This document shows, in pieces, positions 1 to 64,000 of a stretch of 64,000 nucleotides of DNA. A program made the translations under genes and the position numbers. The stretch is taken from positions 118,349 to 182,348 of the forward strand of contig CAMAWH010000002.1 of assembly GCA_945861635.1 (NCBI GenBank). Reading direction: 5' to 3'. Each line of letters starts with the position of its first letter. The first letter of the stretch is position 1. The notes beneath the pieces were generated by a model. That model ran no database searches, had not been told where the DNA came from, and saw only the letters and a program-made list of their open reading frames with translations. The stretch comes from Klebsiella pneumoniae (GTDB lineage Bacteria; Myxococcota_A; UBA796; SXON01).

Positions 1-807
1 GCCCGCCAACTCCGGCTCCAGCTGCCGTACGATCACGCGCCGTTCCGGCGCTACCCGCTCCGCCAGTGCGTCGAGGGCGCCGTCGTAGCGCAGCTTGCCT
101 GCATCAATGATGAGCAAACGCGGCGTGAGCGCGGCAATGTCGGCCATGTAGTGCGAAGTCAGCAGGACCGTCGCGCCAAAACGTTTGTTGCAGTCCGCGA
201 TGAATGCCCGAACTTGAACCTGCATCTCCACGTCGAGGCCGATCGTCGGTTCATCCAGGAAAAGGATGGAGGGTCGGTGGACGAGCGCGGCCACCAGCTC
301 GCATTTCATCCGTTCGCCAAGGGAAAGATTCCGGACCGGCTTGTCGAGCAGGGACTCAATCCGCAGCATCGTGACCAGCTCATCGAGCGTCGTAGCGAAC
401 GCCTTGCGCGGGATGTCGAACATCGCGCGGTTGAGCTCGAAGCTCTCGACCGGCGGAAGATCCCAGAGCAACTGCTGCTTCTGGCCCATCACCAGCGTGA
501 TGCTGGAAAGAAAGGCAACGTCACGGTCCTGCGGGCGCGCCCCCCCGACCGAGATTCGACCCGCCGTGGGATGTAAAAGGCCCGACAACATCTTCAGCGT
601 CGTCGTCTTTCCGGCACCGTTGGGGCCGAGAAATCCCACGCGTTCCCCGGCAGCGATGCGGAAGGAAAGGTCAGCGACCGCATGAACATCCCGATATTCG
701 CGGCTGAACAAGGAGCGGAGCGAGCCTGAAAGTCCCGGCTTCTTGACCGGTACCCGGTACGTCTTGGATAGGCGCTCCACCTCGATCAGCACGGCATCCG
801 ATGGCAT
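1..807 (-). CDS. ABC transporter ATP-binding protein (ABC-2 type exporter family), C-terminus runs off the window
   Basis: Not in the ORF track because it lacks a stop in the window. Reverse translation MPSDAVLIEVERLSKTYRV... shows Walker A GPNGAGKTT, signature LSLGERMK and Walker B ILFLDEP. Confidence 0.93.
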   Translation of the reverse strand, partial: MPSDAVLIEVERLSKTYRVPVKKPGLSGSLRSLFSREYRDVHAVADLSFRIAAGERVGFLGPNGAGKTTTLKMLSGLLHPTAGRISVGGARPQDRDVAFLSSITLVMGQKQQLLWDLPPVESFELNRAMFDIPRKAFATTLDELVTMLRIESLLDKPVRNLSLGERMKCELVAALVHRPSILFLDEPTIGLDVEMQVQVRAFIADCNKRFGATVLLTSHYMADIAALTPRLLIIDAGKLRYDGALDALAERVAPERRVIVRQLEPELAG

Positions 808-864
808 CGCGGCAACCTACCCCGCGCGCCGAGCAACGGCTGACGCGGTATCCTTCCGCGCCCC

Positions 865-1779
865 ATGCCCTTGACCATCCTCGGCCCCGAGCGCCCCGAA
901 GGCGTCCTGCCCGCCGCCCTCCTCCGCACCGGACTCACCGGTCCCCTTGCGCTGATCTCGGCGGGGTGGCGCTACGACGAAGCGCGCGACGAACTGTTGC
1001 GCGCCGCCATCCCCAACGAGATTCACAATCTGGGGCTGTACGACGCCTTCCGCGATCTCGAGCGCGACGCGCCGGATCTCGCGGCCGCATGGACGCGGAA
1101 ACAGGATTCCCTGAAACGCGCCAAGGAGCTGTATCGCAGGGCCATCGTGCCCGCGTTGGCGGCGTGCCAGGCGCTATGGCAGGACCGTCGCGACCCAACC
1201 TGCCCGTGGTTCCTCGGCAGCGTCGCGCATCTACGGTCCTTCGACGAGCTCTTCCTTGTGACGGCCACCCGACTTCACGCGCAATTCGAGGCGGAAGTGC
1301 GGCCGGAGCGCCACCCGTTGGTGCGAAATATCCAGGCCCGCATCGCCGAGACGCTTTCCGGCTGCGCAGGGTTGTGTGTGGCCGGCGGGCACGTGGGGGT
1401 GCTCCGGAACCGCATGGCGTTCTTCGGCCTGGATCGATGGCTTCGCGAGCGCCATGTCATCGCGTGGTCGGGCGGCGCGATGCTCATGTGCGACCGCGTG
1501 ATGCTCTACCATGACCACACGGCGTATGGCCCCGGCACCGCCGAGGTGCTTGACCACGGCTTCAGCCTACTCAAGGGCGTCGTCTTTCTACCGCACGCGC
1601 GTGAGCGCCTCGACCTCGATAATATCGACAACGTCGCGATCCTGGCGCATCGCCTGGCGCCGCGCCGGTCGATCGGGCTGGAGAACGGCGCATGCTACGA
1701 GGGCGGGCGCTACGTCGGAAAGGTGGGCGCGGCATTCCAGCTTGGATTGGGCGGGGAGCTTCATGAAGAAAGTCCTTGA
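865..1779 (+). CDS. Type 1 glutamine amidotransferase-like / peptidase S51 (cyanophycinase-like) family protein
   Basis: 304 aa ORF with GGHVGVLRNRMAFFGL and AWSGGAMLM nucleophile-elbow-like motif; family call tentative. Confidence 0.6.
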   Translation: MPLTILGPERPEGVLPAALLRTGLTGPLALISAGWRYDEARDELLRAAIPNEIHNLGLYDAFRDLERDAPDLAAAWTRKQDSLKRAKELYRRAIVPALAACQALWQDRRDPTCPWFLGSVAHLRSFDELFLVTATRLHAQFEAEVRPERHPLVRNIQARIAETLSGCAGLCVAGGHVGVLRNRMAFFGLDRWLRERHVIAWSGGAMLMCDRVMLYHDHTAYGPGTAEVLDHGFSLLKGVVFLPHARERLDLDNIDNVAILAHRLAPRRSIGLENGACYEGGRYVGKVGAAFQLGLGGELHEESP

Positions 1780-2914
1780 TCTGATCCGCGCCATCGAGCA
1801 CGACAAACGCCGATCGGATGCACTTCTGACTACGTTTGCGGCGGAGAATTCATTCCCGTTGATGGACGGCGACAACGCGACCTTCTTCTTCTGGGACAGC
1901 CAACCCACCCAATCGGTGTTTCTTCAGCATTGGGTTTTCGGGTTGCCGTCACGCGTGGAGTTTCGCAGGATTGGACATACGAATGCCTTCTACCTGCCCC
2001 TGGACCTGCCGCGAGGCGCGCGGATGGAGTACAAGCTGGAGGTCGTTCGCGAGGGAACCGGATTCTGGGCGCATGACCCGCGGAATCCGCGACGCGCATG
2101 GGATCCGTTTGGATCCAATTCGGTCTGCCCGGCTTCTTCCTACGAAGACCCGGAGTGGACGCGGGCCGATCCGGCATCGCGCCAGGGAACGATGCATCAT
2201 GGCACCCTTCCGAGCAAGGTTTTCGCGGACACGCGTGAGGTGGACGTCTACGTTCCGTATGGCGCCCGGCCCGGCAAGAAATATCCGCTGCTCATCGTCC
2301 ACGACGGATCCGACTTCCTGAACTATGGCGGAATGAAGGATATTCTCGACAATCTCATTCATCGCCATGAAGTCGCGCCGCTGGTCGTCTGCTTCACGTC
2401 CGGCGTGCGCCGAAATTCGGAGTATGCCGCGAATCCCAAGCAAGCGGATTTTCTGCGGAACGAGCTTCTGCCATGGTTGGAAGCGAATCATCCTGTGTTA
2501 GACGAGGCAGAGTTTCGCGGGTTGATGGGGGCGAGCTTCGGCGGCGTTTCCTCACTGTTCACGGCGGTGCGACACCCCGGAGTATTTGGGCGCCTTTTGC
2601 TCCAAAGCGGCAGCTTCGCGTTCACGGACATCGGGGATCACGAGCGCGGCCAACTCTGGGACCCAATCGTGAAATTCGTGAACCAATTCAGAGACGAACC
2701 CCCGCGGATCGACGCGATGGTCTTTCAGTCGTGCGGCACGTTCGAGTCGCTCATTTACTACAACCGCTCCCTGTTTCCCGTGTTTCAGGCCTGCGCGGCC
2801 GGGGCCCGATTTCGGGAAGCACCCGACGGGCACAACTGGATCAACTGGCGTGATCGCCTGCGCGAGGGCCTGACGTGGTTGTTTCCGGGGCCGCTCTGGA
2901 TGTACTACGAGTAG
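1763..2914 (+). CDS. Esterase, enterochelin esterase-like (Esterase_D family) with N-terminal carbohydrate-binding-like region
   Basis: In-frame ATG at 1763 (MKKVLDLIRAIEHD) overlaps the end of the previous CDS; YPLLIVHDGSDF and GLMGASFGGVSSLF (GxSxGG) motifs. Confidence 0.85.
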   Translation: MKKVLDLIRAIEHDKRRSDALLTTFAAENSFPLMDGDNATFFFWDSQPTQSVFLQHWVFGLPSRVEFRRIGHTNAFYLPLDLPRGARMEYKLEVVREGTGFWAHDPRNPRRAWDPFGSNSVCPASSYEDPEWTRADPASRQGTMHHGTLPSKVFADTREVDVYVPYGARPGKKYPLLIVHDGSDFLNYGGMKDILDNLIHRHEVAPLVVCFTSGVRRNSEYAANPKQADFLRNELLPWLEANHPVLDEAEFRGLMGASFGGVSSLFTAVRHPGVFGRLLLQSGSFAFTDIGDHERGQLWDPIVKFVNQFRDEPPRIDAMVFQSCGTFESLIYYNRSLFPVFQACAAGARFREAPDGHNWINWRDRLREGLTWLFPGPLWMYYE

Positions 2915-2931
2915 CAGTGCTACGGTGCCGC

Positions 2932-3738
2932 ATGCTCAGTCACCTCCTCTCCCTGATCGCGTGCACAGCGCCCGATTCCGCCCCGAAAGCAGGCGCGGGG
3001 CACGACGACACGGGGGATAGCGCAGCGGACACCGCCGACACGGCCGACTCCCCCGCGTCCTTCCCCCTCAAAATCGGCATTCCCGCCTACTTCTACCCCG
3101 ATGCCCAGTGGGATGCTGTCGTAGCCGCCGGAGCGAAGGCCGCCGTGATGATTGTAAACCCGGACAGTGGGGCGGGAGCAGCCGCCGATCCGGTGTACGC
3201 AGAAGCGATCACCCGGGCGAAGAATGCCGGGATTCTGGTCCTCGGCTATGTCTCCACCGCGTATGGAGATCGAGCGGAGGCGGAGGTCTTTCTCGACATC
3301 GACAACTACGCGAACTGGTATGGTGTAAGCGGATACTTCTTCGATGAAGTGTCCGGCGCCGCCGAGTGTGCCTTCGACAAGAAATATTACGACCGCGCGA
3401 CCAATCGCGCGGGGACATCGCTTCCCGGCTCCTATGTGGCGTTCAACCCTGGTACCGACACGTGTGAATATTTTCTGAATATTGCAGACGTCATCGTGAC
3501 GTTCGAGGACAGCGCGGCCGCGTACGCCGTCTGGGCGGCCCCGGATTGGACGCGGCAGCAGCCCGCCGCTCGGTTCTGGCACCTCGTTCTCGACACAGCC
3601 GAGAGCGAACTGGCATCGACGCTGGAGCGTGCGGTCGCCAACAACGTTGCCACCGTCTACGTCACAGACGACGTCCTCGACAATCCGTGGGACACCCTTC
3701 CGTCGTATTGGGACAAGGAATTGGCAGCGATCGAGTAG
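2932..3738 (+). CDS. Spherulation-specific family 4 (spherulin 4)-like lipoprotein
   Basis: MLSHLLSLIACT lipobox; KIGIPAYFYPD...GYVSTAYGDR...YFFDEVS pattern of the spherulin-4 family. Confidence 0.75.
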   Translation: MLSHLLSLIACTAPDSAPKAGAGHDDTGDSAADTADTADSPASFPLKIGIPAYFYPDAQWDAVVAAGAKAAVMIVNPDSGAGAAADPVYAEAITRAKNAGILVLGYVSTAYGDRAEAEVFLDIDNYANWYGVSGYFFDEVSGAAECAFDKKYYDRATNRAGTSLPGSYVAFNPGTDTCEYFLNIADVIVTFEDSAAAYAVWAAPDWTRQQPAARFWHLVLDTAESELASTLERAVANNVATVYVTDDVLDNPWDTLPSYWDKELAAIE

Positions 3739-3775
3739 GCGCTGCCCTGCCGCCGAGCGGCATGCGAACGCGCGA

Positions 3776-5356
3776 CTACGGCGAGGTTGGCATTCCCAAC
3801 GTCGCCAGGTCATCGGGGCAGTCGGGAAGAAACGGCGGACAAAGCGGGTAGCCGTCCTCGATGTCCTGCAACATCGCCAGACTGCACGCGGGAAGCAGGT
3901 GAGGGGTGCGCCGCGCCGCGAGGTCGCGCAGCGACGTGCGGGGTTCCTGCTCGTCCATCGAGCACTTTCGCCATGCGGTCGAAGGAGAGAGCCAGCTGGG
4001 CACGTACCCGTGGGTGGCCGCCGCAAGCAGCGCCAGACCGGCTACCGCCCGCGCGATCGAGGCCCGTGTCCCCGGGAGCCAGCGGGATGCCGTCGCCACA
4101 GCGCCGTCGTCTCCGGAACGCGGCAGCGCGCCGCGAAGCAGGGCGGCGTACGCGATGCCACCGATAATCGCAAGCGCCACGGCGCCGGCCGAAACCTGCC
4201 GAGGCTGAGGCAGCGTCGTCATCGCCGTGCGCAACGCCATCAGCGCCGGCGCCAAAGTGGCGACACCAAGGACGAGAAGAAACGGTCGCCGCCACAACGA
4301 CAGGGCGGCCAGGACCGCTGCAACGGCGAAAGGCGTCTTCCACATCGCCACCTGCCGCGGAAACTCGGCGTACGAATTCTTTCGCTTCACCGCCTCGGGC
4401 ACCGACGCCTGCGTGTACCGAAGGTACTGGATTGCCGCGGGTAGTTGCGAAATCGGGTCCATGCCGAAGGTGTACACCTCGGTCGGGCCAGGCTCGCGAA
4501 TCTGGATCGCCGGCTCCCCCATCAAACGCGCGCCGTCCTGCACGTAATGGAAACTCTGCATTTGCAGGGAATCCGGCCGGTACCAGGCGAGCGGCGCGAA
4601 ACGATGCGCCACGGCGACCGGAGCGAGCAGAAGGACGACCCGCAGCGCGCGCATCCACGCCGGCCCGGGACGAAAACAGGCGGTCGCGAGGCATATTCCC
4701 ACCGCCGGAGCCGCCCACACCAAGCCGCGCACATCCATGACCAGCGAAGCCGCGCTGGCGACCCCCGCGATGAACCACCACGCCCACCCCCGGAAGCGCA
4801 ACGTACACGCGGCCGTCGCGACCGCGAGCGATGAGCATGCCACGATCTCCGGGTAGAACGTGACCGTGCGCGACACGAGTACCAAAGGCGGTATCGACGC
4901 CGCGATCAACACCGCCGCGATTCCTGCCGTCCGGCTGTGAATCGCCCGGGCCTGAAGGAAAATCGCGCCGCACAGAACGGCCATCGACGCGCACGCGGTG
5001 ATCTCAAGCGCGGTGAGCACTCCAAAATACCGAGACAGAATGCCGGGAAACATGGCTGCGAAAACGGAGCGGGGGGCCGGAAATCCGTTGAACTTCTGAT
5101 TGCGGACGTTGGAAACGGCGGTGCAGTAGTCGGAAAAGTCCGACGCCGTGATCGGGAACTCCCGCATGTAGAACGTGGCGAACCCCAGAGTGATCGAGGC
5201 AGCGCCGAGGAACGTCGCCGCGAAAAAAAGCACCGTGTCGACGCGCGGATCCCACCGGTCACCGCTGATCGGAAACGCCCGCCGTCCGCGCACCAGAAGC
5301 GGAACGACAAGCAGCCAAATCGCAGAATGCCACCAGTCGGGGGGTGCGATGACCAC
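3776..5356 (-). CDS. Multi-pass membrane protein, glycosyltransferase family 39-like
   Basis: 526 aa with many hydrophobic segments and an ArnT/PMT-like topology. Confidence 0.6.
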   Translation of the reverse strand: MVIAPPDWWHSAIWLLVVPLLVRGRRAFPISGDRWDPRVDTVLFFAATFLGAASITLGFATFYMREFPITASDFSDYCTAVSNVRNQKFNGFPAPRSVFAAMFPGILSRYFGVLTALEITACASMAVLCGAIFLQARAIHSRTAGIAAVLIAASIPPLVLVSRTVTFYPEIVACSSLAVATAACTLRFRGWAWWFIAGVASAASLVMDVRGLVWAAPAVGICLATACFRPGPAWMRALRVVLLLAPVAVAHRFAPLAWYRPDSLQMQSFHYVQDGARLMGEPAIQIREPGPTEVYTFGMDPISQLPAAIQYLRYTQASVPEAVKRKNSYAEFPRQVAMWKTPFAVAAVLAALSLWRRPFLLVLGVATLAPALMALRTAMTTLPQPRQVSAGAVALAIIGGIAYAALLRGALPRSGDDGAVATASRWLPGTRASIARAVAGLALLAAATHGYVPSWLSPSTAWRKCSMDEQEPRTSLRDLAARRTPHLLPACSLAMLQDIEDGYPLCPPFLPDCPDDLATLGMPTSP

Positions 5357-5415
5357 CTGCGACCCTATCCCGGAGCAGGGGCACTGCGATATACGCGAGC
5401 GACCGGAGACCCTGC

Positions 5416-6663
5416 ATGCCTCAGACCCGCCGAATCGGCCTCTCGCTTGGCGCCGACCTGTGTTGGCCCGCCTGCTACGAGGAAATCGTACGGAGGCTCG
5501 ATCTCAACCTCCCCCTCGGCTCGGACACCGTCAGCTTCGCCGTCGAGCGCGTCACGGTGGAGCCCTTCGATCTTCGATACCGCCCGAAATACGACGTTGT
5601 CATCGATCGAATCACGCATTGGTTCCACACAACGCGCGAATGGGTCAAGAAAATCGCGGTGATGGACGACGTGTATGTCCTCAACAACCCGTGGATGATC
5701 CAGTCCGCGGAAAAGCACACGACGTATTGCGCGATGATTCGCCTCGGATTTCCCATCCCCGAAACATGGATCGTTCCGCAGAAGGAGTACGCCGACGAAG
5801 GCGACACACTGGTCACGGTGGGGCGCTACAACAAGTTGTTTGATCTCGCTGCAACCGGCAAGGCCGTTGGCTACCCGATGTTCATGAAGCCCTACGACGG
5901 CGGCGCCTGGCGAGGTGTGACGCAGATTAAAGACGAAGCCGCGCTCCACCGCAGTTACGATGCTTCGGGCAAGCAGGTGATGCACCTCCAGGCCGGGGTA
6001 GACCCGTGGGATCTTTTCGTGCGCGCCATCGGTATCGGTCCGCAGGTCAACTGCATCAAATACGACCCCGACGCCCCGCTCCATGGCCGCTACGTCGTCG
6101 AAAACGACTTCATGGATGCCGCCGGCCGAACGACGATGACGCGGTATGCGCGCGTCATCAACGCGTTCTTCTGTTGGGACTACAACTCCTGCGAGGCGCT
6201 GCGCAAAGGCGACACGTTCTTCCCGATCGACTTCGCCAACGCGTGTCCTGACTCACAGATCACCAGCTTGCACTATCATTTTCCGTGGATGGTGCGCTCG
6301 CTCGTGGGGTGGACCTTGTTCTGCGCCTACACGAAGCGCAAACCGCAGGTCAACCCCAATTGGCGGCCGTATTTCGACATTGCGAACCTCGATCTGCCGT
6401 TTGAGGAGAAGTTGGAACGGTACGAGGCGCTCGCCCTGGACTATTTCGACGCCGCCCGCTTCGAGGAATTCAAGGCGACCCATCTGGGACATCTTGACGA
6501 GGTGTGCGCCGAGTTCTTCGCGACGACCCAAGCGAAGGACATCTTCCGCCAAAAAGTCGCCGCGCTCTACCCGAAACACGAAATTGAGCCGTTTACGGAG
6601 CGCTTCTACGGTTTGGTTCAACAGTGGATTGCCGACACCTCGGCGCAGAAAGGAGCGGTCTGA
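5416..6663 (+). CDS. ATP-grasp domain protein (RimK-like amide/peptide ligase superfamily)
   Basis: 415 aa; GYPMFMKPYDGGAWRGVTQI and FVRAIGIG...NCIKYDP resemble ATP-grasp nucleotide-binding blocks. Confidence 0.75.
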   Translation: MPQTRRIGLSLGADLCWPACYEEIVRRLDLNLPLGSDTVSFAVERVTVEPFDLRYRPKYDVVIDRITHWFHTTREWVKKIAVMDDVYVLNNPWMIQSAEKHTTYCAMIRLGFPIPETWIVPQKEYADEGDTLVTVGRYNKLFDLAATGKAVGYPMFMKPYDGGAWRGVTQIKDEAALHRSYDASGKQVMHLQAGVDPWDLFVRAIGIGPQVNCIKYDPDAPLHGRYVVENDFMDAAGRTTMTRYARVINAFFCWDYNSCEALRKGDTFFPIDFANACPDSQITSLHYHFPWMVRSLVGWTLFCAYTKRKPQVNPNWRPYFDIANLDLPFEEKLERYEALALDYFDAARFEEFKATHLGHLDEVCAEFFATTQAKDIFRQKVAALYPKHEIEPFTERFYGLVQQWIADTSAQKGAV

Positions 6664-7394
6664 TGGAACGCGTCGTCACCGCGTGGCACAGTCCGGAGCT
6701 GGGCCGGGAAATGCAGCTTGCTCGCTGGGGAGATCGCGGGAAGCCCGTGCTCCTGTTCCCCACGGCCGGTGGAGATTTTCTGGAGTGCGAGCGGTTCCTG
6801 ATGATCCGCATGCTCACGCCGCTCATCGACGCCGGGCGCATCCGGGTCTACGCCTGTAGCAGCGTGTCCGGCGATGGGTGGCTCGACGACGACGCACGGC
6901 CCGGCCACAAAGCATGGTTGCAAGCGCGCTTCGACAACTATCTCGCGAAGGAACTCGTGCCGTTCATTCGCCATGAGTTCGGAGACGCGTCCCTCCGGCT
7001 CATTGGCGCAGGTGCGTCACTCGGCGGGTACAACGCCGTAAATGCTGGCCTGAAGCACCCCGACCTTTTCTGGCTCTCCATCGGCATGTCGGGTACGTAC
7101 GATTTCGACCGTTGGATGAGCGGCCACCGTGACGATAACTACTACTTCAACCAGCCGTTTCAGTACCTTCCCAACATTGCGGAAGGGTCGCAGATGGAGT
7201 GGTTGCGCAAAAGCTTCTTCCTTGTGGCCAGCGGGCAGGGCAAGTGGGAGGCGCCAGCAGAAAGCGTCCTGATGGGCGATATCATGAAGGCCAAGCAGAT
7301 TCCCCATCACGTCGAGTTGTGGGGCTACGATGTAGACCACGACTGGCCGACTTGGCGCACGATGCTTCCCATGTTCCTCGATCGTTTTGCGTAG
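6663..7394 (+). CDS. Esterase/lipase superfamily protein (COG4947-like)
   Basis: TGATG overlap with upstream CDS; KPVLLFPTAGGDFLE and GAGASLGGYNA nucleophile elbow. Confidence 0.8.
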   Translation: MERVVTAWHSPELGREMQLARWGDRGKPVLLFPTAGGDFLECERFLMIRMLTPLIDAGRIRVYACSSVSGDGWLDDDARPGHKAWLQARFDNYLAKELVPFIRHEFGDASLRLIGAGASLGGYNAVNAGLKHPDLFWLSIGMSGTYDFDRWMSGHRDDNYYFNQPFQYLPNIAEGSQMEWLRKSFFLVASGQGKWEAPAESVLMGDIMKAKQIPHHVELWGYDVDHDWPTWRTMLPMFLDRFA

Positions 7395-7397
7395 ACG

Positions 7398-8141
7398 ATG
7401 ACACCGCTCCACGCCGTCGCGATTGGCGCTGCCACGTTCCCGCAGGGCGGCGGGGAGGAACCGGACACCCTGCCCGAGCGCGCGGTGACGCTGTCCGCCT
7501 ACCGCATCTCGTCGACGGAGACGAGCGTCGCGGAATTCGAGGCGTTTGTCGCGGCGGGGGCGTGGTCGCGCGCGGAATGGTGGAGCAAGGCGGGGTGGGA
7601 TTGGGCGGCGGCGCATCCCGACGGCGCGGGGGCGGAAACACGCCGTTCGGGGCGTGACATCAACCATCCGGTCATCGCGGTGAGTTGGTACGAGGCCGAC
7701 GCCTACTGCCGCTGGGCGGGGGGAACGCTGCCCACCGAAGCGCAGTGGGAGCATGCGTCGTGTGGCGTGGATGACGCGCCGTATCCGTGGGGGAAGGATG
7801 ATTCCCTCGACGCCGCCTGGTTCGCAGAAGGGAAGGGACACCATCTGACCGCCGTCAACACGCGCGCCGTGGACGACGATCTCGTCGTAAGGCGCTCACC
7901 GTTCGGACTGCTTCACGCCGCCGGCAACGTGTGGGAGTGGGTTGCAGACGGGTACGACAGGGATGCGTACGCCGCCGGCGCCGCAACGGACCCCGAGGCC
8001 GGGGTGGACGCGCGTTGGAAGGTCCTGCGGGGCGGCTCCTTCGTCAATCTTCCCAGCTATTGCACCTGCACCCACCGCGAGCCGGCGCGGCCCGACGAGG
8101 GGCGCCTCAGCGCCGGTTTTCGGTGCGCGTGGGCGCCGTGA
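7398..8141 (+). CDS. Formylglycine-generating-enzyme (SUMF1/FGE-sulfatase domain) family protein
   Basis: HPVIAVSWYEADAYCRWAGGTLPTEAQWEHA, GNVWEWVADGYD, LRGGSF...GFRCA. Confidence 0.9.
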   Translation: MTPLHAVAIGAATFPQGGGEEPDTLPERAVTLSAYRISSTETSVAEFEAFVAAGAWSRAEWWSKAGWDWAAAHPDGAGAETRRSGRDINHPVIAVSWYEADAYCRWAGGTLPTEAQWEHASCGVDDAPYPWGKDDSLDAAWFAEGKGHHLTAVNTRAVDDDLVVRRSPFGLLHAAGNVWEWVADGYDRDAYAAGAATDPEAGVDARWKVLRGGSFVNLPSYCTCTHREPARPDEGRLSAGFRCAWAP

Positions 8142-8166
8142 CCGCCGAGTACCGCGTCGGTGCCCG

Positions 8167-9159
8167 ATGATATTCGCCATCGTGCTCGCGTGCACAGGCG
8201 CAGAAACGCCGAAAGGCTCGCCTCCTGAAATGGTGTCGGTTGCGGGCGGCGTTGTTCGGCTCGGGCGCAAACAGACGCCACCGGTAGCGGGGTTTGCGCC
8301 ACCCGTGCCGCCTGGACCCGCAACGGCCGGACCGGCGCCGGGCGCAGGTCCACGCGGCGCGCCCACCGACGTTCCCGGCAGTCACATCTACTCCGGTACC
8401 GAAGCACGCCCAGACCTCGGGTTCAACCCGGATCGGGCGCTGAAAAACGTGGCGCCCTTCCCCTCCCCCGAACCGCTCGAAGCGCGCGACGTGCTGGTTT
8501 CGCCGTTCCGAATCGATCGAACGGAGGTGACGCGCGCCGCGTACGCGAAGTTCCTCACCGACACCGGCTACAAAACCCCCTACGTGGACGAGGCCTGGGC
8601 CCGTGAAGAGTGGGATTGGAAGGGGCAAGTTTTTCCTGCTGGTACGGCCGACCATCCCGTCGTGCTCGTGAGCTGGTACGACGCCCGAGAATACTGTGCA
8701 TGGGCGGAAAAACGCCTTCCTACCGAAGCAGAATGGCAGTTGGCGGCGCTTGGCGCGCGCGATCTGGAACGGCTCTTCCCGTGGGGCAACGACTACGACG
8801 GGAGCAAGCTCAATCACGGAAAGATCGACGGAGATAATTTCGACGACAGCGATGGTTTCTTGACCACCTCCCCCGTTGGCTCCTTCCCATCGGGGAATTC
8901 ACGCGTCGGACTCGAAGACGCCTTTGGAAACGCCTGGGAATGGGTGGCCGACATGCGCGTGAACGAGTGGAACGCCTACGCGGGTCGTCGTGAGGCAGGA
9001 CAACTTGTAGACCCGCAAACCTCGCCCCTCGGCATCTACGCGGGCGTGCGCGGCGGCGCCTACTTCTTCGACTTCCGTCCGAACCCCGCCGGCGAGAGGA
9101 GCGCGTTCATCGCGGAGTTGCGGCGGAAAACGAGCGGGTTTCGGTGCGCCACGGGTTGA
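8167..9159 (+). CDS. Formylglycine-generating-enzyme family lipoprotein
   Basis: MIFAIVLACTG lipobox; HPVVLVSWYDAREYCAWAEKRLPTEAEWQLA, GNAWEWVADM, RGGAYF...GFRCATG. Confidence 0.9.
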   Translation: MIFAIVLACTGAETPKGSPPEMVSVAGGVVRLGRKQTPPVAGFAPPVPPGPATAGPAPGAGPRGAPTDVPGSHIYSGTEARPDLGFNPDRALKNVAPFPSPEPLEARDVLVSPFRIDRTEVTRAAYAKFLTDTGYKTPYVDEAWAREEWDWKGQVFPAGTADHPVVLVSWYDAREYCAWAEKRLPTEAEWQLAALGARDLERLFPWGNDYDGSKLNHGKIDGDNFDDSDGFLTTSPVGSFPSGNSRVGLEDAFGNAWEWVADMRVNEWNAYAGRREAGQLVDPQTSPLGIYAGVRGGAYFFDFRPNPAGERSAFIAELRRKTSGFRCATG

Positions 9160-9179
9160 CAGGCGCGGGCCGGCGGCGG

Positions 9180-10448
9180 CTAATGAACGCCCTTCTTCGG
9201 CCGCAGCGGCTTCCCTTGCTCCACATGCTCGTTCCATGTCGCGGGTGCGAATCCGTTGTTCGCCTCTTCCATCGTGATGCATCCCGGCACCGGGCACACG
9301 ATTTGACAGAGGTTGCACCCGACACATTCCGATTCGATGATGAACGGCACGCCGCCCCCCTCCGTCGGTTTGATGCACTGGTGCGCACCATCCTCGCAAG
9401 CGACCGCACACCGATTGCAGCCGATGCACGTGGACGCATCGATCTTCGCGATGGTTTCGTAGTTCAGATCGAGATTTCCCCACTCCGAAAAGGAGGGGAT
9501 GGCCTTCCCAACCATCTGATCGAGGTTTTCGAACTGGTGGTCCACCATGTACTGGGTCAGCCCCTCGATCATGTCCTCGACGATACGGTAGCCGTGAAGC
9601 ATGACCGCCGTGCAGACCTGCACCGACGACGATCCGAGCAGAATGAATTCGACAGCGTCTCGCCAGTTGGAGATCCCGCCGATGCCGGAGATGGGGAGCC
9701 GGAAGTCCGGCGAGCGCGCGAGTTCGGCGGTCATGTACATGGCGATGGGCTTGACGGCAGGACCGCAATAGCCGCCGTTCGTAGAGAGCGAGCCAACGCG
9801 CGGATTGAGGACCATTCGGTCGATATCGACCGAAATAATGGACTTGATCGTGTTGATCAACGAGACGCCATGCGCGCCGCCCTTCTGCGCGGCCAAGCCG
9901 TGCGGGAGAATGTTCGACACGTTCGGCGTGAGCTTGACCAGCACCGGAATCGTCGAATATTCGACCGCCCAGCCCGTGATCCGCTCATTGACGAGCGGCT
10001 CCTGACCGACGGCGCTCCCCATGCCACGCTCGCACATGCCGTGCGGACACCCGAAATTCAGCTCCAAACCGTCCGCGCCGGCGTCGATGGAGCGCTTGAT
10101 GAGGTCTTTCCACTCTTCCTTCGTTTCCACCATCAGGGACGCGATGATGGCGTGCTTCGGATACCGCTTCTTCACCTCCGCGATCTCGCGGAAGTTGATC
10201 TCGAGCGATCGGTCCGTGATCAACTCGATGTTGTTGAAACCGACGGGCTCCAACCCGGCGTTCTTGTGCGCGCCGAACCGACTGGACACATTTTGGATCG
10301 GCGTGCCCAGTGTTTTCCACACGGCGCCGCCCCATCCGGCGTCAAAAGCGCGCATCACCTGATCGCCCGAGTTGGCGGGCGGAGCGCTGGCAAGCCAGAA
10401 CGGATTTGGCGAGGTGATACCCCCGCAGTTCGTCGTCAAATCAGGCAT
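9180..10448 (-). CDS. preA: NAD-dependent dihydropyrimidine dehydrogenase subunit PreA
   Basis: Full-length similarity by eye to PreA; NFGCPHGMCERGMG and two ferredoxin motifs CIGCNRCAVAC / CVGCNLCQIVC. Confidence 0.93.
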   Translation of the reverse strand: MPDLTTNCGGITSPNPFWLASAPPANSGDQVMRAFDAGWGGAVWKTLGTPIQNVSSRFGAHKNAGLEPVGFNNIELITDRSLEINFREIAEVKKRYPKHAIIASLMVETKEEWKDLIKRSIDAGADGLELNFGCPHGMCERGMGSAVGQEPLVNERITGWAVEYSTIPVLVKLTPNVSNILPHGLAAQKGGAHGVSLINTIKSIISVDIDRMVLNPRVGSLSTNGGYCGPAVKPIAMYMTAELARSPDFRLPISGIGGISNWRDAVEFILLGSSSVQVCTAVMLHGYRIVEDMIEGLTQYMVDHQFENLDQMVGKAIPSFSEWGNLDLNYETIAKIDASTCIGCNRCAVACEDGAHQCIKPTEGGGVPFIIESECVGCNLCQIVCPVPGCITMEEANNGFAPATWNEHVEQGKPLRPKKGVH

Positions 10449-11718
10449 GGGCGCCCCCGGTGAGGTGCTGGTGAATCGAACGTGCGGCGCGCTGACCTTC
10501 GGCGACCGCGTTGACAACTTCCTTTCCGCCATTCGACAGGTCTCCCCCCGCGAACCAGCCCGCGCGCGTTGTCGCCCCGTGCGGGTCCACGACCACCGTT
10601 CCATCGCGCACGGCAACGCCGCTCGCCACGAGACTCTCCCCAAGTTTCCCCTGACCAATCGCGATCAGCACCAGGTCGGCGGTCACGATGCGTTCACCAT
10701 CGGCCGTCGTCACGCGCACCCCCGCGACTTCCTTCTCCCCCACAAATCCCGTCGGCGTCGCGCCCCAAATGGCGCGGGCACCCTGCACCTTCGCCGCTTT
10801 CCACTCATGTTTGTAGCCGCTCATCTTCGCTTCGGCGCCTCGGTAGACCAACGTCACGTTCGGGACGCCGAGGCCGATCAACTCGCGCACGCAATCGACG
10901 GCCGTATTTCCACCCCCGAGAACCGCGGCGCTGCGAACACTCGAAAGGTCGACGGTCCCCAGTTTGAACCGTTCGATGTAGTCGACCGCGCCGAATATTC
11001 CCCCCTTCTCGCTGCCCGGGAGTTTGCGGTCGGGCCCCAACCCCAGCCCGAGGAATACGGCGTCATGCGCTTTCCCCACGTCATCCCACGAGAGGTCCTT
11101 GCCGATCTCCACTCCCGTTTTGACCTCGATCCCGCCGATCCCCATCACCCAATTCAATTCCGCCAGCGCGTCATCCGCGCGGAGCTTGTACGGCGCGACG
11201 CCCGTGACGTTCAACCCCCCGGGAATCTGCGCTTTCTCGTAAATTGTGACCGCATGCCCGAACCTGCGCAGCTCGTGCGCCGCCGCGATCGACGCGGGCC
11301 CGGCGCCCACGAGGCCGACTGATTTTCCGGTATCCGCGCCCGCCGAAAAGAAGCGCCACCCATCCTCCAGCGCGCGGTCCGTCGAATACCTCTGCAACCG
11401 ACCGATCTGGATCGGCGGGATGTCGAGCGCGTTGTACACACAATCCCCGACGCACAGCACCTCTACCGGACATACCCGCGCGCACGACATTCCAAGGATG
11501 TTCGAGGTGAAAATGGTGCGAGCCGACCCTTTCACGTTGTCGGTGGCGATCTTCCGGATGAACTCGGGAATGTTGATGCTGGTCGGACAGGCGCGGACGC
11601 ACGGGGCGTCGAAACAATACAAACAACGCTGCGCTTCGGCGATGGCCTGCGCGGACGTGTACGCCGACTTGTAGTCAACGAACGCCGCCTCGGCACGGGC
11701 TTCGGGGAGCTTCCACAT
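10441..11718 (-). CDS. preT: Dihydropyrimidine dehydrogenase subunit PreT / FAD-NAD(P) oxidoreductase
   Basis: CLYCFDAPCVRACPTSINIPEFI, GLVGAGPASIAAA, LGGGNTAVDC; overlaps preA by 8 nt. Confidence 0.92.
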   Translation of the reverse strand: MWKLPEARAEAAFVDYKSAYTSAQAIAEAQRCLYCFDAPCVRACPTSINIPEFIRKIATDNVKGSARTIFTSNILGMSCARVCPVEVLCVGDCVYNALDIPPIQIGRLQRYSTDRALEDGWRFFSAGADTGKSVGLVGAGPASIAAAHELRRFGHAVTIYEKAQIPGGLNVTGVAPYKLRADDALAELNWVMGIGGIEVKTGVEIGKDLSWDDVGKAHDAVFLGLGLGPDRKLPGSEKGGIFGAVDYIERFKLGTVDLSSVRSAAVLGGGNTAVDCVRELIGLGVPNVTLVYRGAEAKMSGYKHEWKAAKVQGARAIWGATPTGFVGEKEVAGVRVTTADGERIVTADLVLIAIGQGKLGESLVASGVAVRDGTVVVDPHGATTRAGWFAGGDLSNGGKEVVNAVAEGQRAARSIHQHLTGGAHA

Positions 11719-11768
11719 CGGGTCTCCGGGGGGACGGTGGGGTTGTACCACGCCGCCGCGCCGCCGCC

Positions 11769-12986
11769 CTACTCGACCGCGTCCAGCCACGCTTCAAGGT
11801 AGCGATCCCGCGCCTCAAAGAACTCTTCCTGATTCGCGACGGACGCGCGCCACGTTGCGTACGTGAAGTACGACCGGGTGTCCTCCTGCATCGCCTCGTC
11901 GATCTGCGCCGACCAGTTGCGTGTCCGTGCTGCGTAGACCTCGGGATCGAGGATGGCGCGATACTCCGCGACCCTCCGCAGAAAGCGCTCGCGACCTTCC
12001 GCAGTGTTCAGGATCGCTCGTTCCTGGGGCACGTAGTCGTAGGTCGGATATGCCAGCGGATCGACGTACGGCGTGCCGACGTAATTATAGGTTGCGTCAA
12101 GATCCCAAGGGATGAATATCAGGCCCTGCGTCGGGTGGGCGTAGATGTAATAGTTGTGGCCGCAGCACCAGTAGCCATCGACATCACTGATGACCGCTTC
12201 CGCGGCCCATTCATCGACCCACTGCGCCGTGTCGCCCAGCGACGCCAGGATCGCCGGGTCGGTCGTTGCCCAGAACGCAGCCATATCCGACGTGTCGGCG
12301 CCCGCGTTGTTTGCGAGTTCATAGCCGTATTTATATAGATTACCGTCCGCGGCGTCGTCGCCGAAGTTGCGCTCCAGGTACTCGTGGTCCAACTGCTCCA
12401 TCGCGGCGAAGACACCGTAGAACTCGCCGTTGATGAACAGGCGCGCGCTGTTGGCGCACGGTGCGGGCACGCCGAGCTCGTGCAGGGCGGTCGTCGCAAG
12501 CCGATTGTGGAGAAGGGTCGTGTCGTACCACGGCGCATCGAAGGCAATGTGTCTCACACCATGGAAGCGTTGATCCTCGTCTTCCTCGACGAACGACACC
12601 ACCATCTGCATCTTGCCCACGCCCCACGAATACCCTTCGTTCCCCTTGAGCCGCAGTGACGCGCCGGTCAAGGTCTGCACTCCATCCGAAAAACTCAACG
12701 TCGGATGGTAGAGCTTCGACCCGTCGTACGCCGCATATTCCGCTCGAATATCGCTCCACTCGTCGTCGGAAATCTCCACGTTGTAGGAAGGGAACGTGTC
12801 GGCGTCAAAAATCGAGGAGCAACCATACTCGTCAGTGACTTCCTCCGCTTCCACCGCCGTGTCGTTACCGCTATCCCCGCCGCCGGGGACCTCCTCCAAC
12901 GCCTCCTCGCCGGCGGGCGCGACCACCTCCCGATCGCCAACAACCACCGCGGTGCAGGCGAACAGGAGCCACATGTCCCCGATCAT
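11769..12986 (-). CDS. CotH kinase family protein, secreted/lipoprotein
   Basis: MWLLFACT lipobox-like N-terminus; LRLKGNEGYSWG...LFINGEFYGVFAAMEQLD...IPWDLDATYN CotH-like blocks. Confidence 0.83.
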   Translation of the reverse strand: MIGDMWLLFACTAVVVGDREVVAPAGEEALEEVPGGGDSGNDTAVEAEEVTDEYGCSSIFDADTFPSYNVEISDDEWSDIRAEYAAYDGSKLYHPTLSFSDGVQTLTGASLRLKGNEGYSWGVGKMQMVVSFVEEDEDQRFHGVRHIAFDAPWYDTTLLHNRLATTALHELGVPAPCANSARLFINGEFYGVFAAMEQLDHEYLERNFGDDAADGNLYKYGYELANNAGADTSDMAAFWATTDPAILASLGDTAQWVDEWAAEAVISDVDGYWCCGHNYYIYAHPTQGLIFIPWDLDATYNYVGTPYVDPLAYPTYDYVPQERAILNTAEGRERFLRRVAEYRAILDPEVYAARTRNWSAQIDEAMQEDTRSYFTYATWRASVANQEEFFEARDRYLEAWLDAVE

Positions 12987-13035
12987 ACCCTCTCCCGTGA
13001 AATTCCCGTAGACTCCGCGCGCTCCCCGAGGAACG

Positions 13036-14589
13036 ATGCACGACCCCACGCTCGCAACCGAAGCTCTGGCCGATCTCCCCGCAGACATCGCGGACAGCCC
13101 GCTGTTCAACGCGGACCTGGCACCTGTGCCCGCGCACCGACGCAACTGGACGACGTACAACTTCGCGGCGCTGTGGATCTCGATGGCGCATTGCATCCCC
13201 ACCTACATGCTGGCGGGTGGCCTCATCGCCAGCGGCATGAACTGGTGGCAGGCGCTGCTCACGATTGGCCTAGGAAACATCATCGTCCTTGCGCCGATCC
13301 TCCTCAATGCCCACCCCGGCACGAAGTACGGCATCCCCTTCCCCGTGCTCGCACGGGCATCGTTCGGCACGACCGGTGCAAACATTCCCGCCATTCTGCG
13401 CGCCATCGTGGCGTGCGGCTGGTTTGGCATCCAAACCTACATCGGGGGGGAAGCCGTCCGCACGTTCATCGAAGCGATGTGGCCGGGGTTTGCGGCGATC
13501 GGTGGAGGATGGCGCTTTCTCGGCCTTTCCACGCCCAGTGGCATCACGTTTTTCATTTTCTGGGCGCTCAATATCTTTATTATTTTCCGTGGGATGAACG
13601 CGGTTCGCGTCTTCGAGAATTGGGCAGCGCCGCTGGTGCTGATCATGGCCGCCGCGCTGATGTTCTGGGCAGTCAACCGCGCGGGCGGCGTCGGACCGCT
13701 CCTGACCCGCGAATCCAGCTTCCCGACCTTCGGCGCGTTCTGGAAGGTGTTCATCCCTTCACTGACGGGAATGATCGGCTTCTGGGCTACGCTCTCCCTG
13801 AACATCCCCGATTTCACGCGGTTTGGAAAGGGGCAGCGCGAGCAGATGCTGGGTCAAACCCTGGGCTTGCCCACCACCATGATCGTGTTCTCCGCGATGG
13901 GGATCGTGATCACCTCGGCCAGTTCGGCGATCTTGCACGGCGTTCCGGTAGACAAGCTCTGGGACCCGGTCTTTATCCTTTCCCAGCTCACGTCGAGCAC
14001 CGCACCGGCGGGGCTCACGGAGCCGCTGATTGCCTCGTCCGGCATGCGAATCATCGTCGCAATCGTGGCGCTGCTTGGCGTCGCAATTGCCACCGTGTCG
14101 GTGAACATCGCCGCCAACGTCGTCAGCCCGGCCAACGACTTCGCCAACCTCGCGCCCCGCTACATCTCGTTCAAAACCGGCGGCCTCATCACCGGGATCG
14201 TCGGCATCCTGATGTGCCCGTGGCTGCTTCTCTCCAGCGCCGGCGCCTACATCTTCACATGGTTGATCGGGTATTCTGCGCTCCTCGGCCCCATCGCCGG
14301 CATCATGGTGGCGGACTACTGGATGCACCGGAAACAGGAGTTGGACGTCGCGGAGCTCTACCGACCCAACGGGAAGTACGCGGGCACGAATTGGGTTGCC
14401 GTACGGGCGTTGGTCATCGGTATTCTCCCTAATGTTCCTGGCTTCCTCAAGGCGGCCGGCATCCGCGAAGGTGCGCCCGACTTCTTCGACGAAATCTACG
14501 TGTACGCCTGGTTCGTCGGCTTCTTCCTCGCCGGGCTCGACTACATGGCGGGGACCCAGTGGGAGAGGCGACGCGGCAAATCTTCATAG
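13036..14589 (+). CDS. NCS1 family nucleobase:cation symporter (uracil/hydantoin/allantoin type)
   Basis: 517 aa, about 12 TM; NWTTYNFAALWISMAHCIPTY, GIPFPVLARASFGTTGAN, adjacent to preAT. Confidence 0.92.
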   Translation: MHDPTLATEALADLPADIADSPLFNADLAPVPAHRRNWTTYNFAALWISMAHCIPTYMLAGGLIASGMNWWQALLTIGLGNIIVLAPILLNAHPGTKYGIPFPVLARASFGTTGANIPAILRAIVACGWFGIQTYIGGEAVRTFIEAMWPGFAAIGGGWRFLGLSTPSGITFFIFWALNIFIIFRGMNAVRVFENWAAPLVLIMAAALMFWAVNRAGGVGPLLTRESSFPTFGAFWKVFIPSLTGMIGFWATLSLNIPDFTRFGKGQREQMLGQTLGLPTTMIVFSAMGIVITSASSAILHGVPVDKLWDPVFILSQLTSSTAPAGLTEPLIASSGMRIIVAIVALLGVAIATVSVNIAANVVSPANDFANLAPRYISFKTGGLITGIVGILMCPWLLLSSAGAYIFTWLIGYSALLGPIAGIMVADYWMHRKQELDVAELYRPNGKYAGTNWVAVRALVIGILPNVPGFLKAAGIREGAPDFFDEIYVYAWFVGFFLAGLDYMAGTQWERRRGKSS

Positions 14590-14593
14590 CGGG

Positions 14594-15331
14594 CTACCGA
14601 CAGTAGACGCTCAGATTCAGCTGATCGTTCCCCCTGCCGAGAATGGCGCTCGGAATGCGGCAGGTGGGCTTTTCCGGGTGCGAAACGATGACCTCGAACG
14701 GCTCGAGTTCCACATTGGCGAACAGGATGTCGTACACGCCGTTGGTAACGTTGCCGAACACGAACGTACCATCGAGATCCTGGGTGATCGCTGCCTCATA
14801 CGGCGCCGTGATGTCGATCGTGGCACCCGCCAGGTCGTGCCCCGTGAGGTCGTCCAGCGCGTCCACGTCAACCCAACTGAGCCCGGGGACGGGCTCGACT
14901 CCGAGGAACGCCATCGGAAAATTCTCCGTGTCCCATCCGCCCATTCCGATGCGGTACGGGAAATTTTCGCTTCCCTCCGTCACCGGGTCGAACACACACC
15001 GGTTGGGGACAAAGCCGTCGAGCGCCTGATCGATCGCGACCCACTCGCGATCTTCCACGGAAAGACGCCAGTTTCCGGCGACGTCGGAGGTCGCGACCGG
15101 GGCGGAGGCCCCGCACAACGTGACGCCCACACCCTCCAGCGGCGCATCGCCCTCTCCGCCGTACACCAAGCCCAGAATCTCTCGTTGTTCCTCACTGCGA
15201 GCGATCCCGGAGGGACACAGCAGCGCCGGGTCAATGTCAACCCCGCTGTCGTCCGACCCGGTGTCGTACGCGCTCCGCGCACACGCGACGAGCGATCCCC
15301 AAAAAACCGCTATCAATGCGCCTCTCCCCAT
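14594..15331 (-). CDS. Hypothetical lipoprotein
   Basis: 245 aa; MGRGALIAVFWGSLVACARS lipobox; overlaps next operon gene. Confidence 0.65.
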   Translation of the reverse strand: MGRGALIAVFWGSLVACARSAYDTGSDDSGVDIDPALLCPSGIARSEEQREILGLVYGGEGDAPLEGVGVTLCGASAPVATSDVAGNWRLSVEDREWVAIDQALDGFVPNRCVFDPVTEGSENFPYRIGMGGWDTENFPMAFLGVEPVPGLSWVDVDALDDLTGHDLAGATIDITAPYEAAITQDLDGTFVFGNVTNGVYDILFANVELEPFEVIVSHPEKPTCRIPSAILGRGNDQLNLSVYCR

Positions 15332-16293
15332 GCTCCCGCGTAGCAGCCCAACGGCTCTTCCAGCGGCGCGGCCATCACCAGCGCCGTACCCATCTCATCT
15401 GGAAAGCCAAGCGTTTCATCCGTTTCGTTATACCAGTCGCACGTCGTGCGGAAGACCTCTCCCGCCTTCACGAGAAAGGTACCGGGATCCCACACATCCA
15501 TGCGCGGGTAGACGCGGTAATCGTCCGTCCAGTCCGTGACCTCGTGGATGCGCTCGGATGTGTCGTCGTGGAGGTAGTCAACTGCGAACGAGGTGCCCCG
15601 CCCGTGCATGTGACTGCTCACGACGAGAATCTCAAGATCCATCGGCCACGCGCAATCCCATGGCAGCGAGTACCGGCCGGGCGGAATGCCAAACTCACCG
15701 GTGTCCAATTGCACGGCGGACACCCAACGGGTCACCGTGGAGATGTCCGTAAAGCCAAGGTTGATCGCGCTGTTCACGAGAATGTCGCGATCGGTCGTAT
15801 TCACGTAGTGCGTATCGATGACCCAACGCCGGTTCGCGGGCAACTTTACGGCGTAGCCGGGTGGGAGCGCCATGAAATTCCCCTGCTCATTCCCTGCATA
15901 TGGCGCGCCACCCGGCATGTCGAAGGGCGGGACACCATCGACGAACGGCTTGTAGGAGAGCATTTCCTCACCACCCGGGCACTCCGCCACCGTGCCGTCG
16001 GGCGGCGCGTCGTCCGGTGCCATCTTGACCTGATTGTGGTGATTGTACGGCATGACCTGATACCCGACGAGACCGGTTACGGCGACATCTTCCGCACCGA
16101 AACTGCCATAATAGCAGAACAGGCGTTCGGAATGCGCCGGGACCAAAAGGTCCGGGGTCGCCAATTGCACACCCTCCCCCGTCGGCAGCGGGTAGTCCTC
16201 CGTGAGATCGAGGGGACCGGTGTCCGAGACGATGTCTCTCGGCGCATCTCCCGATGCACATCCGACGCCCAACGCGATTGGGTAGAGGATCAT
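15313..16293 (-). CDS. Copper type II ascorbate-dependent monooxygenase (PHM)-like lipoprotein
   Basis: MILYPIALGVGCASG lipobox; NHHN, DTHY.N, SSHMHGRG, FPDEMG arranged as in PHM/DBM copper sites. Confidence 0.7.
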   Translation of the reverse strand: MILYPIALGVGCASGDAPRDIVSDTGPLDLTEDYPLPTGEGVQLATPDLLVPAHSERLFCYYGSFGAEDVAVTGLVGYQVMPYNHHNQVKMAPDDAPPDGTVAECPGGEEMLSYKPFVDGVPPFDMPGGAPYAGNEQGNFMALPPGYAVKLPANRRWVIDTHYVNTTDRDILVNSAINLGFTDISTVTRWVSAVQLDTGEFGIPPGRYSLPWDCAWPMDLEILVVSSHMHGRGTSFAVDYLHDDTSERIHEVTDWTDDYRVYPRMDVWDPGTFLVKAGEVFRTTCDWYNETDETLGFPDEMGTALVMAAPLEEPLGCYAGAWGEAH

Positions 16294-16682
16294 TGCGCGT
16301 CCAGGTCCATGAAGAATCCGGTACCGCCGGAGCCTCCTCCGAACGCGATGTCGAGCGTCGCGCCTTCCGGCGGAACGGCCACATCCTCCGCAATCAACGT
16401 CACATAGCCGTGCCCCGAGTGGTCCTCCGGCACATGCCACACTCCTTCTGTGCCCTCCGACGGAAAGTCAAACCCCTCGGGCGCACGCGGCCACCACAGG
16501 CGCACCGCGCCGCCTTGCGGATCCGTGACCTCAATGGAAATCTCCAGGTCCTCACCCGGCGTGATGGGAATGGCCTCCGGCAACGAGCGGGTGCCAAACG
16601 ACTCGATCGTTTTTTGCCCGTTCACCTTGGCGATAACGGGCGCAGTGTTCGTACACGCGGCGAGCACGAGGGGCAAAATCAT
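16290..16682 (-). CDS. Hypothetical small lipoprotein
   Basis: MILPLVLAACTN lipobox; 4-nt overlaps with both neighbours. Confidence 0.65.
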   Translation of the reverse strand: MILPLVLAACTNTAPVIAKVNGQKTIESFGTRSLPEAIPITPGEDLEISIEVTDPQGGAVRLWWPRAPEGFDFPSEGTEGVWHVPEDHSGHGYVTLIAEDVAVPPEGATLDIAFGGGSGGTGFFMDLDAQ

Positions 16683-17524
16683 TTCACCTCCACTGTGCTA
16701 ACCGCCCACGTCATGTTCGTCGGGGAATCGGCAAGGTCGTCGGAGCCTAGTTCGGACGCGCTCACCGCCACGACCACACGGTAGCGGCCCGCATCTTCGG
16801 GCAACTGCCAGCGATTGGTCGTCGTGCTCACGCCGCCTTCCACACCATGCGTAATCGTGCGCCCCGTGTCGAGGAGCACGCCATCATCGACGTACCAGGA
16901 CCAGCTCCCTGCTTCCGCGCTGACGTCGATCGACGCTTCCACGGTCACGATTCCATCCACCACATCCGGCACCGTAAGGGTCAGCGTCCGTTCGCGAAGC
17001 GACGCCCCGGCGTCCTTACGCACCCCCGTGTCCTCGACCGTTCCCGATTGCAGTTCGGCGACGAACGTGCCACGTCCAACGTCGGGGTCCACGCCGGCTT
17101 CAAGCAGCACCGGCACCGAGGACCGCCCCCCCTCACAGCCGGTATCGCACGTCCAGTCGGCAACCGGCACGTGCCACACGGTCGGAATGCCCTCTCCGAT
17201 CAGGCTTACATCCACGTCATCCGTGAAACACTGGAGATCGTAGATATTGACTGGCACACTCGCCGATAGTCCGCAGGTCTTCCACGTCGCCGTCGTCACC
17301 TCACCCGCCGGGGAGAGGACCAGGGCTTCGAGGTCAACGTCGGTGCCGGCCGCAAATGTGAGCGGAGACGAGGCGATGCCAATCACGCGCGTGCGATCCA
17401 ACGTGTAGTCCATCGCCTGAAAGTACGCCTGCGAAGGGCCAAGGTTCAGGCTGCACCCAAGCGTCGCGAGCGCAACGGCGCCACCCACCCCGTGCAGCCG
17501 CACGACCGGAATCCGGCGCGCCAT
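16679..17524 (-). CDS. Hypothetical lipoprotein
   Basis: MARRIPVVRLHGVGGAVALATLGCSLN lipobox; start overlaps TonB receptor stop. Confidence 0.65.
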   Translation of the reverse strand: MARRIPVVRLHGVGGAVALATLGCSLNLGPSQAYFQAMDYTLDRTRVIGIASSPLTFAAGTDVDLEALVLSPAGEVTTATWKTCGLSASVPVNIYDLQCFTDDVDVSLIGEGIPTVWHVPVADWTCDTGCEGGRSSVPVLLEAGVDPDVGRGTFVAELQSGTVEDTGVRKDAGASLRERTLTLTVPDVVDGIVTVEASIDVSAEAGSWSWYVDDGVLLDTGRTITHGVEGGVSTTTNRWQLPEDAGRYRVVVAVSASELGSDDLADSPTNMTWAVSTVEVK

Positions 17525-19881
17525 CAGAACTTCACCTCGACCCCCAAAGAGGGCAGGATAGGGAGGCTGATCACGCTGATCATCTTGGAATAGTTGGCAT
17601 TGTACGTGGCGAGAAATGGATTGTTGGCCCAATAGGCATTGTAGAGGTCGAGATACAGTCCCCAATCGCCACGACGCCGCTGCCACGTTTTCTGCACGCG
17701 CACGTCGAGTTGGTGGAAGACCGGAAACCGCGCCGAGTTGGGATCACCGGGAAACGCCTGCCACGAGTCATTTCCAGCGTCGTAGGCGGGAAGTAGCGGT
17801 GTGTACGGCGAGCCGCTCGTGACCCGAAATCGCGCGGATACGTCCCAGCGCTTGGGTGCGTGGTAGGCGCCGAGGAGCGTGAGCGACACCGGCTGATCGT
17901 AGTCGCCCGGAAACACCTCTGTCCCGTAGATTCGTTCGCTCCGGCCGAGGGTGAACGCAACCCAGCCCCAGAACGGCCCTTGTGGGCGGTAGCGGATCAA
18001 CGTTTCCCAACCATAGGATCGACCTTCTACCTTATGAAATACGGGGTATGTCTCCGTCGTCGCATACCCTCCGCGGTTCACGACGCGCACCTCCATGTCG
18101 CGCACGACGAGGTCCTGCATCAGGCTACCGTACAGGGAAGTATCCACCGCGATCGGTCCGAAACTCCATTCCGCGCCCAACGTTGCCTGCCAGCTCGACA
18201 TCAGGGGCAGCTCGGGATTGCCGATGCCCTGCGCATACCGGTCGGCGGGGGGCATTTGCGTAAAGCGCCCAACGAAACCCTTCAATGTAAAATCTTCCCG
18301 GAGCGCGTGCCGCACGGTCAGGCGGGGCTCCGGCTCCACATAGACATCCCCGTTGAAGGCGTAGAATTGACCGCGCAAACCCGGCGTGATGCGCGTGCCG
18401 CCGAGCGTGCGCTCCCACTCGCCGAACAATCCAACCGACGCTTGAACGTCCTCCGTCGTCGGAATGTCCTCGCCATGGGAGGCCGCTGCGTTGGTGAAAT
18501 CTTCTGCTTGGACCGGCGTGATCGTACCCTGCCCCCCCAACACGACGCGTGACACCGGCGAGAGTTGCAACGTGTCCTCCCGTCGGGCAATCGTGCTCCA
18601 CCCACGAACACGCCCGTTGTACGGACCTTCTTGCGTGGTGAACAGGTCACCGAGGAGGTTCTGTTGCGACTGCGGGCCCGTCGCCACCCAGGTATCGGCG
18701 TCGTGATCGCCCCCGTCATCCTGCCAGCGCAGGCGCAGACGCCCGAAACCAGCGTCGATGTAGTGGGTCGGATCGTACGGAAGGTCCCATGCCTCCCATT
18801 CGTAGGGGTCGGGCTCCCCGTCATCGTCCCCGTCGTAACGGCCGGGCGCCAGGACGATCGCGTCATTGCTGCCGAGGAGCGTCGCTGACAGCGTGCGGCC
18901 CGGCGCCGGCCGGTTTTCCACGACCACGAGCGCATCCCAGTAGGCCGGGTAGATCGACGGCGCCTCGCTGAAATCGCCGCCCTGCGTCATCCCATAGATG
19001 CCGCTCCCGGTTGCGATGATGCCGCCGATCCAACTGTAGCGAGCAGCTGCCCGCACGGTCCACCTCTCGCTTGAGAATTCGAGAGCTGCGCCGCCGTCAA
19101 AGAGGTTGACGTCCACCAGGCCGCGCCGCCCCAGCACGTGTTCACGATTCGTACGAACGTTCACGGCCGCTTGCGTCACCTCGCCAAAGCGAGAGGGCAT
19201 TCCACCGGCGTAGAACTCGACATCGTCAATGAATGCGGGATTGATGACGCTTTTTCCGATGATCTGATGGAACAGGTATGGCACCGGCATCTCGTCGATG
19301 TAGAAGCCGGTGTTCAGTCCTTCCGCGCCGCGAACCACGATGTTGCCTTCGAGCGCGGCGGGGCGGGCAACGCCGGGAAGCGAGTGCAACGCGCGCACGG
19401 GATCTCCGAAACTTCCCGGGATCTCCTTCAGCTCTTCGGCCGTGAAGACCTGCCGGGACACCTCGTGCCGCTCTCGCTCGCCTTCGACGATCACCTCCTC
19501 TCCCATGGGGGGCGGGCGGAGCTTGTAGACAACGTCCATGCGCCCGCCGGGACGCACCTCCTCAACCACAATGAGCAGGTCGTACGCGGCGTCGGCGATG
19601 CGGATCGTGTGCTCGCCGGGGGGGAGGGGGAGCGTGAATCGCCCGTTGGCGTCGGTGGTCGTCGTGCCGCCGCCCTCGACGTGGACCAGGGCACCCTCGA
19701 CCGGGAGCGCCGACTCCAGCGCGATCACGCGGCCGACGAGCTGGCCGGTTTGCGCGGGGGCCTCCGCGGGGACGCCGGCTTCGGTGGGCACGCCCGGGTC
19801 CGGCTCCATCGCCCATCCGGCGTTCAACAGGGCGAGGACGAGCACGTGGGGACCATACCCCGCGCCGTGGGGACAGCACAT
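17524..19881 (-). CDS. TonB-dependent receptor with N-terminal carboxypeptidase-regulatory-like domain
   Basis: VEGALVHVEGGGTTTTDANGRFTLPLPPGEH, EEVIVEGERERHEVSRQ, plug PGVARPAALEGNIVVRGAEGLNTGFYIDEMPVPYLFH, barrel C-terminus. Confidence 0.9.
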   Translation of the reverse strand: MCCPHGAGYGPHVLVLALLNAGWAMEPDPGVPTEAGVPAEAPAQTGQLVGRVIALESALPVEGALVHVEGGGTTTTDANGRFTLPLPPGEHTIRIADAAYDLLIVVEEVRPGGRMDVVYKLRPPPMGEEVIVEGERERHEVSRQVFTAEELKEIPGSFGDPVRALHSLPGVARPAALEGNIVVRGAEGLNTGFYIDEMPVPYLFHQIIGKSVINPAFIDDVEFYAGGMPSRFGEVTQAAVNVRTNREHVLGRRGLVDVNLFDGGAALEFSSERWTVRAAARYSWIGGIIATGSGIYGMTQGGDFSEAPSIYPAYWDALVVVENRPAPGRTLSATLLGSNDAIVLAPGRYDGDDDGEPDPYEWEAWDLPYDPTHYIDAGFGRLRLRWQDDGGDHDADTWVATGPQSQQNLLGDLFTTQEGPYNGRVRGWSTIARREDTLQLSPVSRVVLGGQGTITPVQAEDFTNAAASHGEDIPTTEDVQASVGLFGEWERTLGGTRITPGLRGQFYAFNGDVYVEPEPRLTVRHALREDFTLKGFVGRFTQMPPADRYAQGIGNPELPLMSSWQATLGAEWSFGPIAVDTSLYGSLMQDLVVRDMEVRVVNRGGYATTETYPVFHKVEGRSYGWETLIRYRPQGPFWGWVAFTLGRSERIYGTEVFPGDYDQPVSLTLLGAYHAPKRWDVSARFRVTSGSPYTPLLPAYDAGNDSWQAFPGDPNSARFPVFHQLDVRVQKTWQRRRGDWGLYLDLYNAYWANNPFLATYNANYSKMISVISLPILPSLGVEVKF

Positions 19882-19920
19882 CGGTTCCTCGCTTCCGCTC
19901 CGTGGCGAACGGCACCGGAC

Positions 19921-21129
19921 CTACCTCACCTTGCGCACGTTCAGAAAGGTGAGATTCGTGCCTTCGATGTCGAACGCGACGATCAGGAGGTTGTTCGACT
20001 CCCAGTAGACGACGTGCGGACGCTGGCCCATCGTGATTGGGTCGCCGATGTCGTCCAACAAGCGCTCCATCGCATCAGGCGTCGTCGTCGTCGGGCGACC
20101 GTAGGTATACAGCCACAAGCGCCCTGATTCACCGCTCGCCCCGGTTTCGACGCCCTTGATGACCATCGCGCGGGCTGAGTCGATCCATACCTCCGTCACC
20201 ATCGAATAGGCATGTCCTGTTCGGCTCACCAATGTCTCCACAGAAGCGGCGGTGGAATCGAGGTCCGCGTCGAGGACGATCAGCTTGATATCGCTGTCCT
20301 GGCTGACCGCCGTGAACTCGGGAGCCAACAAACGGTAGGACGAAAACCGGTAGCTCGGCCCAGGTGCGCCCCCGTATTTCCCGCGCCGCGTGACCGAGGC
20401 ACCCCCATAGTGCGCCAGTTCAGGCGCCGAACTCGTTCCGTTAACCACCACCTTCGTCCCGACCGCGCCATCGCGATCGACGGGGATCCACAGCGTGCCT
20501 TGATCGTAGAAGGGGTCATCGGTCGTCGCTGGCGGCGGGCCCGAGCGAAAAGCCGGCGCACTGTCAACGACAACGTACACGCCGCCATCGGGTCCTTCGA
20601 CCATACACAGATCGTTCGTCGGATTCAACAGATTCGGTGGGCTGCGCGAATCCCACTCTGGATCCTGTACGACCTTGCGCCATTCATCCGTCCACTCACC
20701 AGACTTGTCAAGGCTGAACTTGATCAAGAGCACACCGCACCCGGCTGCATCGTATACCAACGACACCGCAATCCAATGGTAGCCGTGGGCGTAGATGTGC
20801 CAGTGATCAGCCAGGCTGTCGTAGGACTCCTCCGGTGTACCCGCGCTGTTCGTGAAGTCTTGCTTGAGATCAGCCGCCGTCACAAGGTCGATTGGGTCTT
20901 CTACTCTCGTCACGCCCGTGACCGTCGGCGTGCACCTCCCCACGTGGACGTCATTCCCGCTTTCCGACGAATACGCGAGCCCGTACGCATCGGAATCCTC
21001 GCCATCCTCGATCAGGAACAACCAATTCTTGCCGCTTCCGAAGGCGTAGGTCGTGGGCGGACCCAACGAGATCGCGGATGTGGAAAACCCAATCGGGCCC
21101 AGTGCCGACGACTTCATTCCACGCTCCAT
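19921..21129 (-). CDS. Hypothetical protein
   Basis: 402 aa ORF with protein-like composition; no clear family. Confidence 0.6.
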   Translation of the reverse strand: MERGMKSSALGPIGFSTSAISLGPPTTYAFGSGKNWLFLIEDGEDSDAYGLAYSSESGNDVHVGRCTPTVTGVTRVEDPIDLVTAADLKQDFTNSAGTPEESYDSLADHWHIYAHGYHWIAVSLVYDAAGCGVLLIKFSLDKSGEWTDEWRKVVQDPEWDSRSPPNLLNPTNDLCMVEGPDGGVYVVVDSAPAFRSGPPPATTDDPFYDQGTLWIPVDRDGAVGTKVVVNGTSSAPELAHYGGASVTRRGKYGGAPGPSYRFSSYRLLAPEFTAVSQDSDIKLIVLDADLDSTAASVETLVSRTGHAYSMVTEVWIDSARAMVIKGVETGASGESGRLWLYTYGRPTTTTPDAMERLLDDIGDPITMGQRPHVVYWESNNLLIVAFDIEGTNLTFLNVRKVR

Positions 21130-21132
21130 GGC

Positions 21133-22638
21133 TCAGCGCCAGAGTAGATCACCGGGAACGACATATACGTCCTCCGCGCCCGCGGACGAGCCGAGCGTTT
21201 CCTCGTGGGTCAAAATTTCGTTCAGGCCGTCGCCGTCGAGGTCGGTGACGGCCAAATCGGCCGCGCGGAGAATCGACATCGAAAGCTTCAGTCCTGCCTC
21301 GGCGACCGGCAGGACACCGGCCACCGGACCCCGGTAGAGCCATACGTTGCGGTCTAGGTACCCGTCAACCTCGTCGAACACATCGATCTCCAGGGCGAAG
21401 TCATCGTAAGCGTCCCCATTGACTTCAACGTCGGCCTCGGAAATGCTCAGAAACCGCATGGGAGGCTCACAGACCATCGTCGCGAAGGCGTCATCGAGTC
21501 CCAACTCACCATCCGCAGCCACCTCCATGGCCGCCACGCCGTTGTCCAAGGGTGAGCCGTGGAGAAGGATGTCGGCCAGTCCGTCTCCGTTCAGGTCACC
21601 GGCCTCGGAAACCCGGTGACCGCCGCTGTCACCGTTCACGACGACGTCAGCAGCATCTAGATCGATGGTACCGCGCAACGGCCCGCGAAAGATGCGCACG
21701 TCGGGCAAGGCGTTCACCGCAAGATCGTCGAGCCCGTCGCCATCGGTGTCGCCCAGAACATGGACGCTGTACGCTAACCATGCATCCTCCGGCCCCCCCG
21801 CGACCCGAGCGTCTTCCTCACCCGCGGCGACGGGTCCGGCGCGAGCGCCGTCGACCACCATCGCAAAGGTACCCGCACACTCACAACCCTCGTACACGAT
21901 GTCCGCCACGCCATCTCCCGTTAAATCCCCGGAGTCCAGAAAATGGGCGTAGGATGGATGCGACTCGATGTGGAGGTACGGATCTGCAGCACCAAACCTG
22001 TAGGTATCCACGTAGCCGCGGCCATCCTCATACGCGAAGGCGAGGTCTCCGTCCGATCCGACCGCCGTCACCGCGCGGGCGTAGCCACGCGGCGTCACCA
22101 CCCACGGCGCTTCGTCCAGAAACCGCGGGCCCACGACGGCCCCGAACCACGCGTAGACGTGGTACGGGCTCGTGAATGCCACGCCTCCCCCCGGGAGCGC
22201 GTCAAGCTGGAAAACCGCGAATCCATCCATCGCCCTCAGCACGCCCGCCATCGCCTCGACATCGATCGCCGGACACGGCGTCAGATCGGCGCCATCGCAG
22301 TCCTGATCCATGCCGTCGCTGCAAATTTCCGCCACCGGCCCATCGACGCCATCACAATCTTGATCCAATCCGTCATTGCAGATCTCGGCGGTCGCTGTGC
22401 GATCCGCGCCATTGCAGTCTTGATCGATGCCGTCGTCGCAAATCTCCGCGGCGGCCATACGGTCTGCGCCATCGCAATCCTGATCCACGCGGTCATCGCA
22501 AATCTCGGCGGTGGCAACGCATCTCGTCGTGTCCACGTCGCTATCCGCGTCCGGTCCGTCCACAGTCGAAGCCACTGTGGCGTCCGGGTCGCAGCCAACT
22601 CCCACAAGCAGGAGCAGAAGCGCGGACGCGAATCTCAC
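21133..22638 (-). CDS. Lipoprotein with MopE-type repeats and FG-GAP/VCBS-like repeats
   Basis: GTG start at 22638 preceded by AGGGG; RFASALLLLLVGVGC lipobox; four AEICDDGxDQDCDGAD repeats; DLDGDGLNEIL / DLTGDGVADIVYE blocks. The ORF track extends to 22689. Confidence 0.8.
   Translation of the reverse strand: MRFASALLLLLVGVGCDPDATVASTVDGPDADSDVDTTRCVATAEICDDRVDQDCDGADRMAAAEICDDGIDQDCNGADRTATAEICNDGLDQDCDGVDGPVAEICSDGMDQDCDGADLTPCPAIDVEAMAGVLRAMDGFAVFQLDALPGGGVAFTSPYHVYAWFGAVVGPRFLDEAPWVVTPRGYARAVTAVGSDGDLAFAYEDGRGYVDTYRFGAADPYLHIESHPSYAHFLDSGDLTGDGVADIVYEGCECAGTFAMVVDGARAGPVAAGEEDARVAGGPEDAWLAYSVHVLGDTDGDGLDDLAVNALPDVRIFRGPLRGTIDLDAADVVVNGDSGGHRVSEAGDLNGDGLADILLHGSPLDNGVAAMEVAADGELGLDDAFATMVCEPPMRFLSISEADVEVNGDAYDDFALEIDVFDEVDGYLDRNVWLYRGPVAGVLPVAEAGLKLSMSILRAADLAVTDLDGDGLNEILTHEETLGSSAGAEDVYVVPGDLLWR
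22282..22509 (-). repeat. Four tandem ~60-bp units encoding AEICDDGxDQDCDGADR
   Basis: Direct reading of protein repeat AEICDDRVDQDCDGADRMAA / AEICDDGIDQDCNGADRTAT / AEICNDGLDQDCDGVDGPV / AEICSDGMDQDCDGAD. Confidence 0.85.
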
Positions 22639-25036
22639 GATGGCACCCCTATGTGCTGATGAACTGCACTTCGCCGCCCACGACCGCAAATGCCAACGGG
22701 GTGCCCGACGTGAGCGAAATCAACCAGCCCGGGCGAATGAACTGCTTGGCGCCAGACGCGATGGCCGTTTCGCCAACCGGATCTCCGGCGACGGCGGCCA
22801 GTACCTCGACAACACCGCTTACTACAACGGCGGCGCGCTCTATTCGTACTACGCCGTCGATACCGTCGATATCACCGATGCCGCGTTCGACAGCAACGTG
22901 GCGACCTACGGGTACGGCGGCGCGGTCTACGCCGGGGCCTACTCAGACCTCGTGATCTCCGACTCCACCTTCGACGCCAACTCTTCCTACTACTACGGTG
23001 GCGGAATCTACAGCTACTACCTTTCAACGTCGGTTATCTCCGGTTCCAGCTTCACGTCGAACAACGCCGTCTACGGATACGGCGGCGCGATCATGTCCTA
23101 CCAATACTACACCGGATACGACGACCTCACGATCTCCGACAGCCGCTTCGAAGACAACACAGCGTACTACGGCGGGGGCGCCGTCGCGTCGTTTCAGGAC
23201 CGCAATTTTCAGCTGTCCGACAGCGTTTTCAACCGAAACTCTGCCACCTACAACAACGGCGGTGCCGTCTACACCTATTACACATCGACGCGCGAGGTTG
23301 CGAACAACTCGTTCTGTGCCAACGCGGCCCCCTATGGCGGGGCGATCTACAGCTACTACAACTACGGCACGAGCGATGTTTGGACCAACAATATCTTCCA
23401 GGAAAACTCTGCCACCTATAGCGGTGGTGCCGTCGAACACGTGTACGACTACTACACGGATGTGACGAACAACACCTACCTTGGAAACACGGCGGGAACC
23501 ACGGGCGGGAGCGTCTACCTCGCGGCGTCCTATCAGGACTTCACCAACAATATCGTCGCGCACACCGGGAACGGCACAGGAATGTACGCGGCCGACACCT
23601 ATCAGGCTTCGTACGGCACCTCGATGTACAACGACTGGTACGCAAACCTGGCCTCCGACGCGGGAGGTTCGCTGACCGCCTCCGATATCGCGGAGCCCGG
23701 CACCATCTACGACGACCCACTGTTCACGACCTGGTCCGCCGATGGCGATTGTGACAACGACGACCTCGTACTTCAGGCCGCGAGCACGCTCATCGACGCC
23801 GGCGATCCTGCGATTACGGACGCCGACGGCTCGCGATCCGACATCGGCGCCTACGGCGGCCCCGGGAGTGACGTGAACGATCTCGACGGAGATGGCAGCT
23901 ACGGCACGCACGACTGTGACGATGGCGACCCAACCGCCTACCCTGGCGCCACAGAAATCGCGTTCGACGGCATCGATCAAGACTGTGATGGCAGCGACCT
24001 CACCGACGTCGATGGCGATGGCTACGACGCGTCCGTTGTGGGAGGGAGCGATTGCGACGACACGGATGCAACCGTTTACCCCGGTGCGACGGACACGCTT
24101 TACGACGGTGTGGACAGCGATTGTGACGGCGCCAGTGACTACGATGCCGATGGGGATGGCTTCGATTCGAGCGCGTACGGCGGGGACGACTGCAATGACG
24201 CCGACGCGACCATCAACCCGGCGGCGGTCGAGACCTACTACGACGGGGTCGATCAGGACTGCGATGGCGCCAGTGACTACGATGCGGACATCGACGGCTT
24301 CGACTCCGGCTCGTACGGCGGCGATGACTGTGATGATTCCAATGCGAGCGTGTACCCCGGCGCTTACGATGACCCGTACGACGGCCTGATCACGGACTGC
24401 AACAACGCGAGCGAGGGGGATGCCGACGGGGATGGCTACACCTCCACGGTCGTCGGTGGGGATGACTGCGATGACGCCAACGCCACCGTCAACCCCGGTG
24501 CAACGGAGGCGTATTACGACGGCATCGACGCCGATTGTGACGGCGGCAGCGACTACGACGCCGACGGAGATGGCTACGATTCCGATGGCTACGGCGGTAC
24601 CGACTGTGATGACGCCAAGTCGGCGGTCAACCCGATTGCAGTAGAGGTCTGGTACGACGGTGTGGACGACGACTGTGATGGCAACGATCAGGATCAGGAC
24701 AAAGACGGCACCGGCGTCGAAGACGACTGCGACGACACCGATCCGACCATCCAGAGCTGCGATACCGGCGACACGGATACCGGCGACACCGACGACAGCG
24801 GCGACACGGACGACACCGACACTGACACGGACACCGACACCGACACCGGGGACGTTGACTCCGGCGACCCCGACGACACCGACACCGACACCGACGACAT
24901 CGTCGGCATCTCGGACACGGGTGGCAAGGTTGCCGGCGGCGGCGGTTGTGGCTGCGCGACCACCCCGCCGAGCGGCGTCGCGCTGAGCGCCGGTTGGTTC
25001 TTGCTGGCGATCGCGGCGGCGCGCCGGCGGCGGTAA
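22511..25036 (+). CDS. Tyrosine-rich right-handed beta-helix surface protein with MopE repeats and MYXO-CTERM-like sorting tail; authentic 5' end uncertain, credible coding begins near 22790
   Basis: GGAVYSYY rungs, seven 46-aa MopE units, GGGCGCATTPPSGVALSAGWFLLAIAAARRRR tail; the N-terminal part of the ORF is not protein-like. Confidence 0.72.
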   Translation: MATHLVVSTSLSASGPSTVEATVASGSQPTPTSRSRSADANLTMAPLCADELHFAAHDRKCQRGARRERNQPARANELLGARRDGRFANRISGDGGQYLDNTAYYNGGALYSYYAVDTVDITDAAFDSNVATYGYGGAVYAGAYSDLVISDSTFDANSSYYYGGGIYSYYLSTSVISGSSFTSNNAVYGYGGAIMSYQYYTGYDDLTISDSRFEDNTAYYGGGAVASFQDRNFQLSDSVFNRNSATYNNGGAVYTYYTSTREVANNSFCANAAPYGGAIYSYYNYGTSDVWTNNIFQENSATYSGGAVEHVYDYYTDVTNNTYLGNTAGTTGGSVYLAASYQDFTNNIVAHTGNGTGMYAADTYQASYGTSMYNDWYANLASDAGGSLTASDIAEPGTIYDDPLFTTWSADGDCDNDDLVLQAASTLIDAGDPAITDADGSRSDIGAYGGPGSDVNDLDGDGSYGTHDCDDGDPTAYPGATEIAFDGIDQDCDGSDLTDVDGDGYDASVVGGSDCDDTDATVYPGATDTLYDGVDSDCDGASDYDADGDGFDSSAYGGDDCNDADATINPAAVETYYDGVDQDCDGASDYDADIDGFDSGSYGGDDCDDSNASVYPGAYDDPYDGLITDCNNASEGDADGDGYTSTVVGGDDCDDANATVNPGATEAYYDGIDADCDGGSDYDADGDGYDSDGYGGTDCDDAKSAVNPIAVEVWYDGVDDDCDGNDQDQDKDGTGVEDDCDDTDPTIQSCDTGDTDTGDTDDSGDTDDTDTDTDTDTDTGDVDSGDPDDTDTDTDDIVGISDTGGKVAGGGGCGCATTPPSGVALSAGWFLLAIAAARRRR
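23880..24760 (+). repeat. About seven 138-bp (46-aa) MopE-type repeats
   Basis: ADGDGFDSSAYGGDDCNDADATINPAAVETYYDGVDQDCDGASDYD and variants, last unit partial. Confidence 0.88.
24765..24900 (+). repeat. GACACCGAC-type low-complexity repeat encoding an Asp/Thr linker
   Basis: TGDTDTGDTDDSGDTDDTDTDTDTDTDTGDVDSGDPDDTDTDTDD read directly. Confidence 0.85.
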
Positions 25037-25069
25037 CGCCCCTCGGATAGACTCGGCGTCGGAGCTGCC

Positions 25070-26257
25070 ATGGGAAAGTGGAAACCGAAGAATCGCCCAG
25101 GTCAGCGCGGAAAATTCAATCCGGAGGAGCATGATCTCGACGCGCAGGCGTCCATCCTGGGCGGGCCGGACGCAGCGATCCTCCAGAGGGGAGACGCCGT
25201 GCCCGTCCTGCCACTGGCGCCGGGCATTTCCGACCAGTTGGACGCGTGGAGAGCCACCCTGCTCGGCCTGTGGAGCCTCCGCCTGTGGAAGGAAGTCCCG
25301 CCCGATGTCCTGTTCCACTTTGAAGGCGGTGAACTTGAGGGTGCCGTCGTCATCGTCATTGGGGGCGTGCAAGGCGTTCTGGGCGTGATTCTCTATCCCA
25401 ACCTTGAGGAATTCGAAGCGCTCGACGAGGCCGCCGAAACGGGCGACCTCCTTGCCGCACTGATTCCCCAGAGCACGTCGCTGCGTCTGGAGCCCAGCCG
25501 GGAAACGACGCGCGCGGATCGCGACGGATGTACGCGCGCGAACCTCGTGATCGGTGGGAATCGGTACGTGCGCGTCTTCGCTACCGGGAACCGTACGGTT
25601 CGTTCCGCCACCGCTCGTGAGGCCGAACTCCTCCTCGACGCGTGCAATGGAATTCTCGGGCTCTGGGCTGCCTTGGGTCCGCACGTTCTCCAAGGGGATG
25701 GCGGTTCCTTCCCGTTCACAGGCGTGCGAGGTGAAGAATTCGAGGTGTCTGTCGATCCTTCCGGGGAAGGAACCGATGGCGAGGGCGAGTACGAGGACGA
25801 AGGCGAGGAAGGCGACGCAGGCCCGTCCTTCCCTCCCCTCACGGCGCCCCACACGGTGTTCTGGGCACCCCGCCCCCACGATGGACTCGGTGCGGACAGT
25901 TGGTGCATTGTCCGCATCAACCGCACTGATTTTGTCGAGGTGCGCAACGTGCTGGAGGCCGTCGAACGCCTCCATTGGGAGAAACACGAGGCCGAATGCT
26001 TCCGTCTTGCCGTGTGGTTTGCGGCAGCGGACGGCGGAGATCTCGCGCATCCCAGCGGACCGGACGTGGATTCCTTCCGGCGCGTGGTCGCGGCTGGAGA
26101 GGTCGAGGTGGTCGTCGTCGAGGGATCAGCGTGGTCCAACTGGTGGAGCGGGGCGGACGTCCTTTGGCAGCGAACGCTGGCCGTCACCGGGATCGAAGCG
26201 GACGCGCCGGCCTCAACGCGACCCGTGCGCACGCCGTCCGCACGACGGCGCACGTAA
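25070..26257 (+). CDS. Hypothetical protein
   Basis: 395 aa ORF, balanced composition, acidic linker EGTDGEGEYEDEGEEGD; no family recognised. Confidence 0.65.
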   Translation: MGKWKPKNRPGQRGKFNPEEHDLDAQASILGGPDAAILQRGDAVPVLPLAPGISDQLDAWRATLLGLWSLRLWKEVPPDVLFHFEGGELEGAVVIVIGGVQGVLGVILYPNLEEFEALDEAAETGDLLAALIPQSTSLRLEPSRETTRADRDGCTRANLVIGGNRYVRVFATGNRTVRSATAREAELLLDACNGILGLWAALGPHVLQGDGGSFPFTGVRGEEFEVSVDPSGEGTDGEGEYEDEGEEGDAGPSFPPLTAPHTVFWAPRPHDGLGADSWCIVRINRTDFVEVRNVLEAVERLHWEKHEAECFRLAVWFAAADGGDLAHPSGPDVDSFRRVVAAGEVEVVVVEGSAWSNWWSGADVLWQRTLAVTGIEADAPASTRPVRTPSARRRT

Positions 26258-26263
26258 CGACGG

Positions 26264-26281
26264 CGGACACGGCCCTGTCCG
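26264..26281. terminator. Weak hairpin between convergent genes
   Basis: CGGACA-cggccc-TGTCCG perfect 6-bp stem between convergent CDS; no T-tract. Confidence 0.25.
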
Positions 26282-26284
26282 GAA

Positions 26285-27586
26285 CTACGTCGCGCCGACC
26301 GCCGCAAGCGCCTTGTCGAAGGCGGCGAGGCCGTGATCGATCTCGCTCGTTTCGATGAGCATCGGCGGCGCGATGCGGAAGATGTTGCCCCAGCGTCCGC
26401 CCTTGCCGAGGAGCACCCCTTCTTTGCGGCTGGCTTCAAAGATGCGCCCGGTGATCGCCGCATCCGGCGTGCGATCCCCCGCGACCTCGTCCTCGACCAT
26501 TTCCACGGCCTGCATCAGCCCGAGGCCCCGCACCTGACCGATCTTCCGCGGATACTTCCTCTGCAATTCTTCGAGACCCGCGCGCAGGTGCGCCCCCAGA
26601 CGCGCCGAGCGCGCCGGAATGTCCTCGCGTTTCATGATGTCGAGCGTTGCAATCGCGGCGGCCATCGCCACGGGATTTCCACCGAAGGTGGAGATGGTTT
26701 GGCGGGGAATGGACTTCGCGATCTCGGGCGTGGTCATGCAATTCGCTGCAGGCATGCCATTGGCAATCCCCTTTGCCATCGTGACAATGTCCGGCGTGAC
26801 GCCGAAATGCTCGAAGCCCCACCAGTGGGTGCCGGAACGGCCAAATCCCGTCTGCACCTCGTCCGCGATGAAGACGCCACCGTACTTGCGGACGATTCCC
26901 ACCGCGACCTCAAAATACTCCTTCGGTGGCACCACAAATCCGCCCACGCCCTGCACGGGCTCAGCGAGAAAGCCCGCGATCTGCCCCGTCGTCGTGTACT
27001 GGATGAGGCTTTCAATATCCTGCGCGCACGCCAGGTCGCACGACGGATATTTCAGCTTGAACGGGCATCGGTAGCAATCCGGCTGAACGGCATGTTTGAT
27101 CCCCGCAATCTGCTGCGGGATGACGCGCCAATTGGCGTGCCCCATCAGGGACTGTGCCAGCATCGAACGCCCGCTATACCCGTTTCGCAGCGCGATGATC
27201 TCGCTCTTGCCGGTGTGCGTCATGGCGAGCATGACCGCCATCTCATCCGCCTCCGTGCCACTCGCGACGGGGAAGCTCTGCGAAATGCCTCCCGGCATGA
27301 TCCCGGCGAGCGACTCCGCGAGTTGGACGACCGGCGCCGTCGGATACAGCGTGGAAATATGCGAGAGGCGATCGATCTGCACCTTGATCGCCGTGTTTAC
27401 CTCTTCATTTGCATGGGAGAGCGACACCGTGAGGATGCCGCCGAACAAGTCGAGATATCCCTTTCCATCCGCGTCATACACCCACACGCCCTTCGCGTGG
27501 TCCACGGCAAGGGACTCGGCGTAGTAGTTCATTACTGCCGGCATCAGGAACTGTTTGTGCTTCGCACGCATTTCGTCGCTGGTCAT
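26285..27586 (-). CDS. Class III aminotransferase (AGXT2 / beta-alanine aminotransferase-like)
   Basis: DEVQTGFGRSGTHWWGFEHFGVTPDIVTMAKGIANGMP; STFGGNPVAMAAA. Confidence 0.9.
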   Translation of the reverse strand: MTSDEMRAKHKQFLMPAVMNYYAESLAVDHAKGVWVYDADGKGYLDLFGGILTVSLSHANEEVNTAIKVQIDRLSHISTLYPTAPVVQLAESLAGIMPGGISQSFPVASGTEADEMAVMLAMTHTGKSEIIALRNGYSGRSMLAQSLMGHANWRVIPQQIAGIKHAVQPDCYRCPFKLKYPSCDLACAQDIESLIQYTTTGQIAGFLAEPVQGVGGFVVPPKEYFEVAVGIVRKYGGVFIADEVQTGFGRSGTHWWGFEHFGVTPDIVTMAKGIANGMPAANCMTTPEIAKSIPRQTISTFGGNPVAMAAAIATLDIMKREDIPARSARLGAHLRAGLEELQRKYPRKIGQVRGLGLMQAVEMVEDEVAGDRTPDAAITGRIFEASRKEGVLLGKGGRWGNIFRIAPPMLIETSEIDHGLAAFDKALAAVGAT

Positions 27587-27635
27587 GAGGCCTCCGCGCG
27601 GGGAGTCTATCGCTTCCGGTGCGGCGAGTCCGCCG

Positions 27636-28733
27636 CTACCGACCCGCGCGCGCTTCTTCGGCGCTGGGCGCCGCTGCATCGCCCGGCCGCCAACGGAACC
27701 GCGTGCTCATCGGGTGCTCGACACCCTCCACCGTATCGGCGATGACGTGACCCAAGACCGGCGCGAACTTGAACGCGTGACCACTGCCGCCGGCCGCCAC
27801 CGTTACCCGCCGATCGGCAGGATCTCGCGCGATCCACAGGTGCCCGTCCGGCGTGTCGCCATACACACATGCGCGTGTATATACGAGTTCAGACCCCCTG
27901 AGATCGGGAATCGTCTGGTCGACAAACGCCCACATTCGATCAATCTCCGCGGGCGTCACGGCGCGCGGCGCACACGGGTCCACCGTCCGCCCCATGCCGT
28001 GGTTCGCAAGTTTGACGACACCCGAGGGGTGGAGCGGAAAGCCGTACCACCCCGTGTTGGAGATATCCGCACCAAACACGGGAAATCGGTCCGCGTGAAA
28101 CAACGCAGGCTCACGCGGACGAAGGTGAAACACCGGCTGTGCGGTCGCCCGGAGGACGCCGCTCAGCGACGGAAGGAGCGTCTGCGTCCATGCGCCTGCC
28201 GCAACCACAACATGCTCCCAGCCTTGCGCCAGCGCCGCGTCAACACCGACCGTTTCGCGGCGGACCTCGACCCCCAGCGTCACCGCCTCGTCCACCAGGC
28301 GCGCCATCACTCGTCCGCTCTCCACCCAGCCGCCCTCCGGATTCCAGTAGCCGTCCGCCATGCCGCGCAGCGCAACCGGGATGCGCGGCTCTAGCCGGTG
28401 ACCGCGCATCGTAAGGATACGCATGCTCTCATATTCGAAACTACCAGGTGACATGCCGGCCACAGAGGTAAACGCGACACCCGTTTCATGGAACAGCGCT
28501 TCGCCCCACGCCCGATTCCAGCCGCGCCACCTCGCCAACGCGACCTCCATCCACGCGGTGTAGGCCTCGTCCGCCCCGTAATCCAGCCGAACGATCTTCG
28601 AGATGTCCGTGCTCTCGGCGTCGGCCGCAGGCAGGTTTGACACATCTATGATACAAACGATGTGTCGCCTGCGCCGCAGTTCGATCGCGGCCGCAAGACC
28701 GAAGATTCCACCGCCGAGGATGACCACGCGCAC
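27636..28733 (-). CDS. FAD-dependent oxidoreductase (DAO / sarcosine oxidase-like)
   Basis: GTG start; VRVVILGGGIFGLAAAIELRRRRH Rossmann motif; VTVAAGGSGHAFKFAPVLG. Confidence 0.87.
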   Translation of the reverse strand: MRVVILGGGIFGLAAAIELRRRRHIVCIIDVSNLPAADAESTDISKIVRLDYGADEAYTAWMEVALARWRGWNRAWGEALFHETGVAFTSVAGMSPGSFEYESMRILTMRGHRLEPRIPVALRGMADGYWNPEGGWVESGRVMARLVDEAVTLGVEVRRETVGVDAALAQGWEHVVVAAGAWTQTLLPSLSGVLRATAQPVFHLRPREPALFHADRFPVFGADISNTGWYGFPLHPSGVVKLANHGMGRTVDPCAPRAVTPAEIDRMWAFVDQTIPDLRGSELVYTRACVYGDTPDGHLWIARDPADRRVTVAAGGSGHAFKFAPVLGHVIADTVEGVEHPMSTRFRWRPGDAAAPSAEEARAGR

Positions 28734-28867
28734 AGCCTCTCCTATCGCGCGCCGGACCGCCGAGAGCGGCGCGTTTGGGCACCAAACGCCCAAAACCAAC
28801 GAAGCCTGGCCCCACAGGTTTACGCACCGCCCCGCAAGCGGTAGCATCCGCCACCACCGGAGTCAGG

Positions 28868-30262
28868 ATGTCGATCCTCATCAAGAATGGCCGCGTCGTA
28901 ACGGCAAGTGACGACTACATTGCCGACGTATACATCGAAGGTGAAAGCGTCCGAATGATCGGGAAGAACCTACCGGTTCACCCGGATCGAACGTTCGACG
29001 CTACGGGGAAATTGGTCATTCCGGGCGGGATCGACCCGCACACCCACATGGACATGCCGTTTGGCGGTACAACCAGCGCGGACGATTTCGATACCGGCAC
29101 GCGCGCCGCCGCGTTTGGCGGCACCACGACGATCATCGATTTTGCGATTCAGTCGAAAGGCGAAAGCACCATCAAGGGTCTGGATGCGTGGCACCAGAAG
29201 GCCAGCGGAAAAGCCCATATCGACTACGCTTTCCACATGATTGTGACGGACATGCCCCACGAACGGCTGCCGGAAATGCAGCGTTTGTGCGACGAAGGCG
29301 TGACGTCCTACAAGTTGTTCATGGCGTATCCGGGCGTGCTCTACGTCGATGACGGCGTGCTGTACCGCACGTTTCGGCAAGCGGGGCTCAACGGAACCCG
29401 CATTTGCATGCACGCCGAAAATGGCATTGTCATCGATGAAATCATCCGCGAGGCCGTGGCGGACGGGAAGATCGAACCGAAGTACCATGCGCTCACCCGC
29501 CCCACGCGCATGGAGGCGGAAGGCGTGCATCGCGCCATTGCGATTGCGGAAGTTGCCAACGTGCCACTCTATATCGTGCACCTTTCGTCTGCCGACGCGC
29601 TGGAGCAGGTCAAGCTCGGTCGCATGCGCGGCGTGGATGTTCAGGCGGAGACGTGTCCGCAATATTTGTTTCTCGATTCTACGTGGTATGACCGTCCGAA
29701 CTTTGAGGGCGCCAAATGGGTCATGACGCCCGCCCTGCGCGAGAAATGGAATCAGGAAGTGCTCTGGCAGGGCCTGAAATTCGGCCACGTCGCCAGCGTC
29801 GCGACCGACCATTGTCCCTTCTGTTTCAGCGGGCAAAAGGAGTTGGGCCGGGAGTCATTCACGAAGATTCCCAACGGCGCACCCGGTGTGGAAAATCGAA
29901 TGTCACTGATGTTCAACGGCGGCGTCGTCGGCGGCCGCATCTCCCTGAACCGCTTTGTCGAGCTCACCTCGACGTCGGCCGCCAAGACGTTTGGCTTGTT
30001 TCCCAAGAAAGGAACGATCGCCGTCGGAAGTGACGCGGATATCGTCATTTTTGACCCCAATCGTAAAGAAACAATTTCGCTTCACAATCCGATTACCCAC
30101 CACATGCGTACGGACTACAGCGCGTACGAAGGGCACGAAGTGCAGGGTTGGTCCGAGGTTGTGATTTCTCGTGGCCGCGTCATCTGCAATAATGGTACGC
30201 AAGAAACGTCGGGAGGCGGCAATTTCGTGAAGCGTGCCCGGGTGGGCGAATTGCTGCGTTGA
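28868..30262 (+). CDS. Dihydropyrimidinase
   Basis: MSILIKNGRVVTASDDYIADVYIEGE; IPGGIDPHTHMDMPFGG metal site; VTSYKLFMAYPG; TDHCPF. Confidence 0.94.
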   Translation: MSILIKNGRVVTASDDYIADVYIEGESVRMIGKNLPVHPDRTFDATGKLVIPGGIDPHTHMDMPFGGTTSADDFDTGTRAAAFGGTTTIIDFAIQSKGESTIKGLDAWHQKASGKAHIDYAFHMIVTDMPHERLPEMQRLCDEGVTSYKLFMAYPGVLYVDDGVLYRTFRQAGLNGTRICMHAENGIVIDEIIREAVADGKIEPKYHALTRPTRMEAEGVHRAIAIAEVANVPLYIVHLSSADALEQVKLGRMRGVDVQAETCPQYLFLDSTWYDRPNFEGAKWVMTPALREKWNQEVLWQGLKFGHVASVATDHCPFCFSGQKELGRESFTKIPNGAPGVENRMSLMFNGGVVGGRISLNRFVELTSTSAAKTFGLFPKKGTIAVGSDADIVIFDPNRKETISLHNPITHHMRTDYSAYEGHEVQGWSEVVISRGRVICNNGTQETSGGGNFVKRARVGELLR

Positions 30263-30272
30263 CGGGGGCGGG

Positions 30273-30291
30273 CGCCGCAATTCGTGCGGCG
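30273..30291. terminator. Candidate bidirectional terminator hairpin
   Basis: CGCCGCA-attcg-TGCGGCG, perfect 7-bp stem and 5-nt loop between convergent genes; no long T-tract. Confidence 0.4.
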
Positions 30292-30305
30292 GAATGGCGG
30301 AGGCG

Positions 30306-30737
30306 CTACCGTTTCTCGCCGCACGCACGGACGGAGTCTTTCCCCGCCGCGCGGGCCTGCTGCACGTGGGCGGCCTCCAGATAGCTGCACACCGCATTGG
30401 CTTGCACGCCGTCTTCCGCGCCCTGGCCCTGCTCCCACATCAGCGCGCATTCCTCACACACGGGTTCGCCACGGCGCAGGCTTTCACCGCATTTGCAGCC
30501 GCCCATTCGCTCGGCGCAGTGCCCGCAGGCAATTTTGATACAACAATCGTATTTTCCCGCTTTTTCGAGGTCCCCAACAAGGGACCGAATTTGGTCATGG
30601 ATGGAAAGCCGGCGGGATTCCAGCGTAGCCGGTGGGGCCGGCGCCGGGTTCTCGACCCCAGGTGTGCCCGGCGTACATCCGCACGCAAGCACCAACGCCC
30701 ACCCGCATGTCACACCTATCGCCCATCGAAAGCCCAC
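30306..30737 (-). CDS. Cysteine-rich lipoprotein
   Basis: GTG start VGFRWAIGVTCGWALVLACGC; YDCCIKIACGHCAERMGGCKCGESLRRGEPVCEECALMW. Confidence 0.7.
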   Translation of the reverse strand: MGFRWAIGVTCGWALVLACGCTPGTPGVENPAPAPPATLESRRLSIHDQIRSLVGDLEKAGKYDCCIKIACGHCAERMGGCKCGESLRRGEPVCEECALMWEQGQGAEDGVQANAVCSYLEAAHVQQARAAGKDSVRACGEKR

Positions 30738-30807
30738 GAGGTCTACTATCCGCTGTGGACGGTGGGCGGCCGGTCGTTTACCCTCTCCCCGTTCGACGGG
30801 GCATTTC

Positions 30808-31845
30808 ATGCGCGCACTACCGCTGTTTCTCCTTGCAGGGTGTTCTGACTACAACGTCAGCGGAGATAACAAGCCGACCAAGGGCAGAAATCAGGACGAT
30901 ACCCACACCGTCGATACCGGCGCATCACAGGATAGCGTACCGACGGACACCACCGACTCTGGCGGCGATACGGTCACCGATAGCGGCGGGGATAGCGGTA
31001 CGGTGGAAGAACCACCGAAGGGAAAGATCGACGTGGTCCTATTAATCGACGTCGCGTATTGGTACGATTGTTACCACGCCGATTTGGCGGTGGAAGGCGC
31101 GGCGCTGATCAACGCGCTGATGGGCAGCGGCGCGAATATCGCCATTTCCGTCGCAACCTTTGACGACTACAACGTCGATGGACAATGGTACACGGCCTAC
31201 GGTGGCCTGCCGTACATCATGAAGCAGCAGCTCACCACGGACACGGGATTGTTGCTTTCAGCAGTGTCGGGTTTGGAGTTGGTCTGGGGCGGAGACGGGC
31301 CGGGAACGGGTTTTGAGGCCATCGCCCAGGCCACCAAAGGTGATGGCTATGATCAGGATTGCAACGGCAATTACGACGCCGCCTATGACATCAAACCGTT
31401 CAACCAACGCGGCTCAGACGCCTTCAACGGGGGCGTGAAGGGTACGGCGAACAGCGGGACGCCAGGCACCGGCACGATTCCCGGCGCGGGCTGGAGAGAC
31501 GGTTCGACACGCGTCGTGGTTGCGTTCGCAGAGAACGCTTTCCGTGATCGCGACGAAGGGCATGCGTTTCCCGTGGGCTCGTGCGCGGCCGTCAACACCG
31601 GCAGCGCGACGATCGCCGCACTCGGCTCGATTGGCGCCGAATTCCTGGGTGTCAACGCTTATGAATTCCAGGACGAGGATCCGGTGCTTCAGCGGCAACT
31701 GGAGGCGATCGCCAACGGAACGCACTCCAAGATCGACGCCGACGCAGACGGGGCCATCGACGACGTCGCGGTGCTGTCCGGAAGCTGGGATTGGCCCGCC
31801 ACGAGCGTGCTCGTAGCGGCCATCTGGGACGTGGCGACGCCCTGA
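30808..31845 (+). CDS. von Willebrand factor A-like domain lipoprotein
   Basis: MRALPLFLLAGCSD lipobox; Asp/Thr linker; KIDVVLLIDVAYWYDCYHAD. Confidence 0.72.
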   Translation: MRALPLFLLAGCSDYNVSGDNKPTKGRNQDDTHTVDTGASQDSVPTDTTDSGGDTVTDSGGDSGTVEEPPKGKIDVVLLIDVAYWYDCYHADLAVEGAALINALMGSGANIAISVATFDDYNVDGQWYTAYGGLPYIMKQQLTTDTGLLLSAVSGLELVWGGDGPGTGFEAIAQATKGDGYDQDCNGNYDAAYDIKPFNQRGSDAFNGGVKGTANSGTPGTGTIPGAGWRDGSTRVVVAFAENAFRDRDEGHAFPVGSCAAVNTGSATIAALGSIGAEFLGVNAYEFQDEDPVLQRQLEAIANGTHSKIDADADGAIDDVAVLSGSWDWPATSVLVAAIWDVATP

Positions 31846-31852
31846 TTCGGCG

Positions 31853-32722
31853 CTACGGAAGGTCCTTGACCATGTCCCCGTAGGTATCGGGCCGCCGATC
31901 GCGGTAGAACTGCCACGTCTGGCGGACGGTCTCGATCATCTCAAGGTCACAGTCCGCGATGACCAGTTCGTCTTCCGTTTCACTCGCCGTCGCAATGAAC
32001 TCGCCACGGGGATTGCAAATGTAGCTGGTGCCGTAGAAGCGACCGATTCCCCACGGCGCTTCCGTGCCCGTGCGATTGGATGCGGCCATGAAATACCCAT
32101 TGGCTACCGCATGGGCGGGCTGCTCCAGCTTCCAGAGATATTGCGAGAGTCCGGCGACCGTCGCGCTGGGGTTGAATACAATTTCCGCGCCATGAAGGCC
32201 GAGAAGTCGTGCGCCTTCCGGAAAGTGCCGATCATAGCAAATATAGACGCCGATACGGGCGTACTTGGTCTGAAACGTCGGGTAGCCAAGGTTGCCCGGC
32301 TTGAAGAAATACTTTTCCCAGAAACCGGACGTCTGAGGAATATGGTTCTTCCGATAAATGCCCAGCGTTGATCCATCCGCGTCGAGGACCACCGCCGTGT
32401 TGTAGTAGACGCCGGCCATGGCCTCTTCGTAGATGGGGACGACCATCGCCATGTCGTACTTGCGGCAGTACGGGCGAAGCCGCTCGACCGTCGGCCCGTC
32501 GATGCGCTCGGCGGCCTTGTACCACCGGCGATCCTGACCGGGGCAGAAATACGGCCCGTTGAAGATCTCCTGCAGGCCAAGAATCTGCACGCCAGATTCC
32601 CCGGCCTTGTCGATGAAGGGGAGGTGATGTTGGAACATCGCTTCCTGGATTTCCGCGACCGGCCGCGTTTCGTCATTGATGGGGTTTGCTGCCTGAATCA
32701 ATCCGACTTTCACGTTGCGCAT
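31853..32722 (-). CDS. Beta-ureidopropionase / N-carbamoyl-beta-alanine amidohydrolase (nitrilase superfamily)
   Basis: E-K-C triad blocks LQEIFNGPYFC, YRKNHIPQ, GVYICYDRHFPEGAR. Confidence 0.92.
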   Translation of the reverse strand: MRNVKVGLIQAANPINDETRPVAEIQEAMFQHHLPFIDKAGESGVQILGLQEIFNGPYFCPGQDRRWYKAAERIDGPTVERLRPYCRKYDMAMVVPIYEEAMAGVYYNTAVVLDADGSTLGIYRKNHIPQTSGFWEKYFFKPGNLGYPTFQTKYARIGVYICYDRHFPEGARLLGLHGAEIVFNPSATVAGLSQYLWKLEQPAHAVANGYFMAASNRTGTEAPWGIGRFYGTSYICNPRGEFIATASETEDELVIADCDLEMIETVRQTWQFYRDRRPDTYGDMVKDLP

Positions 32723-32732
32723 AGCGTTCCTT

Positions 32733-34190
32733 TTAGTAGAAGTTGCTGGTGCGGGAGGCCCCGCCGTGGTTGATGTAGACCGTTTTCGACTCGGCGTAGA
32801 ACTTCCACGCATCCGGGCCCATTTCCCTTGGCCCGACGCCCGTAGCCTTGATGCCGCCGAACGGCAGGTGCCCCTCGCCGCCCATGGTTGGCGCGTTGAC
32901 CTGCGACATTCCGGTGTCGAGTTGCTGGATGGCGGCGAACGCGCGCGTCAAATCGCGCGTGTAGACCGAGGAGGTGAGGCCGAAATCGACGGCGTTGGCC
33001 GCGTCAATCGCCTCCTGCACACTACCCACGCGAATCACCGAGAGCACCGGCCCGAAAATCTCCTCGGTGGCGATCCGCGCGTCGGCGCGCACGTGATCGA
33101 ACAGCGTCGGCGCAGGAAACCAACCGCGCGGAATCGTTTCGACCCGACCGCCGCCACACGCCAGGGTGGCTTCCGCCCGCCCAACCTCGGTGTACGAAAC
33201 GACCTTCTCCATCTGCCGCTGAGAAACGGACGGCCCCATGGTCACGCCATCCGCAAGCGGATGACCGGGGCGAATCGCCGCGCACAGCGCCGATACGCGC
33301 GCGACGAATTCGTCCGCAACGTTGTGCATGACAATGGCGCGGCTGGTGGCCGTGCACCGTTGGCCGGTCGAGCCGAACGCGCCCTGCGCCGTGGCCGCCG
33401 CCGCCTTTTCGACATCCCCGTCGTCGAATACCAGAATCGGATTTTTTCCGCCCAACTCGCACTGCACCGGCTTGTGCAACTCTCCGCATCGACGCTCGAT
33501 GAATCGCCCCACGTCGGTGCTGCCCGTAAATGAAATCGCGCGCACGAGCGGATGATCGATGATGGTTTTTGCGGGCTCGGCGTCACCGTGCACCACGTTG
33601 ACCACACCGGCGGGAAAGCCCGCCTCGACACACAACTCTGCGATGAGCTGCGCAGAGAGCGGGGTTTCGGGCGCGGGCTTCAGGACGACGGTATTTCCAG
33701 CGACCAGCGCCGGCGCCATTTTCCAGAGTGGGATGCACACCGGAAAATTCCACGGAGTGATCAAGCCCACGACGCCGTGCGGGCGCCAGAACGTGAACGC
33801 GAAGGTGCCGGCCAACTCACTGGGCACGGTAATTCCTGCCAAACGCCGCGCGTCACCTGCTGCGAATTCGACGTAGCGCAGCGCCTTGAGCACCTCTCCG
33901 CGTGCTTCACCGAGAATTTTACCTTCCTCCAACGCGAGAATGCGGGCGATTTTCTCGATGTCACGCTCAAGGAGGCGTACCAGGCGGAACAGGAACTCGC
34001 CGCGGCGCGGCGCCGGCGTATCGGCCCAGAACGGTGCAGCGGCGTGGGCGGCGGCAATGGCCGCCTCGGCATCGGCCGCGCTGCCCCGGGGAGCGCTCCC
34101 CACCCGCTCATCGATATCCGCTGGGCAGCGCACATCGGCGCGATCCGCGCTCTCGTGCCACTCACCACCCCAGAGATGCCTTGCGTCCAC
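32733..34190 (-). CDS. Aldehyde dehydrogenase family protein
   Basis: GLITPWNFP, FTGSTDVGR, CELGGKNPILVFDD, GSTGQRCTATSR, EEIFGPVLSV. Confidence 0.95.
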   Translation of the reverse strand: MDARHLWGGEWHESADRADVRCPADIDERVGSAPRGSAADAEAAIAAAHAAAPFWADTPAPRRGEFLFRLVRLLERDIEKIARILALEEGKILGEARGEVLKALRYVEFAAGDARRLAGITVPSELAGTFAFTFWRPHGVVGLITPWNFPVCIPLWKMAPALVAGNTVVLKPAPETPLSAQLIAELCVEAGFPAGVVNVVHGDAEPAKTIIDHPLVRAISFTGSTDVGRFIERRCGELHKPVQCELGGKNPILVFDDGDVEKAAAATAQGAFGSTGQRCTATSRAIVMHNVADEFVARVSALCAAIRPGHPLADGVTMGPSVSQRQMEKVVSYTEVGRAEATLACGGGRVETIPRGWFPAPTLFDHVRADARIATEEIFGPVLSVIRVGSVQEAIDAANAVDFGLTSSVYTRDLTRAFAAIQQLDTGMSQVNAPTMGGEGHLPFGGIKATGVGPREMGPDAWKFYAESKTVYINHGGASRTSNFY

Positions 34191-34231
34191 GCGCGCTCCG
34201 AAATCGCGGGGAGTCTAACGCAAAAGTGCCG

Positions 34232-36403
34232 TCACGGTTTCATGTGGAACGTCAGCGTGCCGCCGGCGGTAAGGCGATCGTGCCGGAACGTCGGTGCGGT
34301 CCACGGGATGCCGTTTAATTCCACCGACGCGACCTGCTCGCCCTTGCCGGTGCGCGTAACCGTAAATCGCCCGCCCCCGACGGCGAACGAAGCCTCGGAA
34401 AACCGCGGTACGCCGACGACATAATCGACCGTGCCCGCGATGGGATAAAATCCCAACGCCGAAAATATGTACCAGGCGGAAAGCGTTCCTGCGTCATCAT
34501 TTCCGGCCAGCCCATCGGGATCAACGAAATACCGCTCATCCTCGATCCACCGCACCCAACGCTGGGTCGCCGAGGGATCCCCCCACAGGGCGAAAAGATA
34601 CGCCGCGTGAATATCCGGTTCATTTCCGTGCCAGTACCAATCCGGCGGGGAGATCATCTGGCCCTGCGCGTCGGCGTTCTGAAAGAATGTTTCCAATCGC
34701 GCGCGTGCCGCGACGCGCCCGCCGAGCAACTCGGCCAATCCTTCGGGGTCGTGCGGGGCAAGCCAGAGGTAATGCCAGGCATTGCCCTCGACAAATTCAT
34801 CGGTCCAGAACAGCTCGTTTTCCAACTCGGTGAACGCGCCGTCCGCATTGCGCCCGTGGAAAAATCCGATCTCCGGATCGAAAACGTTCCGATAATACAG
34901 CGAGCGGTGCTTGAAATGCGCCGCATCCGCGCCTTCCCCCAACGCGACAGCCATTTGTGCGAGGGCCGCGTCGGCCCACGCAACTTCCTGTAGCCACGCC
35001 ACGCTGCCGCCGAACATATCCGCGGGATAATATCCGTACGCTTCCTCTGTCGCGACATCCATACGGGCGTTGTAGGGAATACTCCCCTCACCCATGGCCT
35101 GGGCGCGGATATGCGGCCAAGCCCGCACCGCATCCCAGTCACGGACGCCCTTGATGTAGGTGTCTGCAAGTACGATATCGGCGGGCGAGCCGATCATCGA
35201 CCCGCCATCGCCTTGGGCCACGGGCCACTTCGGAAATGCGCCCCCTTGATCCGCCATGGTCACCAAGGATTGCGCGAAATCGTTTGCCTTTTCCGGATAG
35301 AAAAGCGTGTACGCCGGGTGCGCGGTCCGGTAGGTATCCCACATCGACATGTCGGAGTGGTAGGTGAACCCCTCGGCGTGATGGAGTTGTTTGTCAAACC
35401 CGATATACGAGCCGTCCACGTCGGAATACTGCGTGGGCATTTGCAGCAGGTGGTACACGCTGGTCCAAAAAATCGTGCGTTCGGTAGTCTCTCCGCCGGT
35501 GATCGAAAACTCCGCCAACTGGGATTCCCACTCCGCCGCCGCGAGTTGGACCGTCTCGGCGATATCGCGTTCGGGCAACTCCGCGTTCAGATTCGCCAGT
35601 GCATTCTCCTCGCTCACCAGAGAAAGGCCTACCCGAATATCGGTGTCCGGCGTGACGCGGAGCCAAGCGCCGACGTCCACACCGCCCGCCGTTACGCGCC
35701 CCTCCTTCGGGTCGTTGTCTCCCCAGGTACCGAAGCCGGAAAATCCGGTATCGAATACCGCGTAGAAGTAGATACGGAAGGCGTTGGACCCGCCTGAAAA
35801 ACTCCCACTATTCGTCATGTACCCGTGAACGACACCCAACTCCTGATCGACGTTGATGGTGGCATCGACGTTGCGCCCGCCGAGCACGTGTTCGAGGTCG
35901 ATAACGACGACCGGGTCAATATTCTCAGGAAAGGTATAGGCATGCTGCCCCGCGTGCATCGTGGCGCTCAGCGAAACGGAAATGCCATTGTCGAGCGTGA
36001 CGCGGTACGAGCCGGGCGAAGCTTCCTCCTGGTCGTGGGAAAATCCGCTTCGGAAGCCGGTCGGATCCGTCTTCGTGTCATCCCACCCGTCCGTGGGCGC
36101 GAAAAGAATATCGCCTTCATCGGCCACGCCGACGCCGTGCATGTGGACGTGAGAAAATCCAAGAATATAATCGTCGTCGTAATAATATCCTGAGCAATGG
36201 TAGGCATTCAGCGCGCCCGTCACCAACGAGGTATCGGGGCCGAGCTTGACCATCCCGAACGGTACCGTTGCCGCGGGCGTTGCGCTGCCCACTCGGAAGC
36301 CCGGACCGCCCGTCCCGATCATCGGGTCAACCTCGGAGACGCGGGTGTGCGGCAACGGTCGCACGCTGTCAATGACAACACATGAAAGCAAGAGCGGTAG
36401 CAC
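34232..36403 (-). CDS. GH92 family glycosidase (alpha-mannosidase-like) lipoprotein
   Basis: GTG start VLPLLLSC lipobox; VDPMIGTGGPGF, TPAATVPFGMVKLGPDT, MSMWDTYRTAHP, GNDDAGTLSAWYIFSALGFYP. Confidence 0.92.
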   Translation of the reverse strand: MLPLLLSCVVIDSVRPLPHTRVSEVDPMIGTGGPGFRVGSATPAATVPFGMVKLGPDTSLVTGALNAYHCSGYYYDDDYILGFSHVHMHGVGVADEGDILFAPTDGWDDTKTDPTGFRSGFSHDQEEASPGSYRVTLDNGISVSLSATMHAGQHAYTFPENIDPVVVIDLEHVLGGRNVDATINVDQELGVVHGYMTNSGSFSGGSNAFRIYFYAVFDTGFSGFGTWGDNDPKEGRVTAGGVDVGAWLRVTPDTDIRVGLSLVSEENALANLNAELPERDIAETVQLAAAEWESQLAEFSITGGETTERTIFWTSVYHLLQMPTQYSDVDGSYIGFDKQLHHAEGFTYHSDMSMWDTYRTAHPAYTLFYPEKANDFAQSLVTMADQGGAFPKWPVAQGDGGSMIGSPADIVLADTYIKGVRDWDAVRAWPHIRAQAMGEGSIPYNARMDVATEEAYGYYPADMFGGSVAWLQEVAWADAALAQMAVALGEGADAAHFKHRSLYYRNVFDPEIGFFHGRNADGAFTELENELFWTDEFVEGNAWHYLWLAPHDPEGLAELLGGRVAARARLETFFQNADAQGQMISPPDWYWHGNEPDIHAAYLFALWGDPSATQRWVRWIEDERYFVDPDGLAGNDDAGTLSAWYIFSALGFYPIAGTVDYVVGVPRFSEASFAVGGGRFTVTRTGKGEQVASVELNGIPWTAPTFRHDRLTAGGTLTFHMKP

Positions 36404-36422
36404 GTCGGAAGAATAGCCCGAG

Positions 36423-37793
36423 TTGCGCGTTACGGGGGGTGCATTGACTCCGACGGCCGTCGCCATCGCCCTTCCGCCGCACGCGTACGCTGTGCACGCT
36501 GGGGATGTGAGCGGAGATGGACGTGACGAGTTGATCGTCGAGTTGCGGGAACCGGCGGGAAACTCCCCGGACAAAACACGCCTGTTCATCGTCAGCATCG
36601 GCACGGACGGGCGCGTGGGGCCGTCATCCACCGTCGATCTCGGCAACCGCGCGCAGCTCTGGGACGTCAACCACGGGCTCTGGGCCATCGACAGGGAGGG
36701 CGTTGTGAAGCTCGACCCCGCCGGCGGCGCCCCGGTGCGCGTCGTGTCGGTGGGCACGCCGCTCGCCGGACTCGGGCCGACGACGCCAACACGGTGGGAA
36801 TTTGCCCGCGACCTGGATCACGATGGCGTACCGGAACTGCTCGTCCCCTCTCAGGGGCGCCTGCTCGCGTTTGCGCCGGATGGCGGCGGGCGTGGCGGAA
36901 TCCCGTTCGCGTCCGAAGGCATGATGAGTATTGAGAAATCGGCTGGAGGCTCCGTGTTCTCCGCGTCCTCGCGCCTACCCGGAATGGCCGTGTGCGATGT
37001 GGATGGCGATGGTATCGACGACATCCTCCTTCCTTCCCACGCCACGGCGGCGGTGTACTTCACCGCTCCCAACCTCGGCGCCCGCGCGGCAACCGTCAAC
37101 CTACCGATGGATCTTGAGCCCCGGGATCTGCCGCCTCGCCCGGGGGAGGTGAAGCGGACGATCGCCGATATCTGGTTCCAGGATCTAAATGGCGACAAAA
37201 GAGCCGACATCGCGGTGGATCGCTGGGTGACGAACGGGGGATTCTTTGGGGCTACGGCCGAAATTATTTTCGCCCCGGGGAATGGTTCGGGATTTGGTTC
37301 TCCGACTACCCTCATCACTACTTCCGCAGCGTTCGGCGTCGAACCTCAAGACATCGACGGGGACGGCGATATGGATTTCGTGATGCGGGAGGTGGATGTC
37401 GGCATGGGGAATCTAGCGCGGGCCCTCGTCTCGAAAGCGGTGCGCGTCCAACTATCAGCATTTGTAATGAATAATAACGTATATGCTACGAAAACGGTGC
37501 CGCTGCGCGGCATGACGTTTCCTCTCGAACCGCCGGACCGCCTGCAAGGGGAGCTGGCCGACGTCGATGGAGATGGAAAACTCGACCTCGTCACCAACGA
37601 CGCGGAGGATCGGATTCGCGTATACCGCGGAACGACGGGCGGAATGGAGGACACCCCCGCCATCGACGTGCCCCTGAAAATGCCGCCGGGAGATGATATT
37701 CTCTTCACCCACGACGTCACAGGTGATGGCCACGCGGACATCCTCGTGTGGGGCCCCGGTCAGCCGACGGCCACGCTGATCCGCGCTCAATAG
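36423..37793 (+). CDS. FG-GAP/VCBS repeat protein; 5' end possibly incomplete
   Basis: DVSGDGRDELIVE, DVDGDGIDDILLPS, DIDGDGDMDFVM, DVDGDGKLDLVTND; TTG start with no obvious signal peptide. Confidence 0.72.
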   Translation: MRVTGGALTPTAVAIALPPHAYAVHAGDVSGDGRDELIVELREPAGNSPDKTRLFIVSIGTDGRVGPSSTVDLGNRAQLWDVNHGLWAIDREGVVKLDPAGGAPVRVVSVGTPLAGLGPTTPTRWEFARDLDHDGVPELLVPSQGRLLAFAPDGGGRGGIPFASEGMMSIEKSAGGSVFSASSRLPGMAVCDVDGDGIDDILLPSHATAAVYFTAPNLGARAATVNLPMDLEPRDLPPRPGEVKRTIADIWFQDLNGDKRADIAVDRWVTNGGFFGATAEIIFAPGNGSGFGSPTTLITTSAAFGVEPQDIDGDGDMDFVMREVDVGMGNLARALVSKAVRVQLSAFVMNNNVYATKTVPLRGMTFPLEPPDRLQGELADVDGDGKLDLVTNDAEDRIRVYRGTTGGMEDTPAIDVPLKMPPGDDILFTHDVTGDGHADILVWGPGQPTATLIRAQ

Positions 37794-40561
37794 GTGAACT
37801 TCACCTGCGCTTCCACCGACCGGGGCGCCTGGCGGTACAACGTCAGTCCGAAATTCTGGTCGTCATTTTCGTCGTAGGTAATGGCCGTCGAGAAATCAGC
37901 CACGTTGTAGACGTTGATCGCCAACTCAGCCGAATATCGGTCCCCAAAACTCAGCTCCTGCGCCAGGCGCATGTCGATATAGTGCGCGGCGGGCATGAAC
38001 CGGGTCCCGCGGCCTTCGGGAAAGGCACTGTAATCCTGGTAGTTGTCGAGATACCCGCGCTTTTGCCACGCGTGTCCCGAATCGAATTCGTAGACGACGC
38101 CAACCGTCGTGCCCCAAGGCGCCGTGTAGCTGCCATTGATCTTCGCAGAATGGAACGAGTGATAGGGTAGATATCCAGAATATCCAGCGTCGTCGGACTG
38201 GGTGCCCAAGCCGGCCTGTCCATCGAGATATGCGCCCTGGCCGCCCTCAAAATACTCTCGGCGGGTTTTCTGGTCGTTGACGTCATCTCCCCAGACGCCG
38301 ACATCGTTGCCGGCCGAGCCGAAATCACTCCCCGTGGCGACTTCATCCTGTCCAGGATGCGTGCCGGTGGACTCGGAGTAGGTGTAGCTGGCAAGGACCT
38401 GCCAAGCGTCGTCAAACTTCCGTTCGACCGTCAGTTCTACGCCCCAATAATCGCGCCGTTTATTCGGCGGATTGGTGATGACCCAATTCACGTCGTCGTA
38501 GTTGATGTCCTCCGGCAGGTCAACGGTTTGCGAGAGAATGCCGCGGACGCCAACCGCCAGCAGCGGGATGACCTCACGCTCGACGCCAAGCACCAACTTG
38601 TCCATGTGGTACGGGCGCAGCGAGCCATTACACGCCTTTCCCGCGCCCTTGCGCGTTGCCTCGTCCAGCGCGCCGAGGCTATAGTCGTTGCAGAAGATGA
38701 GCGGCTCGGGCGATTGCGTATATTCTTTGACATACCCGCCGGTGTCTGCGTCAAACGTGTAATAAGTGAATCCATTCGCCGATTTACTGTCTCCCCAACT
38801 CGCAAACGTATTTCCGGCGACGTCGAAATACCGACCCGCGTTCACGCTCACAAGCGTCTTGCTGTCTCCCGTGGCGTCCCATGCGGCGCCGAGACGCGGC
38901 GCCGGCATCCACTGGTCCAGCACAACACTTCCGCCGCTTTCGTACAAGGTTTCGTGGTCTAGTCGGACACCGAGATTCAGCGTGAGCGGGTCTACCGGCG
39001 ACCAATCGTCCTGAATGAACTGCGCATACAACAGGCCCTCGTGACCCAACTTTCCGGCCGCCGAATATTCCACCTTATCCACGCAATCGGCGTACAACGG
39101 CGCCGTGCACGGCAGCCCCTGAGAAGCGTCAGACGTGTAACTGGTCCACCCGGAGTAGATCAGTTTCCGCGATTCGTAGAGGCGCCACGCCTCCATTCCG
39201 ACCTTCAGCTTATGCGAGCCAAGGACGTTATCCACAAGGTGGGTCACCTTCAGCGTTCCGCCGAGCCGCTGCCGCTCGTTGAGGTCTTCCGAGTTGTAAT
39301 TGCTGCCGTACTCACTGGTTTCAAGGTTCAGGATCGGCGGCGTGTCGGTTTCTCCCGACATCGGGACGGAATTGGAGTGGCCGTTTGACACGAGGAACTC
39401 GGTATCCACCAGTGTCGTTTCGCCAGGCGCCCAACTCAGGCGCAGCAGATGGCTCTGATCGTCCGAATTCGACCGGGACTGCGCCTCCGGAAGCACCTGC
39501 GGCGACGTTTCGTCGTTTTCACTCCCCGAGAGCTCCCCGTTGAATTGGTACCGCAGCACGACGCCCGGCGCGGCAAACCAGGTGAGCTTTGCAAACCCAC
39601 CGATGCTCTGCCCGAGGTAGGGCGCTGCCGCCGACGTTCCCTCGTAGGCCGTCGTGTCCCGACCGGCATCGACCGCCACAAAATACCAAAGGGTTTCCTT
39701 GATGACCGGCCCACCCGCCGTCAGCGAGAGCGTATTCACCATGATGTCCCTCTTCTTGGTCGCCACCTCCTCGTGCTTGTCGAGGTCGGCGATATCATAT
39801 TTTCCGGGCGAGAAATCGGTCGTCAGCGTGTAGATGGCGCTGCCGTGGTGCTCATCTCCGCCGTCCTTGGTGACGACGTTGACCATCATTCCGGTGGCCT
39901 GACCAAATTCGGCGGGCGCGCCGTCGGTGTACACCTGAATATCCTCGATGGCGTCGAAGTTGACGTTGGCGCCAAATGTCTTGGTGGCTGGATCCCGCGT
40001 GGAAATTCCGTCGACGAGGTAATTGTTTCCGCTCTGTCCCTCGCCGCGCACGGAGGGGTTTCCCGAGCCCGGTCCACCTGTTTCCGTATCCACCCGGCCG
40101 GAAATGCCTGGCAGCATGTTCACGGCGTCCTGAAAACTACGCCCAACCGGAAGATGGGCCAGCGTTTCGTTCGAAAGCTCCGTGGACACCGCGGATCGCG
40201 TGGTGTCGATGACGGGAAGCGTCTCCTCGACCAGCACTTCCTCCATGCCGGCGACCTTCAGCGTGACGGGAACAGTGGCCGTCTCGTCGAGACGCACGGT
40301 CACGACCCGCCGAATGGGCGTCAGTCCGCCCATGGCGGCCCGGAAGTCATGCGTCCCCACGGGTACGCTGAGGAAGCGGAAATCGCCGTTTTCATCGGCC
40401 GTTACGGACAGTTCGCCGGCAATTCCCGGCCCACTCAGTGTAATGACGGCACCTGGAACATCCAGCCCACCGTCGTCCACCACATGTCCGCGAATCGCGC
40501 CCGATTCGGCGGCCTCGGCCATCGGGGCGTAGAGCGCCGCCAGCGCGATGAACCCAATCAC
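37787..40561 (-). CDS. TonB-dependent receptor with carboxypeptidase-regulatory-like N-terminus
   Basis: MIGFIALAALYAPMAEAAES signal; GAIRGHVVDDGGLDVPGAVITL; plug GNPSVRGEGQSGNNYLVDGISTRDPATKTFG. Confidence 0.92.
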   Translation of the reverse strand: MIGFIALAALYAPMAEAAESGAIRGHVVDDGGLDVPGAVITLSGPGIAGELSVTADENGDFRFLSVPVGTHDFRAAMGGLTPIRRVVTVRLDETATVPVTLKVAGMEEVLVEETLPVIDTTRSAVSTELSNETLAHLPVGRSFQDAVNMLPGISGRVDTETGGPGSGNPSVRGEGQSGNNYLVDGISTRDPATKTFGANVNFDAIEDIQVYTDGAPAEFGQATGMMVNVVTKDGGDEHHGSAIYTLTTDFSPGKYDIADLDKHEEVATKKRDIMVNTLSLTAGGPVIKETLWYFVAVDAGRDTTAYEGTSAAAPYLGQSIGGFAKLTWFAAPGVVLRYQFNGELSGSENDETSPQVLPEAQSRSNSDDQSHLLRLSWAPGETTLVDTEFLVSNGHSNSVPMSGETDTPPILNLETSEYGSNYNSEDLNERQRLGGTLKVTHLVDNVLGSHKLKVGMEAWRLYESRKLIYSGWTSYTSDASQGLPCTAPLYADCVDKVEYSAAGKLGHEGLLYAQFIQDDWSPVDPLTLNLGVRLDHETLYESGGSVVLDQWMPAPRLGAAWDATGDSKTLVSVNAGRYFDVAGNTFASWGDSKSANGFTYYTFDADTGGYVKEYTQSPEPLIFCNDYSLGALDEATRKGAGKACNGSLRPYHMDKLVLGVEREVIPLLAVGVRGILSQTVDLPEDINYDDVNWVITNPPNKRRDYWGVELTVERKFDDAWQVLASYTYSESTGTHPGQDEVATGSDFGSAGNDVGVWGDDVNDQKTRREYFEGGQGAYLDGQAGLGTQSDDAGYSGYLPYHSFHSAKINGSYTAPWGTTVGVVYEFDSGHAWQKRGYLDNYQDYSAFPEGRGTRFMPAAHYIDMRLAQELSFGDRYSAELAINVYNVADFSTAITYDENDDQNFGLTLYRQAPRSVEAQVKFTY

Positions 40562-41334
40562 TGCGTACCTCCAAAGGAAATCGGGAAGTCAACGCAGACG
40601 GTGCCCGTGTCGGTCGTGGCCGAACTGTCGAGAGGCGAACTCTCGGGCGGCTCACTGTCGGCGGGCGGCTCACTGTCCGAAGGCGAACTGTCGGCTGCTG
40701 CGGAGTCAAGTTCCGCGTCGCAAATCGCCGTTTCGCCATCGCACGGCGCGCCCAGGACCACCACACCCGCGGCATCCACCAACTCCACCCAGTACACACC
40801 GTCCGGCAAGGCGGGCGCGTCAAAGTGGACGATGCCCGTACGACAATCACTGACCAGCGGGAGATTGCCGGAAACCGGCACCCCCGCCCCATCCACGAGG
40901 ACGGCGTGCAGGCCGGCGGCGTCGAGGCCACACCCGTGCAATGTCACGGGCGCACCGGCGGACACGCCACACTGGGGCTCAACGACATCGATGCTTGCCC
41001 CAGGACAAGCCACGTAAAAGTACCCCGCGCTGGTATCCGCGCTCAACATGGACGTCTGACTTCCCGACGACACGACGACGTCCACCGGACCCGCTTTCGC
41101 CGCCTCCGGCACGACGCCGGTGAGGTAAAAACCGGTATTCAATGCGTCGGTTGGGCGCTCGATGGACTCCAGATCGTTGTCCGCCATCCGCACGCTTGCG
41201 TCGTCGGCGAACCCATGTCCGGACACCTTGACGGTTTCGCAGCCGACATCCCAGCCATAGATGGGGCGGATCGAGACGACGGCGAAGCCGGTATTCCCGC
41301 AGCCGGCGAGCATAAAGAGGAGGGCAGCAATCAC
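40558..41334 (-). CDS. Lipoprotein with IPT/TIG-like domains
   Basis: MIAALLFMLAGCGN lipobox; 4-nt overlap with TonB receptor gene; VKVSGHGFADDASVRM pattern. Confidence 0.7.
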   Translation of the reverse strand: MIAALLFMLAGCGNTGFAVVSIRPIYGWDVGCETVKVSGHGFADDASVRMADNDLESIERPTDALNTGFYLTGVVPEAAKAGPVDVVVSSGSQTSMLSADTSAGYFYVACPGASIDVVEPQCGVSAGAPVTLHGCGLDAAGLHAVLVDGAGVPVSGNLPLVSDCRTGIVHFDAPALPDGVYWVELVDAAGVVVLGAPCDGETAICDAELDSAAADSSPSDSEPPADSEPPESSPLDSSATTDTGTVCVDFPISFGGTQ

Positions 41335-41396
41335 GATTCGCCTCGGTGGGTATGCCCTGTAGCCTAACGTGCGCGCGTCGAGGTTAGATCGGCGGC

Positions 41397-42155
41397 ATGA
41401 CCATTACGACGTGGAATGTGAACTCCGTTCGCGCTCGCCTCGAACGCCTGCTCCTCTGGCTCGACGCCCACGATCCTGACGTGCTCTGCCTTCAAGAGCT
41501 GAAGTGCGTGGATGACGAGGTGCCGCACGCCGAGTTGTCCCGCCGGGGCTACCACGTGACGGCGTACGGTCAGAAGACCTACAACGGCGTGCTCATCGCA
41601 TCGAAGTCACCCATGTCAGACATCCACAAGGCGATTCCGTGGGCCGAGGACCCTCAGGCGCGCGGAATTTCTGCGGTCGTGGATGGCATCCGGATCGTAA
41701 ACCTCTACGTGGTGAACGGGCAGGAGGTGGGGAGCGATAAGTACGCCTACAAGCTGGACTGGTTGGCACGCGTGCGTGACTGCCTCGCGGCATATTCGGG
41801 GTTTCCGATGGTGGTCTGCGGGGATTACAACATCGCCCCTGACGATCGCGATGTGCACGATCCCGCCTATTGGAACGGGCGGATCTTGTGCTCGGAGCCG
41901 GAACGCAACGCGTACACCGCGCTTCTGGCCCTCGGCCTGTCCGACGCCTACCGCGCCCGCCACGCCGAAGGGGGCCGGTTTTCGTGGTGGGACTACCGCG
42001 GAAACGGTTTTGAGCGCAACCTCGGGATGCGCATCGACCACCATTTGGTCACCGCCGATATTCTTTCTCGAACCACGGAAGTTTCCATCGATACCGAAGA
42101 GCGTGGTCGCACCAACGCCTCGGATCACGCGCCGGTGACCCTGCACCTCGCGTGA
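41397..42155 (+). CDS. xthA: Exodeoxyribonuclease III
   Basis: TTWNVNSVRARLERLLLWL, LCLQELKC, GDYNIAPDDRDVHDP, RIDHHLVT, ASDHAPVT. Confidence 0.95.
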   Translation: MTITTWNVNSVRARLERLLLWLDAHDPDVLCLQELKCVDDEVPHAELSRRGYHVTAYGQKTYNGVLIASKSPMSDIHKAIPWAEDPQARGISAVVDGIRIVNLYVVNGQEVGSDKYAYKLDWLARVRDCLAAYSGFPMVVCGDYNIAPDDRDVHDPAYWNGRILCSEPERNAYTALLALGLSDAYRARHAEGGRFSWWDYRGNGFERNLGMRIDHHLVTADILSRTTEVSIDTEERGRTNASDHAPVTLHLA

Positions 42156-42173
42156 TTCCGCGCCCGGGTCGGC

Positions 42174-42866
42174 CTACCGACGCAACGCCACCGCCAACGC
42201 TCGGGTCGGCGCGTGCAACGCGAATTCAAGCTCCCGCGTGAGCGCGTGTTGCGTCGTCTCGAACGCTTCGATGACCCCCTCCGTCAGCGACTCCGCGGCG
42301 GGAAGGCGGGAGAGGGTGTCACGCAGCAATCGGTCCGCCCGACCGGCCGACGATCCAATGGGAGCGCTGGCGAAGGCCCCGCGCACCACCTCGGCATCTG
42401 CACAAAGCGCGAACATCGGTTCGAGGTACAACACCGTCTTTTCCCACGCCTCGGCAGCCCGCCCGTCCAAACCGACGAAGAGCAGAACCAACGGGCGGGT
42501 GGCCGCCGCCAGCGTTCCTTCGGCGAGTCCCGCGCGCAGCCCATCCGCGAATGCCGTCGAACAGCCCTTGTGCAACCCCTGAAAAGCGTCGAGGGTCGGG
42601 ACCAACGCATCACTGTAGCGCTCGATCAAGGCGCGATCGTCTTCCCGCCCAACCAGCGAGCGAGCCACCTCCGCGGCGCCCACCTCCCACGAACTGACGA
42701 CGGCGCTGCCGATGTTCTTGAGGCTGCCGTCCACTTGCTCCTCCAACTCGCGCCATTCGGGCTCCCACTCGCGTCGAAACCGCAGTCCGATGCCGACGGA
42801 ACCTCCGGCTGACGGCGCTACCGGCCCGCTCCGCAATCGCGAGAACCAATCCGTCACCCTGGCCAT
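42174..42866 (-). CDS. Hypothetical protein
   Basis: In-frame ATG at 42866 (MARVTDWFSRLRSG); helical 231-aa protein. Confidence 0.6.
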   Translation of the reverse strand: MARVTDWFSRLRSGPVAPSAGGSVGIGLRFRREWEPEWRELEEQVDGSLKNIGSAVVSSWEVGAAEVARSLVGREDDRALIERYSDALVPTLDAFQGLHKGCSTAFADGLRAGLAEGTLAAATRPLVLLFVGLDGRAAEAWEKTVLYLEPMFALCADAEVVRGAFASAPIGSSAGRADRLLRDTLSRLPAAESLTEGVIEAFETTQHALTRELEFALHAPTRALAVALRR

Positions 42867-42947
42867 TGCGTCGCCGCTCCCGCCCCCCCGTATCGCGCCA
42901 ACCGGGGCGCGCACGTGGCCGCGGGTACAAGGCGTTACGCTCCCCGG

Positions 42948-44279
42948 ATGCCCATGGATCCCCCGGGAAGCGGTGATGACGTCACCATCCGCATCGGCGC
43001 CTCCCCGCGCATGGACACGCTTCCGCCCGCCGGTTTCCAGCCTCGGGAACCTCGAACATGGGAAGAAGCGGGCGTGGACGACGGACTCGTGGAGGCCATC
43101 GTCCTGCGTTATCTGGCGCGGGAAACGACAGCACCGGGGCGGCAAATCGCAGCGGAGCTGTGCGTTTCGCAGGCCCTGGTCAAGGACCTGCTTGAGCAGC
43201 TCAAGAACGCAAAGGTCGTCCAGCACCGCGGCGCCACGACGATGGGTGATTTCGTCTACGAGCTGACCGACCTCGGGCGTTCCAAGGCGGTCGAGCATCG
43301 GAAGCTGAACTCGTACGTCGGTCCCGTGCCGGTGCCGTTCAACCAATATCTCGCAGGCGTTCGCGATCAGACGATGGCGAACGCCCGGCCAACGCGGGAA
43401 AATCTCGATCGCGCCTTTGAGGACATCACGCTTACGCGGCTGATGTTGGACCGCATCGGCCCTGCGATCGCGGGTGGGCGCGCCCTGTTCCTTTTCGGCG
43501 ATCCGGGAAACGGCAAGACGTCGATCGCCGAGCGGATCACGCGCTCATTTGGCGATGCGATCTGGATCCCGATCACGCTTTTGATCGACGGGCACATCGT
43601 CAAGTTCTACGACCCGGCCACCCACGAGCACGTACCACCGGCGGCAAAATCCCTATCATCCGCGGAACGCACGGACCGGCGCTGGGTGCGAATCCGCCGC
43701 CCGACCGTCATTGCGGGCGGTGAGCTTACTCTGGACATGCTGGAGATACAACGAAGCGAAAACACCGGCATCTGTGAGGCGCCGTTGCAGCTGAAGGCAA
43801 ACGGCGGAACGTTGGTCATCGACGATTTCGGCCGCCAGCGCATCGAGCCGCAGACGCTGCTCAACCGCTGGATCTTCCCTCTGGAACGCAGGATTGACTA
43901 TTTGCGGCTTCCCGACGGGCGTAAGATTGCGGCGCCGTTCGATCCGCTTTTGGTGTTCAGCACGAACCTGGAGCCCTCGGGTTTGGTGGACGAGGCCTTT
44001 CTCCGTCGCATTCCGTACAAGATTCGCGTAGAGGATCCGACGCAGGATCAATTTAGCGCCATCCTCCGCAATCTTGCGTCAGACCTTGGGATATTGCTCG
44101 TGCCCGGCTCAGTGACCTACCTGCTGGACACGCACTACCGAACGCGCCCGATGCGGTTCTGCCACCCGCGGGACCTCCTCCAGCAAGTCGTGGACCATTG
44201 CCGATTCGAACGCCGCGCGCTCATCGCGACGCCAAACGATTGGGACATCGCCGTCGCCAACTACTTCAGCGGTTCGTGA
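42948..44279 (+). CDS. AAA family ATPase with N-terminal winged-helix-like region
   Basis: ALFLFGDPGNGKTSIAERI Walker A; GTLVIDDFGRQ Walker B; ETTAPGRQIAAELCVSQALVKDLLEQL HTH-like. Confidence 0.85.
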   Translation: MPMDPPGSGDDVTIRIGASPRMDTLPPAGFQPREPRTWEEAGVDDGLVEAIVLRYLARETTAPGRQIAAELCVSQALVKDLLEQLKNAKVVQHRGATTMGDFVYELTDLGRSKAVEHRKLNSYVGPVPVPFNQYLAGVRDQTMANARPTRENLDRAFEDITLTRLMLDRIGPAIAGGRALFLFGDPGNGKTSIAERITRSFGDAIWIPITLLIDGHIVKFYDPATHEHVPPAAKSLSSAERTDRRWVRIRRPTVIAGGELTLDMLEIQRSENTGICEAPLQLKANGGTLVIDDFGRQRIEPQTLLNRWIFPLERRIDYLRLPDGRKIAAPFDPLLVFSTNLEPSGLVDEAFLRRIPYKIRVEDPTQDQFSAILRNLASDLGILLVPGSVTYLLDTHYRTRPMRFCHPRDLLQQVVDHCRFERRALIATPNDWDIAVANYFSGS

Positions 44280-45142
44280 ACGCGCGCGTTTCGGTGCTCA
44301 TCGTGTCGGGCTTTCTCGGCAGTGGAAAAACTACGCTTGTTCGTCGCCTCCTAGCGGATGCGCAGGCACAAGGACTCCGAATGGGTGTCATTTCCAATGA
44401 GTTTGGCGCGCTTGGCATCGACGCCGTGCTGTTCGGTCAGGGAGAAGAGCGCTTCGTCGAGTTGGCCGGCGGATGTGTCTGCTGCAAGCTCAGTGACGAG
44501 CTGATCGACACGTTGGAAGCGATGCGCGCGCGAAACGACCCCGACCGCATCGTCATCGAAACCAGCGGCGTCGCTCTCCCCTTCGAGACGCAACTGAACT
44601 TGTATCGGCCTCCCGTGAATGCGTGGGTGGGAGACGAAGCCACGGTCGTCGTCGTAGACGCCGAGCAGATGGATCATGGCGGTGAAACCCTGGAAGATCA
44701 GGTATCCGGTGCGGATCTTCTGATCCTGAACAAGTGCGATCTTGTCATACCGGACACCATCGCAGCGTGCCTGTCTCGGCTGGCAGACATGAGTCCTGAC
44801 ACGCCCATACTGACGTCGACACAAGCGGATGTATCACTCGATGTGTTGTTTCCCGCCGGGCCCAGGCCGAGGCTCGCCGCGGCCAGCACCGACGCGCATC
44901 CCGCGCACCACCATGAGGCATTCGTGAGCGAGGAATTACGTGTTCCCGATGGGCTCAGCGCGCTGGACGCCGAGATCTGGATTGGCGAGCGTCGTGGACT
45001 TCGTACGAAAGGCTTCGTTCGGACCACCGACGGCCCGCGGGTTGTGCAAGGCGTCGGGCGGCGGCTGGAACTTACGAAGCCGACCAATTTGACCATCCCC
45101 GATGACGTGTGGGGACGGGTCGTCGTCATTCGGCGCGCGTAG
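44276..45142 (+). CDS. CobW/YjiA-type G3E GTPase (COG0523)
   Basis: GTG start overlapping upstream stop; GFLGSGKTTLVRRLL, GGCVCCKLSDEL, ETSGVALP, LNKCDLV. Confidence 0.92.
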   Translation: MNARVSVLIVSGFLGSGKTTLVRRLLADAQAQGLRMGVISNEFGALGIDAVLFGQGEERFVELAGGCVCCKLSDELIDTLEAMRARNDPDRIVIETSGVALPFETQLNLYRPPVNAWVGDEATVVVVDAEQMDHGGETLEDQVSGADLLILNKCDLVIPDTIAACLSRLADMSPDTPILTSTQADVSLDVLFPAGPRPRLAAASTDAHPAHHHEAFVSEELRVPDGLSALDAEIWIGERRGLRTKGFVRTTDGPRVVQGVGRRLELTKPTNLTIPDDVWGRVVVIRRA

Positions 45143-45145
45143 AAT

Positions 45146-46252
45146 CTACCGGCGGCGAACCCCGTCAATCCAGACCTGCTCTGCGCTGGCCAATGTCGCA
45201 GGATCGGACATCGGATCCTGGGCGAGCACGAGGAGGCTCGCGGCCTTCCCAACCGTGATCTCGCCAAGATCCGCGAACCCCCAGTAGGCGGCTGGCGCGC
45301 TGGTGCCCGCGGCGAGGATGGCCGCGCCGTCCAACCCAGCCTGCATCATGAGCGCAATCTCACCTGGATCAATGCCGGCAGTACGCGTATTACCGAAGTC
45401 TGTTCCGTACAGCACCCTGGCGCCTGCACCGCGCAGGGCGGAGAGGTTCGCTACCGTGTCCGCACCGCCTCCAAACGCCAATAATGACGATACAACGGCG
45501 CCACTCGACCATGAGCGCAGCGTGGTCGCCGATAGCGGTTCCGTCGGCGTGTGCGCCAAAACGTCCACGCCCGCAAGCGCAGCAGCCGCCGCGTCCACGT
45601 CCGAAAGCGCGTGCGATGCGACCTTTACGCCCCGAGCATGCGCGCGTGCGACGACGCCGGTCTGCGCGGCGGCGTCCAACTGCGGCCCGGTCGTAATTGG
45701 CAGTTTGATGACCCCGGCCCCCGCGTCAATCAACACGTCCACCGCCGCCACCGCATCGTCACCGCTCGAACACTCCATTCCGTACCCGTTCCGTCCCCAT
45801 CCCCGCGTCGGATAGCCAGCCGGCGCGGTGATCATGGGGCCCGACGCGATTAGTTGGATGGGACCGTGCGACGCAGCGAGGAACGCAACCGGCGCGGCGA
45901 GATCCACCGCTCCCGCCACCCCGCCCGTCGCGAGTTCTTCTCCGCGCGGATCGTACGCAAGGTGGACGTGGCTGTCGATGAATGCAGGGACAAGCCAGCG
46001 GCCTGTCAGATCGATCACCTCACCGGCCACGGCGGCGGCGCCCACTGCGACAATGCGCGCCCCCTCGATCTCCACGTCGGCCAGGCCCAGGCCCACCACC
46101 GTTGCCCCGTGCAGGCGAAAGTGGCCTGCCGCAGCGCCGATTGCGCTATCGGAAGGCGCAGAATCACTGCCCGTTTCCGTGGCAGAGTCCGGGGATCCCG
46201 AATTCGCCGCCCCACAGGGTTCGGAACAGGCAAAAAGCGCGGAAAGCAGCAT
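45146..46252 (-). CDS. Amidohydrolase family lipoprotein
   Basis: MLLSALFACSEPCG lipobox; LVPAFIDSHVHLAYD; YGTDFGNTRTAGI. Confidence 0.88.
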   Translation of the reverse strand: MLLSALFACSEPCGAANSGSPDSATETGSDSAPSDSAIGAAAGHFRLHGATVVGLGLADVEIEGARIVAVGAAAVAGEVIDLTGRWLVPAFIDSHVHLAYDPRGEELATGGVAGAVDLAAPVAFLAASHGPIQLIASGPMITAPAGYPTRGWGRNGYGMECSSGDDAVAAVDVLIDAGAGVIKLPITTGPQLDAAAQTGVVARAHARGVKVASHALSDVDAAAAALAGVDVLAHTPTEPLSATTLRSWSSGAVVSSLLAFGGGADTVANLSALRGAGARVLYGTDFGNTRTAGIDPGEIALMMQAGLDGAAILAAGTSAPAAYWGFADLGEITVGKAASLLVLAQDPMSDPATLASAEQVWIDGVRRR

Positions 46253-46317
46253 CGGAGCGACCTCCCCGGCAGTACGAGCGAGCCAGGCGATATGATCGGT
46301 CCGATCCCCCGGCGACC

Positions 46318-47622
46318 GTGCCCCCGACCCCCCTGCCCTGCCCCGCTTGTTTCCGCCCCAACGCCTCGCACAGGTTGACTTGCCTGTACTGCGGCGTCGT
46401 GATGCCAAATCCGACCGCTCCGCCAACGCGCGTGGAGTCCAGCGTACCCGACAACCTCGATCAGCTCGTTCGGGACGCTCTCTCGGGGAAGGCGAGTGCC
46501 CGCAGCGTTCGGGCGTTGTTGGGCGCGGAGCGTAAACAGATGGCGCCGGTGGAAGTCGGTCGTGCGGAGAGCGCGGCGGGCGCTGCGCCCCCGCCGCCGG
46601 AGGGGGCCGAGATTTCGCGCCCGACGGCCCCGGCCGCCATGTCAGCGGGCCTGCCCCCGACGCTGTCAACCGTGCCAGCAACGTTTGGCGATGTCCTCCG
46701 ACTGGCCGCCGCCGCAGAGCGTGCGCACACCGCCGGGAACGCCGACGCGGCTTCGGCCGCCCTCACCGAACTCCTCAGCGTCGTAAGTGAGGTGCGCGCG
46801 CGCCTGTTGGTGAATCCGCTGCCCGAAACCCACGCGACACCGCCGGCGCCGCCTGCCGCCATTCCGCTGCCGCCGTTCCGGCATCCGTTCGCGTTGGTCA
46901 TCGGGCCTGGGCAGGCCAACCGCGAGTCGGCGCTCGCCGAGGCGCTGGAAACGGACCTGGCGACAGCGCGCGCGCTGTGCGGCTCGCGCCACGGCCGGAT
47001 CGCGTTGCGCGGCCCGGATCGGTCCGACCTGGAGCGGCGCGCCGCCGCCGCGCGCGAGCGCGGCATCGCGGCACGCACCCTTGCGCGCGCCGACCTCCTG
47101 ACCCAGCCGCACGCCGAGACCGTGGTCGGCTACACGGCCGACGGCTGGCTGATCTGGCCCGACGCGCTCTGGCTCCTTCCCAGCGAACCCGACCGGCGCT
47201 GGCCCGTCGATCCCGTTCCGATCGGGGGAGTTTTCCTGCTCGTGCCCGGCGAAGTGGAGGTGCGCTCCGCACGAGACACGGCCGAGCCGAGCCGGTGGCT
47301 ACGGAAGCAATACACCGGAGACAAGGTTGGGAACGAGCGGAGGATTTCCGTCATCGACCTTCACATGCCCCAGCGGATCCTGCGGCTCGTCGAAGGCGTC
47401 ACCGACACCCGCGAGCTCCCGGGCAGTGACCGCACGTCGAGCTTGCGCACGCTCCGCGCCTTTCCGGACCATGCCGGCGAATGGTGGCCGGACGTCATTG
47501 TCGAAGGGCGCCGGATCTGCCCTGCGGCCCCCGCGAGCCCGAGTGACCCCCCGGAGGTCAATGGCACCGGCTGGGCAGCATGGGAGGAGCACTCACGCGC
47601 CGCTCGTATTCTTTACGGCTGA
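46318..47622 (+). CDS. Zinc-ribbon-like hypothetical protein
   Basis: GTG start; N-terminal CPACFRPNASHRLTCLYCGVV. Confidence 0.65.
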   Translation: MPPTPLPCPACFRPNASHRLTCLYCGVVMPNPTAPPTRVESSVPDNLDQLVRDALSGKASARSVRALLGAERKQMAPVEVGRAESAAGAAPPPPEGAEISRPTAPAAMSAGLPPTLSTVPATFGDVLRLAAAAERAHTAGNADAASAALTELLSVVSEVRARLLVNPLPETHATPPAPPAAIPLPPFRHPFALVIGPGQANRESALAEALETDLATARALCGSRHGRIALRGPDRSDLERRAAAARERGIAARTLARADLLTQPHAETVVGYTADGWLIWPDALWLLPSEPDRRWPVDPVPIGGVFLLVPGEVEVRSARDTAEPSRWLRKQYTGDKVGNERRISVIDLHMPQRILRLVEGVTDTRELPGSDRTSSLRTLRAFPDHAGEWWPDVIVEGRRICPAAPASPSDPPEVNGTGWAAWEEHSRAARILYG

Positions 47623-48995
47623 AAAAGCTCTTTCGCGATGCGGCCGCGCTGAAGTTTTCCCATCGCGTTGCGCGGCAGTGCATCGACTATCACCCACCGC
47701 TTCGGGCGCTTCAGTCCCGACATCTCCTTCGCAGCCGTTTCAAGTGATACAAGTAATGTATCATTTGAAACCGTGCCATCGGCGACCACGGCGGCCACAA
47801 CAACCTCGTTCAAATCGCGATCCGGTACTCCGCAGCAGCCGATTTCAGCGACACCCGGCACGTGGCGTAAGTGCTCCTCTACTTCAGCGGGCGATACATT
47901 CACGCCGCCCACGATGATCAACTCCTTCATTCGGCCTACGATTTTCAGGTAGCCCGCGTCGTCCCATTGACCGGCATCCCCCGTGCGGAACCAGCCGTCC
48001 TCCGTGAATGCGTCCGGATCGGAACGCGGAACGTATCCGGCAAAGACCGAGGGTCCGCGCACCTGGACTTCTCCCTCGTGGATGCGCACCTCCATGCCCC
48101 TGACGGGCGTGCCGACCGTGCCGGCCCGCCTCTCCCCCGACCGCGGATTGCTGGCAATCATGACGGTTTCCGTCATGCCGTACCGCTCCAAAACACGGTG
48201 ACCGGTCAGTGCGAAAACCTCATCGCTGAGCGCGGCCGGCAGGCCATCGCTGCCGCTTACCAGCAGCGTGAGCGCCGTGAACTCTTGGGGGTGTGTCGCC
48301 ATTCGTTCGGTCCAACGCCGATAGAATGTCGGCACGCCGTAAAAATGGGTCACACCCTCGGGTGGCGCCACGGGGTCGAAACGGGCGCTGAGGACGGCCG
48401 ACGCGCCGCGCAGAAGGGTGCCATGCAAGCCGAGAACGAGTCCATGCGTGTGAAAGAGCGGCAGCGTCAGCCACAGGCAGTCGTCTTTCGTGAGCTCCCA
48501 CCGCTCGGCGATGGCATCGAGGTTTGACTCCCACATCTCCCATGTTTGCGGCACACCTTTCGCCCGGCCGGTGGTGCCGGAAGTGAACAGCAGCGCCGTC
48601 GTGCCGTCATCTTCCCACTCTCCCATGCGTTCGCCGCTCCCGACCTCAGTCACGACGCGCACTCCGGAAAAGGCAGCGGCATCCCTCGTGATCGCGAGTG
48701 TGGGCGCCGCGTCCTCGATGATGGGTCGGATTTCGGCGCTGCGGTAATGCGCGTTCATCGGCAGCCGCACCGCTCCCAGCGCCATGCAACCGAGGTGAAC
48801 GGCGACGACATCCCGGCCGTTCTCCAATTGAATCGCGACGACATCTCCCCGACGAACCCCGTTGCCAGCAAGCCAACCGGCAGTCCTCTCCCCCAACTCC
48901 CGCAGTTCGCCGTAGGAATACCAGCGGTCAAACCGGAGCGCAGGTTGGTCGGCGGCGTGGGCGAGGAAGCGGGCAAGGAAGGAGGAGCGCGGCAT
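47613..48995 (-). CDS. AMP-dependent acyl-CoA synthetase, malonyl-CoA synthetase (MatB/ACSF3)-like
   Basis: LLFTSGTTGRAKGVPQTW, LPLFHTHGLVLGLHGTLLRGA, ERYGMTETVM, LPRNAMGKLQR. Confidence 0.88.
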   Translation of the reverse strand: MPRSSFLARFLAHAADQPALRFDRWYSYGELRELGERTAGWLAGNGVRRGDVVAIQLENGRDVVAVHLGCMALGAVRLPMNAHYRSAEIRPIIEDAAPTLAITRDAAAFSGVRVVTEVGSGERMGEWEDDGTTALLFTSGTTGRAKGVPQTWEMWESNLDAIAERWELTKDDCLWLTLPLFHTHGLVLGLHGTLLRGASAVLSARFDPVAPPEGVTHFYGVPTFYRRWTERMATHPQEFTALTLLVSGSDGLPAALSDEVFALTGHRVLERYGMTETVMIASNPRSGERRAGTVGTPVRGMEVRIHEGEVQVRGPSVFAGYVPRSDPDAFTEDGWFRTGDAGQWDDAGYLKIVGRMKELIIVGGVNVSPAEVEEHLRHVPGVAEIGCCGVPDRDLNEVVVAAVVADGTVSNDTLLVSLETAAKEMSGLKRPKRWVIVDALPRNAMGKLQRGRIAKELFQP

Positions 48996-49012
48996 GTTAG
49001 GCGGCGTACCCG

Positions 49013-51349
49013 ATGGCCGTCCGTCCGCGCAAGCCCCGCCGCATACTCCGTTGGTTGGGCGTGCTCCTCGTACTGGCGATGCTGCTGGGAATAGCGGCGG
49101 CGATCCCAGCAGGAATCATTGCTCGGGAATGGGCGGACGAAGGCATTTTGTTGGCCGATGCGCATGCTCGCCATAACGTGGCGCATCCGGGGTGGAGTTT
49201 TCCCGCGCGGGTCTACGCTCCCGCAGTTGGGCTGACGGAGCCCCCGAAGCGGCTCGTTGCGGAGGCGAAGGCGCGCGGGTACGATGAGAGCTGTAAAACC
49301 ACGGAAGCGGGCCAATTCTGCGGGAAAACCGGGGTCGTGATTCCGCGCACCGGAGACGCCCTCGAGCCCGTCCTCCTGGGCTGGTTGCTCGGCCCGGATG
49401 GCGAGCTTCGTGAGCACCTTCCCCTGAGCGAGGCTCCAAAACTCCTCACGGATGCGATCGTCGCTGCGGAGGATCACGACTACGCAACGCACCACGGCGT
49501 GAACGTGAAGGGGTTGATCCGCGCGGTCTGGGCAAACGCACAGGAGGGTGGCTACGCGCAGGGGGGTTCGACCTTGACGATGCAGGTCGTGCGGAACCTG
49601 AACCAGCGTCGTGAGAAGACCGTTGCTCGGAAGCTCCGCGAGATCGTAATTGCCGTGGCAATCGACGATCACCTCGGCAAAGACGGCGTGATGCAGATGT
49701 ACCTTGACGCGCCCTACCTGGGGCAACGGGGAAGCATCTCGGTGTGCGGCTTTCAATCTGCCGCCAAGCACTATTTTGGGAAGGACGCGCGGCGACTTTC
49801 CCTGGAAGAAGCCGCAACCCTCGCGGGGATTCTGCCGGCGCCGGGGAAATTTGCGCCGGATCGCTTTCCCGAGAAGGCGAAAGAGCGGCGGGATCGCGTG
49901 CTGGAACAGATGCGGACACAGTTCGGATACGACGTCACGGCAGCGCTGGGTGCGCCGATTGCAACCGTTGAGCCGGAGCCCTTTCCCGAACGCTACCCCG
50001 CCTATTTGAGCGCCACGCGGGCCTGGCTGGATGCGAATCTCTCGCCGACGGTGCTGTACGGCGCGGGGCTGGTCGTCACGACCGGGCTCGACATCTATTC
50101 GCAAGAGGAGGCGGAGCGGCTGTTCCCGGCGAAGATGCGATTTTTTGAGTCGATCCTGGGCCGCAAACGCTCGGAGACGTTGCAGTCGGCCGGGGTCCTG
50201 CTCGACGTGGACACGGGGTTGATTCGCGCCGTCTACGGGGGCGATGACGTGACGTCGATCAGCTTCAACCGGGCGACGCAAGCGCAAAGGCAGCCGGGAT
50301 CGTCGTTCAAGCCTCTGGTCTACGCACTGGCGTTTGACGCGCGGAATGCTGACGGCTCGATGACGTACACCCCGGCGTCCACCATGCCGAACGAGCCACG
50401 GGACTTCAAGACGTCGCAGGGGATCTGGCGCCCCCGGAATGTGGGCGGCGAGTATTCGACGACGGCCTCGCTCGCGTACGGACTGGCGTGGTCACAGAAC
50501 ATCGCTACTGCCTCGCTCCTGGAGGCCAACGGTGGACCGAAAGCGTTGATTGCATTCGCGACGAAGGTCGGGTTCGAGACGGGCAAGTTTCCCGAGGAAA
50601 TGGGGCTCGCTTTGGGCCAGGCGGAAGTAACGCCTCTGGAAATGGCCCAATTCGCCGCCACGGTGTCCAGCGGCGGTCACAAGATTACCGGCTCGCCCGT
50701 GCTCTCTGCGGTGGACGCCAGCGGCCAACAGCGGGTGGCCGCACCGGTGGCGGGCGAGTTCGTCATGTCGCCCGAGGCCGCGGCCCTGACGCGAGAATTG
50801 ATGCGCTTGGTGATCGAAGTCGGAACGGGAGGCGCCTCACGCGGGGCGGCGGGAGAAGGAGGTTATCCAGGCCCCGCAATCGGAAAAACCGGCACGACGG
50901 ACGGCGAAAAGGACCTCTGGTTCGTGGGCGCAACGCCCAAGCGCGCCATGGCGGTTTGGATCGGCTACGATGTCCCCACCCCGCTGGGCGCCGCTGCGAG
51001 CGATCTGGCCGCGCCGCTCTGGGGCTGGTGGATGAATCGGGTATCGAAGCATGACGAACAGCCGCTACCGGACTGGGTGAGCGAGCCGAAAGTCATCCGC
51101 AAGGGCCTGTGCACCGTGTCCGGCAAGGGCATGAACGCGAGTTGCCGCGGGATTCCGACCCCGTTCATCGAGGGCAAGGTGCCAAAAATCGCGGGCTGCC
51201 CCATCGAGCACCCCCCGCCCGAGCCGGTCGTCGAAGGGGAAGCCGTGAAGCCCGGTCACGAATCCCTGTGGAAGAAGCTGGAGAGGGAGAGGTTGGAGGC
51301 AGCCGGAGAGGTCCCGGCGAGCGGCGCTGTACCGGTCGCGCCGCCATGA
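49013..51349 (+). CDS. Penicillin-binding protein 1A family (transglycosylase/transpeptidase)
   Basis: AAEDHDYATHHGVNVKGLIRA, QGGSTLTMQVVRNL, PGSSFKPLVYALAF, IGKTGTTDGEKDLWFVG. Confidence 0.94.
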   Translation: MAVRPRKPRRILRWLGVLLVLAMLLGIAAAIPAGIIAREWADEGILLADAHARHNVAHPGWSFPARVYAPAVGLTEPPKRLVAEAKARGYDESCKTTEAGQFCGKTGVVIPRTGDALEPVLLGWLLGPDGELREHLPLSEAPKLLTDAIVAAEDHDYATHHGVNVKGLIRAVWANAQEGGYAQGGSTLTMQVVRNLNQRREKTVARKLREIVIAVAIDDHLGKDGVMQMYLDAPYLGQRGSISVCGFQSAAKHYFGKDARRLSLEEAATLAGILPAPGKFAPDRFPEKAKERRDRVLEQMRTQFGYDVTAALGAPIATVEPEPFPERYPAYLSATRAWLDANLSPTVLYGAGLVVTTGLDIYSQEEAERLFPAKMRFFESILGRKRSETLQSAGVLLDVDTGLIRAVYGGDDVTSISFNRATQAQRQPGSSFKPLVYALAFDARNADGSMTYTPASTMPNEPRDFKTSQGIWRPRNVGGEYSTTASLAYGLAWSQNIATASLLEANGGPKALIAFATKVGFETGKFPEEMGLALGQAEVTPLEMAQFAATVSSGGHKITGSPVLSAVDASGQQRVAAPVAGEFVMSPEAAALTRELMRLVIEVGTGGASRGAAGEGGYPGPAIGKTGTTDGEKDLWFVGATPKRAMAVWIGYDVPTPLGAAASDLAAPLWGWWMNRVSKHDEQPLPDWVSEPKVIRKGLCTVSGKGMNASCRGIPTPFIEGKVPKIAGCPIEHPPPEPVVEGEAVKPGHESLWKKLERERLEAAGEVPASGAVPVAPP

Positions 51350-53031
51350 CGACGCGGTGGCGCAGCGTGTTTCCACTCGTCACGGCGTGGAGCGTCGTCA
51401 CCGTGGTTACCTGTTTGCTCGCCTGGCCGCTCCCGCTTTCCCTGACGACATCACGACCGCAAACTGCGTTTCTTGACAGCTACGTGTGGTGCCTCGACAC
51501 GATGGCGCGCATGGTGACCGGCGAGCTGCCCTGGTCCACTTCAACATCGCTCCTGGGCTTCCCCGCCACGCTGGACGTCCGATTCGTCGCATGGGCAGAT
51601 ATGCTTGTCGTGCTACCGTTGCGAGGTAGCTTGGGGCCAGTTGGCGCGACGAATGTGGCGTGGTTGCTATCGCCGGGCTGGGCGGCGCTGGCCGCGTTCG
51701 GGTTTTACCGACGCCTCACGCGATCGGGCGGTTGGGAGGCCGCGGCCGGGGCGGTTGCCTACGCACTCAGTCCGGTTGCGCTGGGCTGCCTCGCCTCCGG
51801 ACAGTTGTCGAAGCTCCAACATTGGACACTTCCCGCGTGGGGTTGGGCGCTGATGGCGGTGCTGGAGGCGCGCCGACTCGGGGGCGAGCTTGCCACACTT
51901 GCGGCCGTAACGGCCATCGTCGGATTCACGAGCCCCGTTCACGCCATGTTTCTCCCCGTGATTGGCGGAATCATCGGGATTGTGCACGTCCGCGGAGGGG
52001 GATCAGGAAGAACTCCGGGCCGGCTGGTCCTTGGCGTCGGTGTCGCCGCGCTCATCGCCGGGGCCGCGCTGACACCCGCGCGCGCCTACTTTGGTGATAT
52101 TCGAGAAGCTTCCTCCCAAAAAGCATTCTCCCCTGCGAACGTTCAGGCCAATCAAGTGTTCGGCCCGCCCTCGAACGTGGCGCAACCGACCGCCTATTTC
52201 GCGGGCGAACCCAGCCACGCACCGACGGTGCCCTCTCCGAAACACGTGCCGTACATGGGGGTGTTTGGCGTGTGCGCCGTCGCTGCACTTGGCGTGCGCC
52301 GACGTCCGGGCCGCGCCGTAGCGCTCGGGCTGGTCGTCGCCGGGAGCCTGCTGTCATTTGGACCGAGATTGGCGGAGGCGGACAACTACCTCCTCCTCGG
52401 CGATGCCCCCGTCTGGCTGCCCGCACAGCTCCTCGTTCTCGCGCACTACCCGCTTTCGGACAGTGGAATGTACTACCGATGCATGTTCGTGGCCGCGCTC
52501 GGCTTCGGCGCCATGGTGGCCGGCAGCGCGCGCCTGGCCCCCGGCCGCGGTGGCGTCGTGTTATCATGGATGCTTGGTATGCTCTGGGCGGCCGATGGAA
52601 TCAGGGTTACGCGCGATTTGTGGCCGCGCACGCTGGTACCGATTCAGGGCCGCACCGTCCTCGATGCCATGTCGTCGGACCCAACACCCGGCGCCGTTCT
52701 CGACCTGCCCATCGCACACACGCCCTACCAGGCGGGGCTTGCCATGCTCAACGCCGCATTTCACCGGCGTGCCATCCTCGCCACCCCGCGCCACGGCGAC
52801 CCCGAGAGTCTCCCCCAACTCTCTCGCGCGGAGTCCGTGTTGACTGGCGTGCTCGCCGCCGAGGATCGTGCTTCGGCGCACCAGATCGCATCGGAGGCGG
52901 GGTTCAGGTACGTGACGGCGTGGCGCGGGGGCCTGAGCCCACCCGGCGTGCCCATCGAACAGCTGGAGCGGGCGCTTGGGCGGCCGGAGCGCGAGGGAGA
53001 TTTGCTGGTCTGGACGGTCGATCGGCCCTAA
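51346..53031 (+). CDS. Multi-pass membrane protein (glycosyltransferase-like)
   Basis: ATGA overlap with the PBP gene; many TM segments, C-terminal soluble domain. Confidence 0.7.
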   Translation: MTTRWRSVFPLVTAWSVVTVVTCLLAWPLPLSLTTSRPQTAFLDSYVWCLDTMARMVTGELPWSTSTSLLGFPATLDVRFVAWADMLVVLPLRGSLGPVGATNVAWLLSPGWAALAAFGFYRRLTRSGGWEAAAGAVAYALSPVALGCLASGQLSKLQHWTLPAWGWALMAVLEARRLGGELATLAAVTAIVGFTSPVHAMFLPVIGGIIGIVHVRGGGSGRTPGRLVLGVGVAALIAGAALTPARAYFGDIREASSQKAFSPANVQANQVFGPPSNVAQPTAYFAGEPSHAPTVPSPKHVPYMGVFGVCAVAALGVRRRPGRAVALGLVVAGSLLSFGPRLAEADNYLLLGDAPVWLPAQLLVLAHYPLSDSGMYYRCMFVAALGFGAMVAGSARLAPGRGGVVLSWMLGMLWAADGIRVTRDLWPRTLVPIQGRTVLDAMSSDPTPGAVLDLPIAHTPYQAGLAMLNAAFHRRAILATPRHGDPESLPQLSRAESVLTGVLAAEDRASAHQIASEAGFRYVTAWRGGLSPPGVPIEQLERALGRPEREGDLLVWTVDRP

Positions 53032-54374
53032 AATCGCACGACCGTCGCCAACCCCACATTCGATACTGCCCGAAAACCTCGGAGGGCACTGCCCTCTGGC
53101 CCATCGATCCAAACACCGCCCAGCGAGATCTCTGCAGCATCCCCGTGCAGATAGACGATTTCGCCGGCACCGAGGTAGCCCGCGCCGTCACTCACGCCCC
53201 GCAGCGCCAGCACCCACCGGTCGGCAAGCGTGATTCGTACCGCCAACATGCCGTAATCGTGCACATCCGCACCCTGACGCTCGGTCGGAAAGCCATGTAG
53301 CCACTGGACGTTGACATACAATCGCCCAGTGCTTCGATCAAGCCCGACTATCCAGCGCAGATAGGGTTTCCCGTCCTGCGTAATGGTCGTGGGGATGGGA
53401 TCGGGGACTTCGTCGAGCGCCCCGAGGTCCGTGAGATCCTGGAGCTGGCCCTCGGAGAGCGACGCCTGCGTGCGCGCTGGCAACACGATGGCCGCCTCGA
53501 CCCAACCGCCAACGTCCCAGGGTAATTCCCCGCGTGCCTCCAATCCGCCCACATCGATGCGCGGCCACGTCACCGGAACGCCAACGTCAACGCGATCGGA
53601 ATTCGTCGCAAACCCGGTGAGGAGCACGGTGCCATCGACCTGAGGGAGCGAGTCCCGGCCGTGAAACCACGACAACGCCAAATCGGCGCGCGGCACCTGC
53701 ACCCGGACGCGCCCGGCCAGGGAGCTGTTGGCGAGTGATGTTGGTGGGACCGTCGTAATGCTGTCCAATGAGCGGACATCCGTGGCGTTGGCTCCCCCGA
53801 CATCAAAAACGTCGCGAGCGCCGGCGAGTACATCAACCTGATCGGTAGGTAGCACGGCAGGGATGAAAAAGGGCGCCCATCCGACCTCCGCGATGACCGG
53901 CCCCGGATGGGCGTTCACCACGAGCATCGGCACCGCGAGGCGCCCGTCAAACCGCGTCGGGTCCTCCAGATCGTACGGATTCAGGTTGTTGACGAGCGTC
54001 ACACCATCGGCCACGCCCCAGTGCAGCGTCTGCACGCCGGTACCAAGGTCCAGCCACGGCGCTCCCACGCCAAACGCACCGATGCTCGCCTCCTTCAGCT
54101 TCAAGGACAAGGGCGAGATCAGCGTGACGCTGCCGCTGTCCTCGATGGTCTCGAGATCGGTCGTGGCGTGGGCCCGCAGGTCCGCGGCAAGCACAGCGCG
54201 CACACGACGATCAAAGTCCGCACGCACCGCGCCTCCCAACACGGCCGCGTCATGAAAATCGACGTACCCGCACGTCGGACTACACCCGTTGACGGCGACG
54301 CGCGCGTGCGCCTCGACGCGCCCTGAGCCGTCTACGTCCACCGCAAGGGCCGCGCCCGCAACCGCGAGCAGCAT
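53028..54374 (-). CDS. Hypothetical secreted/outer-membrane protein
   Basis: MLLAVAGAALAVD signal-like; beta-rich C-terminus ending in VRF. Confidence 0.65.
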   Translation of the reverse strand: MLLAVAGAALAVDVDGSGRVEAHARVAVNGCSPTCGYVDFHDAAVLGGAVRADFDRRVRAVLAADLRAHATTDLETIEDSGSVTLISPLSLKLKEASIGAFGVGAPWLDLGTGVQTLHWGVADGVTLVNNLNPYDLEDPTRFDGRLAVPMLVVNAHPGPVIAEVGWAPFFIPAVLPTDQVDVLAGARDVFDVGGANATDVRSLDSITTVPPTSLANSSLAGRVRVQVPRADLALSWFHGRDSLPQVDGTVLLTGFATNSDRVDVGVPVTWPRIDVGGLEARGELPWDVGGWVEAAIVLPARTQASLSEGQLQDLTDLGALDEVPDPIPTTITQDGKPYLRWIVGLDRSTGRLYVNVQWLHGFPTERQGADVHDYGMLAVRITLADRWVLALRGVSDGAGYLGAGEIVYLHGDAAEISLGGVWIDGPEGSALRGFRAVSNVGLATVVRF

Positions 54375-54377
54375 CCG

Positions 54378-54881
54378 CTAGATTCGTTCGGCGGTAACGT
54401 CGAGGCGGACGTCACACGGATCAGCCGCTACAACCGGACAGTTATCCTCGTCGAAGCTGCCCGTGTGAAGCAGCGCGAACCCCTGCACCTTGTTCGGATT
54501 CACGATGGCAAGGTCAATGTCGATGCTGGCATCCACCATGCAGCCGGGGCTGTTCTGCGCATCCCACTCGACATTGGTCTGCTCGGCGCCTGCAACCAGC
54601 ATGTGACCGCTGCGATCTCCCTCCTCGACCGTGACCTCCATTTCCGTGAACGGGTCCTGGAGGTCGATGCTGTAGGTGGCGGGCAGATCCTCGGTGGCCG
54701 GAAGTTCGATTTCAGACTCGAAATCCGTCGGATCGCCCGTCGGCATGAAGATCGTCTCGAACGCGCCATCGTTGCAGTCGTCGGTGACAGCGGTGGTGGT
54801 GAACTGGAAGTTCCCTCCTTCGAACGCCTTGGAGCTGTCCGTTTCGGTGGGAGTGCAGGCGAGCAGGGCGATGAGAAACAT
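54378..54881 (-). CDS. Hypothetical lipoprotein
   Basis: MFLIALLACTPTETD lipobox. Confidence 0.65.
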   Translation of the reverse strand: MFLIALLACTPTETDSSKAFEGGNFQFTTTAVTDDCNDGAFETIFMPTGDPTDFESEIELPATEDLPATYSIDLQDPFTEMEVTVEEGDRSGHMLVAGAEQTNVEWDAQNSPGCMVDASIDIDLAIVNPNKVQGFALLHTGSFDEDNCPVVAADPCDVRLDVTAERI

Positions 54882-54896
54882 GGGGACTCCTGAGGA

Positions 54897-55616
54897 CTAT
54901 GGTCGGGTAAGTTCGGTGAGGGAAAATCGATCGTCGAGGATGCCACGATCCATTTCTGCCAGCGTGACAGTAGCGGCCGTGTGCTTGGCATTCACAAGAT
55001 CGTCCACGACGAGCGAATGCGCGATCGGCCGATTGCCCTCGACGCGGAAATCTGCAAGCTTCAAGCGGCGCGTCACGGCACCCGACGCGTCCAAGTGCTC
55101 GACCTGCGAAACGAGGTCATCCACGCGACGCACCCAGATGCGCACGGACGCATCACGATGCGCAGCTTTGTCTTTCGGCGTGAGTTCGAGCACCGCGACG
55201 TCCCCAATCACGTCTCCGAGGGTGGCCGTATACTCGTCGGACCAATTCATTCGGGACAGATCTTCCATCGAAAAGTCCGTTCCCATGAACGAATCCCCCC
55301 GTTGTTCCCCGATGACCCGGCGGGGCTTCCCGTAGGCAGGTAGGTACAGATACAGGGTGTCGGCATCCGGCACCAGCAAACCCGTTCCGGCGAGGCGCGC
55401 AGGCGCCGTGAAGCGAACGAGGCGCTTCTGCGTGCCTTTCTGCCAAATTTCGAGCGTCCGATCGGACGAAGTGCCCGTGCGGTCGGTAACGGCGACATGC
55501 AGCACGAGGTGTGCATCCGACCCGCGAGCGTTCGCAGCGTCCACCCGAGCCAGCAGCGCCTCGGCAACGTTCGCGGCGTCGTCGGCAGCAAAGGCAAGGG
55601 AAAGGAGCGCAAGCAT
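54897..55616 (-). CDS. Outer membrane lipoprotein-sorting (LolA-like) protein
   Basis: MLALLSLAFA signal; QKGTQKRLVRFTAPARLAGTGLLVPDADTLYLYLPAYGKPRRV...FMGTDFSMEDL. Confidence 0.82.
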   Translation of the reverse strand: MLALLSLAFAADDAANVAEALLARVDAANARGSDAHLVLHVAVTDRTGTSSDRTLEIWQKGTQKRLVRFTAPARLAGTGLLVPDADTLYLYLPAYGKPRRVIGEQRGDSFMGTDFSMEDLSRMNWSDEYTATLGDVIGDVAVLELTPKDKAAHRDASVRIWVRRVDDLVSQVEHLDASGAVTRRLKLADFRVEGNRPIAHSLVVDDLVNAKHTAATVTLAEMDRGILDDRFSLTELTRP

Positions 55617-55685
55617 CGCAGGCCCTTTCGCACATCGCGCACTCGCCGTCAACTGATCGCGTCAACCGGGGTAGAATGCACGCGC

Positions 55686-56057
55686 ATGTTGCTCGTCCAC
55701 ATTTTCGCGTGCGCTCCCCTTACGGGGGATTGGTCGGGAACCATCGATTGCCTCTCCCACGAAATGTCCATTTCCCTCACGTTGGCCCCCGATGGGGATA
55801 GGTACAGGGGATCTGGTGAGGTTGATTGCGTCGAATACTACGGCAGCGCCTGTACGGAGACGTTCGACCTGTTCGTCGTCCCGAGTGACTGGTCCGGGTC
55901 GCAACATCTGGCTGCACACCTTGAGAATTGCGTGGTGACAACCGATGACTCCACCGGTGCCGCAGATTGCATTGACCCGGACGGCTTGCGTTGGGACGGC
56001 TCGGATGCCATCGCTGGGGATTGGGGCGATTGTGACACAGAATTGGAGCGAGAATGA
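55686..56057 (+). CDS. Hypothetical small lipoprotein
   Basis: MLLVHIFACAPLTGDWSGTIDC; 4-nt overlap with next CDS. Confidence 0.6.
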   Translation: MLLVHIFACAPLTGDWSGTIDCLSHEMSISLTLAPDGDRYRGSGEVDCVEYYGSACTETFDLFVVPSDWSGSQHLAAHLENCVVTTDDSTGAADCIDPDGLRWDGSDAIAGDWGDCDTELERE

Positions 56058-56635
56058 TGCTTTTTCTCCTCTTCGCCTGCGGGACGGACGTGCAGGTTGC
56101 CGCGCGCCCCGACGAAGAAACGGCCCAGGAGCGGCTGGGGCTCACGGACTCGCAGGTGCGCCAAATCCTTGCGTTCCTGCACGACTGTGACACGACGTTT
56201 GACCTCCTGGACGCGGCCGTGGGCCTCGACCGGGATGCAACGACGAACCTCATCGAGTTTCGAGATGGCGCCGATAAAACCTGTGGAACCCGTGACGATG
56301 GGAAGTACGAGACCCTCGATGACGTAGACGCCATCACGCAGGTCGGGGATCAAACGATGCTCGACATCCTTGCGTACATCGAAGGCGGGGGGGATGGCGC
56401 CGGAGAGTGGGAGGGGGTGGAGTTCAGCGCCGCGGAGCAAACGGCGGCGCTGGATATCGCGAACAACGCGACTGAAGCGCAACTCCGTGACGACGCTGGA
56501 TTGGCGGCCGATGAAGCTGCGAATATCGTAAGCGCACGACCGATCACATCGATGGATGAGCTTGCGAATGTCTCGCAGATCGGGGCCACCGCCATGCAGA
56601 AGATCCGGGACTACATTTCGTCATGGAACGCGTAG
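56054..56635 (+). CDS. Helix-hairpin-helix repeat lipoprotein
   Basis: MMLFLLFACGT lipobox; ITQVGDQTMLDILAYI and VSQIGATAMQKIRDYI HhH-like blocks. Confidence 0.7.
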   Translation: MMLFLLFACGTDVQVAARPDEETAQERLGLTDSQVRQILAFLHDCDTTFDLLDAAVGLDRDATTNLIEFRDGADKTCGTRDDGKYETLDDVDAITQVGDQTMLDILAYIEGGGDGAGEWEGVEFSAAEQTAALDIANNATEAQLRDDAGLAADEAANIVSARPITSMDELANVSQIGATAMQKIRDYISSWNA

Positions 56636-56829
56636 GCATCGTTTCGCGGATCGTGGTCGGCGGTATGCGCGGCGTCGTGAACAAAATTCCACAGCGCTGG
56701 AGAAAAATGCTGGAAGACCGTATATTCTATGCCATCTTTCAGTCTACGCGTGTAACGAATGACGCGTATGGCGCGCCGGCCCCCCCGGCGGGTGGCGCTC
56801 GACAGGACGACGCCGAGTTGCCCCCATGA
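56623..56829 (+). CDS. Small protein of unknown function, coupled to pyrF
   Basis: 68 aa MERVGIVSRIVVGGMRGVVNKIPQRWRKMLEDRIFYAIFQSTRVTNDAYG...; stop overlaps pyrF start (ATGA). Confidence 0.5.
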   Translation: MERVGIVSRIVVGGMRGVVNKIPQRWRKMLEDRIFYAIFQSTRVTNDAYGAPAPPAGGARQDDAELPP

Positions 56830-57680
56830 CGTTCTCCGAGCGGCTGTCGGAGGGCGTGAAACAAACCAACACATGCCTGTGTGTCGGTATCGACCCGTGG
56901 CCGGACCGACTCCCTGGCCGGCAGGCCTTGGGCGCCGATCCCAAAAAAGAGGAACTCGCTGGGTTGGCGGGTCGCTTCAGCCATGCCGTCGTCGACGCCT
57001 GTGCCGGGCTGGTACCGGCGGTCAAGCCCCAGTTCGCGTTCTTCGAAGCCCTCGGTCCCGCAGGAATGACCGTTCTGGCCGATGTCTGTGGCTACGCGCG
57101 CGCGGCTGGCCTGGTCGTGATCGGCGACGCGAAACGCGGTGACATCGGCTCAACGGCTGAGGCCTACGCAACCGCAACATTGGGCGCGAACGCTCCCTTT
57201 CCGTGTGACGCGCTCACCGTTTCGCCATTTCTCGGACCCGAGACCGTGCGGACGTTTCTGGACGCTGCCACCGCTGCCGCGTGCGGAGTCTTTGTCCTGG
57301 TCCGCACCTCCAACCCGGGATCGAGGCGCTGGCAGGCGCCCGTCGTCGAGGATCTGACGCGGTGGATTGCGGAGAATTCTGTAGCGGACGGCGTCGGTTT
57401 TTCGCCACTCGGGGTCGTGGTGGGCGCGACGAACGGCGCCGAGATCGCCGAGATACGCGACCGGTGCCCGCGCTCCTGGCTCTTGGTGCCGGGGTTCGGC
57501 GCGCAAGGCGGGAGCGCACGAGATGCGCGTCGCGCGCTGCGTGACGACGGGCTCGGCGCGCTGATCGTGAGCGCGCGCGGTGCAACCTTTCCGGCGGGCG
57601 TCGACCCCCGCTACGATCGCGACCCCACCGCATGGATTCGAACGCGCGTTGCGGCCACGGTTGCGGAGCTCCGGCCGTGA
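56826..57680 (+). CDS. pyrF: Orotidine 5'-phosphate decarboxylase
   Basis: CLCVGIDPWPDRLPG, VKPQFAFFEALGPAG, VIGDAKRGDIGSTA, VPGFGAQGG. Confidence 0.95.
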   Translation: MTFSERLSEGVKQTNTCLCVGIDPWPDRLPGRQALGADPKKEELAGLAGRFSHAVVDACAGLVPAVKPQFAFFEALGPAGMTVLADVCGYARAAGLVVIGDAKRGDIGSTAEAYATATLGANAPFPCDALTVSPFLGPETVRTFLDAATAAACGVFVLVRTSNPGSRRWQAPVVEDLTRWIAENSVADGVGFSPLGVVVGATNGAEIAEIRDRCPRSWLLVPGFGAQGGSARDARRALRDDGLGALIVSARGATFPAGVDPRYDRDPTAWIRTRVAATVAELRP

Positions 57681-58411
57681 TCCTGCTGGCGATCGCGTGC
57701 TCGGCGCCCGGCGACGCGACGGGATCGCTCGTGGACGCGCGCACCGGGGCCGCCGTATCGGGCGCAGAAATCGAGTTCGTCAGTGAGGCTTCAGCGCCTT
57801 GCGTGCGGTTTATCGCGACGACGGATGCGGCCGGCCTGTTTCGCGTCGATCACCTGTGCGCGGGGGAGTCCTACGCCGTCCGTCCCGCCGATCCGACCTG
57901 GGTCATGCCAAACGGTACGACGATTTCCGGAGGATCGAAAGGACAGACCGTTGCACTCCAGGCGTGGCGCGTGCCGACGTCGGAAGGGCTCTGGATCCTG
58001 GAGGGGCAGACCCTGACCCGCTTGCCGACGAACACGGCGCTGGACCGCGCGCGCGGAGCCGATGGCGCCGAGGTCCGGTTCCCCACGGAAATCCCCGGCG
58101 CGCCACCCTCGATCACGGCCGACAGGATTCTTGTACTCGCCGGTGCGGCCGTCGCGGATTGGAACATCCTCCCCCTCCTGCCCAGCGAGCGCCGAACCTT
58201 CGTAGACCGCCCGCTCCCCGTTGATCCGTGGGTCTACGTCGGGGTGAGGTTTGTCTCGGACACAGAAGCCGAGGCCGTGCGAGTGACGCCTACCGGTGTG
58301 AAGGAATTTACGGCTCGGCAAACCCGGTATTTTACCGCGGGTGCCGTGCCGCCCGGATCGTACGTGGTCGCGGCGCCGGAGAGCTACCGCGCGCTGATTG
58401 TCAGCTTCTGA
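57677..58411 (+). CDS. Carboxypeptidase-regulatory-like lipoprotein
   Basis: GTG start (VILLAIACSAPG lipobox) overlapping pyrF stop; GSLVDARTGAAVSGAEIEF. Confidence 0.7.
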   Translation: MILLAIACSAPGDATGSLVDARTGAAVSGAEIEFVSEASAPCVRFIATTDAAGLFRVDHLCAGESYAVRPADPTWVMPNGTTISGGSKGQTVALQAWRVPTSEGLWILEGQTLTRLPTNTALDRARGADGAEVRFPTEIPGAPPSITADRILVLAGAAVADWNILPLLPSERRTFVDRPLPVDPWVYVGVRFVSDTEAEAVRVTPTGVKEFTARQTRYFTAGAVPPGSYVVAAPESYRALIVSF

Positions 58412-58420
58412 GCGCGAAGC

Positions 58421-59170
58421 TCACCCACGGAACGGCTCGTCCGACCCCCGCGCTTTGGCCATCTCGCACACGCGCGCCCACGCCGCCTTGGCGAAGGCGT
58501 CATCGTCCGCGTACCCCTCCCTCGGAAAGGGCGGATCGACCTCTAATCCCACGTGCTGAAACGGCGCCGCGCGGTAGCCGCCAACGCCCACGGCCTTCTC
58601 CGTCCCCCAGACACACGCGGGTACAACCTCGATCCCCGCCTTGTAGGCCTCCTGCACGAGACGAAGGAATACCTTCGGATTCAGGCGACCGTCTCGGGTG
58701 CGGGTACCCTCCGGAAAGACGTGGAGGCTGACCCCGTGCTGCATGATCCAAATGGCGTCACTCACCACCTTTGCCCGCGCGATTCGGCTCCGTCGGTCGA
58801 AGTAGATCACCCCGCTCAGTGTTCCGCTCAGGCCAAAAAACGGCACCCACGCGACCTCACGCTTGGAGATTCCCTGACTCCGGGTGTGGCACTGAAGAAT
58901 GCCGACGTCGGCCCACGACCGGTGGTTGGAGATGATCAAAAACCCCCGCTTCTTGGGGAGGTTCTCCATTCCCACGAGCGTGACCCGAGCCCACAGCAGG
59001 GCGTAGGTGCACAGCCAGCCGAAGGCGACGCCGCCATAGATCGCGTACCGCTCTCGACGGCCACGGGGCAGCAGGATGAACGGCCAAATGTAGAGGCTCA
59101 CCAGAATGGCGAACACGATGACGGCTACCAAACCGAGGGTCGCAAACGCGGCTTGCCAGAGGCGACGCAC
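58421..59170 (-). CDS. plsC: 1-acyl-sn-glycerol-3-phosphate acyltransferase
   Basis: LIISNHRSWADVGIL (NHxxxxD) and VFPEGTRTRDGRL motifs. Confidence 0.92.
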   Translation of the reverse strand: MRRLWQAAFATLGLVAVIVFAILVSLYIWPFILLPRGRRERYAIYGGVAFGWLCTYALLWARVTLVGMENLPKKRGFLIISNHRSWADVGILQCHTRSQGISKREVAWVPFFGLSGTLSGVIYFDRRSRIARAKVVSDAIWIMQHGVSLHVFPEGTRTRDGRLNPKVFLRLVQEAYKAGIEVVPACVWGTEKAVGVGGYRAAPFQHVGLEVDPPFPREGYADDDAFAKAAWARVCEMAKARGSDEPFRG

Positions 59171-59231
59171 TCGCGGAAGCTACCACGACCACGCGATTCC
59201 GGTTAGAGGCAGCGCAACCAGACGAGGACGG

Positions 59232-59489
59232 ATGTTTGCCGCCGCCGAGATCAAAAGGCTGATTGAGGACGCATTGCCCGGCGCCGTTGCCAACATCATG
59301 GACGACGCGGGAGATGGTGAGCATTTTTCTGGGGAAGTCGCGAGCCCGAGCTTCGTCGGTCGATCCCTGGTCGCCCAGCATCAGGAAGTCTACCGGGCGC
59401 TCGGCCCGCGCATGGGCCGCGAGATTCATGCCTTGGCACTCAAGACATTCACGCCCGAACAATGGGCACAATCTGGAAGGAAGAACTGA
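59232..59489 (+). CDS. BolA family protein
   Basis: MFAAAEIKRLIEDALPGA...GEHFSGEVASPSFVGRSLVAQHQEVYRALG...IHALALKTFTPEQW. Confidence 0.9.
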   Translation: MFAAAEIKRLIEDALPGAVANIMDDAGDGEHFSGEVASPSFVGRSLVAQHQEVYRALGPRMGREIHALALKTFTPEQWAQSGRKN

Positions 59490-59794
59490 TGGGAACCGAA
59501 CGCATCGACACCCTCGTCAAGGCTCACGACGTCGTCCTGTTCATGAAGGGCACCAAAATGTTCCCGCAGTGCGGGTTCTCGTCCAAGGCCGTCGGTATTC
59601 TGAATCACCTCGGCAGCAAGTATGAAACCGTAGATGTTCTGGCCGATGCCGACATTCGGGAGAGCGTGAAGGCCTACTCCAATTGGCCGACCATTCCGCA
59701 GCTCTACATCCGCGGGGAATTCGTTGGCGGCTCGGACATCATGATGGCGATGTTCGAGAGCGGCGATCTACAGAAGAAGCTCGCCGGCGCCTGA
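59489..59794 (+). CDS. grxD: Monothiol glutaredoxin
   Basis: VVLFMKGTKMFPQCGFSSKAVGIL (CGFS), WPTIPQLYIRGEFVGGSDIM. Confidence 0.96.
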   Translation: MGTERIDTLVKAHDVVLFMKGTKMFPQCGFSSKAVGILNHLGSKYETVDVLADADIRESVKAYSNWPTIPQLYIRGEFVGGSDIMMAMFESGDLQKKLAGA

Positions 59795-60761
59795 TTCCGA
59801 GGCCGGCAAGCGGGATGAAAAGCAGGGCAGCGCCGGAACCTTCTCCGCATGAGCAGCCGGCCCCGAGCGCGGAGCCGCCCGCGCAGTCTTCGTCCACAAC
59901 GCCGTCACAGTCGTTGTCCAGGTCGTCACAGGTTTCGGCGTGTCCGGGGTAGACGAAGGCATCCGCGTCGTCACAATCCCCTTCCGACGCCGAGTATCGG
60001 TCACGGTCATCGTCGGCATCCGGCGAAGCGGAATCTCCCGTGTCCCCTTCACAATCGATCGTGGACGATGAACAGTCGTTGTCGATTCCGTCGCACGGGA
60101 TTTCAGTGGCGCCCGGGGTCGCGGCGGCCTCCGCGTCATCACAGTCTTGCCAGATGTCCGCTCCGTCCGCATCACGATCTGGCGCGTTGAAGCCAATCGT
60201 GAGCGTCGGCGGTTTCACGCTCTCACTGCTGTAAAGCGTTGTGAGTGCAGTTTCATTTGTGTCAGCAAGGATCACCCACCCATCGTTACTCTCTCCCGTC
60301 AACCATCCCGCGATACAATCTGATACATCGACGCTGAGTGCGGTTTTCGACCCGATGGGAGCGGCACACTGCACACCCCATGTGCTGGAGCCTGCACCCA
60401 CCGTGGACCACGGCTCATCCGTGGATGCGTGCGTCCACGAGGCGGTCGATTCGTCCCACGCTTGCGTCAACTGCCAAATCTCCAGATGCGTCGGTGCGAC
60501 CTCGGCCGGCGTGTAAATCGTCAGCGCGGCCGTCAGGATCTCGGCGCCCGGTGGAATGTGTGGGTAGGCCGTCCCGATGAGATCGGGGAACGCGAGAAGC
60601 GCGCGCTGGGTCACCGGCCCCGCACCGAGCACCATCAGCGTTCCGGCGGAACCGCCGTCCGTGCCGTTTGCAGAGGAAATGGTGGTATCGACAGCGGTCG
60701 TCGACCCATCCCAGGTGGTGTAGTAGGTGTCGGCGAGTGCGACGCTCGCAAGCCAGAGCAT
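59739..60761 (-). CDS. DNRLRE/CBM96-like protein with MopE motifs and CxC-TM-Arg C-terminal tail
   Basis: LLAFPDLIGTAYPHIPPGAEILTAALTIY; CDDAEAAATPGATEIPCDGIDNDC; GAGCSCGEGSGAALLFIPLAGLGIRRRR. Confidence 0.82.
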   Translation of the reverse strand: MLWLASVALADTYYTTWDGSTTAVDTTISSANGTDGGSAGTLMVLGAGPVTQRALLAFPDLIGTAYPHIPPGAEILTAALTIYTPAEVAPTHLEIWQLTQAWDESTASWTHASTDEPWSTVGAGSSTWGVQCAAPIGSKTALSVDVSDCIAGWLTGESNDGWVILADTNETALTTLYSSESVKPPTLTIGFNAPDRDADGADIWQDCDDAEAAATPGATEIPCDGIDNDCSSSTIDCEGDTGDSASPDADDDRDRYSASEGDCDDADAFVYPGHAETCDDLDNDCDGVVDEDCAGGSALGAGCSCGEGSGAALLFIPLAGLGIRRRRASSVDRRSRTSPS

Positions 60762-60796
60762 GCGCGAACCGTAGCATGCGGCGATAGGATGAGCGC

Positions 60797-61474
60797 ATGG
60801 TGATCCTTCCCGCACGCAACGAAGGCCCGCGGGTCGCGTCGGTCGTGCGTGGCATTCGCACGGTGTTGCCGAACGTTGAGGTCGTCGTCGTGGTCAACGA
60901 CAGCGGAGACGACACTGCGGCGCGCGCGCGTGAAGCCGGCGCTACCGTGCTCTACTCCGGCAGCGGATACGCGCGGGCGCTCCGCATCGGTTTCCTGCAT
61001 GCCATCGAGCGTGGGGCGGAGTGGGTGGTCACGATGGATGCGGACGGGCAGCATCCGCCGCGGGCGATTCCGATGCTCGTCGCAGCGCTGAAGGACGCTG
61101 ACCTGGTCGTGGGGTCGCGCTTTGTCGGGGCGGCAGGGTACGCCGTTCCCGCCGCGCGCCGCCTTGCCATCGGGGCCCTGGGCGCCTGGGCGTCGGTATG
61201 CGCGGGCCAGCGTCTGCGCGATGTGACAAGCGGCCTCCGCGCGATGCGTCCGGACGTCATCCGCGCGTTTGCCGCTGATTATCCGGTGGACGTTGCCGAT
61301 GCCAACGTGCTGGTTCGCGTCGTACGCGCAGGCTGGCGCGTGCGAGAGGTCAGCGTGCCGATGCGAGAGCGCCCGGGGGGCCGGTCGATGCATGACACGC
61401 CTCGAAGCGCACTTTTCGCGCTGCGCATGGCGGTGTACACCGCGGCGGAGGCGACTACCGGCGGTAGAGCATGA
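60797..61474 (+). CDS. Family 2 glycosyltransferase (dolichol-phosphate-mannose synthase-like)
   Basis: MVILPARNEGPRVASVV, VTMDADGQHPP, DLVVGSRFVGAAGY. Confidence 0.92.
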   Translation: MVILPARNEGPRVASVVRGIRTVLPNVEVVVVVNDSGDDTAARAREAGATVLYSGSGYARALRIGFLHAIERGAEWVVTMDADGQHPPRAIPMLVAALKDADLVVGSRFVGAAGYAVPAARRLAIGALGAWASVCAGQRLRDVTSGLRAMRPDVIRAFAADYPVDVADANVLVRVVRAGWRVREVSVPMRERPGGRSMHDTPRSALFALRMAVYTAAEATTGGRA

Positions 61475-61985
61475 AAAAGGCGCCTTCGTCCTTTCCGCGG
61501 CGAAACGCCTTGCCGACGCAGATCCGTGTCGACACCTTGCGCACGACGTCGATCATCCCGCCATAGACAAGGTTGGACAGCCCTTTGTCGTTGGGGACCA
61601 GGGCAGGCCACCCGGTGGGAATGTCGGCGGGCGTCACCGTGTAGTCGAACAGCACGTCATCTCCCTCTTCTCGGGCGATGAAATGACCCGGCCCGGTGAC
61701 GAACGAAAAAAACTGGACGTTGATGCCCTGAACGACACCGCCACGCTCGGTGAAGTGCTTCTCAAAGCGGTCGAATCCCGGCAGGAGCGAGTTCTGGCCT
61801 TCGTGTTGCGCGATCACGTCCGGGCCAATGACGAAGTGGTCAATCGTCAGCTTCCCGCCCTTCTCCCACAGGGCGTCCATCTCCTTTTTCCCCAGCGAAT
61901 GCATCCATGCAAGCTGCGCTTCGGGCGCGGCCGCGTCGACGAGAGTAGATTCGAAATTGGGCGTGAGCGAAGGAAGGGGAATCAT
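61455..61985 (-). CDS. Hypothetical protein
   Basis: 176 aa; start overlaps sulfatase-like CDS stop by 4 nt. Confidence 0.68.
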   Translation of the reverse strand: MIPLPSLTPNFESTLVDAAAPEAQLAWMHSLGKKEMDALWEKGGKLTIDHFVIGPDVIAQHEGQNSLLPGFDRFEKHFTERGGVVQGINVQFFSFVTGPGHFIAREEGDDVLFDYTVTPADIPTGWPALVPNDKGLSNLVYGGMIDVVRKVSTRICVGKAFRRGKDEGAFFMLYRR

Positions 61986-63436
61986 TGCGGGTCGATATAC
62001 CCGAGTGCCCGCAGCGGCGCGACGTTCGCACGTTCCTTCATGTCGGCCTCAGGCGCAATCGGCTGCGCTGCAAGCCAGGCCTCTCCTTGCTCGCGGAGAG
62101 CTGCGATCCACGGAGCATCGCGAAGGTTGTTCTCCTCCCTCGGGTCGATCGAGATGTCGTAGGCCTCGATGGTGTGATCCGTACCGACGATCAGCTTGTG
62201 ATCACCGATGCGGTACGCACGGCGGATGCGATTGAAGCGTTTGCCCCAGCTTGTTTCGAGGTCCCTCTTCCGCGCCCAGTATTCCTCGGTGACCTGCAGA
62301 TCCGTGGTCGTCGTCATGCCGGGGAGCGGAGGCGCGCCGGCCGCATCGAGGATCCAGCGCGCAACGTCGTGCGTTTGCACCGGCGACGCATCCCTGCCCG
62401 GCGTCACGTCGTGACCTGGAATGGTTCCACGGACGAGAAGCGGCACATGCGACACGGTTTCGTAGACGTCTTTTGAATGCTCGACGAGGAAGTGCTCTCC
62501 CAGATACTCGCCGTGATCACTGAGGACGATGACCGTACCAAAACCAGAGAGAGCATCGAGCAATTCCCCAAGATGATGGTCCATGTATCGCAACTCGGCA
62601 TCGTACGCTTCGGACCACGCCTTGGCCGTTGCGGTCGGCAGCTCCTGGTCCGCCATCACCCGGATGCGGGCATCCTCCCATCCCCCTCCGTACGGGAGTA
62701 TATGCCGGTCTATCGCCGATGGATCGGCAACGAAGCCCTCTCTCGGCGTCCAGGGCGCGTGTGCATCCATGTAGTTGACGAACAGGAACAGCGGTTCGTC
62801 GGGATTCCGTAGGGTGAGCGCCGATTTCGCCAGGGCGGTGACACGCTCGGCGGACAGGTACGGCAAGCTCGGCGTTCCCGGCCCGAGCTGATCGCACATC
62901 CAGATGTCGAACCCTTCGGAAAGCCCCCACGCACGCTGGAGAAATGCGCGATTGGATGCGATGCCGATCGTGCGATAGCCGACCTTCTGGAGCGCCCGAG
63001 CCACCGTTGGGGTGTTGGGCGGCAGCGGACTGGCGAGGGCGCGAGATCCCAACGGAACCCCGTGGGCGCCGTGTGCAATCGGCGGCCGACCGGTGAACAG
63101 CGAAGCATGCGCCGGCACGGTCCACGTCGCATCCGACTCCATGTTCGTATACACCCGGGCGCCTGAGGACCACGCATCGAGGTGGGGCGTCGTGCCCTTG
63201 TCATAGCCGTACACCCCCAGTCGATCCGCGCGCGTCGTATCGAGCACAATGACGGCGACATCCGGACCCGACCCCGTCCGCTCGGTCAGCGCGAGGAATT
63301 CGTCACGCAGAGCCTCGTGATCGAGGCGGAGGGCATCCGTGTCCGAGACATCGCGAACCAGGCCCGTGCCGAGGTCACGGCGAGAATACGCGAAGGCGGC
63401 AGCCCAGGCGAGGGCAAGGAGGAGGAGGCGAGGCAT
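61982..63436 (-). CDS. Sulfatase/alkaline-phosphatase superfamily protein
   Basis: VAVIVLDTTRADRLGVYGY, WTVPAHASLFTGRPP, VIVLSDHGEYLGEH. Confidence 0.92.
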   Translation of the reverse strand: MPRLLLLALAWAAAFAYSRRDLGTGLVRDVSDTDALRLDHEALRDEFLALTERTGSGPDVAVIVLDTTRADRLGVYGYDKGTTPHLDAWSSGARVYTNMESDATWTVPAHASLFTGRPPIAHGAHGVPLGSRALASPLPPNTPTVARALQKVGYRTIGIASNRAFLQRAWGLSEGFDIWMCDQLGPGTPSLPYLSAERVTALAKSALTLRNPDEPLFLFVNYMDAHAPWTPREGFVADPSAIDRHILPYGGGWEDARIRVMADQELPTATAKAWSEAYDAELRYMDHHLGELLDALSGFGTVIVLSDHGEYLGEHFLVEHSKDVYETVSHVPLLVRGTIPGHDVTPGRDASPVQTHDVARWILDAAGAPPLPGMTTTTDLQVTEEYWARKRDLETSWGKRFNRIRRAYRIGDHKLIVGTDHTIEAYDISIDPREENNLRDAPWIAALREQGEAWLAAQPIAPEADMKERANVAPLRALGYIDPQ

Positions 63437-63715
63437 GGGGGATCAGGGGGAGTGTAGTCCGGGTGCGGGGATGTGGCGTTATCGATGGCGCGGACACCGC
63501 GTGCGCTTCCCGGTCGTGGCCCGCCGGATCTCGATTCAGCTGGGCCAAAACCAGGGAGTGTGACGCGCGCAGGGCTGGAGGGCGCGTCCATGCGGGAATG
63601 GGCGAATCGGCGGCCGGAGGCGGTTTGGCAGCCAGCCGGACGAGGGGGTGGCCTCGGAAAGTGCGCTCACCCGACAGGGCATTCTTCGGGCCCTCCATCA
63701 TGCTATCTTGACGAA

Positions 63716-64000
63716 GTGCAACCAAGGGCTTGGATCGCGGCGGGAGAGTCGCGACGAGACAGGGAACTTCTCGCCGCGAATGCCTGCGTGCGTGCGTCGT
63801 TGTCCGCGGCCGCTCGCGTACTCGTCGCCGAGTTCGGAGCAACGGAGGTCGTTGTGTTTGGCTCTTTTGCGCCGGGCGGTACCCCCGGCCTGCACAGCGA
63901 CGTCGACTTGTTGGTTGCAAACCTCGATGGAATGGCAATTTTACGAGCCACGACCGCGCTTTCGAAGCTCACGGGGCGGGATGTCGATCTCGTTCCTGTG
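63716..64000 (+). CDS. Nucleotidyltransferase domain protein (MNT-like), truncated at window end
   Basis: GTG start, open to the window end; VVVFGSFAPGGTPGLHSDVDLLV (GSxxxG...SDxDL). Confidence 0.75.
   Translation, partial: MQPRAWIAAGESRRDRELLAANACVRASLSAAARVLVAEFGATEVVVFGSFAPGGTPGLHSDVDLLVANLDGMAILRATTALSKLTGRDVDLVPV

Follow-up and report, generated by a model that had tools for sequence, protein, structure and literature searches.

The question raised by this locus is whether a lipoprotein that resembles a copper monooxygenase works together with the TonB-dependent transporter encoded in the same operon, or whether the two are neighbors with separate roles. The window, which is the whole 64,000-nt stretch of DNA that was analyzed, belongs to a draft genome of 5.6 Mb in 128 contigs that is 88% complete and whose gene content suggests a Myxococcota-like bacterium. 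The five genes of the operon are referred to as G1 to G5 and are as follows.

G1: 17524..19881, minus strand, TonB-dependent outer-membrane transporter, 785 aa
G2: 16679..17524, minus strand, lipoprotein of 281 aa with Ig-like beta-sandwich folds
G3: 16290..16682, minus strand, lipoprotein of 130 aa, probably one Ig-like domain (by eye)
G4: 15313..16293, minus strand, lipoprotein of 326 aa with the fold of a PHM/DBH-type dicopper monooxygenase
G5: 14594..15331, minus strand, lipoprotein of 245 aa with a carboxypeptidase-regulatory-like beta-sandwich

Organization of the operon

An earlier note on this DNA described five open reading frames overlapping by 1-19 nt, and the open reading frame list and a gene finder trained on the DNA at hand agree with it; the gene finder predicts exactly G1 to G5 at this locus. 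From G1 to G5 the overlaps are, in order, 1 nt (TGATG), 4 nt (ATGA), 4 nt (ATGA) and 19 nt, which suggests that the five genes are carried on one transcript. A single overlap is ordinary in the window, where 10 of 26 co-directional neighbor pairs overlap. Four consecutive overlaps are not matched by any other run in the window, and given these four, translation of G1 to G5 is likely to be coupled. Promoter and terminator scans gave results at the level of chance. The N-termini of G2 to G5 resemble lipoboxes when read by eye (LATLGC, LVLAAC, LGVGC and LVAC), and similar starts recur in the alignments of most of their relatives; the reading of these four proteins as lipoproteins relies on these starts.

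The receptor module

The identification of G1 as a TonB receptor is confirmed by two Pfam matches that are both above the cut-off, CarboxypepD_reg (PF13620, E = 1.9e-8) and Plug (PF07715, E = 3.4e-7). G1 has no match to the Pfam barrel model (PF00593), yet it aligns over its full length with 15 receptors. A putative TonB box, EEVIVEG, can be seen by eye ahead of the plug, and a simple pattern scan of G1 returned none. The Oar protein of Myxococcus xanthus, which exports the protease PopC, has the same CarboxypepD_reg and Plug architecture (PMC6434023), and in both proteins this is followed by a C-terminal stretch that is long enough for a barrel. Unlike Oar, G1 is coupled to the lipoproteins G2 and G3 and has no known protein cargo. 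From its architecture, G1 is classed as a predicted Oar-class TonB-dependent transporter. The likeness to Oar also raises the possibility that G1 works outward, exporting or displaying a protein as in the Oar/PopC pair, with the lipoproteins including G4 forming a surface assembly, and the several beta-sandwich-type lipoproteins in one operon would fit such an assembly. However, architecture alone should give no transport direction, and none of the genes in the operon was recognized as encoding a cargo; we consider an outward role highly improbable.

The SusC family was also considered for G1 and rejected, as G1 scored 13.5 bits against TIGR04056, which has a cut-off of 368. The resemblance to SusC/SusD pairs is by analogy of working only, in that a TonB-dependent transporter is co-expressed with a lipoprotein. 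In addition to the failed match of G1, the AlphaFold2 model of G2 (pLDDT 77) resembles Ig-like proteins: Foldseek returned mostly Ig-like beta-sandwich domain proteins at low TM-scores, with no SusD among the listed matches.

Relatives of G1 form a clear group at 34-48% identity in two families of the order, f3 and f5. In these families G2 follows the receptor, directly or closely downstream, and G3 is also present in most cases where the contig permits; the 1-4 nt overlaps are often repeated at these loci. G3 has no match in Pfam, and strong matches to it were found beside G1-G2 in nine genomes of the order, including the host's. By gene order and similarity, G1-G2-G3 form a conserved module that recurs in two further families of this order. 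In family f1, which includes the host genome (L167), a more distant receptor-G2 pair lies behind genes that look by eye like ExbB, ExbD and TonB (L086-L090). Thus, the pairing of a transporter with a G2-type lipoprotein is a general arrangement in the group. No ExbB, ExbD or TonB genes adjoin the operon itself; genes resembling them by eye are found elsewhere in the host genome, at the L167 locus.

The receptor module also bears on the suggestion in the earlier note that the operon serves copper or chalkophore uptake, with G1 importing a copper chelate and G4 handling copper at the surface. The copper ligands in G4, the dedicated receptor and the known use of a TonB-dependent transporter in methanobactin uptake (PMC9601215) would be consistent with this. 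However, no copper gene lies beside the relatives of G1-G2-G3 at any of the f3 and f5 loci, so the receptor module is conserved without a G4-type protein. In addition, none of the five proteins matched a copper-uptake family or a methanobactin uptake or biosynthesis family in Pfam and NCBIfam, and the genes scanned around the operon encode pyrimidine catabolism and repeat proteins. For these reasons there are simpler readings than copper import, which we rate as the least probable of the explanations considered here. Pyrimidine catabolism genes flank the operon, and none were recognized among the few neighbors scanned at the other receptor-module loci.

Identification of G4 as a PHM/DBH-type protein

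Single-sequence searches with G4 in Pfam, NCBIfam and the PDB gave nothing meaningful, and a scan of genome contigs with a single sequence had no matches. G4 is nevertheless well supported as a member of the PHM/DBH superfamily for several reasons. First, a profile of 44 G4 relatives matched rat PHM (E = 3e-8) and DBH (E = 2e-6), and its HH, H, HxH and EM motifs are in register with all six ligands of rat PHM. Secondly, the AlphaFold2 model of G4 has a pLDDT of 89, and when it was compared with the PDB by Foldseek, matches 1-31 were all PHM or DBH (E = 2e-12 to 1e-8, probability 1.00, TM-score 0.53-0.65 by query length), followed by the next match at 6e-5. Third, twelve positions are invariant in the 46 aligned G4 sequences: H85, H86, H162, H228, H230, M301, E300, C60, C105, C214, C285 and C317. 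N165 and N289 are also invariant, and W255 is invariant within the subclade of the window copy described below. Together, the profile, the fold and the invariant ligands give strong support to the PHM-like copper protein proposed in the earlier note. The fold match also bears, indirectly, on the condition set in that note, that a structure with the His and Met residues far apart would speak against the proposal. The identities of the CuH and CuM ligands in PHM and DBH were taken from previous work (PMC6123673, PMC4846438). The corresponding positions in G4, which lie in the blocks YNHHN, DTHYVN, SSHMHGRG and FPDEMG, are as follows.

H85-H86: 16036..16041, minus strand, equivalent to the PHM CuH ligands H107/H108, invariant and in register
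D160-x-H162: 15808..15816, minus strand, H162 as the third CuH ligand (PHM H172), D160 in place of Q170
H228-M-H230: 15604..15612, minus strand, equivalent to the PHM CuM ligands H242/H244, invariant
M301-G302: 15388..15393, minus strand, CuM Met ligand, then Gly in place of a near-invariant Cys

G4 shares with PHM and DBH the two-domain beta-sandwich fold and the HH + H and HxH + M ligands in register, and four of its cysteines (C60, C105, C214 and C285) have aligned counterparts in PHM. It differs from them as a bacterial lipoprotein of 326 aa with about 15% identity that has neither a DOMON nor a dimerization domain. It also differs from the bacterial proteins that match PF03712 (Cu2_monoox_C): half of the aligned relatives (22 of 44, best E = 8e-10) match this model, whereas the window G4 does not. 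Other PF03712 genes are also present in the host genome, which has eight recognizable G4-type copies. At least one G4-type gene was found in 33 of the 58 genomes searched from the same family and order.

Altered positions in the window copy

In the tree, the window G4 falls in a group of eight (support 100/99) whose other members are L038, L039, L040, L041, L042, L043 and L044, the last from the host genome. When class-level rows were added, this group had a support of 91/80 and was placed within a 12-member group at 95/99. All eight members have Asp two residues before H162 (D160 in G4), as do the class-level members of the 12-member group; in 33 of the 36 other sequences this position is Gln, as is Gln170 of PHM. 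Around the CuM histidines, the HMHEWG motif is altered as well; the window G4 has HMHGRG there.

The position after the Met ligand is Cys in 45 of the 46 sequences, and the sole exception is the window G4, which has Gly (codon GGT). The earlier note had found four copper-ligand blocks, and these stand; the EMG that it recorded should not be taken for a normal variant, as the other sequences all read EMC like PHM. The Cys directly after the Met ligand forms a disulfide in PHM, and with G302 in its place, C285 is left without the expected partner. We treat this as a probable local loss that leaves superfamily membership intact. A sequencing or assembly error could also account for the difference, which involves a single codon.

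PHM R240, N316 and Y318 are the residues that bind the glycine carboxylate of the substrate. The columns of these residues hold S226, T303 and L305 in the window G4 and are variable in the family, which makes a peptidylglycine substrate unlikely. On these residues, G4 does not qualify as a peptidylglycine hydroxylase proper.

With the lost Cys and with Asp for Gln170, the activity of G4 could be altered or lost. G4 might therefore keep the PHM fold without monooxygenase activity and act as a copper-binding, structural or copper-buffering protein at the surface, which would agree with the glycine at position 302, C285 without its expected partner, the Asp at the Gln170 position and the change from HMHEWG to HMHGRG. 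However, all six ligands as well as E300, N165 and N289 are invariant, as is W255 within the subclade. Also, every member of the subclade has Asp160, and this speaks for a changed active site rather than for decay. An inactive G4 is considered unlikely.

The G4-G5 module and the union of the two modules

G5 has a CarboxypepD_reg match (E = 1e-5) that is below the curated cut-off. Close relatives of G5 were found in five genomes (the host, G003, G011, G024 and G049), all of which also carry a member of the G4 subclade. Only G035 has a subclade member without G5; the two therefore co-occur in five of six genomes. The hypergeometric chance of this overlap is about 9e-7 (6 / C(63,5), calculated by hand for 63 genomes of the order), a value that is uncorrected for shared descent and that includes a few genomes without a G4 search at the looser threshold. 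The two genes lie side by side in three cases, namely in the window, at L040 in the same order and at L042 in reversed order with a 4 nt overlap, and the relatives of G4 and G5 are apart in G003 and G024. No copper gene was found beside the distant G5-like proteins of other families in the stretches read. By this co-occurrence, G4-G5 form a second module, separate from G1-G2-G3.

A second case of the five-gene arrangement was sought from each of G1, G2, G3, G4 and G5, and none was found in the genomes examined. The linkage of G1 to G5 is a union of two conserved modules, and so far a single draft genome shows it. The single conserved five-gene system envisaged in the earlier note is therefore not borne out, as receptor-G2-G3 recurs without the copper protein and G4-G5 recurs without the receptor; conservation of the linkage holds for each half and fails for the whole. 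The contig of the closest receptor relative (L075, 48% identity, genome G041) stops about 100 nt past G2, beyond which the linkage could not be followed.

The two modules may have become adjacent through a chance rearrangement, sharing a transcript while keeping separate roles. The absence of the five-gene linkage from the other genomes examined, the occurrence of each module alone elsewhere and the frequency of overlaps in the window all point in this direction. However, with four overlaps in succession translation is likely to be coupled, and the contig edge at L075 hides what follows G2 in the closest receptor relative. Chance adjacency is somewhat unlikely, yet it has to be taken seriously.

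A possible role for the operon

The reading that we prefer, tentatively and with a probability of about 0.45, is that of a union of two modules in which G4 carries out an oxidation at the envelope beside the transporter, perhaps feeding import. The first module would be an Oar-class transporter with two cognate Ig-like lipoproteins (G1-G2-G3), and the second (G4-G5) would pair a lipid-anchored dicopper monooxygenase with a beta-sandwich lipoprotein. The reading of G4 as an enzyme follows from its superfamily membership. Electrons would be supplied via CuH (H85, H86 and H162), the oxygen chemistry would take place at CuM (H228, H230 and M301), and G4, at the cell envelope, would probably hydroxylate a C-H bond in some substrate that is not peptidylglycine. 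The overlaps with the transporter suggest that a compound is oxidized or processed before uptake. In the simplest case the modules would be translated together, and the oxidized product or a released ligand would be taken up by G1. The two modules, the fold and the conserved ligands are computed results; from them we infer copper binding and catalysis by G4, its location at the surface and any substrate shared by the two modules. Independent roles of the two modules are nearly as likely. A narrower form of the preferred reading, in which a surface-tethered dicopper monooxygenase with Asp for Gln170 oxidizes an extracellular substrate that the coupled transporter then imports, is doubtful. Nothing pointed to a substrate, reductant or product for G4.

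PHM, DBH and their kin have been described as a small class in eukaryotes (PMC4846438), and among the papers searched we found none on PHM-like enzymes from bacteria. Here, an uncultured bacterial lineage has up to eight recognizable, divergent PHM/DBH-type copies per genome, mostly lipoproteins, in which the copper ligands are fully conserved and half of which are missed by Pfam. The main interest of the locus is this bacterial PHM/DBH branch, partly detected by Pfam and with an altered active site. If active, these proteins would be small models from bacteria for how electrons pass between two separated coppers, with a natural Gln170-to-Asp variant for testing, and they would point to a copper-dependent oxidation at the bacterial surface to which no substrate has been assigned.

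In other G4 clades, the neighbors include a small lipoprotein that carries a C-x4-CH motif and is weakly similar to PSCyt1. This lipoprotein is absent at the loci of the window subclade; in the other clades it could be an electron donor.

Genes surrounding the operon

Genes resembling those of reductive pyrimidine breakdown were found on both flanks of the operon, at these window positions:

9180-11718
13036-14589
26285-27586
28868-30262
31853-34190

The set comprises PreA/PreT-like, NCS1 permease, class III aminotransferase, amidohydrolase, CN-hydrolase and aldehyde dehydrogenase genes. A tie between these genes and the TonB-dependent receptor (G1) is possible; no such association was seen at other receptor-module loci, of which few neighbours were scanned. 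Two further genes lie upstream of the receptor, at a distance of 40 nt and more (19921-22689, minus strand), and could be on one transcript with it:

within 19921-22689, minus, 398 aa, without family match
within 19921-22689, minus, MopE-type metal-binding and FG-GAP repeats

The window also contains a second receptor (924 aa, CarboxypepD_reg and Plug), whose gene overlaps by 4 nt that of a 258 aa lipoprotein without a family match; the pair spans 37787-41334. Pairing of receptor and lipoprotein seems common in this lineage. Very short lipoprotein-like signal sequences lacking a basic n-region are likewise frequent in the lineage, as noted in the window and related loci; MILPLVLAAC is one of many such starts, which include that of lipoprotein G3 (16290-16682).

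Copper proteins at other loci

In other clades, the copper protein is flanked by a ~160 aa lipoprotein of unknown family on one side and a small C-x4-CH lipoprotein, weakly PSCyt1-like, on the other:

L048:8363-11192
L055:5981-7820
L056:9512-11345
L054:9049-10831
L160:6142-8270

Genes similar to nuo are close to this set in L048, L055 and L056. The copper enzyme and cytochrome-like genes look like a conserved set in these clades. Next to the closest relative of the operon's copper protein (G4) are an oxygenase of the Rieske/VanA type and part of a PSCyt2 (L038:1059-3180), and PSD4/PSCyt3 and DUF1552 genes are near a relative of lipoprotein G5 (L091:1111-4166). Besides the eight divergent G4-like copies, the genome holding the window (G000) has additional copper monooxygenase genes (PF03712):

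G000:C2:197792
G000:C22:61986
G000:C29:46074
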